From contig JABMSE010000136.1 in assembly GCA_013204645.1 (NCBI GenBank), positions 1 through 40,212 of the forward strand: a stretch of 40,212 bases of DNA, written 5' to 3'. The position numbers and the translations under genes were made by a program. This document shows, one piece after another, positions 1 to 40,212 of this stretch; positions within the stretch are counted from its first letter, which is position 1, and every line of letters starts with the position of its first letter. The notes under the pieces were generated by a model. The model had not been told where the DNA came from. It searched no databases and saw only the letters and a list, made by a program, of their open reading frames with translations. The DNA is from Candidatus Saganbacteria bacterium. Lineage in GTDB: Bacteria; Margulisbacteria; WOR-1; O2-12-FULL-45-9.

Positions 1-995
1 ACATAACACACTCTTATCAATACATCATCAGCTGCTAAAGAGGGCATTTCCTGTTCCTCTAATTGATGTCGGCCAGGGTCAGAAACAACTACCCTTAAGT
101 TCTTCTGCGGAAAAGCCAAGCCCGGTTTAGGTCCCTTATCACATTTTTCAACCTGACAATTACCATCATGTAAAGCCTTAAGCGTAAAAAATCTATAAAT
201 AAAAGGCGAAAACACTTTACGCATAGCTTTCTTTCTGCTTAGCCCGTAGTAAACATCCATGATCACCATTAAAAAACAAACTAAAACTGCCTTAGCATAA
301 TTATAATCATGATCCGGGAAAATCATTTTATAAGCAATCGCTTCTCGTCTAAAACGCCGATATACCTGACGATAGGTTTCCGCGTGGATATGGTGAATTA
401 CCGCGTCTGCCTTGTAATAAACATAAAAACCCTTATTTTGGACTTTATGCGCCCAATCAATATCCTCGAGGGCCGGCAATTTTTCATCAAAAGGGACAGA
501 TTCCCACAAAGATCTCCTTATGGCAGCATTAGCATTATTGCCAAAAGACTCCTCAACCAAAATCTTGGATTTAGTTCCAAAATTATTTTTAAAATCTCTT
601 TCCTCGGAAACTTTTGTTATTTCGTCACCTATTTGACGCCCATAAACCATAGCAATCCTGGGGTCCTCAAAGGGCTTGATCAAGTTGGCAAGCCAATGAT
701 TATCCGTAGGATAAGAGTGCGCGCTTATAAAAACCAGATAGTCTCCTTTTGCCGCTTCACAACCAACATTCAATGAACGGCCAAAGGAAAAATCATCGGG
801 ATCAATTCTTAATACTTTAACCGGATAGTTGCTAGCGATCTCAAGTGTATTATCGTCTGAGCCAGAATCAACGATGATGATTTCATAATCTTTATAGCTT
901 TGCTTTAAGATTAAATCTAGGAGCTTATGCAAATATGCTCCTTCATTGCGGGTCCTTATTATTATTGAGGTTTCGATATTATTTTTGATATTCAT
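1..995 (-). CDS. GT2 family glycosyltransferase, C-terminally continuous with the start of a medium-chain (zinc-type) alcohol dehydrogenase-like domain; truncated by window edge
   Basis: Not in ORF track because it runs off the window. Manual minus-strand translation from ATG at 995 gives MNIKNNIETSIIIRTRNEGAYLHKLLDLILKQSYKDYEIIIVDSGSDDNTLEIA... and stays open to position 3, ending ...KNLRVVVSDPGRHQLEEQEMPSLAADDVLIRVCYV, which resembles an MDR N-terminus. Confidence 0.85.
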   Translation of the reverse strand, partial: MNIKNNIETSIIIRTRNEGAYLHKLLDLILKQSYKDYEIIIVDSGSDDNTLEIASNYPVKVLRIDPDDFSFGRSLNVGCEAAKGDYLVFISAHSYPTDNHWLANLIKPFEDPRIAMVYGRQIGDEITKVSEERDFKNNFGTKSKILVEESFGNNANAAIRRSLWESVPFDEKLPALEDIDWAHKVQNKGFYVYYKADAVIHHIHAETYRQVYRRFRREAIAYKMIFPDHDYNYAKAVLVCFLMVIMDVYYGLSRKKAMRKVFSPFIYRFFTLKALHDGNCQVEKCDKGPKPGLAFPQKNLRVVVSDPGRHQLEEQEMPSLAADDVLIRVCY

Positions 996-1681
996 TGTGT
1001 AAGCTGGACAAACGCGGTACAAGGCATACTATCAACTTGATTTGCGTAAAGAGGGATAGCAAACAACTTCTTGATAGAAAAATCAATGGATAGAAGATCA
1101 AGATCTTCAATAAGCAACAAAGGAGAAGACCTAAATTTGCCTTTTTTGAGTAAGATACGGTGGCTTTCCCCTCCTTTTTCAAGGTAAGCAAATGAAGCAA
1201 TTGAAACCGTATCAATACCTACGGCCCGTAGGGCCGGAAAATTTTTACGGATGAATCGGGCAGCATCCGGTCTTATCCAGGGATTATTTTTTACGTATGC
1301 AGGCTTACCACGCATCCGCTGAAAGCCGGTTCGGATTAATAAAATATCTGCTTTCTTTATCTGTACCCTAAATTTCTTAAGATCCTCTGCCGTAATTGCC
1401 TCACCCTCTTTTTTGGCAACATCAACCAAACAAGGGGCATTAAAAACAAATTCCCCTATGTGATAGTCAGCTATCTTTTTCCCCTTGGCATCAAAATGAT
1501 TGGGGGTATCAATATGGGTTCCATTATGATTAAAAATAACCAATTTATAAGAATTCCAAGTCATCCCCTTACTAAAAGAATCAATGTTTCGGATTACATT
1601 GCGTCGATTGCCAAAAAATATCGGCATAGCAGGATCAAGATCGTAAGATATTTTCTGATATTTTACTCGCTCTTTTGTCAT
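992..1681 (-). CDS. cyclase family protein (kynurenine formamidase-like metal-dependent hydrolase)
   Basis: HNGTHIDTPNHFD metal-binding motif typical of the cyclase family (HxGTHxDxPxHF); ATGA overlap with neighbours. Confidence 0.85.
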   Translation of the reverse strand: MTKERVKYQKISYDLDPAMPIFFGNRRNVIRNIDSFSKGMTWNSYKLVIFNHNGTHIDTPNHFDAKGKKIADYHIGEFVFNAPCLVDVAKKEGEAITAEDLKKFRVQIKKADILLIRTGFQRMRGKPAYVKNNPWIRPDAARFIRKNFPALRAVGIDTVSIASFAYLEKGGESHRILLKKGKFRSSPLLLIEDLDLLSIDFSIKKLFAIPLYANQVDSMPCTAFVQLTQ

Positions 1682-2622
1682 TTACTTCTTGCCTTTAATT
1701 CACGCACCAGATTATTTAAAGTGTTTTTATGGACCAGATCCCATGCCCGGGGGCTACTATTGGCATTATGAGGAGCCAAGAGACAATTATCCATTTTCCG
1801 CAAAGGGCTGTCTTTTACAAGGGGCTCATCTTCAAAAACATCAAGGGCTGCTCCAGCTATTTTCCCTTCCTGCAAAGCTTTAATTAAAGCCTTTTCGTTA
1901 ACAATCGGGCCCCGAGCAGTATTGATCAAAAACGCCTCCGGTTTCATCAAGGAAAACTCAAGCGGTCCAATCAAATGAAGGCTTGTCAAATTGAGATCGC
2001 AATTTAAACTCACAAAATCAGCATTTTTCAGCAAATCATCTTTGGCAACCATTTCTATTCCTGTCTCTTGAGCAAATACAGGGTCAACTTTGGCAATGTC
2101 AGTACCCAGAACCTTCATGCCAAATGAAACAGCGCGGCGAACCACCGCTTTCCCAATATTGCCAACTCCAATAATCCCCAAAGAACGCTCCGCGAGGGCC
2201 ACTCCACCCCTTTTCTGCCATTTACCGGACTGCATATCTCTGGTCACCCAAGGAATCTGCCTGGCAAAACTTAAAATATAGCCGAGCACTGAATCTGCTA
2301 CAGGATCAGAAAAGGCATTTTGGGTGTTGCAAACCGCAATATTTAACTTAGCTGCTTCCTCCTGATCAATTGAGTCAATCCCCGTCCCCCACTTAGCAAC
2401 CACCTTCAATTTTTTAGCTTTTTTCAGTACTTTTTTAGTGAAACGGTCATCCCCACAAATAACCCCGTCAATGTCGGCAATTAGCTCAAGGAGCTCCTCT
2501 TCTTCTAACCTTTCCCTAACTTTCGGAACGACAATTTCGATGCTATTTTCGACAAAAAACGGCCGAAACCTTTCTACAACCGGCTGCATATAGGGGGCCG
2601 AAACAAGAACCTTCCAGCGCAT
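1678..2622 (-). CDS. D-isomer-specific 2-hydroxyacid dehydrogenase (phosphoglycerate dehydrogenase-like)
   Basis: GIIGVGNIGKAVVRRA Rossmann motif, VKWGTGIDSID, INTARGPIVNEKALIKALQEGKIAGAALDVFEDEP, LAPHNAN. Start moved to ATG at 2622, preceded by GGAGG; the track start at 2634 is a GTG. Confidence 0.93.
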   Translation of the reverse strand: MRWKVLVSAPYMQPVVERFRPFFVENSIEIVVPKVRERLEEEELLELIADIDGVICGDDRFTKKVLKKAKKLKVVAKWGTGIDSIDQEEAAKLNIAVCNTQNAFSDPVADSVLGYILSFARQIPWVTRDMQSGKWQKRGGVALAERSLGIIGVGNIGKAVVRRAVSFGMKVLGTDIAKVDPVFAQETGIEMVAKDDLLKNADFVSLNCDLNLTSLHLIGPLEFSLMKPEAFLINTARGPIVNEKALIKALQEGKIAGAALDVFEDEPLVKDSPLRKMDNCLLAPHNANSSPRAWDLVHKNTLNNLVRELKARSK

Positions 2623-2667
2623 AAAATCCTCCACTTTTTCCTAATTATAACACGATAACTAAATCCT

Positions 2668-4656
2668 TTAAACGGCACCCAAGTCAGATAACAAAGAAGC
2701 AAATCTCTTAGCTGGTGCCTCTGAGATATCACCAAACATAGTTTCAATTAACTTTCCCCAATTGCTCCTAATTCTTTCAATCTCATCTTTCTGGCTAAGT
2801 TTTCTCAAGGCCGCGGCCATTGATTTGGAATCTTTAACCAAAAAGACAGCCCCGGGATATTCAAGCAACGGATTATGACTAAACTGGGGAGAACAACTAT
2901 ACACCATAGCAGGGACTCCCAATAGCATCGCCTCTAGGGCAGTTGTCCCTCCCGTCAATAAAATCAGATCAGAAAGAGAAACATAATCATAAAAATCGGG
3001 AAGCTCTTTAAAAAACTCATAAGAAAGCTTTGTATTTTTGGTTTGGCTTTCATCAAGCAATTTTTCCACCTTTTTTCTAAAATCTGGCACAACAGAAACA
3101 TTGGGGTGATATTTAATAAGCAAATGAAAGGGTTCATCAAACAAGCTAATGGCCTTCAATAAATCACCCAACATGCTAAGGGTTTCCGGCAACAAGGGGG
3201 AAGCTGCCACGAAAATTATTTTTTTATCAATTGGTTGATTGCGTTTTTGGCGCAGTTCTAGCTTTGGTTTTTTTTCATCTAAATATTCAAAAAGCGGACT
3301 GTAGCGGAGGGCTCCACATAAAGCTAAACGATTTTTGGGAAAACCAGCGTCCTGCATATAGTCTAATCCTATTTCCCCGCTTACAAAAATATAGTCTGGT
3401 AGCGGCATGCTCATAGGATTTGCCCTATCTCGCCAATATTTTGCCAATTCACCCCTAACAAAAACGTAGTTCAAGAAATTCTTCCCCAATGCAGAATGCT
3501 GAAAACCAATGCTTTGAGTTTTGCCCCAGGTATTATACAAGATAGCTCTTTCGAACGGCTGAAACTCTAACCTAAAAACCAATGCCTTCAACTCTTTAAT
3601 TGGCAACCGGCCAAATGCCCGGTCCATTAAACGTGACTGAAAAAATATGGCGGAAGTAGCCGATTTATAGAATTCTTCTCGCACAAAATTAGAAATATCT
3701 ATTCCTTTTAAATGAGCAACTGGCAAACCAAAGAGGTTTTTTAAAGCTGTAAAACATCTTCTAAAAATCTTTAGATCAAAAAGAAGCAGCCAATCCGAAG
3801 GCCTTAATACCTGCTCAAGAATCACAATCTTTCGGTGCCCCCTAATAAAGTCAAACAACTTCGCCCTTTTTTCAAACAACTTCATGGACAGATTTAAACA
3901 AATTAGATGGGAAACTTTCTCCTGTTTGGCTAATTCGTCTGGAAGAGTGCGAAAAAAGACATCATTGGCTTTAGGTGAAAAAGCCTTTTCCCAGAAAAGA
4001 GGATAAGTGCTAAAGAAACCTGTCGTCCCAACTAAATCCTTGGCTTCGGTCTTAATTCTTATCCAGCGCAATAAGATCAACTTAAGAAACAAATTAGCAA
4101 AATGTTTAATGGCTCGAAGGTAATAAGCTATGGGAAAAACAAACACTTTAGAGATAAGGGGTAGGCTTATGCCCCTTTTCCCTTTCACTACACATTTAAC
4201 ACCTCTTTTTTCTGCAAATTCTACTATTATCTGCTGCAAAAGATCATCTTTGACAAAAAGCAATATCTCATCGTAAGTTTGCTGCTCACAAACGTAAAAA
4301 AGACGTAAAAAGGCATAGAGTCGGTGGATTAATTTGTCCACCCAAATATTTTTTTCAGCGATGGGCAAATACCACCAAAGATTGCGCCCCTTAAAGCTAA
4401 GTAACTGAGAAAGGGACTTATTGTCAAAAAGCAGCCGATCTTTTAGCTCTCTTATCAGCTCAAGGTAGTAGTCCCGGGCTTCCCTCTCTGCCATGCGAGA
4501 AATCTCTTTTGTATCGATAATTTCAATTTCTGTGTGGGGAGGAGAAATTCCAAAGGTTAAAAGTTCATATCTTAAAGCAGGTTTTCCTTTGGTCGGTAAT
4601 TTCTCTTCCCATTTCTCGTCTAAATTATCTAAAACTATTAAAACTGGATTATTCAT
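2668..4656 (-). CDS. large putative glycosyltransferase / surface carbohydrate biosynthesis protein (GT-B-like C-terminus)
   Basis: C-terminal LSDLILLTGGTTALEAMLLGVPAMVYS resembles nucleotide-sugar binding regions of GT-B polysaccharide enzymes. ATG at 4656 (MNNPVLIVLDNLDEKW) is just downstream of the kdsB stop (4662); the track start at 4695 would overlap kdsB. Confidence 0.6.
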   Translation of the reverse strand: MNNPVLIVLDNLDEKWEEKLPTKGKPALRYELLTFGISPPHTEIEIIDTKEISRMAEREARDYYLELIRELKDRLLFDNKSLSQLLSFKGRNLWWYLPIAEKNIWVDKLIHRLYAFLRLFYVCEQQTYDEILLFVKDDLLQQIIVEFAEKRGVKCVVKGKRGISLPLISKVFVFPIAYYLRAIKHFANLFLKLILLRWIRIKTEAKDLVGTTGFFSTYPLFWEKAFSPKANDVFFRTLPDELAKQEKVSHLICLNLSMKLFEKRAKLFDFIRGHRKIVILEQVLRPSDWLLLFDLKIFRRCFTALKNLFGLPVAHLKGIDISNFVREEFYKSATSAIFFQSRLMDRAFGRLPIKELKALVFRLEFQPFERAILYNTWGKTQSIGFQHSALGKNFLNYVFVRGELAKYWRDRANPMSMPLPDYIFVSGEIGLDYMQDAGFPKNRLALCGALRYSPLFEYLDEKKPKLELRQKRNQPIDKKIIFVAASPLLPETLSMLGDLLKAISLFDEPFHLLIKYHPNVSVVPDFRKKVEKLLDESQTKNTKLSYEFFKELPDFYDYVSLSDLILLTGGTTALEAMLLGVPAMVYSCSPQFSHNPLLEYPGAVFLVKDSKSMAAALRKLSQKDEIERIRSNWGKLIETMFGDISEAPAKRFASLLSDLGAV

Positions 4657-4661
4657 TGTTT

Positions 4662-5441
4662 TTATTTCTGCTTCTGGTAATTGTTTTGGAACCATTTGTC
4701 AGACCGCAATATCTCTACAACTTTAGCGATATCTTGGGGCGTATCCACGGGTTGGGTAAGATAAGGAGACAGAGCAGAAGCAATTGGGAGGTCATTCTCT
4801 ATGAGGCGCAGCATATCAACCCCTTCGATCAATTCAAGCGGGGTTTGTTTCATTTTTGAAAAAGTCTGTAAAAATGGTGCTCGGAAAGCCATAACACAGG
4901 TTTGGCGATAAAAAACCGATCGCTTTTTTATATCAAATACAGATGCTGGAACAGACTGCCTGGTGAGATAAATAAGCCGATTATTCTGCGATATAACTGC
5001 CTTAATGCGATGATGATTTGTAAGGTCAGCTGGATCAGAAACCACCTCAACTGGGTTTGCACATAGAAAAACACTATCAGAATTAATTAATAATTGAACG
5101 GTAAATTCAATCACCGGAGGCGGTATTGCTGGTTCATCTCCTTGAACATTAACAACTATATCATCATCATTTATATAGCCCATAAGCCGGGCAGCCTCGG
5201 CCACCCGATCCATAGCCGTTGGGGTTTTTGGATCGGTCATAACAAATTTTGCCCCAAAACTCTTGCAGGCACTGGCAACTTTATCTTCACATACCGCCAT
5301 GACAACCTCATCAACATTTCTGGCCAGCAAACTACGTTTATAAACATGCTCGATCATGGGTATTCCCTCAATCATGGTCAGAGGTTTATCCGGGAAACGC
5401 CAGGAACCGAGCCTGGCTGGTATTACAATAAGAGTGCGCAC
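4662..5441 (-). CDS. kdsB: 3-deoxy-manno-octulosonate cytidylyltransferase family protein
   Basis: IPARLGSWRFPDKPL...IPMIEHVYKR, VNVQGDEPAIPPPVIE, and C-terminal GVDMLRLIENDLPI...VDTPQDIAKV are KdsB-like. Confidence 0.88.
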   Translation of the reverse strand: MRTLIVIPARLGSWRFPDKPLTMIEGIPMIEHVYKRSLLARNVDEVVMAVCEDKVASACKSFGAKFVMTDPKTPTAMDRVAEAARLMGYINDDDIVVNVQGDEPAIPPPVIEFTVQLLINSDSVFLCANPVEVVSDPADLTNHHRIKAVISQNNRLIYLTRQSVPASVFDIKKRSVFYRQTCVMAFRAPFLQTFSKMKQTPLELIEGVDMLRLIENDLPIASALSPYLTQPVDTPQDIAKVVEILRSDKWFQNNYQKQK

Positions 5442-6185
5442 TTATAGTGTCTCCTTAAGTTTAGGTTTAACACAATAGCAACCATAACCCAAGGTCCAAG
5501 CTTTTTTACGGTCCAATCCGTCCAAATAAAAGAGAAAAAAGGATATTATTGCCAATAAAATGCGCAGCAACAAATCAAGAGGAAAGACTAACCATTTAAA
5601 AGATGAAGGCACCCGCGACATAAAAGCCTCATGACATTTTTGCAGCACTTTTCCCTGGACCCAAAAAATGCCTCCCAAGGGTTTAATGGAAACAATTTCA
5701 AAACCGGCTTGTTCAAACAAAAATCTTAATCCGAATTCCAAAAAGTTGAAATAGTTGTGGGGTGGCATATGAAGCCCCGAACACTGTGGAGTAGTAAGGA
5801 ACAATTTGCCACCTGGCCTTAATACTCTAAACATTTCGGAAACAACCTTTTGTGGCCTTTTTACATGCTCTAAAACCTGATTGCAAATAATAGCATCGTA
5901 GGTATTATCTGGTTTAGGAATATTCTCGAGGTCACAATGGAAGGTCTGAGGAATATCTGTAGCTTGATTGCTCTCTTCTAGCACAACCTGATAATCACAT
6001 GACTCATAATTAGCCTGGGAAAATAATTTTCGGTAGGGCTGATTTCCTGCCCCAGCATCCAATAAAATATCTCCCGGTTGGATTTGCGGTGCAATTCTCC
6101 GCATAAAATCATCGACCCCATATCGAGGAAAACCTCTCCGGGGATAATTGATAGCAGAAACCAATTTCAAGATTAGCTCACGCAT
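5442..6185 (-). CDS. class I SAM-dependent methyltransferase
   Basis: ILLDAGAGNQPY, DAIICNQVLEHVKRPQKVVSEMFRVLRPGGKLFLTTP. Confidence 0.9.
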   Translation of the reverse strand: MRELILKLVSAINYPRRGFPRYGVDDFMRRIAPQIQPGDILLDAGAGNQPYRKLFSQANYESCDYQVVLEESNQATDIPQTFHCDLENIPKPDNTYDAIICNQVLEHVKRPQKVVSEMFRVLRPGGKLFLTTPQCSGLHMPPHNYFNFLEFGLRFLFEQAGFEIVSIKPLGGIFWVQGKVLQKCHEAFMSRVPSSFKWLVFPLDLLLRILLAIISFFLFYLDGLDRKKAWTLGYGCYCVKPKLKETL

Positions 6186-8017
6186 ATTTCATCTCTTTTC
6201 TTGGACACGCTAATATTTTGATCTCCCCATTTTTCAGCGTATTTTGCATTGGCCCCTCGCAAAACACTTTGCCGAGGAAAACCAGCATCAAAACCCTCTA
6301 AAAGCCAGCGCATGTAGGTACCCATTCGTTCTCCGGCCCTCCCATCTCTGAAAGGATCCAGTTCATCTAAAAAAGGCGTCCAATCCCCTAGCCTAGCATT
6401 ACTAATTTTATCTTCTTTGTACTTCTTTAACGCTCCCATCATCCGATCAAGATTATCAAATATTATTCGCTCATATCCCCATTGATAATACTCATGTGCC
6501 CGCAGAGGGGTTAAGTCACAATGAATACCACGACAACCAGCAATAACCGACTCAACAACCGCCGAGGAAATTCCAATACCAATCACCATATCACTTGCCG
6601 CCGATGCATCCATCACTAAACGGCCAAAATATCTTTCAAGACGAATACTTCTTCCGGTGGCTTCTGCCCTATTAAGCAGAGATAAAACCCGGGGCAAATT
6701 CGAAAGAACCGATGGTTTTTTTGATTTGATTATAATCCCAATATCTGGATCCTCTAATAACCAAGTCAAAAAGGCTAAATAAAACCTTTCCATCATCCCG
6801 CTTGATATATGACAAAAAGGCCCATGAACATTATCAAAGAGAGCTACAATAAACCTGGCTCCCTTTAGATTTAGTTCTTTCTTTAGATCTTGCCCTTCCT
6901 TAAATTTATCTTTAAAAAGAAAATCATTGGGATGGCCTACATGGATGTTAGAACACAGCGCCTTCATCCCCGAATCCAGATACTTTGGCGACCGCAGATT
7001 CCAGGTAAAAAGAATATCTTTAATGTGATGTCCCAACAATGAGGGCGGCGACAAAAAGAACTCGGAGCGCTGCCTGCCAATGCTCAATGACCCCATCAAA
7101 TCCAGGGCAAGGGCCTGAGCTATATATTGAGAGCTGCTCTCTCCCACCAGATAAGAAAGCCTAATATTAAATAGGTTATAAAAAGCAAACCAATAATCCA
7201 CTTCTTTTGAGAGTTGCCTGGCCTGTTTATAGATCCATTTATCGGTCGGTGTTTGCGGCTTAATTTTTAATGAATTCTGGAGCTTTTTGTGACTTGCAGG
7301 AGGCAACCAAACAGCTATATTTTTTAAGGCAATAACGCGCGGCTTAAGGCATATCCACTTAAACCCCATTGCTTCAACAGATTTAACCGCATCTTCGGTC
7401 AAGGGTTTCCCAGTTACATAATCGACATGGTCAAAATAAACCAGTACCCGTTTTGGATCAATGCCGCTCTTTGGAAACCAAGCAATATCGGCGCGACGGT
7501 CAAGATTCACTCCTTCAACGTATTGCAAAGCAATATAGGGGCCCCCACGTTTAATGTCCTCAAAATTACTTTTAGAAAAATTACACTTAAGCCAAAGATT
7601 AAGAAGCCATCGCCCTAGCTTTCGAAACATCATTTTGGGAGAAAAACTAACGCGCTCTTTCTTTAGATAGCGAAGAGCTACATCAGCCGGCCAAACTTGA
7701 TTCAATAACCAATAAATGCCAGGATCAGAGACGACAACCATTGCCTGCTTCACCGTCAACGGTTTATTATTTCTCTTGTACCAGCGAATAACACACAAAT
7801 CACGTACCAGGGAATATATTTCCGCTTTGATAATCTTTTGGAAATACAAAAGGGTTTTGGGACTTTTTAGCTCATCTGCAATTTGGCAATAAATAGGATT
7901 TTTTTGAACAATTTGAGAAAGCTTAATGGCCAAATCAGAAGACAACTCTTCGAGTTCATATCTTAGCGAATCCCCGGATTTACTCTTCATTTCCCCTAAA
8001 TTACAATCAAGTGACAT
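6173..8017 (-). CDS. large putative glycosyltransferase-like surface polysaccharide protein
   Basis: Long ORF in glycan operon; C-terminal ASDMVIGIGISSAVVESVIAGCRGIHCDL is GT-B/capsule-synthesis-like. True start probably ATG at 8017, preceded by AAAGGAG and just after the upstream stop at 8019. Confidence 0.6.
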   Translation of the reverse strand: MSLDCNLGEMKSKSGDSLRYELEELSSDLAIKLSQIVQKNPIYCQIADELKSPKTLLYFQKIIKAEIYSLVRDLCVIRWYKRNNKPLTVKQAMVVVSDPGIYWLLNQVWPADVALRYLKKERVSFSPKMMFRKLGRWLLNLWLKCNFSKSNFEDIKRGGPYIALQYVEGVNLDRRADIAWFPKSGIDPKRVLVYFDHVDYVTGKPLTEDAVKSVEAMGFKWICLKPRVIALKNIAVWLPPASHKKLQNSLKIKPQTPTDKWIYKQARQLSKEVDYWFAFYNLFNIRLSYLVGESSSQYIAQALALDLMGSLSIGRQRSEFFLSPPSLLGHHIKDILFTWNLRSPKYLDSGMKALCSNIHVGHPNDFLFKDKFKEGQDLKKELNLKGARFIVALFDNVHGPFCHISSGMMERFYLAFLTWLLEDPDIGIIIKSKKPSVLSNLPRVLSLLNRAEATGRSIRLERYFGRLVMDASAASDMVIGIGISSAVVESVIAGCRGIHCDLTPLRAHEYYQWGYERIIFDNLDRMMGALKKYKEDKISNARLGDWTPFLDELDPFRDGRAGERMGTYMRWLLEGFDAGFPRQSVLRGANAKYAEKWGDQNISVSKKRDEICVS

Positions 8018-8018
8018 C

Positions 8019-8711
8019 TCAAGCTGCTCCTTTAGATAACAAAAGATCACAAAGCAACAAATCAAGCCTAGAATCAATATCAACAGAACGTTCTTTTGGC
8101 ATAACATAAGCCAACGTTTCTTTGGTCAAAAAAGATTTTTTTTCAAGCAACCAAGTAACCTTGGCACAAGAAACCGCCCCATTTAACACATACACTTTAG
8201 GAAGATCCTGACGACGAATAGATTGGCTGCTTCCTTCAAACAACAGTTTCATTCGCTTTCCCTCATCTAAAGAATACATCCAATAAGGGCTTTTGCTAGA
8301 GGCTGTAAGTGAAACACAAGCACTGGCACATTGGCTCAAACAGGCTTCAATTCCACCATCAATATCTGTCACTTTGCGCAAAGGGGAAGTAGGCTGAAGT
8401 ACAACCACATAATCATAACCCGGCAAACTAGCAAGCACATGCAAAACAACTTCAATGCCAGGTGTTTCATCCTGTGCTAATTCGGCTGGACGAACAAAAG
8501 GAACCTCACATCCAAATTGTTTGGCAACCTTAATTATTTTGGAGTTCTCGGATGATAAAATGAGCCTATCAATATACTTTGATTTTTTTGCCTCCTCTAC
8601 TGTCCAAGCAATTAAAGGTTTGCCAGCTAGCATGCTAATGTTTTTATCCGGCAAGCCTTTAGATCCTCCCCGGGCCGGAATTACAGCTAAGATCTTTTTA
8701 TTATCAAACAT
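8019..8711 (-). CDS. acylneuraminate cytidylyltransferase-like CMP-sugar synthetase (NeuA/LegF family)
   Basis: ILAVIPARGGSKGLPDKNISMLAGKPLIAWTVEEA; VVVLQPTSPLRKVTDIDGGIE; RRQDLPKVYVLNGAV. Confidence 0.9.
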   Translation of the reverse strand: MFDNKKILAVIPARGGSKGLPDKNISMLAGKPLIAWTVEEAKKSKYIDRLILSSENSKIIKVAKQFGCEVPFVRPAELAQDETPGIEVVLHVLASLPGYDYVVVLQPTSPLRKVTDIDGGIEACLSQCASACVSLTASSKSPYWMYSLDEGKRMKLLFEGSSQSIRRQDLPKVYVLNGAVSCAKVTWLLEKKSFLTKETLAYVMPKERSVDIDSRLDLLLCDLLLSKGAA

Positions 8712-8727
8712 AAACTAAATTTTCCTC

Positions 8728-9456
8728 CTAGAAAAAAAACTTAAACAAGATCAACAACAAAGACGCAAGGGACAACAAAATAGCTATGAGCGCTAGAAAA
8801 ATAGCTAGCTTGTTACCAGATTGCTCTTTTTGACTAAAAGAAGGCGTTTGCCCATTAGCAATGGCCACGGCTACAACATATTCTCCAGCATAAGCAAGCG
8901 ACAAACTGAAGCCAGCACAATAAGGCTTTCCTAAATCATCATGCTTAATATTAATTTGCTTGAAAACGATACCTTTATAGGAATTATCAGCTTTAACAAT
9001 TGCTTCTTTCGCACAAAACAGACCAGCAAAACTAACCAGAGGTTTCTTTTGCAAAAGACAATGGGAAATCTCTTCCTGGCTAAAATTTTGCTGATAAAAA
9101 ACGTCTTCCCTGAAGTCCGCTGGGGTAGAAAAATTATCAATTCTTTCCAGATCAATACCTACCCCAGGCGCGCTAGGCTGAAGAGGAAGAGAAGGCTGGA
9201 ACTGGTAATTATCAAGCTTAGGCAGAGAATTCTCACCTAACGTTGTTGTTCTTAGGAGATCGCCAAAAGTATTAACATTGCTATAGTCTAAAATCTTAAG
9301 GCCCAGTTCCTTTTCTAAAACTGCATACAAGCGATGAACAAAAATTGAATTTCCCAAAGCTTTCCGGTCAATCATTGTTGCTTCAACAACCTTTTCAGGT
9401 GGAATCTTAAGGAAAATGCCTACGATTTTTCTTATTTCCAATGTTTTTTCATCCAT
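8728..9456 (-). CDS. acyl carrier protein-like domain fused to holo-ACP synthase (AcpS-type 4'-phosphopantetheinyl transferase) with C-terminal transmembrane anchor
   Basis: N-term LEIRKIVGIFLKIPPEKVVEATMIDRKALGNSIFVHRLYAVLEKELGLKI...VNTFGDLL (ACP-like; NSI in place of DSL). Middle GVGIDLERIDNF...FSQEEISHCL...FCAKEAIVKA (AcpS-like). C-term NKLAIFLALIAILLSLASLLLILFKFFF (TM helix). Confidence 0.78.
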   Translation of the reverse strand: MDEKTLEIRKIVGIFLKIPPEKVVEATMIDRKALGNSIFVHRLYAVLEKELGLKILDYSNVNTFGDLLRTTTLGENSLPKLDNYQFQPSLPLQPSAPGVGIDLERIDNFSTPADFREDVFYQQNFSQEEISHCLLQKKPLVSFAGLFCAKEAIVKADNSYKGIVFKQINIKHDDLGKPYCAGFSLSLAYAGEYVVAVAIANGQTPSFSQKEQSGNKLAIFLALIAILLSLASLLLILFKFFF

Positions 9457-9459
9457 TGT

Positions 9460-10734
9460 TTAGCGCCACCCTTCCAGACATGATCGGCAGATAAATTCCT
9501 CCCTACCATCGTGGGTTATAACTTTTATTAAACCAGGGCCCTTTAAAGATTGGTCCTCTTTTAAGCTTTTTAAGCAAAGATAACATTTTGCTTGTTTTTT
9601 CTCCGATTTGATCTCGCTAAATTTATCATCAGCATCTTCTGGCAGATTTTTCAGGGTATAACTTTTAATGCGCTCTTTTAACTCACGGATAAAAGAACTG
9701 GCCTTTTTGCCTGCGGTTACCCGATGGTCAAACGCCAAAGTCAAAAGCACCCTTTGTAATCTGGGATCAACTGCTGCAACCCCCAAAATGGCCGATTGAT
9801 TTTGATTAATTAAAGGAACAAAAGAGGTAATGTCTTCAGCCGACAGATCAGTAATCGTAAAGGTAGAACCAGTTAGGTCATCTACACTGAGCTTTTTATC
9901 GATATATTTTTCGCCAGCTTCCAAGAGCTGCGCCTCAATCTCGCCAATACTTTTATCAGCCGTATCCTTTATTTTTACAACTTTCAAGCCATCCCCTAAA
10001 TCCAGAGCAATGCCAACATTGACTCTTTTATAGTAAGCAATTGCCTCCCCAGCAAAATATGCATTGAATTCGGGATATTTTAAAAGTAGCCGGGAAACCT
10101 CAAAAATAATTAACGGCAGAAGAGAGTTTTTAAGGGTGAGTGTTTGATTAATAGACTTAAACAGGTGTTCAACATCAAGATAGATGCTGACAGCACTATT
10201 CATGTTGGCCGACTGAACTTGGGAAAGATAATCAATTTCCAATTTTTTACTATGGCTGATTTTTTTTGTCTCAACCAAATTCGAATCGACCGAAGAAGAG
10301 TTCGCTTTTTTCTCCACCCCTTTTTCCCCACCGAGAATCCCTAATACATCATCTCGGCTAACAAAGCCCTTATTGGCAAAGCGCGCCTTATCAATTCCTT
10401 TTGCTTTAATTAATTCCAAAGCTGCCTTAGAAAAAATCGTTGCACCCACCTCTGTCTTTGGCAGAGATCCAGAAGAAACCTCAGGTTCGCAAACTTGGTC
10501 ATAAATTTTTAATAAAAGTCCATTAACGGCAACCTCGTCCTCAGGTCGGCAAAAGTATTTAATATAGCCATCGGTTTCGGCCTCAACAGAAAAAACAGTT
10601 TTAGAATATTCCAACGCTAAAAGAAGGTCGCCCTTTTTAACCTGATCTCCGCTAGCAAAATTCAAGCTAATGATTTGAGCCGACCGATCATTAGCGTTGA
10701 CTTGGGGAACATAAACTTCTTGCAAAAGCTTCAT
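9460..10734 (-). CDS. 2-oxoacid dehydrogenase E2 component-like dihydrolipoamide acyltransferase with lipoyl domain and C-terminal four-cysteine tail
   Basis: Lipoyl region ALEYSKTVFSVEAETDGYIKYF; E3-binding-like GATIFSKAALELIKAKGIDKARFANKGFVSRDDVLGIL; catalytic region LTLAFDHRVTAGKKASSFIRELKERI; tail CYLC...CRSC. Confidence 0.88.
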   Translation of the reverse strand: MKLLQEVYVPQVNANDRSAQIISLNFASGDQVKKGDLLLALEYSKTVFSVEAETDGYIKYFCRPEDEVAVNGLLLKIYDQVCEPEVSSGSLPKTEVGATIFSKAALELIKAKGIDKARFANKGFVSRDDVLGILGGEKGVEKKANSSSVDSNLVETKKISHSKKLEIDYLSQVQSANMNSAVSIYLDVEHLFKSINQTLTLKNSLLPLIIFEVSRLLLKYPEFNAYFAGEAIAYYKRVNVGIALDLGDGLKVVKIKDTADKSIGEIEAQLLEAGEKYIDKKLSVDDLTGSTFTITDLSAEDITSFVPLINQNQSAILGVAAVDPRLQRVLLTLAFDHRVTAGKKASSFIRELKERIKSYTLKNLPEDADDKFSEIKSEKKQAKCYLCLKSLKEDQSLKGPGLIKVITHDGREEFICRSCLEGWR

Positions 10735-12674
10735 GCTAGCCTCTCCTTTATAGTTTTAATAATAGTACCAACGTCTGGCAAAACACACTTCTCCAGGGAA
10801 GGAGATGACGGAATGGGTAGTGGTAACGAGGCAACCCTGCCCAGCTTAATTGCTTGGCTACTTTCTTCTACAACTGAAGTAATAATTTCACTCCCTACCC
10901 CAGCAAAGGCTGACCCCTCTTCTACTACGAATAGTTTTTTTGTTTTCTCTGCTGCTTGCCTAACAATATTTAATTCAAGTGGATTAAGTGGGGAAAGTTG
11001 AGTTAAAACATAAACTTCGGTTATCAACTCTAACTCCTCAAAAATGACTGGCAGAGAGCTTAAAACCAGATCAACCATCCCTCCATAAGTAACCAAAGTA
11101 ATAGTCGGCTTTGCAAACACTGGGGATATTTTTGCCAAGGGATAGCTGCCTTTGGTTCTCTCATATTTATAATGAGGCAGGCGTTTATCGGCGATTCTTT
11201 TGGCATAATCAGCCTTGTTTTCAATTACAATTACAGGATGTTCACTACTTTCTAAAATGTTTTCATAAATAACGCTGGGGTCTATTAAACTATTCAATGC
11301 TAGAGTAGTAATATTATCAATCCCGATCAAAAATTTATCTAAAGTTTGGGAATGAGTTGGCCCATATCCACGATACCCGCCCATGGGAGTTCTAATAACA
11401 ACTGGGCAGCTAACTTGAGCGTTATACATATGGTGGAATTTTGAGGCGTGGTTAATAATCTGATCCATACAAAGGGTAACAAAATCCCCGAACATAATTT
11501 CTAGAAAGGGCCTAAAACCCGCTAAGGCCAAACCATTAGCAATCCCAGTAATGGCTGGTTCGCTAATAGGAGTTGCAAAAACCCTTTCCGGATACTTTAC
11601 GGAAAGTCCCTTTGCTATTTTAAAAGCCCCACCATATGGCGAGAGCACATCTTCCCCCATAAAAATGACTTTGTCATCTGCGGCCATGGACTTCATAAAA
11701 AAATCATTGATCAATTCTCCCTGCCTCTTTTTAATGGATTCAATGGGAATCCATAAAATAGGTGCTTCTTCTTTTCTAGCCGGATAATAATCTTTTATTG
11801 ATATCTCGTCGGCGCTCAAATGCCGTTTTATGGCAACATCGATTGAGCTATCTACTTCGATGAGCAATTGCTCATAGGCTTCTTGATTCTCCCGGGCAAA
11901 ATTATATAAGGGATCCCGATTTCTGAACGTCTCAATTTCTGCTGGATCGCGGTGGTCATCTCCCTTTGAATGCGGATACAACCTGTACGTCTCAACTAGA
12001 TGAAAGACGGGTTTTTTCTCTTTTCGAACCATATCTATGGACTCTTTGGCCTTTTTTACAAGGTCCTGGGGAGAAAAAGTTTCGCTTCTTAGGGTTCTTA
12101 TTCCAAAAGCTTCTGCCCGTTTAATAATATCGCCGGCAAGATTGGTCTCGCTCTTGGTTGATTGGGCGTAATAATTGTTCTCGCAAATTATCAATAAGGG
12201 GATATCCCATTTGGAAATAATATTCATCGTCTCGTAGACTACTCCCTGCCCTAGAGTTCCATCCCCAATAAATACAACACCGATTGAGTTGCTATTACAT
12301 AATTTTTTGGCAAGAGCCATCCCCGCCGCCACCGGAACTATCCCTCCTTGTATGCCATTGGAATAAAAATTATTGCCACATAAATGCTGGGAACCACCAA
12401 TTCCTGAGCAGACACCGGTTTTTTTGCCCAGGATCTCAGCAATCAGCCCTTCATGGTCTTTTAAGAATGAAATGTAATGACCATGACACCTGTGATTGGA
12501 AAAGACAAAATCACCCTTTTGCAATTGACCAGCAAAAGCAATGGCAGAAAATTCCTGGCCAACACAGGAATGAATGGTCCCACTCAATCTGCCCTCTGAG
12601 AACAACTGCAAAAGCTTCTCCTCCACCCGGCGGATCAAAAGGGCTTCCCTAAATAATTCCAAAGCTTGTGTCAT
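10731..12674 (-). CDS. thiamine-diphosphate-dependent 2-oxoacid dehydrogenase E1, fused alpha-beta subunits
   Basis: Alpha: HSCVGQEFSAI, FIGDGTLGQGVVYETMNIISKWDIPLLIICENN (ThDP motif). Beta: MGEDVLSPYGGAFKIAKGLSVKYPERVFATPISEPAITGIANGLALAGFRPFLEIMFGDF, TPMGGYRGYGPTHSQTLDKFL. Confidence 0.93.
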   Translation of the reverse strand: MTQALELFREALLIRRVEEKLLQLFSEGRLSGTIHSCVGQEFSAIAFAGQLQKGDFVFSNHRCHGHYISFLKDHEGLIAEILGKKTGVCSGIGGSQHLCGNNFYSNGIQGGIVPVAAGMALAKKLCNSNSIGVVFIGDGTLGQGVVYETMNIISKWDIPLLIICENNYYAQSTKSETNLAGDIIKRAEAFGIRTLRSETFSPQDLVKKAKESIDMVRKEKKPVFHLVETYRLYPHSKGDDHRDPAEIETFRNRDPLYNFARENQEAYEQLLIEVDSSIDVAIKRHLSADEISIKDYYPARKEEAPILWIPIESIKKRQGELINDFFMKSMAADDKVIFMGEDVLSPYGGAFKIAKGLSVKYPERVFATPISEPAITGIANGLALAGFRPFLEIMFGDFVTLCMDQIINHASKFHHMYNAQVSCPVVIRTPMGGYRGYGPTHSQTLDKFLIGIDNITTLALNSLIDPSVIYENILESSEHPVIVIENKADYAKRIADKRLPHYKYERTKGSYPLAKISPVFAKPTITLVTYGGMVDLVLSSLPVIFEELELITEVYVLTQLSPLNPLELNIVRQAAEKTKKLFVVEEGSAFAGVGSEIITSVVEESSQAIKLGRVASLPLPIPSSPSLEKCVLPDVGTIIKTIKERLA

Positions 12675-13711
12675 TTGGCTCCTATCTCCTCAAATCTAAG
12701 TGTGGTCTTGTTTTCTTTTGAAAATAAATTCTCCAAGATAGTTTTGATCTCTTGTTTTGATAGCAAACGGGCACGGGAGGAATCATACTCTACCGGAGTT
12801 TTTCCCCCTTTATCCTTGTCTAACATTTGTGAGGAGACGACAAAAAGGCCATCCATCTCTTTTGCGTTTGACTCTTCCATGTGAGTCATTAATTCTTCAT
12901 GATATTTTTCGCCAGCTCGAACCCCCACATTCTCAATTTTAATGTCAGAAGCTTTATAACCCAGGGCAGGAGCAAACATTTCTACCATTGCTTCCGCTAA
13001 AAGACCTATTTTCACTGCCGGCATTTTTAAAATGAATATTTCGCCACCGTCAGCCAGAAAAGTGGCTTTTAAGATCAATCCCACCGCTTGAGGAATCGTC
13101 ATAACAAAACGGGTCATATCCGGATCGGTAACTGTTACCGGGCCACCATTCTTAATCTGCTTCAAAAATATGGGCACGACGGAACCGCGAGAAGCCAGAA
13201 CATTTCCAAATCGTACGCTCGACAAAATAGTTCTCTTTTTCCCGCGATAATTATTGGCAGAAATAGTAATACGCTCGGCCAGTAATTTAGTTGCTCCTAG
13301 CACATTGATTGGATTGGCCGCTTTATCAGTGCTGATATTTATAACCTTCTCTACATTTTCCTCAAGGGCAATTTTAATCACATTCTCGGTTCCCATCACA
13401 TTGGTTTTAACTGCTTCAAAAGGATCAAATTCACAGGCCGAAACATGCTTGAGTGCTGCAGCATGAAAGACAACATCAATGCCTTGCATTGCCCATTTTA
13501 GACGCTCTCGCTCCCTTATATCTCCAAACAAAAAACGAACTCGGCCCTTAGCCCCTACCTCCTGAGAAAGATTAAATTGGGCATCCTCGTCGTTGCTGTA
13601 AACTCGAATAGTTTCGGGATCATAACTTAATAGCTGCCTGACAATTTCACTGCCAATTGACCCCGTGCCCCCGGTAACCAGTATTTTTTTTCCTTTAAAA
13701 TGCTCCCTCAT
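12671..13711 (-). CDS. CapD/PseB/LegB-like nucleotide-sugar 4,6-dehydratase (polysaccharide biosynthesis SDR)
   Basis: ILVTGGTGSIGSEIVRQLL; FHAAALKHVSACEFDPFEAVKTNVMGTENVI; STDKAANPINVLGATKLLAE; SVRFGNVLASRGSVVPIF. Confidence 0.93.
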   Translation of the reverse strand: MREHFKGKKILVTGGTGSIGSEIVRQLLSYDPETIRVYSNDEDAQFNLSQEVGAKGRVRFLFGDIRERERLKWAMQGIDVVFHAAALKHVSACEFDPFEAVKTNVMGTENVIKIALEENVEKVINISTDKAANPINVLGATKLLAERITISANNYRGKKRTILSSVRFGNVLASRGSVVPIFLKQIKNGGPVTVTDPDMTRFVMTIPQAVGLILKATFLADGGEIFILKMPAVKIGLLAEAMVEMFAPALGYKASDIKIENVGVRAGEKYHEELMTHMEESNAKEMDGLFVVSSQMLDKDKGGKTPVEYDSSRARLLSKQEIKTILENLFSKENKTTLRFEEIGAK

Positions 13712-14874
13712 TTTTTTACCTCCCTAATAATACTTTTAAGCTCGTCAGCCACACAATCAATCTGCTTCTCGTTCAAATTATTATAAAACGGCAAGGCAAT
13801 TGTTCTCCCTGACACCTCCTCTGTCACCGGGAAACTACCTTTTTTATAGCCGAATTTTTCCACGTAAAAAGGCTGTAGATGGATGGGAGGAAAATACCTG
13901 TTACATCCAATTCCCTCTCTTCTCAGCCTTCTGATAATCTCATCCCGGTCTGTTTTTGAAAAATCATTATTTAAGCGCACTACATAAACAAACCAGCTTC
14001 TATTAATATTATTTGATCCCTGCGGCGGAAGAACAATGCCGTCTATTTCTGCTAATCTTAAAGCATAAGCTCTTGCAAAACTTTCTCTCTTTGCCAAAAA
14101 CTCGTCTATTCTGCCCAACTGAGCCATCCCCAGGGCACAGTTTATATCGCTTAGACGATAGTTATAGCCCAGGCGTGCATGCGCCAGCCATTCCATTCCG
14201 TCATCCCGGCCCTGGTTCCTTAAACTCGCTGCCAGGTTGGCTATTTCTTCATTATTTGTAACGATCATTCCGCCTTCCCCGGTTGTCATCTGCTTATTTG
14301 GATAAAAGGCAAATACAGAACAATCCCCAAAAGTACCAACTTTCATACCATCCACCTCTGCACCGATCGCTTCACAAGCATCTTCTATGACAAATAAATT
14401 ATGTTTATCGGCTATCTGCTTAATCTTCTCCATAGCACAAGGATAACCAAAAACATGCACCGGCAGTATGGCCTTTGTTTTTTCGGTGATTTTTTCTTCG
14501 ATCTTACTCTCATCAATATTGAACGTATCAGTCCGTATATCGACAAAAACCGGTTTGGCCCTTTCAAAAAGGATACAATTGGCCGACGAAATAAAACTAA
14601 AAGGGGAAGTTATAACCTCATCTCCCTCCTTTATGCCCAGGGCCTTAATACATAAATGCAATCCACTGGTCCCGCTGTTCACGGCTCTGGCATATTTGGT
14701 TCCAACATATCGCGCAAAAGCACTCTCAAATTCCACAAGCTTTGGGCCCAAGCTCAAGTGAGGCGTCTTTAACACATCCACAACAGCCTGGATCTCTGCT
14801 TGGCCTATATCTGGACTGGATAAAGGGATATTATCCTTATCGCCAACCCTAAATTTCTCAGAAGCACTTATCAC
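13708..14874 (-). CDS. DegT/DnrJ/EryC1/StrS family PLP aminotransferase (LegC/PseC-type role likely from context)
   Basis: AVNSGTSGLHLCIKALGIKEGDEVITSPFSFISSAN; VIEDACEAIGAEVDG; FYPNKQMTTGEGGMIVTNN with PLP lysine. Confidence 0.93.
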   Translation of the reverse strand: MISASEKFRVGDKDNIPLSSPDIGQAEIQAVVDVLKTPHLSLGPKLVEFESAFARYVGTKYARAVNSGTSGLHLCIKALGIKEGDEVITSPFSFISSANCILFERAKPVFVDIRTDTFNIDESKIEEKITEKTKAILPVHVFGYPCAMEKIKQIADKHNLFVIEDACEAIGAEVDGMKVGTFGDCSVFAFYPNKQMTTGEGGMIVTNNEEIANLAASLRNQGRDDGMEWLAHARLGYNYRLSDINCALGMAQLGRIDEFLAKRESFARAYALRLAEIDGIVLPPQGSNNINRSWFVYVVRLNNDFSKTDRDEIIRRLRREGIGCNRYFPPIHLQPFYVEKFGYKKGSFPVTEEVSGRTIALPFYNNLNEKQIDCVADELKSIIREVKK

Positions 14875-14887
14875 AGAGCAATTCTCC

Positions 14888-15901
14888 TTATAATTCTATT
14901 AATTCATCCGGCTCAAAATTACGCTTTGCTCGACTGCCAATTATGGCGTCCCATTTCATTGGGCTTATACCATTTCCCGGCCTTTTAACTGTTATGTTTT
15001 TGTCTGAAAAAGAATCGCCCTTAATGATCTTATCAAGCGCAACAATGCTTTTTCTGCCCGCAGCCAGATTCACAAGTTCAGAAGGGGATACTTTTTTCGC
15101 GCCATCTCCCAGAGCTTTTTCTATATTTCTGATGGCAGCCACCATGTTTTCGAGCTCTATTGGATCAAGAGAAGCCTGATGGTCAGGCCCACTCATATTC
15201 TTATCAAGTGTAAAATGCTTTTCTATAATGTCCGCACCCAAAGCGGCAGCAGCTATGGAAACTTCTATCCCAAGAGTGTGATCAGAATACCCCACCGCAA
15301 CCCCAAGTTCTTTTTGCATAGTAGACATGGCCAGCAAATTTACGTCTTTCATGGGAGTCGGATAGGCCACATTGCAATGTAGAACAACCATGTTTTCCTT
15401 TTCTGTTCCCGCCGCTACCAAAACATCGATTGCCTTTTGTATCTCATCCAGGCTTGCCATCCCGGTTGATAATATTATTTTCCTCTTTAAGCTTCCGATC
15501 TTTTTTAAATAAGGTAAATCTGTTATCTCCCCAGACGGTATTTTAAATATTTCAACTCCTAATCTATTTAAAAGCTCTATACTATCCAGGTCAAAGGGAG
15601 ATGACAAAAAGACTATTCCTCTCTTCTGGCAGTGATCCATAAGTTGGCAGTGCGCATTTTCATCCAGTTCCAACTTTTTTAGCATATCCAACTGAGATTC
15701 ATATTTATCGGTCGCTATTTTTTGGTAGGATGCTTTAGGCGCAAATCTGGAGGTTGCTTTCTCTGCCTTAAAAGTTTGAAACTTAATTGCATCCACACCA
15801 CAGCTGGCAGCTCTATCCACCATTTGCATAGCCAATTCAACGCTACCATTGTGGTTTACTCCAGCCTCAGCAATAATAAATATTTTTTCTGCAAAACTCA
15901 T
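14888..15901 (-). CDS. neuB: N-acetylneuraminate / legionaminate synthase family protein
   Basis: FIIAEAGVNHNGSVELAMQMVDRAASCGVDAIKFQTF; HCNVAYPTP; GYSDHTLGIEVSIAAAALGADIIEKHFTLDKNMSGPDH; C-terminal SAF-like RKSIVALDKIIKGDSFSDKNITVKRPGNGISP. Confidence 0.95.
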   Translation of the reverse strand: MSFAEKIFIIAEAGVNHNGSVELAMQMVDRAASCGVDAIKFQTFKAEKATSRFAPKASYQKIATDKYESQLDMLKKLELDENAHCQLMDHCQKRGIVFLSSPFDLDSIELLNRLGVEIFKIPSGEITDLPYLKKIGSLKRKIILSTGMASLDEIQKAIDVLVAAGTEKENMVVLHCNVAYPTPMKDVNLLAMSTMQKELGVAVGYSDHTLGIEVSIAAAALGADIIEKHFTLDKNMSGPDHQASLDPIELENMVAAIRNIEKALGDGAKKVSPSELVNLAAGRKSIVALDKIIKGDSFSDKNITVKRPGNGISPMKWDAIIGSRAKRNFEPDELIEL

Positions 15902-16296
15902 TTATTTTTTCTCATAATTTTTGCCGGGACGCCAAAAGCCACACAATCATCAGGAATATCAGTTTTAACCAAAGAACAAGCTCCAACCACAGCATTTTTG
16001 CCTATCGTAACCCCAGACATAACCACACAATGGCTTCCCAAACAACTGTTCTCCTTAAGGTGCACCTTCCCTTCACGCTTATCAATGGTGGAAACAGAAT
16101 AGATAGAACAATGCGAACCAATCTGAACATTATCCTCAAGGACCACCCCACACTTCGCATTTATATAGGTAAAAGCACCGATATCCGTATTTTTACCTAA
16201 TTTTAAATTGTCCTTATGTTGCACCACCCAGTTATATTTGGTCAGCTTACCTTCTTCGATATCCGGATATTCCCAATTTTTAAATCTTTCCGACAT
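15898..16296 (-). CDS. left-handed beta-helix (hexapeptide) acyltransferase
   Basis: Hexapeptide repeats VVLEDNVQIGSHCSIYSVS..., SCLGSHCVVMSGVTIGKNAVVGACSLVKTDIPDDCVAFGVPAKIMR. Confidence 0.9.
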   Translation of the reverse strand: MSERFKNWEYPDIEEGKLTKYNWVVQHKDNLKLGKNTDIGAFTYINAKCGVVLEDNVQIGSHCSIYSVSTIDKREGKVHLKENSCLGSHCVVMSGVTIGKNAVVGACSLVKTDIPDDCVAFGVPAKIMRKNK

Positions 16297-16309
16297 AATT
16301 TACCATCCC

Positions 16310-17485
16310 CTAATAAGTTATCTGTTTATGCAAAAGTTTCTTGCCCATCCCAATGCTGCTAAGCACTTTGATGATCTGCTGGCTGGCATTCCCTTTTCCG
16401 TATGGAGACTTGCACTTTTTAGCAGCTTCCTTAAATTTCTCATCATAAAGCGCCTTCATAACTGCTTTTTGAATCTTATCTTTCACCGAATCAATAAAGA
16501 TCACATTTTTGGCATGTTCTCTGCCAATATTCCTGGCGCCGATATTTATAGCGGGTAACCTAAGGGTCGTGCTTTCAAGAATGCCGCTACTGGAATTGCC
16601 CACTAAAACATCCGCATACCTGAGCAAGCTAATATATTCCAAATGTGATAAGTTTTTAAAAGGCTTGAGGAAATCTGATTTTTTATTGACCTCGATCTCC
16701 CTAATAATAGCTTCGCTCCCATTATCATTATTTGGATAAATCAATACTGTTTGTAGGTTTATTTCTGAAAGGGCCCGTAATATCACCCGCATATGTTTGC
16801 CAGCAAGATCGATTTCCATTTGATTGGAATGAAAAACACAAACAATTACCTTTTTCCCCGAACAAAGACCTAACTTTTTGAATAATTTCTTTTTATCTAG
16901 AAGCTTTTGCCCAACTATTGAATCCAACCCCAGACTGCCAACATTTAAGACCCGGAAAGGCTCCTCTCCCATTGCCAGCAAACGCGCAGCATGTTTTTTC
17001 GTCGCCGTAAAGTGGAGATGGGCAAATCTTGTTATAGCGTATCTTATGCTCTCATCAATATGGCCGCTGTCAGTCTTATCCCCTCCGGCGATATGAGCAA
17101 TCGGAATATTTAAAGTTGCCGCCGCCAACACCGCTGCCAGCGGCTCCAAGCGATCACCTAAAACAACCAACATATCCGGCTTAAGCTGTGATAAAACTTT
17201 TGCAAAGTTAGCAGTTGCTATGCCTAAAGCTTTGCCATGATAGGCGGCACCATTTGAACCTTTCCGCGGATACATATTGACCGTCCCGCTTAGCTTAAAA
17301 CCGTCCCGGGCTATTTCTTTGACCGTTAAACCGTATTCTCTTAATAAATGCATGCCCGTAACCATCAGGTTCAAATCTAAAGATGTTGACTGATCAATTT
17401 TCTCAATCAATGGCTTCAAAATACCATATTCAGCCCTGGTTCCAGTAACCACAGCAATTTTTCTTTTCATTTTTTCCTTACTCAC
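16310..17485 (-). CDS. neuC: UDP-N-acetylglucosamine 2-epimerase, hydrolysing (NeuC/LegG family)
   Basis: AVVTGTRAEYGILKPLIEKI; VVLGDRLEPLAAVLAAATLNIPIAHIAGGDKTDSGHIDESIRYAITRFAHLHF; GNSSSGILESTTLRLPAINIGARNIGRE. Confidence 0.94.
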   Translation of the reverse strand: MSKEKMKRKIAVVTGTRAEYGILKPLIEKIDQSTSLDLNLMVTGMHLLREYGLTVKEIARDGFKLSGTVNMYPRKGSNGAAYHGKALGIATANFAKVLSQLKPDMLVVLGDRLEPLAAVLAAATLNIPIAHIAGGDKTDSGHIDESIRYAITRFAHLHFTATKKHAARLLAMGEEPFRVLNVGSLGLDSIVGQKLLDKKKLFKKLGLCSGKKVIVCVFHSNQMEIDLAGKHMRVILRALSEINLQTVLIYPNNDNGSEAIIREIEVNKKSDFLKPFKNLSHLEYISLLRYADVLVGNSSSGILESTTLRLPAINIGARNIGREHAKNVIFIDSVKDKIQKAVMKALYDEKFKEAAKKCKSPYGKGNASQQIIKVLSSIGMGKKLLHKQITY

Positions 17486-18201
17486 ATTTTCTCTGCTACA
17501 ATATGATATCTTGAGTTTGAACCCTGCTCCTGAAGTTTTTCTCTTTTTATCAAAACTATATCTTTGATCGAGAAATTGGTGTCAGTAAAAAGGGTTAAAA
17601 TCCCATGAAAATTAAAATAAAGCTGTACTGTTCCCTTTTCATGCATAGAATTAACAATCTCTTCTCCCTGGAACTCCCGATAATGATTCGCATCATTTCC
17701 GGAAACCAGATCTAAATAAAACAAGCCTCCCTTTCTTAAAACTCTGCCAACCTCGATAATATTTCGTTTTGCCAGTTTAAATGTCATACTATCGAAAACC
17801 CCATGCGAAATTATGTGGTTAAAAAAACCGTCCTCAAAAGGTAGTGGCAAATCCTCTTCCATCAAAATAAATCTATCTGCCAAACAATCTTTTTTTAAAG
17901 CCTTGGACCATTCCCTCGCCTTATCTAAAGCTCTGCTTGAAATATCTACTCCATATGGATCCATTTGCATATCATCTAGAAAAAAAACATGTCTACCAAT
18001 GCCACAGCCAAAACACAAAATCTTTTTTCCTGGCGAAGTTGCAACTGACTCAAACTTACTAATATCAGTTCTCTTCACAACATATCTAGAAACAAATCTA
18101 ACAACTTCTTCGTGAGGATACCAAGCGAAATTATCCCCTCTTGCATAAGAATTGTCCCACTCCTTTATTTTACTCGCCTCTTTTAATTCATTAAACACCA
18201 T
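17482..18201 (-). CDS. class I SAM-dependent methyltransferase
   Basis: KILCFGCGIGRHVFFLDDMQMDPYGVDISSRALDKAREWS; EVGRVLRKGGLFYLDLVSG. Confidence 0.87.
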   Translation of the reverse strand: MVFNELKEASKIKEWDNSYARGDNFAWYPHEEVVRFVSRYVVKRTDISKFESVATSPGKKILCFGCGIGRHVFFLDDMQMDPYGVDISSRALDKAREWSKALKKDCLADRFILMEEDLPLPFEDGFFNHIISHGVFDSMTFKLAKRNIIEVGRVLRKGGLFYLDLVSGNDANHYREFQGEEIVNSMHEKGTVQLYFNFHGILTLFTDTNFSIKDIVLIKREKLQEQGSNSRYHIVAEKM

Positions 18202-18218
18202 TTTATCTCCCCCTCTTA

Positions 18219-18917
18219 TTATGCAATTCGACCACTACTCTTAATAATTTCGCTGCTTTGTTCACTCCCATAATTAAAGAGCAAATCAATTAGAGACATA
18301 TTAGCAAGAAATGGTTCGTATTGCTGCTTGTAAACAGGATGCTTAAAATCAACATAAAGACTTTTTAGATTTTGATCTCTAAACCGGGCCTCATCTATAT
18401 ACAAACGACCTCCGGAACCTGATAAATAGGTGTCAAAGCCAAGCCTTTTACATATATCAATCAATAAATCTGTCTTTTGTCCTGAAGGCCCAAACTCAGA
18501 AGTCCTAACTATTGTGATCCTAATCCCCAATTGAGTCACCAGATATTTTATTATCGCCATATTCAAATCTACTAATTTTTCCCACCTCTTTGAATAAATA
18601 TCCTCAAAAAATGGTCTGTGAACATCAAAAAATGGGGTTTTGCAATAATTACTAACCATAGACCTTAAATGTTTTTTCATCCAATTATCACAATTATTAA
18701 TCTGCACCTCATTAATTGCCTGACCAGACTTCCCCTTGGTAAGCACAGGGACCGTTAATAACAGCTCTCCATCCTTGCTGCGGATCCTGTTGCGATTTTG
18801 CCAGCTTTGCTTACTATATTGAACGTGATCCATAATTACAAATTCATCACATAACATCATTTTAAGAAAAAATCCCATATAAGGAAGATATTCTGGCTGA
18901 TGGACTGATAAAATCAT
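18219..18917 (-). CDS. WbqC family protein
   Basis: HQPEYLPYMGFFLKMMLCDEFVIMDHVQYSKQSWQNRNRIRSKDGELLLTVPV is characteristic of WbqC-like proteins. Confidence 0.9.
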   Translation of the reverse strand: MILSVHQPEYLPYMGFFLKMMLCDEFVIMDHVQYSKQSWQNRNRIRSKDGELLLTVPVLTKGKSGQAINEVQINNCDNWMKKHLRSMVSNYCKTPFFDVHRPFFEDIYSKRWEKLVDLNMAIIKYLVTQLGIRITIVRTSEFGPSGQKTDLLIDICKRLGFDTYLSGSGGRLYIDEARFRDQNLKSLYVDFKHPVYKQQYEPFLANMSLIDLLFNYGSEQSSEIIKSSGRIA

Positions 18918-18922
18918 TAAGT

Positions 18923-20032
18923 TTACCGCACTTCCTTTTCTAACGCCTCAAGCACATAATCAATTTCGTCCTCAATTATACCGACAAATAAGGGCAAACA
19001 AAGTTCTCTTTTCAATACTTCTTCAGCTCCTGGCAGATCCCCTTCCTTATAGCCAAAAAGATTTCGATATAGCGGTTGAAGATGAATTGGCGGCTGATAC
19101 AAGGTTGCGGTAGCAATATCATATTTCTCCTGTAAGATTTTTTGCAATTCGGACGCATAAAGCTCCCCTTTAAGCAAAACAGGATATTTGTAATAACAAT
19201 GTCGTATATTTGGAGGAACTGAAAATGGCTCAACGGCCTTAATTGCTTCAAGTCCCTGGTTGTATCTTTTCGCGATCCGGTTTCTCTCTTTTACAAATTC
19301 CTCTAAGCGTTTTAGTTGATAAATACCTAAAACCGCATTAATATCGCTCATCCGCCAGTTATAACCCAATCTGGTATGGAGAACCCCTTCTCTGCCATGA
19401 TGACGCAAACTTCTGGCTAAATCCGCTACTTCATCATTATCCGTAGTTATCATGCCTCCTTCACCAGTAGTCATAACCTTGGTAGGAAAGAAAGAAAAAC
19501 AGCCAACGTCGGAAAGGCTTCCGGCTTTTTTCCCATCAAACGTGGCACCCTGTGCCTGGGCAGCATCTTCAATTAGAAAAAGGCCTCGGTCTTCGCATAT
19601 CTTTTTGAGCTCCCTCATTTCTGGACAAATCAAACCTGCCAAATGTACCACCATAACGCCCTTAGTTTTATCGGTTATCTTTCTTAAAACATCTTCCGGA
19701 TCCAAATCAAGGGTATCAGATTTAATATCCGCAAGAACCGGCTTACCGCCAGCATAAATAACCGTATTAGCCGAAGCAACAAAACTATTAGTTGGCACAA
19801 TGACTTCTCGGTCTTTTATATTAAAATAGCGCAAAGCAATTTCTAAGGCGCTAGTCCCAGAATTTACGGCTATGGCATTTTTTACCCCGATATACTCGGC
19901 GAACATTTTCTCAAATTTTCTAACGAAGGGGCCAAAAGTTAATGAGCCAGCCTCCAGGCATTGCTTAATGTCGGACAAGATATTTTCAATGTCTTCAGGG
20001 CTAAAATAGGGTTTTGCAGCAAGGACTTTCAT
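18923..20032 (-). CDS. DegT/DnrJ/EryC1/StrS family aminotransferase
   Basis: AVNSGTSALEIALRYFNIKDREVIVPTNSFVASANTVIYAGGKPVLADI; IEDAAQAQGATFDGKKAGSLSDVGCFSFFPTKVMTTGEGGMITTD. Confidence 0.93.
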   Translation of the reverse strand: MKVLAAKPYFSPEDIENILSDIKQCLEAGSLTFGPFVRKFEKMFAEYIGVKNAIAVNSGTSALEIALRYFNIKDREVIVPTNSFVASANTVIYAGGKPVLADIKSDTLDLDPEDVLRKITDKTKGVMVVHLAGLICPEMRELKKICEDRGLFLIEDAAQAQGATFDGKKAGSLSDVGCFSFFPTKVMTTGEGGMITTDNDEVADLARSLRHHGREGVLHTRLGYNWRMSDINAVLGIYQLKRLEEFVKERNRIAKRYNQGLEAIKAVEPFSVPPNIRHCYYKYPVLLKGELYASELQKILQEKYDIATATLYQPPIHLQPLYRNLFGYKEGDLPGAEEVLKRELCLPLFVGIIEDEIDYVLEALEKEVR

Positions 20033-20033
20033 A

Positions 20034-20972
20034 TTAGCTTATCTCCATGTTTTTCATCATTACATGGATGCCTTCTGCCAATGAGATAGAAGGTTTCCAT
20101 CCGAGTTGCTTCTTTATTTTATCAATCGACATCAGTCTATCCGGCCAAATCTTACCCGGGGGAGCAGGAACACTTTTAATATTAATTTTTTTCCCCCATA
20201 GCTTTTGGGCATTATCCGAAACAATTTTCGCTATCTGCTTGATCGAAAACAGCTTCCCACTTCCCAAATTAAATATCTGGTTTTCAACCGATGCATCTTT
20301 AAGTATTATTTCCATGCAGCACACAAGATCATCAAGATTTACATAGTCTATTTTTTGGCTCCCTTCCCCAAAAACCGTAATATCCGAGCCATCGCCAGCT
20401 GCCTTAATGAAATTTTCAATCGCGCCGCCTTTTTGAATTTTATTGAATCCTCCTCGATAACCATACACATTGGAAAAGCGAAGTATAATATAGCTCAATC
20501 CACTGTCCTTTATTTGATACTCCGCCACAGCTTTGAGGGCACCATATAAATCATCAGGCAATAATTCCATATCTTCCGTCAGGGGCATTTCTCTTTCTTT
20601 GTAGATCGAATATGCAACATAGCTAGACGCAAAAATAAATCTCTTGACCTGGTATTCTCGGGATTTCTGGAGTAATAAATGGGTCCCATGAACGTAAGAA
20701 GTTACTGCATCGGCGGGATCCTTCATACAAGCTCCGTTTCCCCCACCACCGGCCAAGTGTATTACCACATCTATTCCTTCTTTCATCACTTTATCAAGAA
20801 GATGCTGGTCCCTTATATCACCCTTCATGAATTTCACATTATCCTTCACTAAAGCAGGAAGATTAGGATATTTCTGCCCCAGATCCAGGCTTATGATTTC
20901 ATATTCATAGGGCAGATTCATTAAAAGCGCGCTGCCAATAAAACCACCCCCCCCAATAATCAATATTTTCAT
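20034..20972 (-). CDS. NAD-dependent epimerase/dehydratase (extended SDR)
   Basis: MKILIIGGGGFIGSALL; VVIHLAGGGGNGACMKDPADAV; DLYGALKAVAEYQ; RFSNVYG. Confidence 0.93.
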   Translation of the reverse strand: MKILIIGGGGFIGSALLMNLPYEYEIISLDLGQKYPNLPALVKDNVKFMKGDIRDQHLLDKVMKEGIDVVIHLAGGGGNGACMKDPADAVTSYVHGTHLLLQKSREYQVKRFIFASSYVAYSIYKEREMPLTEDMELLPDDLYGALKAVAEYQIKDSGLSYIILRFSNVYGYRGGFNKIQKGGAIENFIKAAGDGSDITVFGEGSQKIDYVNLDDLVCCMEIILKDASVENQIFNLGSGKLFSIKQIAKIVSDNAQKLWGKKINIKSVPAPPGKIWPDRLMSIDKIKKQLGWKPSISLAEGIHVMMKNMEIS

Positions 20973-21622
20973 TTTTTCTCCTCTCTTATTTCTCTAATTA
21001 ACGCAAAGGCCTCGGCATGCTCCCGGCATATCTCCAATCCTCGCTTCTGGGCTAATATCCTCACCCCTTTTTCACTTCTGGGATGGGGATAAGGTTTTAC
21101 TTCGGATTTATAGATCTTTAAGGCCTCCACTTTCTTGTCTATAAATCCGCCTATGTTTACCCAATAATTAGGCAAAAATGCCTGGTTATTCCATTCTGTC
21201 TCAGATAAGGTCTCAAAACACAAAAGCTTAATATTTTTAGGGGGGCGGCTGGCTACCATGGAAGCCCTAAAAATCAATGTGTGATCCAAATTTAGGTCCC
21301 CTTCAAAATGAGTATAAATAATATCTGGATTAACTCCATCTACAACTTCTGCTATCTTTTTATTGATCTCTCCATGGGACAAAGTGTTTAACTTAACCGT
21401 GGGCAGATCAAGATTAAACCTCTTTTTAACCCCCAACAAATTATCCACTTGTTCTTGTTCTTTTATTTTCTCTTCCATATATTCTTTCGGCCACTGTGGC
21501 TCATAGGCCTTTGTGACAATACAAACAAAAACCTCATCGCCGGCTTTTGTGTGTTTTAATATTGTCCCTCCTACTCCCAAGACTTCGTCATCCGGATGTG
21601 CTGCAACAACTAAAACTTTCAT
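20969..21622 (-). CDS. PIG-L family deacetylase
   Basis: MKVLVVAAHPDDEVLGVGGTILKHTKAGDEVFVCIVT; IYTHFEGDLNLDHTLIFRASMVASRP. Confidence 0.94.
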   Translation of the reverse strand: MKVLVVAAHPDDEVLGVGGTILKHTKAGDEVFVCIVTKAYEPQWPKEYMEEKIKEQEQVDNLLGVKKRFNLDLPTVKLNTLSHGEINKKIAEVVDGVNPDIIYTHFEGDLNLDHTLIFRASMVASRPPKNIKLLCFETLSETEWNNQAFLPNYWVNIGGFIDKKVEALKIYKSEVKPYPHPRSEKGVRILAQKRGLEICREHAEAFALIREIREEKK

Positions 21623-23397
21623 AAGATCATTTTCTCCTCTTTGGCAATTATTGTATTTGATATCTCACCGACAATCTGGCCATCTCTCATTTCTATAATC
21701 TTATGCGCGTTATTTATGGCACTCTCCCGGTGGGTAACAAAAATAACGGTTTTTCCTTCTTCGCGCACAAGCTCTAGAATTGTCTCCATGATGTTTTTTT
21801 CTGTCTTATGGTCTAGGGCACTGGTTGCTTCATCCAAAAGCAATATTTCTGGATTCTTGAGCATAGCCCGTGCAATACACAGGCGCTGCCTTTGACCCCC
21901 TGATACTTTCATGCCATCGTCAGCCAAGACAAAATCCAGTCCGCCAGGCAAACCCTCAACAAAACCCAAAATATCGGCCTTTCTTAGGGCTTCTTTTATC
22001 ACATTATCATCAAAACCGCTTCTACCAAAAAGAACATTGTTGCGAATAGTATCGCTAAACAAAAAGCCATCCTGGCCTACATATCCAATATGAGCGCTAA
22101 AGGAAGAAGCGCTATACAAACTCGTGGGTTGTCCATCTATTAGGACCTTCCCGAAAGAGGGATGCAAAAGGTTGCCCAAAATATCAAGGAGTGTGGTTTT
22201 TCCCGAGCCGGAATGACCGATGATCCCGACAAATTCTCCCCGTAAAACAGTGAAACTTACATCTTTAAGAGCAGCTACTTTCGAATTTACATAATAGAAA
22301 GATAGATCGCGAATTTCAAGCCCTGAATTGAATCCCTTAAGCTGTTTTTTGCCATCGAGAACACTTTTGTGCTTTTCCGTCTCTTTAATTGCCAGATAAG
22401 CTGCCTCAGCATGGGGAAGCATAGACATTAAACTCATTCCGGAATTTCCTATTAGTTTCAAAGAAGGCAATATCTTAAATAAGGAAAAGGCAAAGACCCC
22501 CAACATGGGTATACTATTTAATATGCCATTCTGGCCACGGCCAAAGAAAAGAACCAGGCCACAAATAAATGAAATAGAAACTATCTCCAAGAGGTTCTTT
22601 GGCAAACCACTGATAATAGCATCTTTTCTGGCATACAAATAAAAGTTCCGGCATTCGGCGACAAACAGGTTTATCCAGTAGGTGGTTACAGCATATAATT
22701 TAATGCTTTTGATCCCTTTGAGTGCGTTCATAGCATGAATGGCTTGATTTGAGGCACTACGTGCCCTGCCCGACCCAGTACCATAGGAAACATTTTGGGC
22801 AATCATTTTCGTAAGCAGAAAATATCCAGCAGCCAAAAGCAGCAAGAAGGATGTAACCGCTGGAGAGACAATAAAAAGCATAGTAATTATCATGCTGATC
22901 TTTAATATCTCCACCACCATCATAGGAATGGCGTTAATGATCTTGCCGATATAGCCAGGGGCATTGAGAAGTCGGTAAGCCAGATCTCCTTTTTGCGTGC
23001 TTATTAAATACTGATAATCAGCCGACAAAAGAGAAGTAATGATCTTTGCCTGAGTTTCCTGGATTATCTTATTTGACGTCAACCAGGACAGAAGAACATT
23101 TGCGTAAGCCAGGACAGATTTGATCAAGGTAAGGGTAAAAAGCAGGAATACGGCAAGATACAAAGGTTCTATCAAAATATGGCCGGTAACCCAGGAAATC
23201 GCATTATCCATATAATTAATACTCGAGCCGTCCACTGCTCCGGGCGTAACAAAAGCAAGAACAGGATAAACCGCCAAGGTAGCAAGACTTTCAAAAAAAG
23301 CCACAAAGAAACTTAAGATGCCTATCGCTATAAGGGCTTTCCATTTATCAGCCACAAAATATTTTAATGCTTCAAATGATCTACCTGTCAGCTGCAT
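21619..23397 (-). CDS. ABC transporter, fused permease/ATPase (MsbA/PglK-like glycan or lipid exporter)
   Basis: N-terminal TM region; Walker A IIGHSGSGKTTLLD; signature VSGGQRQRLCIARAML; Walker B ILLLDEATSALD. Confidence 0.93.
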   Translation of the reverse strand: MQLTGRSFEALKYFVADKWKALIAIGILSFFVAFFESLATLAVYPVLAFVTPGAVDGSSINYMDNAISWVTGHILIEPLYLAVFLLFTLTLIKSVLAYANVLLSWLTSNKIIQETQAKIITSLLSADYQYLISTQKGDLAYRLLNAPGYIGKIINAIPMMVVEILKISMIITMLFIVSPAVTSFLLLLAAGYFLLTKMIAQNVSYGTGSGRARSASNQAIHAMNALKGIKSIKLYAVTTYWINLFVAECRNFYLYARKDAIISGLPKNLLEIVSISFICGLVLFFGRGQNGILNSIPMLGVFAFSLFKILPSLKLIGNSGMSLMSMLPHAEAAYLAIKETEKHKSVLDGKKQLKGFNSGLEIRDLSFYYVNSKVAALKDVSFTVLRGEFVGIIGHSGSGKTTLLDILGNLLHPSFGKVLIDGQPTSLYSASSFSAHIGYVGQDGFLFSDTIRNNVLFGRSGFDDNVIKEALRKADILGFVEGLPGGLDFVLADDGMKVSGGQRQRLCIARAMLKNPEILLLDEATSALDHKTEKNIMETILELVREEGKTVIFVTHRESAINNAHKIIEMRDGQIVGEISNTIIAKEEKMIL

Positions 23398-23406
23398 TAT
23401 TATCTC

Positions 23407-24453
23407 CTAAAAACTAAGGGCCGCATTATACTCGCTGCCCAATTTATTGAATTGTTCCAAAAGCGACTGTGGCACTGGTATTCCTTTTTGAGACCGCACC
23501 CTGTAGAACTTTTTCTCGGGATCACCCGGAACCATAACCGGAACTCCTGCATTAAGAGAGGGCTCGCTTCTTAAAGCTTCCATCATCTTCTTCATGCGCT
23601 TTTTGAACACTGCCGGATCCTCAAAACCATCAATGCGAATTGCACAAAAGAAATGGCCTAATAATCTCTTTTGATCCATTGAGGTTCCGAACATATGAGT
23701 GATCTCTGGCCCAAACGGCGCACCACTCAACAAGCTGCAAAGTATCTCAACCATCATGCTCAAACCAAAACCTTTATAGGTCCCGATGGGCAAGAGGCTT
23801 GCTACTTGCGCTGCATCATCCGTATCTTTTCCCTGGTCATCCACTCCCCACCCCACAGGAACTTTTTCTCCGGCTTCTTTATGTTGCTGGACCTTATTAA
23901 ATGTGGCAACTGTGGTAGCCATATCCAGACAAAACGGCTCCTCTCCGTAACAAGGAGCTACCATGCAAACAGGATTGTTGCCAAAGAAAGGACGCGTTCC
24001 TCCATAGGAAAGGACATGCGCTGTGGCATTGGTAAAACTTAGGCCGATCATGTCTTCTTTGGCGGCCATCAAAGCATAATAGGCAGCCGCCCCAAAATGG
24101 CTCGAATTATAAACTGCCACAGCTCCGATGCCCGCATCGGATGCCAGCTCTATCGCTTTTAACATCCCTTCAGCACCAGCCGCGTGGCCTGGTGCGTGAT
24201 CGCCGTCAAGCTTTCCTGTAGAATTTGTTTTTTTATTGAATTTATACTTTGGGTCCTTATTAAGCCTGCCACCCTCAAACCCCTTTAAATAATGAGGGAA
24301 GAGACGGATACCGTGCGAATCAACTCCCCTAAGCGAAGCTTGAATAATCCCTCCAATTAGATAATTGGCAACGTCGGGGCGCACCCCAATTTTCTCAAGA
24401 ATTAAAAAGAAAAACCTATCTATATCATTTGCTTTAATATCTACACTATTCAT
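23407..24453 (-). CDS. Ldh family oxidoreductase (malate/L-lactate/2-oxoacid reductase, NAD(P)-dependent)
   Basis: ASLRGVDSHGIRLFPHYLKGFEGGRLN; DGDHAPGHAAGAEGMLKAIELASDAGIGAVAVYNSSHFGAAAYYALMAA; MDMATT-like CLDMATTVATFNKV. Confidence 0.92.
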   Translation of the reverse strand: MNSVDIKANDIDRFFFLILEKIGVRPDVANYLIGGIIQASLRGVDSHGIRLFPHYLKGFEGGRLNKDPKYKFNKKTNSTGKLDGDHAPGHAAGAEGMLKAIELASDAGIGAVAVYNSSHFGAAAYYALMAAKEDMIGLSFTNATAHVLSYGGTRPFFGNNPVCMVAPCYGEEPFCLDMATTVATFNKVQQHKEAGEKVPVGWGVDDQGKDTDDAAQVASLLPIGTYKGFGLSMMVEILCSLLSGAPFGPEITHMFGTSMDQKRLLGHFFCAIRIDGFEDPAVFKKRMKKMMEALRSEPSLNAGVPVMVPGDPEKKFYRVRSQKGIPVPQSLLEQFNKLGSEYNAALSF

Positions 24454-25837
24454 TGACGATCTTTTCCTTGGGAAACAAATTCTCTTCCCCGCGGCTGCTG
24501 ATCAGCTTTTCCGCAAAATGTAGTCCGATCTCATCCCTTACTTCCACAGAGCTGTAAACGTCTTTGATCTTCATGATCCCGATCTTTTCACCCAAAATAT
24601 GCCCCTGGCGCAGAAAAACTGGATGAGTGGCACACCCCAATCCTTTGATTCCAATGTAGAGGGGCTGCTTGATTTTTCTGGGAATAAATCCCGGGTCAAT
24701 GCGTTTGAGATTGCCTTTTTCTGTGACCCAACCTGCCCCAAATTCCGGCCGCGCAGCAATAACACTGTCAAGCCCCTCTTTGACCATGCGCAGGATCAAT
24801 TGATCAATAAATCCTTTTGGACGAAAGGGAAAAGTTATTTCCAGGGTTACAACAATATCAGCGATAATCCCCTGTTTTTCCATCTCATTGATCGAATATT
24901 GATAGACTTGCTCAAGATCTACCCCCTCATTAGAAAGAGTGGTCGCTCTCATAAAAGGGACTTTTGCTCCACACTCCCGCGCCATCTCTGCATGCTCTTC
25001 TTTATCGGTTGAAACTATAACTTGCTTAACAAATTTAGACGCTTTAGCAGAAGCGATGGTGTATTCCAAAAGAGGCCGGCCATTTAAAAACAATACTTCT
25101 CCCCTTACCGGGATAAGAGCGACTATATTAAGATGCGACAGATCAAGGTGGCGGAATTCATAACCATCTTCCTTTCCAAGATTTTCCAAAATCCTCACAA
25201 CGTTTGTGCAACGCTCTGCATTCTGGTTCTGATGAATTCCGTGATAATGATAGACACTGGCATCCGGCTCATAAATAATCTTAAAACCAACTTTTAGCAC
25301 TTCCTTTGCCCAAAGGCGGTCTTCAATATTGGTTGTTTCGCAATCAAAGGGCAACTTCTCCCAGACATCCCTGCGGATCATGCTGTTAGCATTATGAAAA
25401 AAACTATCCTTGGTTTGCACTTTCTTATCAAGCCCAAAGACCGTAAGCAGGTCTCTTTTATCGGTATCTGAAGTAAAAGACATTGGTTCCTGCCTTCCAT
25501 ATACACCAGCCACTTTATCATCATCAAAATTCTTGATAAGATTAGAAAGCCACTTAGCATTTACAGGGATACAATGTGCTGACAAACACACAATGAAATC
25601 TCCTTTTGCTGCGCGAATACCCAGATTGATAGATTTGCCAGGAAGAAAATCATCAATGCTAATTATTTTAACCGGATGTTTTTCAGCTTTTTTTACGGTC
25701 TGATCTGTACTCTTATTGTCAACTAAAATAACTTCAAAATCTTTATATTCCTGCCCAAAGACTGCTTTTAAGCAAGCCCCGATCCACTTTTCTTCGTTAT
25801 GGGAACGGATTATTATTGAAATCCTAGGTTTTTTCAC
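24446..25837 (-). CDS. bifunctional-architecture protein: GT2 glycosyltransferase fused to a degenerate NeuA-like cytidylyltransferase domain
   Basis: GT2: ISIIIRSHNEEKWIGACLKAVFGQEYKDFEVILVDNKSTDQT. From about residue 235: NIVALIPVRGEVLFLNGRPLLEYTIASAKASKFVKQVIVSTDKEEHAEMARECGAKVPFMR..., clearly NeuA-like. Confidence 0.88.
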   Translation of the reverse strand: MKKPRISIIIRSHNEEKWIGACLKAVFGQEYKDFEVILVDNKSTDQTVKKAEKHPVKIISIDDFLPGKSINLGIRAAKGDFIVCLSAHCIPVNAKWLSNLIKNFDDDKVAGVYGRQEPMSFTSDTDKRDLLTVFGLDKKVQTKDSFFHNANSMIRRDVWEKLPFDCETTNIEDRLWAKEVLKVGFKIIYEPDASVYHYHGIHQNQNAERCTNVVRILENLGKEDGYEFRHLDLSHLNIVALIPVRGEVLFLNGRPLLEYTIASAKASKFVKQVIVSTDKEEHAEMARECGAKVPFMRATTLSNEGVDLEQVYQYSINEMEKQGIIADIVVTLEITFPFRPKGFIDQLILRMVKEGLDSVIAARPEFGAGWVTEKGNLKRIDPGFIPRKIKQPLYIGIKGLGCATHPVFLRQGHILGEKIGIMKIKDVYSSVEVRDEIGLHFAEKLISSRGEENLFPKEKIVNE

Positions 25838-26373
25838 TGTTTTACTCCCCTTTCACCAGGTCTAAAACACAAAATCTGAGCTGGGACGCCGCCGACAATG
25901 CTATAGGGGCCAACATCCCCTGTTACAACTGATCCAGCACTGATAATTGCTCCTCTACCAATTTCCACATCACCTAAAATAGTAACTTTTGACCCAATCC
26001 AGACATCATCGCCAATTACAACTTTCTGTTCGCTATAGCCCTGTTCTTTCATAAAAACATCTCGGCGGGAAAAATTATGGCTACTTGGCACAATCGTACA
26101 ATTATTCGCCATGGCCACATAATTTCCAATAATAATATCTCCCCCACCTTCTAAATAAGAATATTCATGAATAGACACCCTGTCTCCAATAGATACTCTT
26201 TCTGGAGACTTAATGGTTACCCCATCCGCAATATTAAAGCCTTTTCCTGCTTGTTTTAAGAGAATCCGATAACATTTATTCCTTATATTCAAAGCAAAAA
26301 GAGAAGGGTTATATTTTACAGCCCCTGCTATTGATCTGGCGATTTTTCTTTTTACCTTTTGGCCAAGTCCCAT
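25834..26373 (-). CDS. hexapeptide-repeat acyltransferase (maltose/galactoside O-acetyltransferase-like)
   Basis: VTIKSPERVSIGDRVSIHEYSYLEGGGDIIIGNYVAMANNCTIVPSSHNF...VVIGDDVWIGSKVTILGDVEIGRGAIISAGSVVTGDVGPYSIVGGVPAQI. Confidence 0.93.
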   Translation of the reverse strand: MGLGQKVKRKIARSIAGAVKYNPSLFALNIRNKCYRILLKQAGKGFNIADGVTIKSPERVSIGDRVSIHEYSYLEGGGDIIIGNYVAMANNCTIVPSSHNFSRRDVFMKEQGYSEQKVVIGDDVWIGSKVTILGDVEIGRGAIISAGSVVTGDVGPYSIVGGVPAQILCFRPGERGVKQ

Positions 26374-26376
26374 ACT

Positions 26377-27093
26377 TTAAGCTGCCTCATCGTATTCAAG
26401 ACGACACCTTTTGTTTTTCTTTCGCCCAGACATAATATGCTGGATCAAACACAAATCTTCTTCGGTTTTAACTATCAAGGAAGATGGTTTGCTCACCGGG
26501 TAATAGCCAACTTTACCACAAAGCATTGAATGCCCCCTCTTTGCATAGGTTTCTTGAAACACTTTATTCCTCCACATCATTATGGAATAAACAAAACGCT
26601 CTACAGGAACAAGGTCCTGGGTCTTAGCAAACATTTCTTCAAGATCAAAATTAAGCGGGATCCCGTTATACAAACAGTGCACTTGTTCTTCTCTTACCGT
26701 TATTAAGCTGTCCAATTTCTCCTGGCAAAAATATTCAATCACTTCTCTTACTTCCTGGCCAGTTTGCAAGGGTGACGTTGGATTAACCCAGGCAGTTATA
26801 TCTCCTCTATTCTTTTGCATAAAATCATAAACCACCGCATCCGACTTCGTAGAAGAACTTCCCAGATCTTTGGGGCGATGATAAAAGCCTACCCCATATC
26901 TTTGCGCAATTTTGGAAAACACAGCATCTTCAGAATTAATTATAATCTCAGCGAAAACCCCAGACTCTTTAGCCGCCTGGATCGCATAATAGATCAGGGG
27001 CTTTCCATCAAGCAACGCTAGATTCTTTTTAGCTAGCCGTGTGCTACCAATTCTTGCCGGAATCATTGCAATTATTTTTTGCTTATCAGCCAT
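26377..27093 (-). CDS. acylneuraminate cytidylyltransferase-like CMP-sugar synthetase
   Basis: IIAMIPARIGSTRLAKKNLALLDGKPLIYYAIQAAKESGVFAEIIINSEDA; WVNPTSPLQTGQEVREVIE. Confidence 0.87.
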   Translation of the reverse strand: MADKQKIIAMIPARIGSTRLAKKNLALLDGKPLIYYAIQAAKESGVFAEIIINSEDAVFSKIAQRYGVGFYHRPKDLGSSSTKSDAVVYDFMQKNRGDITAWVNPTSPLQTGQEVREVIEYFCQEKLDSLITVREEQVHCLYNGIPLNFDLEEMFAKTQDLVPVERFVYSIMMWRNKVFQETYAKRGHSMLCGKVGYYPVSKPSSLIVKTEEDLCLIQHIMSGRKKNKRCRLEYDEAA

Positions 27094-28321
27094 TGCTTTT
27101 TTCCCATATTTTAGGATTTATCTTTATCCAAGCTCCGTTTTGTTCAAGGCTTTGATTTGCTGCCTCAAGCACAGCAGTGGGAACCAGCGCTTCTTTAAAA
27201 GTCGGACGCCTGCCTTCCAAATCAGCTGGTTTTTGTTTTCCCATCTTGATGGATCGGACATCTTTTAGAAATTGCAAAATACTTTCTACTCCATAGCCCG
27301 CAAAAGAAAGATCTTCTTTGCCAGCAGAACCATAGAAACCACAGAAATCAGGGTTTGGTTCTTCAATACCCTGCTCGTCAGTTATAATAGATATACCTCT
27401 TTTTTTCTGGTCTGCCTCATATCTACCTTTAGTCCCGATGACTTTTATCTTCTGATCAGACATGGCTGAACTTTTCTCGGAATCGATCCAGTTAGTAAGG
27501 AAAGAACTTGTAAACTTTGAACCATTTTTACTTTTCCATTCAACTACACATTGAATAGAATCATAATTATCAATTCCCCGGGAAGCCAGATAGCTCTTTT
27601 GCCCAAGAGCCATAACCCTCAACGGTACCGCGCGGGTTGCAAAGTAGATAATATCTACATAATGTATGCCAAGATACTGAAAAATATTAGTGTGATCAAC
27701 CCATTGTGCAAACTTCTTTGTGGGAACACTTTTTCTCTGGCTGTATTCAACCAAAAAGTAGAGGGGGTCGCCAATGCTGCCCTGGGTTAAAACATCTTTA
27801 AGTTTAAGATTTGACCGGTCGAATCGCTTATGAAATTCCACAGCCCCATAAACATTATTTTTCTGCTGCAGTTTAATAAGTTCTTTTACTTCTTTTAGCG
27901 TTGGGGCAAGCGGCTTGACCACAAGACAAGGGATATTTCTTTTGAGCAGATAAGACACGATCTTAAAGTGGAAATGATCAGGTACAGAAACAATGGCGCA
28001 ATCCGGCCTAAAACCACTTTCAATGATCTTCTTATAAGCCTGTTGGTCTTTTTTCCCGTTCTTTGGAAAGCTTTCTATGTCCAGGGCAAAAGAAAAGATC
28101 TTATTCAAATCAGCTATCTTTTTGCGCAGGATCTTTACACTTGACGAAGAAGTTGCCGCTATCTTTATCCCTCCTATTATCCCCTCTTTTTGTGCTTGAA
28201 ACAAAGCAGGTAGGATGGTGCCGTACCCTTCTGTTCCTTTTCCGCACACATACACACCCGCCCCCACAACCATAACATTCAAGGGCTTATCCGCATATCT
28301 CTCCAGGACGCGCCTAATCAT
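27086..28321 (-). CDS. Gfo/Idh/MocA family oxidoreductase
   Basis: NVMVVGAGVYVCGKGTEGYGT; CAIVSVPDHFHFKIVSYLLKRNIPCLVVKPLAPTLKEVKELIKLQQKNNVYGAVEFHKRFD. Confidence 0.9.
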   Translation of the reverse strand: MIRRVLERYADKPLNVMVVGAGVYVCGKGTEGYGTILPALFQAQKEGIIGGIKIAATSSSSVKILRKKIADLNKIFSFALDIESFPKNGKKDQQAYKKIIESGFRPDCAIVSVPDHFHFKIVSYLLKRNIPCLVVKPLAPTLKEVKELIKLQQKNNVYGAVEFHKRFDRSNLKLKDVLTQGSIGDPLYFLVEYSQRKSVPTKKFAQWVDHTNIFQYLGIHYVDIIYFATRAVPLRVMALGQKSYLASRGIDNYDSIQCVVEWKSKNGSKFTSSFLTNWIDSEKSSAMSDQKIKVIGTKGRYEADQKKRGISIITDEQGIEEPNPDFCGFYGSAGKEDLSFAGYGVESILQFLKDVRSIKMGKQKPADLEGRRPTFKEALVPTAVLEAANQSLEQNGAWIKINPKIWEKSNG

Positions 28322-28899
28322 ATTTTACCCTCCGCTCGTTTTTCAATAATTGCCTCGAGGATATAATGACAAATTGTTTCATGAATAATTTCAATGTGAC
28401 TATAGGCATTGCAAGGCAGATAGAAGTTTAGCTTGCCCATCTTCCGAAGAGGGTTATCCGGAGAGAATCCAGATAAAGTAATAACCTGGGCAGTCTTTTG
28501 CAGCGCCGCTTTGACCCCATTTATAATATTTTCCGATCGTCCCGAACTGCTAATTGCGATTAAGACATCTCTTGGATCCGCAAACATCTCAATTGGTTTT
28601 CCAAAAACATGTTTATAACCGAAATCATTGCTGATGCAAGTCAAAAGCGATCCTTCATTAAATGCGGTGGCTTTGATTTTACCATTCCTCCAATAGTCAA
28701 TTGCCATATGACTGGCAATCGCAGCACTTCCACCATTGCCAATAAAAATAAGCTTGCCCCCTTGCGAGTTCTGTCTAAGGATTAGTGCGATTGCTTCCTC
28801 AGCTGCAATGGAAAAATTAAGCTTTTCCTCATTTATTCCATTTGCCTCTATTAGTTTTATGAATTTACTCAGATCCTTATAATATTTTGCAAGTGGCAT
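28318..28899 (-). CDS. SIS-domain sugar isomerase (GmhA-like phosphoheptose isomerase family)
   Basis: GGKLIFIGNGGSAAIASHMAIDYWRNGKIKATAFNEGSLLTCISNDFGYKHVFGKPIEMFADPRDVLIAISSSGRSENII. Start set to ATG 28899 (MPLAKYYKDLSK), preceded by AAGGAG, rather than 28926. Confidence 0.92.
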   Translation of the reverse strand: MPLAKYYKDLSKFIKLIEANGINEEKLNFSIAAEEAIALILRQNSQGGKLIFIGNGGSAAIASHMAIDYWRNGKIKATAFNEGSLLTCISNDFGYKHVFGKPIEMFADPRDVLIAISSSGRSENIINGVKAALQKTAQVITLSGFSPDNPLRKMGKLNFYLPCNAYSHIEIIHETICHYILEAIIEKRAEGKI

Positions 28900-30952
28900 C
28901 TTCAGCTCCTTTGTTTTTTTTGTCATTTTGCATCACCTTATATTTTACCTCTCTAATTTCCCAATCATCTTCGCTATCAATATCTTGTGGATTGTCTGCG
29001 ACCCGCAAAAACCAGTCGCAAAAGTTTTCCGCTTCATTATCTCCAAAACGGTGCTTGGCAAATTCCTGATCAGGAACTTTAAAAGCACTTGCTTGCCGGC
29101 TCAACAAGACAAAATATTTCATTAAATCATCCTTATTTCTTATAAAGGTAACCGCCTTATTTAGGCCATTATTAGCATTCGAAAAGGGGTCACAAGGTAT
29201 ATGAGAATACCTTCCCTGGCCACCATAGAGCAGGACCGGGACTTTGTTGCTTAAGGATTCTTCAATTGTTGTAGAAGAAAAACTAACTAGCAAATCCGCT
29301 TCCTTTAAAACATCCAAAAATGGTCGCTTATTTTCAATAACAATATCATTGGAAATCGGCAATAATTCTTCTAGCGTGTCACAGGAAAGCTCAAAATTGT
29401 TCCTGTATTTAATGATCAATTTAAAATCCGGCAAATCTTTAATAACTTCGCACAGATCTTTCAGGCTCTGAATAAACTCATCTGATGTTTCATAAATATA
29501 TCTTCTGTCATGCCGCAGCTTAAAAGTTGCTGCATAGACAACGGTAAATTGATTTGACCTCAGCCGAGAAGAACGATCAATGCTGCGGCCCCACAAAGTA
29601 GGTTTAATACAAATTATTTCATGGTAGCCATTGCTCATTTGTGCTGCCAGCTCCCTGGCATGCGGAGACTGAACCGCCAAATATTTATAATCCCCTACTA
29701 ATATAACCTTGGCCAGCATTTCGTGTTCTCTAGCAGCATATTTATCATAATCTTTATGGGCAATGTGCGACCCGTGACTTATTAATACTGAAGGAATATT
29801 TGCTTTCTTTGCAAAAAGGCCGAGTGCTCCATACAATCCTGCATTCATTTGAGAAAATACATAGTTGGGCTTAATAATTTCCAGTGCTTTTTTCAATCCA
29901 AATGCCTTAAAATGGAGCCTTAACATAAAAGGGATCAGGCCGTCGCTCAGCTTTTGCCGTAATAATTCACAATAGTTAATCCCTCCAAAGACCACCCCGT
30001 CCCCTTTTACCTGCTCAAGCGCTCCCAATATTTTATTTAAATATATTTCGGGCACAGCATTTTTGTATTCTCCTGCATAATGGCGGGCAAAAGGCATTAC
30101 TGAAAAAATAAAGTCAACTGGATAGGCAAGTAACTTGTTTTTGATCTTTCTTGAGAATAGTACGCAAAACATAATAGCCATTGACCGCAATATTTCAACA
30201 ATTCCTTCTTTGCCTACATAAAACTGACATACTTCTAAGTTTTTCTTTTTGGCAACTAATTCTTCGCAAACCAGGTTCAGATTATATCCGGGGGAAGAGA
30301 TTAAAAGCGATTTTTTCTTAGAGAACAGAATCGCAGCAAGCCTGATAAACATAAAACCAATCCTGCTGCACAGCCCAACAAACAGACCAGGCTTTAAACT
30401 AATTCTTGCTATTCCTTTGCTTTTAATTCCCGTCGGAAAGGCCAAAGCAGTAAATTCTAATTCATTTTTTTGACATATTTTTTCAGCTATATCACCCATA
30501 TAAAGCTGCTGTTCATTAATTGCTATCACTTGCGCCCCAAGAGATTTTCTTTTATGCTTAAAAGCGATAATTTTCCCATATTTTTTGCGCATAAGGCATT
30601 TGTTCAAGAGTTCGATATCCCACATAAAATGCCGCCAGATAAGCCTTAAATAAAAGAAAAATGTATTTACAAAATAATCCTCAGGAACCTCAATATTATT
30701 TTTTCTAATATACCCTTTTACGTGAGTCTCCAGCTCCTCACATTTATCCATTATTGCCTGATACGATTGAAAACCAGCTATTTCAGCGCTGCTTAAACTA
30801 TTAATGCCGTTTTTATCCAAATAGGCCCGGATATCAGGAGACAAGGACAAGATGTCACTCTTTTTGTATTCCTGATCATTTGAGCAAACAAAATCCACAA
30901 AATACTTAGCCTCTTCTATTGATTCTAAAATAACAAGGCGGGTTTTATTCAT
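28877..30952 (-). CDS. large putative glycosyltransferase/capsule-type polysaccharide protein with a C-terminal PseF-like tail remnant
   Basis: C-terminal GT-B-like ADLLVSFSSTTIEESLSNKVPVLLYGG; extreme C-terminus NPQDIDSEDDWEIREVKYKVM matches the PseF C-terminus encoded at about 32.7 kb. Confidence 0.65.
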   Translation of the reverse strand: MNKTRLVILESIEEAKYFVDFVCSNDQEYKKSDILSLSPDIRAYLDKNGINSLSSAEIAGFQSYQAIMDKCEELETHVKGYIRKNNIEVPEDYFVNTFFFYLRLIWRHFMWDIELLNKCLMRKKYGKIIAFKHKRKSLGAQVIAINEQQLYMGDIAEKICQKNELEFTALAFPTGIKSKGIARISLKPGLFVGLCSRIGFMFIRLAAILFSKKKSLLISSPGYNLNLVCEELVAKKKNLEVCQFYVGKEGIVEILRSMAIMFCVLFSRKIKNKLLAYPVDFIFSVMPFARHYAGEYKNAVPEIYLNKILGALEQVKGDGVVFGGINYCELLRQKLSDGLIPFMLRLHFKAFGLKKALEIIKPNYVFSQMNAGLYGALGLFAKKANIPSVLISHGSHIAHKDYDKYAAREHEMLAKVILVGDYKYLAVQSPHARELAAQMSNGYHEIICIKPTLWGRSIDRSSRLRSNQFTVVYAATFKLRHDRRYIYETSDEFIQSLKDLCEVIKDLPDFKLIIKYRNNFELSCDTLEELLPISNDIVIENKRPFLDVLKEADLLVSFSSTTIEESLSNKVPVLLYGGQGRYSHIPCDPFSNANNGLNKAVTFIRNKDDLMKYFVLLSRQASAFKVPDQEFAKHRFGDNEAENFCDWFLRVADNPQDIDSEDDWEIREVKYKVMQNDKKNKGAEDATCKIL
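28930..28987 (-). repeat. diverged direct repeat of the pseF 3' end (copy A, inside the 28877-30952 ORF)
   Basis: Aligns without gaps to 32695-32752; hand count 49 of 58 identical positions. Confidence 0.85.
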
Positions 30953-32669
30953 ATTTATTCTTCTTTCTTTCTAAAATCGCCACTTCCATGTTCTTTACCA
31001 ATTCTTCTCTAGTTACTGGATATGCCCTAGCTTCCTGGAACTTCCTGATCGGAGCTTTTCTGGCTTTAATAAACCCAGGCATATCATTTATAACCTTATT
31101 AAAGGATCTTAGCCCTGACTCAACATCATAAAAAATAACCCCACTCTCCCTTAATTCCTGATAGATTTCTTTCCCCAAAGGAATAACACAATCAAATTCA
31201 GCTTGTGGATGAAAAACAAGAGTGGGCACTTCTGATTGGACCGATTCGGCAAAGCCGGTACTAATAGCATCCCATAAAACAATATCTACTTTATCAAAAA
31301 GAGTGCTTGGTGCTTTATCGGTTAGCGCAACTGTTCCATTTTCTAATTCTTGAGCAAAATATTTCTTTATGGGATCATTAACGTAGGTCCATAAATACTT
31401 ATAAATGATTTTTGTGTTGGGATAAGTTCGCCTAATCTCTTTGAGCAATTTAAGCACATTTACTCTGTGCTGATATTTCTTCTCCTTACTTCTTTCATCA
31501 AGATCAGGAACAAAATCCCAAAGTGGACTCGATGGATATAGAATTGTCATTTTTTTGGGGTCGACAGGCCTTAAAGCAACTTTCTTTATAGAGGACAAAT
31601 ACGTACTTCCCAAACTAAGAATCTTAAGATCATCAAGCTTTCTGCGGTAAATCGCATCTTCACCCTTTATCCAATCAGAATTTATCTTGGCCCACGTCAA
31701 ATAGTAATCCAAGAATTGCAATTCATTATGCATTAATCTTGATTGTGTGCAGATCTCCCCCCCACCATGCATATGACAGATCAAAAGGGCTCCTTTACGT
31801 TTTGCCAAAAGCGCAAATATCCTAAAGTTTTCATTCCAAGAATAACCAGTAAAGGAATGCACCTCTTCTATCTTCCAATTATTAATCTGCGACTCATAAA
31901 AATCATATCTTGCCTTAAACCCTTCAATAATCGAGATTGGCAAAACATGATCAATTAGATTGGCAAATATTTTAGACAACTCCCGTTCTTTTTCTTGCGT
32001 CAAACCGCCCAAAAATGTTTTATCCCAACTTAAAAATACTCTTTCGCAACATTCCCTTATCTGCTGCCTGATAATATGATTGATTTCATCTTGATTCCCT
32101 TGAAAATTAAAACGCAGTATCCTGCTAAAAGGAAAAATCTGCTTCATCCAACCAGAATACTCCCCTACTATTTTTGGTTTTGTCATACAAACATAAACAT
32201 TATTAAAATAAGCTATCATTTTTCTCGCAAACGTTTTAAGAGTAAAAGATTTTTTTGGCAACAGCCTATCTAGCGGCCTGGGAAATTCGATTTCCCTCAA
32301 CTCAAAAGGGATGTGAGAATCATTAAGTATTGCCCTAATATCATTCATGATACTATAATTAATAAAGTAATCGTGATAATAGTTTAAAATTGCTTTAGAT
32401 GTATTTTCAAAATATTGCCATTTACCCGCAGCTTTAGGGTAATTTGCGTCTGTTTTTGCTTTTATTCGGCATGAGATTCTTAACAACCTTTCGATAAAAA
32501 TATTCACTGCCGTAAAAATTGGGGCACGCAATAAAAATGCGAGCTCATTGAGATCATAATTTTTATATATCGGCAATCCCTTTTTGAATATTTCCAGAAT
32601 AACGCGATCAATTAGCTCATTGGCATTTTTAATTGCTAATTCTCGGTTATAATAATCGGTCCAATCCAT
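30945..32669 (-). CDS. putative transferase, possibly LIC12162-like surface carbohydrate transferase
   Basis: ALLICHMHGGGEICTQSRLMHNELQFLDYYLTWAKINSDW; VDIVLWDAISTGFAESVQSEVPTLVFHP. By-eye resemblance only. Confidence 0.55.
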   Translation of the reverse strand: MDWTDYYNRELAIKNANELIDRVILEIFKKGLPIYKNYDLNELAFLLRAPIFTAVNIFIERLLRISCRIKAKTDANYPKAAGKWQYFENTSKAILNYYHDYFINYSIMNDIRAILNDSHIPFELREIEFPRPLDRLLPKKSFTLKTFARKMIAYFNNVYVCMTKPKIVGEYSGWMKQIFPFSRILRFNFQGNQDEINHIIRQQIRECCERVFLSWDKTFLGGLTQEKERELSKIFANLIDHVLPISIIEGFKARYDFYESQINNWKIEEVHSFTGYSWNENFRIFALLAKRKGALLICHMHGGGEICTQSRLMHNELQFLDYYLTWAKINSDWIKGEDAIYRRKLDDLKILSLGSTYLSSIKKVALRPVDPKKMTILYPSSPLWDFVPDLDERSKEKKYQHRVNVLKLLKEIRRTYPNTKIIYKYLWTYVNDPIKKYFAQELENGTVALTDKAPSTLFDKVDIVLWDAISTGFAESVQSEVPTLVFHPQAEFDCVIPLGKEIYQELRESGVIFYDVESGLRSFNKVINDMPGFIKARKAPIRKFQEARAYPVTREELVKNMEVAILERKKNKYE

Positions 32670-33376
32670 TACCGCGCTCCTCTATTATCACTGTGCATCA
32701 CCTCATATTTCATCTCCGCAATTTTCCAATCATCTTCGTTATCAATATCCTGGACCTCAGATCCAGGAACTTCTATTGCCACCATATTAGGTGACAATAT
32801 TTTGCTGTTTTTCAAGAAAGCTTTGACCTTGAACCAATAATATTGACCGGCATCGTGATACGCTGGCGGTAAATCTTGTGATCTAACAGAAAGATTTTCA
32901 GGCATGATCATTTCTACCCTTTCATTCTCGATCTTTAAAGCCCGTTGGATCGGATAGGCATATCTCACAACAGCTAGGGCCGCATCCGCATTACTTTCCT
33001 GTAAAAGCCGGTAACCTTTCTTCAGCTTATCAGCTGAAATAAAAGGGGCCGTCGGATAAATTGAGCAACAACATTCAAATTCTTGACCACGCTTTTTATA
33101 TTCAACAAGCACTTCTTCAATAACCTCAGCAGTTGTGGCAAAATCATTTGAAGTTTTTTCTGATCTAAGGAAAGGCACTTTAGCACCTAATTTCCCGGCA
33201 ATTTCGGCAATTTCCGCATCGTCCGTAGAAACCATGACTTCTGCAAAACAACCTGATTCCAGGGCTGCTTCTATTGAATATTTAATAATTGGGAACCCTA
33301 AAAAATCCTTTATATTTTTACGGGGAATCCTTTTGCTTCCTCCCCTAGCAGGGATAATAGCTAAAGCTTTACTCAT
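32669..33376 (-). CDS. pseF: pseudaminic acid cytidylyltransferase
   Basis: ALAIIPARGGSKRIPRKNIKDFLGFPIIKYSIEAALESGCFAEVMVSTDDAEIAEIA; CCSIYPTAPFISADKLKKG; DAGQYYWF; VQDIDNEDDWKIAEMKYEVM. Confidence 0.94.
   Translation of the reverse strand: MSKALAIIPARGGSKRIPRKNIKDFLGFPIIKYSIEAALESGCFAEVMVSTDDAEIAEIAGKLGAKVPFLRSEKTSNDFATTAEVIEEVLVEYKKRGQEFECCCSIYPTAPFISADKLKKGYRLLQESNADAALAVVRYAYPIQRALKIENERVEMIMPENLSVRSQDLPPAYHDAGQYYWFKVKAFLKNSKILSPNMVAIEVPGSEVQDIDNEDDWKIAEMKYEVMHSDNRGAR
32695..32752 (-). repeat. diverged direct repeat, pseF 3' end (copy B, native pseF context)
   Basis: Counterpart of 28930-28987. Confidence 0.85.
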
Positions 33377-35486
33377 ACTTTTTTATCTCTCCACTTTCCG
33401 CATTTAAAAGAATAAGCTGGGAAAACCCTTTCTCGCGCACTTTTGAAAGAAGATTGCCAATTTTTCTATCAGCTGCAGTTTGTGGCTTTTTGCGCAATTG
33501 ATAAAGATTAAACCCATACTCACGGTAATAAACATTTTCTAATAGCGGTACGCCGTCAATCATAGCCATCCCAGTTAAAGCTGGGACTAAAAAAGGAAGA
33601 CCTTTTTGCTTTGCTAAAGTTGTCCAAAACAGCGTATCCTTATGAGAAACAAAAACTAATGATCTTCTTTTTTCTTCTAAAGGCAACCCATTCAGCTTTC
33701 TTAATGCCTGCAGTAAAGGATAGCGCTTATTATTCTCCATTGCTTTTTGCAGTTTATCAGCAGAATAAAGCGAAGCGATTGACTTGCTCCCACTAACAGA
33801 TTCAGTTTCAGACAATATCGCAATGCGTATATCAATATTATCTCGCAAAATACGATAGGTAAAGGCAAAAACATTAAACAACATAGCAACTACAAAAGGC
33901 AAAACAACGAAAATCAGAGCGATCTTCAATACAATATTAATTCGGATGTTCTTGGGCCAAAATATTGGCAAGTATGCTAATAATAATATTGCGGCAATTA
34001 CTCCCTGGTAATCAGAAAAATATCCTGCGCCACCACTGGGTAGAAAGATCAAAGCTCCCGGCAAAAACCCCACAAAGCAAAGGACTACAAGTGTTTCAAC
34101 GTCAATTAATTTGTTTTGCAAAAACTGACTTCTTAGTTTATCCCACGTATCAATGCCCGCTCTGTATAAACGCAGAATAATAAATACAAATGCGATAAAA
34201 TAATATAGCAAGAAATAGAATGGCAATATATAAAATTGCTTGCCCCGAATATTGTCGAATAAACTAATGGAAATTGTAGCACCACTAGGATTATAAACAA
34301 ATAATATTTTTGAAATCAACAGAAAAATAACCCCAAAAACAAGTAGCGATGCAATAAAACCAATGGCAAATATTATTTTCTTATATAATTTGAGCCGCAA
34401 GAAGAGATAGGCCGCCAAAACAATTATTAGAATTCCAACCGATATCTTTGACCAAGTTATTAACCCAATCAAAAACGGCACAATTAAAATCAAAAACAGC
34501 TTGTCTTTTACTCTTAACTTCGCCGCTGGCCCTCTACCCCAAAAATCTATACAAAGGGCCATTAATAACAAAGAAAATATGATTGCTAAAGTGTAAGATT
34601 CACTGGCGTATCTTGCCACAACACTAGATCCTAACCAACCGTAAACAACTTTCGGTAAAAAGCCAATTTGCGTAATAAGAAAAATACCCCAAAATTTAAA
34701 GTCTAGCTGAAAATTATCTTTTATGCCTTGAGGCAAAATATGTTTTCGGATATCTAAGGCCAGGAATAACATCGATTGAATAAAAAGTGGAATAAATATG
34801 ATTGGGAATCCTATTTGATAAAAGGTTAAGAGTGGTATTCGCAATAAAAATGAGAGCTGGGCAAATATCCAGTGACTGCCAAAATGGTACCCAATATAAG
34901 GTATGCCATTGAGGCCGGTTGAAGCTATATTAAAAATTTTAAGCATACCGGCAAGCGCACTATGAAAAAGCGGGTCGATCTGTCCTTGGCCAATAAGGAT
35001 CCCTTCAATAAAAAGAGGCCCCATATGCACAGACCAAAACATTGTAATAAGCCATAAAGAATAAACTAATAATATTACCAAAATCATTAATGATTGACGC
35101 AATGAAACATTCAGTATAAATTCTTTAAGGCTCAGAAGGAAAAAGACGGCCCCTATCACAACAAATAATAACAAGGTATTAATACCAAGAAAAGCTACGC
35201 CAAGGCCAGCGACAACAACAAGAATCAAGCCGGACAATGAAACACAGGCATCACTGTTTAGCCATGATTCCTTTAAATTAATACCAATAAACTGTCTAAA
35301 ACGGCGGATATTATCAGGCAGTAATAAAATAAACCAGCTAAGAAATACTATATTTAGCAGGGAAACCAAAGAAGTTCCTCCGCTATTATCAAATCCCAAC
35401 CTAAAGAAATAAAAGGCGATCGGCCAAAGCATAGCCACTACAGCTGTAAAAACAGAAACGATATTTTTTGCTCGTGAATATGACAT
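33369..35486 (-). CDS. polytopic membrane protein of unknown specificity (possible GT-C-like or polymerase role)
   Basis: Many hydrophobic segments, soluble C-terminal part. Start moved to ATG 35486 (MSYSRAKNIVSVFTAVV), preceded by an AGAGG-type SD overlapping the upstream stop; track start 35540 overlaps the radical SAM gene. Confidence 0.7.
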   Translation of the reverse strand: MSYSRAKNIVSVFTAVVAMLWPIAFYFFRLGFDNSGGTSLVSLLNIVFLSWFILLLPDNIRRFRQFIGINLKESWLNSDACVSLSGLILVVVAGLGVAFLGINTLLLFVVIGAVFFLLSLKEFILNVSLRQSLMILVILLVYSLWLITMFWSVHMGPLFIEGILIGQGQIDPLFHSALAGMLKIFNIASTGLNGIPYIGYHFGSHWIFAQLSFLLRIPLLTFYQIGFPIIFIPLFIQSMLFLALDIRKHILPQGIKDNFQLDFKFWGIFLITQIGFLPKVVYGWLGSSVVARYASESYTLAIIFSLLLMALCIDFWGRGPAAKLRVKDKLFLILIVPFLIGLITWSKISVGILIIVLAAYLFLRLKLYKKIIFAIGFIASLLVFGVIFLLISKILFVYNPSGATISISLFDNIRGKQFYILPFYFLLYYFIAFVFIILRLYRAGIDTWDKLRSQFLQNKLIDVETLVVLCFVGFLPGALIFLPSGGAGYFSDYQGVIAAILLLAYLPIFWPKNIRINIVLKIALIFVVLPFVVAMLFNVFAFTYRILRDNIDIRIAILSETESVSGSKSIASLYSADKLQKAMENNKRYPLLQALRKLNGLPLEEKRRSLVFVSHKDTLFWTTLAKQKGLPFLVPALTGMAMIDGVPLLENVYYREYGFNLYQLRKKPQTAADRKIGNLLSKVREKGFSQLILLNAESGEIKKYE

Positions 35487-35491
35487 AAACT

Positions 35492-36955
35492 CTACCTCTT
35501 TTCCTTTTTCGACGTCATCCAATATGTTGTAGCCAACCATACATGCTTAAGAATCATTACTGGACTTCTGGGATAAGCCCCGGGAAATATCCTTGAACTT
35601 AGCAAATATGAAACGAAAAATGAATTAAAAAATGAATAAAATCCAGTTAAATTGAATTTGACTAATAATCTCAGCAAAGGATTGCACCATCCGGGCAAGA
35701 AACAAAAAAATGTACCCAAGTAAGCAAGCCTTAGTTGAATGTCCTTTTCATCGTCGCTATAACAATTTAGGACAGATTTGCTTCTGTAAAAATCAAACGT
35801 ATCATTGGTAGAGTCAACTAATCCTTGTTCTTTTGCGAAATCTGAAAGGGTCGTGCCAGGATAAGGTGAAAACACCCCAAAAGTAGGTACGGAAATCTTT
35901 AGCTTTTTTGCAAATTCAACCGTTTTAAAATCGTCTTCAAGAGAGGTCCCGGGTATTCCCAGCATTGAATTCCCAAAAACCCCTAATTTATATTTTCTTG
36001 CCAGTTCAAATGATTTTATAACAAGTTCATCACTTAGATTTCGCTTTAAAATCTCATTCCTAACACGTTCACTCCCGGATTCAAGCGACATGCCAACAGA
36101 TACACAACCAGCATCTGACAATATTTTGGCCGCTTCTTCCGTCAAGGTATTAGATCTCATAAGACAATAAAAAGGCAGCCCTATCTCTTGTTTGTAACGT
36201 TCTGCAAACTCTAAAAACCAATTGTCAACCCTATGAATAAATGTGTCATCACCAAATCTAATAATCTTTACTGGCTGATAATATTTAACAACATGCTTAA
36301 GCTCCTCAATCACACTATCAACAGATCTTCTTCTAAGCAGCGGCCCAGTCCCCTTAAACATTTCGTTATAGGCATGATTAAAACAATAGGTGCATTTATA
36401 GGGACAACCCCGAGAAGTTAAAATGCTTCTTATACCAACTGATCTAAAATCAGGAGCTGCTTCATATAATAGGTCTCTATCGAGAAAGGGAAGTACATCT
36501 AGGTCCTTGACCATTTCTTTTTCACAAGAATCACAACCCCTAGCCAGTACGTTGGGAATATTTCTCAAGCTCTCCCCACAAGATACCTTGTCGACAATTC
36601 TAACTATTGCATTATCCGCTTCACCAATACAAATGGCATCTAAATCCATTGTATTTAATACTTCTTGAAAATAGGTTGGATGTGGCCCCCCCATAATTCT
36701 AACTATTTTTTTCTTGCTATTTACAATGTATGCCTTAGCGGCCTTATCGTTTTCCTCAAAGATATGAGCATCTGGTGACATAACACTATAAGCTATAATA
36801 TCGGGTTGAAATTCTTCAATATCCTTCATAAGCATGCCATTTTTCAATATTGAAAGTTTAGTCTGACCTCCCTGCTGTTTTACAATCGCAGACAACTGCA
36901 TCACCCCAAGGGGTTCACTATAAAATATTTGAGATACCACAAATAATACTTTCAT
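35492..36955 (-). CDS. B12-binding-domain radical SAM protein
   Basis: N-terminal MKVLFVVSQIFYSEPLGVMQLSAIVKQQGG; TSRGCPYKCTYCFNHAYNEMFKG (CxxxCxxC); MSLESGSERVRNEILKRNLSDELV. Confidence 0.94.
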   Translation of the reverse strand: MKVLFVVSQIFYSEPLGVMQLSAIVKQQGGQTKLSILKNGMLMKDIEEFQPDIIAYSVMSPDAHIFEENDKAAKAYIVNSKKKIVRIMGGPHPTYFQEVLNTMDLDAICIGEADNAIVRIVDKVSCGESLRNIPNVLARGCDSCEKEMVKDLDVLPFLDRDLLYEAAPDFRSVGIRSILTSRGCPYKCTYCFNHAYNEMFKGTGPLLRRRSVDSVIEELKHVVKYYQPVKIIRFGDDTFIHRVDNWFLEFAERYKQEIGLPFYCLMRSNTLTEEAAKILSDAGCVSVGMSLESGSERVRNEILKRNLSDELVIKSFELARKYKLGVFGNSMLGIPGTSLEDDFKTVEFAKKLKISVPTFGVFSPYPGTTLSDFAKEQGLVDSTNDTFDFYRSKSVLNCYSDDEKDIQLRLAYLGTFFCFLPGWCNPLLRLLVKFNLTGFYSFFNSFFVSYLLSSRIFPGAYPRSPVMILKHVWLATTYWMTSKKEKR

Positions 36956-36975
36956 TGCTATACTAATTTTCTCTC

Positions 36976-38139
36976 CTATTCCAAGACCAAAGATTTTTCC
37001 CTTGTACCATGTCCCAACAATTTCTTTAAATGCGCAATAATATAATCCTGTTCTCCTCTGGTTAAGGTATTATAGAAAGGTAATCTTAATATGCGGGCAG
37101 CAAGATCTTCGGTTATCGGCAAATCTCCGGCCTGATAGCCCATTTTTTTTCCCATGGGCGAAGTATGTAACGGGAGATAATGAAAAATAGCCAGGATTCC
37201 CGCTTTTTTTAGCTCGTACATTATCCTATCTCTTTCAGAAGCAGAAGGAAGAATAATATAAAACATATGATAATTTGGGCTCCTGTCCGAAGGAATATAA
37301 GGCAACCTTAGTTGCCCTCTCTCTGCATGTTCGGCTAGGTTCTCGGAGTAATATTCAAAGATATTTCTCCTTATTTCTTGAATTTTTTCCCGGCACTCAA
37401 ACTGAGCATACAAATAAGCAGCCAAAAGATCCGAAGGCAAATAAGAAGAGCCAATATCAACCCAGGTATATTTATCAACCTCTCCTCTAAAAAATTTGCT
37501 CCGATTGGTTCCTTTTTCACGTATTATTTCCGCCCGCTCAATCAATTGTTCATCATTTATCAAAATGGCTCCACCTTCACCACAACTATAATTTTTGGTT
37601 TCATGAAAACTGTAAGCGCCCAAATGACCAATGGCCCCCAAATATTTGTCCTTATACTTTGCATTTACTCCCTGGGCGGCATCTTCAATAACAAAAAGAC
37701 CATATTGGTGGGCAATTTTCATAATTGTATCCATCTCGCACCCCACCCCAGCATAATGCACCGGACAAATAGCTTTTGTCTTTTTCGTAATTTTTGAAAT
37801 AATTTGTTTTTCATCTAGATTTAGGGTATCGGGACGAATATCCACGAATACCGGCTTAACTCCTCGCAAATAAAATGCATTTGCCGTTGAAACAAAAGTA
37901 TACGAAGGAACAATTACCTCATCTCCGGCCGAAAGATTAAACAACAAAAATCCCATTTCTAGCGCATGGGTGCAGGAGGTAGTAAGCAAGACCTTTTTTA
38001 TTCCAAATTTCTCTTCCATAAACTCGTGGCATTTGGCAGTAAACACTCCATCTCCGGAGATTTTTAGATTTCCAACCGCTTCTTTTGCATACTGCAGTTC
38101 ATTACCCAATAAACTTGGTTTATTAAAAGGGATATTCAT
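36976..38139 (-). CDS. wecE: dTDP-4-amino-4,6-dideoxygalactose transaminase (WecE/RffA-like)
   Basis: MNIPFNKPSLLGNELQYAKEAV; LTTSCTHALEMGFLLF; EKGTNRSKFFRGEVDKYTWVDIGSSYLPSDLLAAYLYAQ is highly characteristic. Confidence 0.93.
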   Translation of the reverse strand: MNIPFNKPSLLGNELQYAKEAVGNLKISGDGVFTAKCHEFMEEKFGIKKVLLTTSCTHALEMGFLLFNLSAGDEVIVPSYTFVSTANAFYLRGVKPVFVDIRPDTLNLDEKQIISKITKKTKAICPVHYAGVGCEMDTIMKIAHQYGLFVIEDAAQGVNAKYKDKYLGAIGHLGAYSFHETKNYSCGEGGAILINDEQLIERAEIIREKGTNRSKFFRGEVDKYTWVDIGSSYLPSDLLAAYLYAQFECREKIQEIRRNIFEYYSENLAEHAERGQLRLPYIPSDRSPNYHMFYIILPSASERDRIMYELKKAGILAIFHYLPLHTSPMGKKMGYQAGDLPITEDLAARILRLPFYNTLTRGEQDYIIAHLKKLLGHGTREKSLVLE

Positions 38140-38744
38140 TGTCTACACTCCATAATAATATGAGTATACGGGATACGTAAAAGATCGTGGCGAATATGAA
38201 CCTTAACGTCAGGAAATATTTTAGACGCAATATTTAGATAATCTGACTCCGTCCGCACATTCAGACCTCGATCTTTTGATAATATATATTTAGCTACTCT
38301 AGACTGTCCTTCTATATAGCAGCCATCGTGAGTTACTAATCTTCCAGATGGTTTCATTACTGCTCGAGCAAGCTCAAAAAGCTGAATTGCCTCATCATCA
38401 CTCAGATGATGGATTATCCCATTGGCTAAAATGAGATCAAACCTTTCAAGCATTTGAACTGCCTGTTTGCTCACCTTTTTGCACGCAAAACTACCACGGG
38501 TCCCAAATCTTTTTATGGCTGCATCAATATATTTCGGGTCTGCGTCAAAACCATAATAATCAACATGGGACAAACATTCCAAAATATCACCAGGCCCACA
38601 ACCAATATCTAATATCTTGTCATTTTTTTGTGGCCGAACATATTCTCTTATATATACAGAATAAAAATACCTACGGCCTATTATATGGTCAAATAACCTA
38701 TAGATGTTTGGAATGGCCAATATTTTTCGTATATCAAATATCAT
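38136..38744 (-). CDS. class I SAM-dependent methyltransferase
   Basis: KILDIGCGPGDILECLSHVDYYGFDADPKYIDAA; LILANGIIHHLSDDEAIQLFELARAVMKPSGRLVTHDG. Confidence 0.92.
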   Translation of the reverse strand: MIFDIRKILAIPNIYRLFDHIIGRRYFYSVYIREYVRPQKNDKILDIGCGPGDILECLSHVDYYGFDADPKYIDAAIKRFGTRGSFACKKVSKQAVQMLERFDLILANGIIHHLSDDEAIQLFELARAVMKPSGRLVTHDGCYIEGQSRVAKYILSKDRGLNVRTESDYLNIASKIFPDVKVHIRHDLLRIPYTHIIMECRQ

Positions 38745-38770
38745 CTATCTACACCGCCTAACTTTATTAA

Positions 38771-39526
38771 TTATAGGTTGCCTATCCAAAAGTGATAAAT
38801 ATTTTCCGTTTTTTTCTTCCTAAAACCACAATTTTCATAAAGCCTACAAGCCGCAATATTTTGAGCCTGGGTTGCTACCTGGGCCTTCCGGTATCCTTCA
38901 GAAATAAACCAAGACTGTGCAAACCTAATTAAGGCTTTACCTATTCCCTTCCCTCTCATTTCCTCGGCAACAGAAACCAGCCCGATCTCCCCAAATTCTA
39001 TCCCACCCCCCACAGTAACCATTCCAACGATGCGTTTACCAACCTCGTAAACAAAAACATTCTTTGCTATCATCTTATTTGTAGATCTCATGATCCAAGT
39101 TTTATATAATTTCTTAAATAGCTCATCGGGAAAAGCAGGATCCACTTTAAAGCGCGAATAATGGCCACTCTGAATCGCAAGATCTTCTAATTCCACATTC
39201 GGTGAATCAAAAAGATATTCACTTATCTCATTTGTTCTCGGAATAGATTTATTTAAATGTTTGGAAAAATCAATTTCAAATATTATCTTTTCGCAAACTA
39301 AGATCCCACCCAATCTTTTTGCGGCCTCTTGCGACTCAAAATCATTGGGGTCTGATGCCCAATACACCAAAGAAATATTCTTTTTCTTCATAGTTGCAAT
39401 ATTTTCCTTAAGTGATTTTAGCAATATCTTTTCTGGAATTACTTTTGCTACAGTAAAACCAAATAAATCGGTATCCCAATCTAGAATTTGATAACTTTTA
39501 TTGTTTCCCAAAACTGCTTGTTTCAT
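38771..39526 (-). CDS. GNAT acetyltransferase (WecD/RffC-like role plausible next to WecE)
   Basis: LDWDTDLFGFTVAKV N-terminus; GEIGLVSVAEEMRGKGIGKALIRFAQSWFISEGYRKAQVATQAQNIAACRLYENCGF. Confidence 0.88.
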   Translation of the reverse strand: MKQAVLGNNKSYQILDWDTDLFGFTVAKVIPEKILLKSLKENIATMKKKNISLVYWASDPNDFESQEAAKRLGGILVCEKIIFEIDFSKHLNKSIPRTNEISEYLFDSPNVELEDLAIQSGHYSRFKVDPAFPDELFKKLYKTWIMRSTNKMIAKNVFVYEVGKRIVGMVTVGGGIEFGEIGLVSVAEEMRGKGIGKALIRFAQSWFISEGYRKAQVATQAQNIAACRLYENCGFRKKKTENIYHFWIGNL

Positions 39527-39531
39527 GTTAT

Positions 39532-40212
39532 TTAATCAACCAATTCCTCGCTTACAAAAAACTGCGGCTTACTATTAATATTTAGGTTGATACGACCCAC
39601 ATACTCTCCAATTAATCCAAGCATCAAGAGTTGTATTCCTGCAAAAAACGTCACCGCCATTACAATGGTGGTGAAACCGGAAATTGTAATCCCAATAAAA
39701 ATATTTGCTCCAAAGTAAATCAATGCCATGAAAAACCCTACCATAGAAAAAAGTAACCCTAACCACGATGCTAATTGAAGAGGAAAGGTGGAAAAATTTG
39801 TGAGTAGATTCATTCCAAGGACCAACAATTTTCGAAAAGAATAACCAGACTTCCCACACTTTCTTTCGCTATGATTAATCTTGACATAACCGATATTGTC
39901 CGAAAACCAAGCAATTAGTCCATCAATATAAGTAAAACCCTTATTGTATCCACAGATTGCCCCCACAATGGGATATTTAATTATGCGCAAAGAAGTAACT
40001 TCTCCCTTAACCCCCAAGGCTCTTTGATAAATTAATTGAACAAATCTAGAGCCTAAGTTTCTAAAGGCTTTATGCTTTTTCTCACTATACAAACCATAAA
40101 CAACATCATACCCTTTATCTATTTGTCCAATTAATTTCTCAATTTCTTCCGGTGGATGCTGCAAATCATCGTCAATTGTAATCACATACTCGCCCCTGGG
40201 ATAATTGAATCC
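39532..40212 (-). CDS. GT2 family glycosyltransferase (DPM1/ArnC-like) with C-terminal TM helices; 5' end beyond window
   Basis: Frame is open upstream of the track's GTG start at 40185: GFNYPRGEYVITIDDDLQHPPEEIEKLIGQIDKGYDVVYG; C-terminal two-TM region ending GLIGEYVGRINLNINSKPQFFV. Confidence 0.93.
   Translation of the reverse strand, partial: GFNYPRGEYVITIDDDLQHPPEEIEKLIGQIDKGYDVVYGLYSEKKHKAFRNLGSRFVQLIYQRALGVKGEVTSLRIIKYPIVGAICGYNKGFTYIDGLIAWFSDNIGYVKINHSERKCGKSGYSFRKLLVLGMNLLTNFSTFPLQLASWLGLLFSMVGFFMALIYFGANIFIGITISGFTTIVMAVTFFAGIQLLMLGLIGEYVGRINLNINSKPQFFVSEELVD

Follow-up and report, generated by a model that had tools for sequence, protein, structure and literature searches.

A candidate lipoyl-based acyl-supply complex for surface-glycan biosynthesis in a nonulosonate operon of Candidatus Saganbacteria

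Within a nonulosonate operon of a Candidatus Saganbacteria genome, a block of three genes on the minus strand (positions 8728-12674) codes for an E1 in which the alpha and beta parts are fused, for a lipoyl-E2 and for an ACP-AcpS-transmembrane (TM) protein. These three genes probably specify a complex devoted to supplying acyl groups for the synthesis of surface glycans, in which an acyl group, most likely glycolyl, would pass from E1 to E2, from E2 to the ACP and from there to a hexapeptide transferase. The window, that is, the entire stretch of DNA analyzed, comprises 40,212 nucleotides (contig JABMSE010000136.1). The identities of the genes, the catalytic and carrier residues, the neighborhood, the E1 clade and the repeated fusion swap described below were all computed. 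The features discussed here are the following:

8019-8711, minus strand: CMP-nonulosonate cytidylyltransferase-like, PseF/NeuA type (CTP_transf_3 match; TIGR03584 151 bits, below cut-off)
8728-9456, minus strand: fusion of an ACP, an AcpS-type phosphopantetheinyl transferase (PPTase) and a TM helix, 242 aa (Pfam ACPS; AF2 model; Foldseek)
8734-8811, minus strand: predicted C-terminal membrane helix of this fusion, aa 216-241 (AF2 helix; hydrophobic tail in most relatives)
8866-9165, minus strand: AcpS-type PPTase domain, aa 98-197 (Pfam; invariant D102, K150 and E151)
9346-9348, minus strand: Ser37 codon; in the ACP domain, this residue is predicted to carry the 4'-phosphopantetheine (invariance; AcpP alignment; model)
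9460-10734, minus strand: E2, 424 aa, with a lipoyl domain (aa 6-77), a CAT-type core (aa 166-359) and a C-terminal tail (Pfam; conserved residues)
9478-9585, minus strand: CxxC...CxxC module in the C-terminal tail of E2 (aa 384-419), zinc-ribbon-like (sequence; conserved in the class A E2s defined below)
10600-10602, minus strand: Lys45 codon; this residue of E2 is predicted to be lipoylated (invariant alignment column)
10731-12674, minus strand: ThDP-dependent E1 with fused alpha and beta parts, 647 aa, in the same family as RenH from the renieramycin cluster (Pfam; RenH identity; tree)
12671-13711, minus strand: UDP-GlcNAc 4,6-dehydratase-like, PseB/FnlA type (Polysacc_synt_2 6.7e-107; TIGR03589 318.6 bits)
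13708-14874, minus strand: PseC/LegC-type sugar aminotransferase (DegT_DnrJ_EryC1 1.4e-125; PseC and LegC models below cut-off)
14888-15901, minus strand: NeuB-type nonulosonate synthase (TIGR03569 491 bits, above the cut-off of 399.65)
15898-16296, minus strand: hexapeptide (left-handed beta-helix) acyltransferase (Hexapep; resembles sugar acetyltransferases including PerB)
16310-17485, minus strand: NeuC-type UDP-sugar 2-epimerase (TIGR03568 415.9 bits, above the cut-off of 235.9)
20969-21622, minus strand: PIG-L-type de-N-acetylase (PF02585 7.3e-24)
25834-26373, minus strand: second hexapeptide acyltransferase (Hexapep; NCBIfam acetyltransferase models below cut-off)

The E1, E2 and ACP-AcpS genes are consecutive, as the preliminary description of this DNA had it: E1 and E2 overlap by 4 bp, the ACP-AcpS gene starts 3 bp past E2, and the NeuA/PseF-like gene, correctly named in that description as the next one downstream, begins 16 bp beyond ACP-AcpS. 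The proposed 4-bp overlap of E1 with a LegB-like dehydratase gene is also present (12671-12674), but the LegB assignment does not hold because the PseB/FnlA type scores better (TIGR03589 is below its cut-off of 407.75, and the LegB model TIGR04180 yields just 65 bits). The surrounding genes form a nonulosonate cluster, in which NeuB and NeuC pass the NCBIfam cut-offs, and the aminotransferase, the presumed source of the 4-amino group, and the CMP-sugar synthetase are present, with the PseC and PseF models scoring below cut-off. The hexapeptide protein encoded at 15898-16296, a candidate acceptor of the acyl group, lies four genes from E1 rather than directly upstream and lacks PglD_N.

The fused E1 matches E1_dh (PF00676, 1e-42), Transket_pyr (PF02779, 1.9e-24) and Transketolase_C (PF02780, 2.6e-10), and is 46% identical to RenH. 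In the phylogenetic tree, these two proteins belong to one clade (100/100) that is separate from the 10 canonical PDH/BCKDH E1s included, with which the window E1 does not group. The pocket is changed at Thr33 (Phe in human PDH), His64/His66, Lys237, Arg435 and Tyr437, and the family-specific pocket residues are common to the members of this family from glycan clusters and from NRPS clusters. Among phage records, only weak relatives were detected (about 26-32%), and no match emerged when the Vibrio version was sought in E. coli strains whose O-antigen is known.

The E2 protein combines a lipoyl domain (Biotin_lipoyl, 8.7e-9) with a CAT-type core containing the catalytic His (2-oxoacid_dh, 1.1e-38), and K45, H337, C384, C387, C416 and C419 are invariant in 27 relatives. 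In the window protein, the Asp of the HxxxDG motif is replaced by Ala, so that the catalytic strength of this E2 is uncertain. The linker is probably a subunit-binding region, an assignment kept at this level because the Pfam E3_binding match is weak and found in few members (4 of 27 in class A and 1 of 11 in class B).

In the third protein, the AcpS part matches Pfam ACPS (2.7e-12), retrieves FAS PPT/AcpS structures in Foldseek, and shows both the fold and the catalytic Asp/Glu of an AcpS-type PPTase, with D102, K150 and E151 invariant in all 38 relatives. Among the Pfam models named in the preliminary description, E1_dh, Transket_pyr, Biotin_lipoyl, 2-oxoacid_dh and ACPS all produced matches, but PP-binding did not, the N-terminal domain having no match to it across 38 members. 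Nevertheless, profile comparison with ACPs (hhalign) gave a probability of 77% (0.1% in the control with the reversed sequence) and aligned the Ser with the DSL serine of AcpP. The AlphaFold (AF2) model (mean pLDDT 89.5) contains helices at residues 3-16, 31-34, 37-51 and 64-72, with Ser37, invariant in 38 of 38 ACP-AcpS relatives, opening a helix. Modeling and alignment thus support the N-terminal domain as a predicted ACP, a helical bundle in which helix II begins with the phosphopantetheine Ser. The fusion is absent from all the other genomes among the 74 from the host's phylum.

Our survey listed 80 E1-related loci, in which we distinguished class A, with the E1-E2-ACP-AcpS genes, and class B, with a lipoyl-hexapeptide fusion. 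The class A gene order occurs in 39 of the 80 loci listed, in many phyla and with culturable Niastella caeni and Pinibacter among the bearers, and a hexapeptide gene is located within 3 kb upstream in 29 of 33 triad loci compared to 2 of 95 background windows. The association with nonulosonate genes implied by the preliminary description was upheld only in part: NeuB is present in the flanks of none of the 39 other class A loci, so a fixed linkage of the triad was rejected, whereas it lies beside 6 of the 16 fusion loci, which encode the same E1 family. Given the absence of NeuB near the other triads, the triad is a general surface-glycan accessory that, in this case, sits in a nonulosonate cluster.

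In the 16 class B loci, the E2 and ACP are missing, and a lipoyl domain is fused to a hexapeptide acyltransferase; both domains were found in all 11 fusions scanned, and PglD_N in 9 of these (PglD/PerB-like in most). No separate same-strand hexapeptide gene is present near E1 in these loci. The fusion of locus L074, from a member of the Lachnospiraceae, is most similar to PerB (1e-35) and PglD, and LplA and E3 are encoded alongside. A PIG-L gene is present in this cluster too. On the E1 tree, the fusion state requires at least 4 changes, and therefore, the partners of E1 were swapped repeatedly. We regard this repeated domain swap as strong evidence that the lipoyl-bound acyl group would be destined for sugars.

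From these observations, we infer the reaction steps, the glycolyl identity and the sugar acceptor. With ThDP, the fused E1 would draw on hydroxypyruvate or a ketose phosphate for a two-carbon hydroxyacyl unit, glycolyl being the most likely, and reductively acylate the lipoyl group on Lys45 of E2, the core of which would then hand the acyl group to the ACP, at the phosphopantetheine carried by Ser37. The fused AcpS domain would install this phosphopantetheine in cis, and the C-terminal helix would keep the ACP at the membrane. One of the two hexapeptide acyltransferases (15898-16296 or 25834-26373) could then move the acyl group to an amino (or hydroxyl) sugar; the acceptor is probably the 4-amine introduced by the PseC/LegC aminotransferase, which would become N-7 of the nonulosonate. 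The PIG-L protein could free an amine for re-acylation. This proposed route, from lipoyl-E2 through an ACP anchored in the membrane and on to a hexapeptide transferase, part of the acyl-thioester supply originally suggested, is well supported by the conservation across phyla of the triad with its adjoining hexapeptide gene and by the sugar-acyltransferase fusions. The E3 and lipoate ligase, which were expected to be borrowed from the host, are indeed encoded elsewhere in the genome: Lpd (contig C57) would recycle the lipoyl group, and an LplA-like ligase (contig C101) would lipoylate E2. Alternatively, an O-acyltransferase in the membrane could be the partner of the anchored ACP; no MBOAT was recognized among the window genes scanned, and in Bacteriovorax-like loci, a standalone ACP and an MBOAT adjoin E1-E2.

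With respect to the acyl group, kinship with the RenH/NapB type and the family-specific polar pocket make glycolyl the most likely candidate, an identification that rests on homology to RenH and on pocket residues with putative roles. A bolder reading, plausible but somewhat less likely than not, is that a family of 2-oxoacid-dehydrogenase-like complexes was rewired from CoA to glycans, the lipoyl arm delivering glycolyl to an ACP, or straight to an amino sugar where a hexapeptide sugar acyltransferase replaces the E2 core. It is rather unlikely, but deserves consideration, that the same architecture handles acetyl (from pyruvate) or propionyl/isobutyryl, as a local CoA-independent supply for ordinary acetylation. 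The solved structures closest to the window E1 are PDH E1 alpha and beta, the nearest NCBIfam models are those of PDH, and for the acyl groups of pepteridine an origin from 2-oxoacids has been suggested (PMC5384830); however, the separate E1 clade, the changed pocket and RenH as the nearest natural-product relative argue against this possibility, and, with acetyl-CoA normally available, there would seem little need for a complex reserved for acetyl.

That the acyl-ACP feeds an NRPS/PKS-like natural product or a lipid rather than a glycan appears very improbable: relatives of the E1 do occur in NRPS-type clusters (actinobacteria, Acidobacteria, renieramycin), but no condensation, adenylation or ketosynthase domain was found in the window proteins scanned, the window genes are those for sugar-nucleotide enzymes and glycosyltransferases, and class A relatives reside in exopolysaccharide clusters. 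Least probable of all is a housekeeping pyruvate or branched-chain 2-oxoacid dehydrogenase placed in a glycan cluster by chance, an explanation that we rejected since, although this is the sole E1/E2 pair in searches of its own genome, where Lpd and the LplA-like ligase are present, GcvH can account for the latter two, PFOR is encoded, the E1 falls outside the canonical E1s, five aerobic hosts of this E1 family carry several further E1 paralogues, the E1 gene overlaps the dehydratase gene, and ACP is fused to AcpS.

Lipoyl chemistry appears to be employed across many phyla in modifying surface polysaccharides and sugars that resemble sialic acid, apparently a widespread, undescribed decoration route. 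Within the papers searched, lipoyl in combination with legionaminic or pseudaminic acid led to no description of this system; the flagellin "lipoylation" of PMC4875605 refers to fatty-acid genes, not lipoyl domains, and the known bacterial N-glycolyl group, that of muramic acid, arises through hydroxylation (PMC9561416). If the glycolyl reading is correct, the module would open a route to N-glycolyl nonulosonates and further glycolylated glycans that needs neither CoA nor a hydroxylase. Such a route would explain unusual N- or O-acyl groups (for example, glycolyl) on bacterial surface sugars and would provide a genomic marker for such glycans together with a modular enzyme set.

Known lipoyl arms deliver to CoA and, in a small number of pathways for natural products, to carrier proteins. 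The closest of these to the window are RenH-RenI (renieramycin), from the same E1 clade, and NapB-NapD (naphthyridinomycin), in both of which a fused E1 is followed by a lipoyl-E2 and a carrier rather than CoA is primed. The window likewise has a RenH-clade E1, then a lipoyl-E2, with the adjacent ACP-AcpS as the carrier partner; in contrast to those nonribosomal peptide clusters, it contains no NRPS domains in the proteins scanned, and its ACP is fused to its own PPTase and a membrane helix in a nonulosonate/surface-glycan operon. According to PMC5384830, carrier priming by E1/E2 is proposed for the glycolicacyl unit of naphthyridinomycin and for pepteridine. In the pepteridine system of Photorhabdus (PMC5384830), an E1 and a lipoyl-type E2 also charge a thiolation domain with the E3 of the host, but there, E2 carries T and C domains in the same polypeptide, an acyl-pterin is produced, and sugar genes are absent. 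Canonical PDH/BCKDH complexes share the E1 and lipoyl-E2 domain chemistry, whereas the window differs in its E1 clade and pocket, the lack of an E3 gene at this locus, the zinc-ribbon-like E2 tail and the ACP-AcpS partner. In Dlt-type acylation, the adenylating DltA loads the acyl group, DltC is the carrier and DltB the MBOAT; the Bacteriovorax-like relatives likewise have an ACP and an MBOAT, but the acyl group would be loaded by E1/E2 rather than by a DltA. Finally, the PglD/LegH/PerB-type sugar N-acetyltransferases, the known members of which draw on acetyl-CoA (as in the crystal structures of PerB with CoA), share the hexapeptide fold, and it is this type of enzyme that class B clusters fuse to a lipoyl domain.

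Three adjacent genes of the window, all on the minus strand and running from 12674 to 8728, form the triad at the center of this analysis:

10731-12674, minus strand: fused E1 alpha-beta (647 aa)
9460-10734, minus strand: E2 (424 aa)
8728-9456, minus strand: ACP-AcpS-TM protein (242 aa)

Neighboring genes here overlap by 4 bp or are spaced by a few bases. Upstream lie genes for a PseB-type dehydratase, a PseC/LegC-type aminotransferase, NeuB, a 132-aa hexapeptide protein, four genes away from E1, and NeuC; a NeuA/PseF-type gene follows downstream. The triad had been recognized in the preliminary description, and this observation holds: Pfam matches are strong for E1 and E2 and clear for AcpS, and the ACP domain, which has no Pfam match, is borne out by structure modeling and profile comparison. 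The AlphaFold model, built with 38 relatives as input (mean pLDDT 89.5), contains a helical bundle with Ser37 starting a helix, an AcpS fold and a hydrophobic terminal helix (216-241). Foldseek matched the second domain to both fungal FAS PPT and bacterial AcpS, and Ser37 aligned with the DSL serine of AcpP (probability 77%; reversed control, 0.1%). The E2 has Ala at the position of Asp in the HxxxDG motif of canonical E2s.

In the host genome (1.78 Mb in 160 contigs; completeness 94%, contamination 3.64%), the window E2 core is the sole copy, and the only two other Transket_pyr proteins are, judged by open-frame length, DXS-sized and half-transketolase-sized. A dihydrolipoamide dehydrogenase-like protein (contig C57) and an LplA-like ligase (C101) are encoded, so that E3 and lipoylation can be borrowed from the host, as had been proposed. 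The genome also encodes GcvH (C88), a separate housekeeping-type AcpS (C21) and a PFOR domain (C155), which is therefore another candidate for pyruvate oxidation.

We surveyed 80 listed loci encoding proteins related to the fused E1 at 39-62% identity, chosen by similarity to the window protein; one is labeled Klebsiella but derives from a metagenome bin. By far the most common E1 neighbors are E2, ACP-AcpS and hexapeptide proteins. Sorted by domain profiles, with labels incomplete for the many MAG contigs with cut ends, 39 loci belong to class A (E1, E2 with a zinc-ribbon-like tail, ACP-AcpS), 16 to class B (one protein combining a lipoyl domain and a hexapeptide acyltransferase, without E2 core or ACP), 6 to class A' (standalone ACP adjoining E1), and 7, assigned by gene size and clustering rather than protein-by-protein domain scan, to class N (NRPS-like clusters, with large proteins adjoining E1, from actinobacteria, Acidobacteria and a Legionella relative). 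Class A spans Bacteroidota, Omnitrophota, Myxococcota, Nitrospirota, Acidobacteriota, Planctomycetota, Verrucomicrobiota and others; the Chitinophagaceae members are exopolysaccharide clusters that also encode glycosyltransferases, GDP-mannose dehydratase and proteins of the CpsB/CapC type. Of the 33 testable class A loci, 29 have a hexapeptide gene no more than 3 kb upstream, compared to 2 of 95 background windows. The CxxC...CxxC E2 tail (window 9478-9585), perhaps involved in ACP docking, is conserved among class A E2s; of the E2s inspected from classes N and A', most lack it, and two from Acidobacteria have it.

Class B fusions adjoin the fused E1:

L074:11995-13023, lipoyl-hexapeptide fusion
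L036:11914-13017, lipoyl-hexapeptide fusion
L056:11899-12984, lipoyl-hexapeptide fusion
13 further loci, lipoyl-hexapeptide fusions

Most are PglD/PerB-like; among 11 scanned, all contain lipoyl and Hexapep domains and 9 contain PglD_N. The best solved relatives of the L074 fusion are perosamine N-acetyltransferase (1e-35) and PglD, and its AlphaFold model (mean pLDDT 73) matched lipoyl domains and PerB. A near-invariant histidine aligns with the His of the PerB VDHDC stretch. The fusion is apparently an E2 with a sugar acyltransferase in place of the catalytic core. NeuB and a PseC-type aminotransferase each occur in 6 of the 16 loci. In L074, consecutive genes encode a PseB-like dehydratase, LegC, NeuA, NeuB, E1, lipoyl-PglD, LplA, E3, a formyltransferase-like protein and a PIG-L deacetylase; L036 (Vibrio splendidus) encodes NeuA, NeuB, NeuC, E3, a polysaccharide deacetylase, E1 and the fusion.

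One E1 family has two partner sets, E2 and ACP with a separate hexapeptide protein, or the fusion, and no separate same-strand hexapeptide gene was found near E1 in class B. The fusion label requires at least 4 changes on the E1 tree; therefore, the two sets repeatedly replaced one another. This swap is our strongest evidence and supports the view, drawn from sequence, that the lipoyl-borne acyl would go to a sugar. Accordingly, of the original proposal, dedicated acyl supply for glycan acylation stands, and nonulosonate specificity does not: NeuB is absent from all 39 other class A loci.

As to the acyl group, the best annotated relative of the window E1 in the plasmid collection is RenH (46% over 99%; next matches, ~31%), which is followed in the renieramycin cluster by the lipoyl-E2 RenI. 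In a tree of 33 family E1s and 10 canonical E1s from organisms that carry the family, the two sets split with 100/100 support, RenH nesting within the family. Near the catalytic center, Thr33, SNHRxHGH, K/R237-x-D239-D240, Arg435, Tyr437 and Thr440 are (near-)invariant in the family, RenH included, and differ in most canonical E1s (Phe replaces Thr33 in human PDH). Such a polar pocket, with an extra Arg and Lys, would suit pyruvate less well than a donor bearing a hydroxyl or phosphate group. According to PMC5384830, carrier priming of the E1/E2 type has been proposed both for pepteridine and for the naphthyridinomycin glycolicacyl unit. Given the RenH kinship, the pocket and this proposed priming, we tentatively favor glycolyl, which alone falls slightly short of an even chance; the rival is acetyl or another acyl. 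The identity of the sugar acceptor is likewise putative. The window also encodes a D-2-hydroxyacid dehydrogenase (1678-2634) and an Ldh_2-type (malate/L-lactate family) dehydrogenase (23407-24453), either of which could make a 2-oxoacid donor for E1.

Elsewhere in these 40 kb, there are five CTP_transf_3 (CMP-sugar synthetase-like) genes (4662-5441, 8019-8711, 24446-25837, 26377-27093, 32669-33376), one fused to a family 2 glycosyltransferase, which probably reflect several distinct acidic sugars. Four large proteins of 574-723 aa (6173-8107, 28877-30952, 30945-32669, 33369-35540) have no Pfam match and are perhaps undescribed glycosyltransferases. A B12-binding radical SAM protein (35492-36955) is also encoded within the sugar cluster.

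In Acetivibrio straminisolvens (L037:9983-14442), a fused E1 of the same family, in two frames, is encoded together with E2, ABC transporter components and an aspartate-aminotransferase-like protein. An E3-like gene is close by, and these surroundings do not resemble a glycan cluster. The hexapeptide acyltransferases LpxA and LpxD use ACP thioesters as donors. In L066, the second gene upstream of the standalone ACP encodes an MBOAT, and the same MBOAT gene cluster is represented in L055, L068 and L069; L066:7338-12971 consecutively encodes MBOAT, a ~316-aa protein, standalone ACP, E1 and E2, an order identical in L069 and alike in L068. These four sets resemble Dlt-like acylation, but with charging by E1/E2 rather than by an adenylating enzyme.

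Follow-up and report, generated by a model that had tools for sequence, protein, structure and literature searches.

A tail-anchored ACP-AcpS fusion protein encoded with E1 and E2 genes in surface-glycan loci and its possible part in glycan acylation

The window (the whole stretch of 40,212 nucleotides that was analyzed, from Candidatus Saganbacteria contig JABMSE010000136.1) encodes a 242-aa protein joining an ACP domain, an AcpS-type phosphopantetheinyl transferase domain, and a predicted tail anchor. The first-pass annotation was wrong to call this a stand-alone ACP: the gene comes third in a conserved E1-E2-ACP-AcpS cassette found in surface-glycan loci, and this membership points to the role of the protein. 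The parts of the cassette are established by sequence and structural model (Table 1). The ACP-AcpS protein is probably the carrier in a pathway dedicated to supplying acyl groups to a surface glycan. Evenly poised is the fuller proposal that a form of glycan acylation has spread horizontally in which the ACP, self-priming and tail-anchored, would receive the acyl group from a dedicated 2-oxoacid dehydrogenase and serve in direct acylation of a sugar, acyl-CoA never being formed.

Table 1. Features of the cassette and its neighbors in the window.
Feature	Position	Strand	Basis
PseF-like cytidylyltransferase	8019..8711	-	below PseF equivalog cut-off
ACP-AcpS-tail-anchor fusion protein, 242 aa	8728..9456	-	Pfam, 36-sequence alignment, AF2
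C-terminal hydrophobic helix (predicted tail anchor), residues 214-241	8734..8817	-	AF2, Kyte-Doolittle
AcpS-type phosphopantetheinyl transferase domain, residues 97-201; D102, E151, K155 kept; 188-189 = Ala-Tyr	8854..9168	-	Pfam, alignment
ACP domain, residues 1-75	9232..9456	-	profile vs PDB sequences; AF2 and Foldseek
Ser37 codon (TCA), predicted 4'-phosphopantetheine site, start of helix II	9346..9348	-	invariant in 36 aligned sequences; AF2
E2: lipoyl domain (Lys45), subunit-binding-like segment (read by eye), acyltransferase core with HRVTAG for HxxxDG, C-terminal Cys4 (2 x CxxC) extension	9460..10734	-	
E1: fused alpha-beta thiamin-diphosphate 2-oxoacid dehydrogenase	10731..12674	-	
PseB-like UDP-GlcNAc 4,6-dehydratase	12671..13711	-	below PseB equivalog cut-off
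PseC-like DegT aminotransferase	13708..14874	-	Pfam DegT; PseC name inferred
NeuB/PseI-like nonulosonic acid synthase	14888..15901	-	
Hexapeptide (LbH) acyltransferase, candidate acceptor enzyme	15898..16296	-	Pfam; NCBIfam EpsC/NeuD-like, below cut-offs
NeuC-type UDP-sugar 2-epimerase	16310..17485	-	416 bits, cut-off 236

The ACP-AcpS fusion protein

The open reading frame at 8728-9456 on the minus strand had been delimited correctly in the first-pass annotation, and its reading as ACP, AcpS, and tail anchor in one polypeptide was borne out by profile searches, AF2 models searched with Foldseek, Pfam, and a hydrophobic helix. The full-length AF2 model had a pLDDT of 90.9. Single-sequence Pfam was blind to the ACP half (PF00550 gave no match in the window protein and a weak match in 1 of 36 family members), so a profile search was needed. 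When a profile of 24 N-terminal domains was compared with PDB sequences the 11 best matches were all ACPs (best E=0.0023), and in the two profile-PDB alignments shown the family Ser aligned with the ACP attachment Ser. An AF2 model of the N-terminal domain alone matched almost only ACPs in the PDB by Foldseek (TM 0.63-0.79), none with an E-value below 0.001, as is usual for such a small domain. The proposal that the N-terminal ~70 residues are ACP-like was upheld by these profile and structure matches.

Helices in the ACP half of the full-protein model spanned residues 3-16, 31-34, 37-51, and 64-72. Ser37 opens helix 37-51, which places the Ser of the attachment motif GNSI where ACP helix II starts, and it was invariant in the 36 aligned sequences. 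GNSI, correctly reported as altered, is one variant of a family motif, [G/S/N/T]-S-[I/V/L]. The canonical Asp before the Ser (D-S-[LM] motif) was absent from all aligned members, and its replacement throughout argues that the ACP half belongs to a divergent ACP branch and is no textbook case.

The AcpS landmarks noted earlier at residues ~95-205 were recovered by two models, each above its cut-off: PF01648 (Pfam ACPS) at residues 98-197 (47.2 bits, cut-off 25) and TIGR00556 (45.5 bits, cut-off 45.35). Residues D102, E151, and K155 were invariant in 36/36 aligned sequences, the window included; we take D102 and E151 to be the Asp/Glu metal ligands and K155 the lysine of the AcpS KEAxxK motif. 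The C-terminal S-x-S-H motif of AcpS is altered in the window copy, which reads SLSLAYAG, with Ala188-Tyr189 in place of the Ser-His that 90% or more of the family retains; the L078 relative also has Tyr replacing His. Because Ala-Tyr stands where Ser-His is usual, the window AcpS may be weak or inactive. These substitutions, together with a canonical AcpS encoded elsewhere in the window genome, would suit an alternative in which the AcpS domain, at least in the window copy, is inactive or only structural, the housekeeping AcpS arms the ACP, and the fusion survives as a relic or serves for docking. This alternative is unlikely, as the three residues are invariant and the complete motif is retained in most relatives. 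Self-priming of the ACP by its fused AcpS is plausible from the retained metal ligands and Lys, though the window copy carries Ala188-Tyr189.

The last ~28 residues had been described as strongly hydrophobic, in agreement with the helix at residues 214-241 (Kyte-Doolittle mean 3.06 over 18 residues). Among the 36 aligned sequences 28 had a tail anchor and eight had none. The remark that the protein does not belong to a described family was consistent with literature searches limited to open-access sources. No description of the E1-E2 and ACP-AcpS combination was found in that literature, an absence that is not proof of novelty.

The E1 and E2 partners and recurrence of the cassette

In the window, the E1 and E2 genes overlap by 4 bases and the ACP-AcpS gene begins 3 bases past E2. 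Both partners scored well below the NCBIfam equivalog cut-offs for pyruvate dehydrogenase: E1 at 213 bits (cut-off 394) and E2 at 118 bits (cut-off 722). E1 was nearest to the pyruvate dehydrogenase models, though far below their cut-offs. Across the family, the E2 core motif was HRVxEG or similar, compared with HxxxDG. Two CxxC pairs ended every intact E2 adjoining an ACP-AcpS gene, and this Cys4 extension was absent from the E2s of the five loci with a free ACP described below. It was also present on two E2s (L098, L105) with no ACP-AcpS gene found nearby. In the window E2 the extension lies at 9463-9585 on the minus strand.

The window E1 paired with an Omnitrophota E1 (L054) in a quick tree, with support of 91. 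No second E2 was matched in the window genome with the window E2 as query, and relatives of the same class gave no match to this E2 beyond a lipoyl-like segment. For these two reasons the window E1-E2 pair looks acquired. Elsewhere, the window genome encodes an E3, a lipoyl/octanoyl transferase, and two canonical ACPs, besides the canonical AcpS.

A search baited with the fused E1 yielded 80 loci. Forty of these contained E1 (alpha-beta fusion), E2, and ACP-AcpS in this order on one strand, representing about ten phyla; every ACP-AcpS relative was reached via E1, and co-occurrence with E1-E2 is thus ascertained by the search itself. The start of a 41st cassette, cut by the contig end, was found in L094. 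A distant cassette occurred in L101, a record titled as a Klebsiella pneumoniae MAG, a title that looks doubtful.

The ACP-AcpS fusion is rare. A first scan of genome contigs with the fusion protein itself as query found no relatives, and a scan of 75 other genomes of the window's phylum gave matches to the AcpS region only. Profile scans detected the full fusion in 1 of 395 Planctomycetota genomes and 1 of 386 Omnitrophota genomes, each being the genome of the probe locus itself, and in 2 of 398 genomes of a Bacteroidota-centred scan, both previously found loci (L073, L090). Three further Omnitrophota near-matches were short open reading frames covering the AcpS region only. Against plasmids, tblastn with the window protein gave two weak AcpS-like matches and the L060 protein gave none. 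No fusion relatives were found when PHROGs and viral contigs were scanned with the family alignment.

Glycan neighborhoods and variant loci

The window cassette is flanked by a PseB-like and a PseF-like gene and belongs to a glycan locus of nonulosonic-acid type. Pfam cytidylyltransferases were found at 8019-8711, 26377-27093, and 32669-33376, and a putative KdsB-like open reading frame at 4662-5441; their presence in one locus suggests several CMP-activated sugars. Two dehydrogenases of this locus, a D-2-hydroxyacid dehydrogenase (1678-2634) and an Ldh_2-type dehydrogenase (23407-24453), are possible sources or users of 2-oxo acids.

Across loci, the neighbors were glycosyltransferases, polymerases, and sugar acyltransferases, according to Pfam and NCBIfam searches of representatives and reading of the loci. 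These neighbors, and the lack of any Pfam ketosynthase or adenylation domain among the window genes scanned, speak against the view that E1-E2-ACP supplies a starter or extender to a polyketide, nonribosomal-peptide, or fatty-acid-like chain instead of a sugar. That view is improbable, even with distant relatives L093 and L098 adjoining large proteins that may be synthases (judged by ORF size only) and with NapB/NapD/NapC-type enzymes that load an ACP with C2 units in the making of nonribosomal peptides (PMC7570522).

A hexapeptide (LbH) acyltransferase gene lay no more than two genes upstream of E1 in 29 of 34 testable loci (those cassette loci whose contig includes same-strand genes upstream), many of which are related Chitinophagaceae and hence not independent. 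When gene positions were shuffled within loci the mean was 8.15, and 29 was reached in 0 of 20000 permutations. In the window, E1 has no adjacent LbH gene; the closest one comes fourth among the genes upstream. In L073 an Acyl_transf_3 gene lies between the LbH gene and E1. Both Bacteroidota LbH proteins that were scanned scored above the cut-off of a WcaF-type exopolysaccharide acetyltransferase family. LbH neighbors in other loci look like acetyl-CoA-dependent acetyltransferases, a likeness which means that the ACP need not be their donor.

Two variant arrangements were seen. In five loci (L084, L107, L118, L121, and L123) a free ACP-like open reading frame of ~80 aa with a W-D-S-[M/F] motif directly preceded E1. 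Only that of L084 passed PF00550; a profile of the five matched many ACPs in the PDB. Aligned with hhalign, the fused ACP domain and the five free ACPs gave a weak score (probability 7, E 0.005), and their homology therefore rests on fold and on separate matches to ACPs in the PDB. MBOAT genes were observed near the free ACP-E1-E2 genes of L107 (8772-13566) and L118 (6338-11971), a Dlt-like arrangement without DltA.

In the second arrangement, a lipoyl domain was fused to a hexapeptide acyltransferase beside E1. This fusion was Pfam-confirmed in L088, L108, L127, L130, and L131, and BLAST suggested further cases in other loci. To our knowledge, fusion of a lipoyl domain to a hexapeptide/PglD-like (PglD/NeuD-like) sugar acyltransferase has not been described; it was observed beside fused E1 at 10919-11935 in L131, 10995-12023 in L128, 10914-12017 in L088, and 10899-11984 in L108. 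These four fusions sit in nonulosonic-acid (pseudaminic/legionaminic-type) gene clusters, that of L131 additionally with LplA and E3. Judged by domain content, the acyl group in such proteins can pass from lipoyl to sugar enzyme within one chain.

Proposed acyl route and comparison with known systems

Taken together, conserved gene order, the free-ACP and lipoyl-LbH variants, and the NapB/NapD precedent suggest that acyl groups pass from E1 through E2 and ACP to a sugar. The AcpS domain, with its key residues kept, would take 4'-phosphopantetheine from CoA and attach it to the Ser37 of its own ACP, in the same chain or across chains. E1 would decarboxylate a 2-oxo acid (or use a ketose phosphate as its source of a C2 unit) and acylate the lipoyl group of E2 reductively, as their domains suggest, with E3 presumably borrowed from elsewhere in the genome. 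The E2 core would then hand the acyl group to the ACP phosphopantetheine instead of CoA, and the Cys4 extension may dock the ACP. The predicted tail anchor would hold acyl-ACP at the membrane, the likely site of glycan assembly. Finally, a hexapeptide acyltransferase would use acyl-ACP for O- or N-acylation of a sugar; in the window the probable acceptor is a nonulosonic acid of pseudaminic/legionaminic type, or a precursor of it. Production of free acyl-CoA by E1-E2 in the usual way, with ACP-AcpS in an unrelated role as an assembly or regulatory subunit, would fit the E2-type core kept in E2 and the resemblance of LbH neighbors to acetyl-CoA users, but is highly doubtful in view of the invariance of Ser37, the linkage of E1-E2 to ACP-AcpS, and the parallel free-ACP-E1-E2 arrangement.

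If true, direct acyl transfer from the dehydrogenase through ACP-AcpS would provide a CoA-independent donor for surface-polysaccharide acylation in many bacteria and explain E1/E2 genes inside glycan clusters, and it predicts unusual N- or O-acyl groups on cassette-associated glycans. For engineering, a carrier this compact that arms itself and is tethered to the membrane would be a useful part as well.

Two-component transketolase/dehydrogenase-like enzymes that place a C2 unit on an ACP and not on CoA are summarized in a published account: NapB/NapD with NapC (naphthyridinomycin) and DinU/DinS with DinT (dnacin B1) (PMC7570522, citing Peng et al. 2012). As there, a dehydrogenase-like pair in the cassette would load an ACP rather than CoA. 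The Nap and Din systems differ in that their ACP is a protein of its own, with neither AcpS fusion nor tail anchor, and in their nonribosomal-peptide product; this is a comparison of described systems rather than of sequences.

E1 and E2 belong to the same domain families as those of the pyruvate dehydrogenase complex, from which the cassette differs in its fused E1 alpha-beta, the replaced Asp of the E2 HxxxDG motif, the Cys4 extension, and the ACP-AcpS partner. The fungal type I FAS alpha chain, which was among the closest sequence and structure matches, also unites its ACP with an AcpS-type (integral phosphopantetheinyl transferase) domain in one polypeptide; it is part of a giant synthase, unlike the small anchored protein described here.

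In the Dlt pathway, D-Ala is adenylated by DltA. The cassette differs in using E1-E2 and in fusing the carrier to AcpS, and no AMP-binding or MBOAT match, as would mark a DltA-type enzyme with an MBOAT DltB, was found among the window genes scanned. DltC has been described as an interaction hub for AcpS, DltA, and DltB (PMC9338922). The likeness to Dlt (DltA-DltC-DltB) would lie in a dedicated carrier protein for an acyl thioester, which in Dlt serves a membrane acyltransferase acting on a surface polymer, and MBOAT also occurs in the free-ACP relatives L107 and L118.
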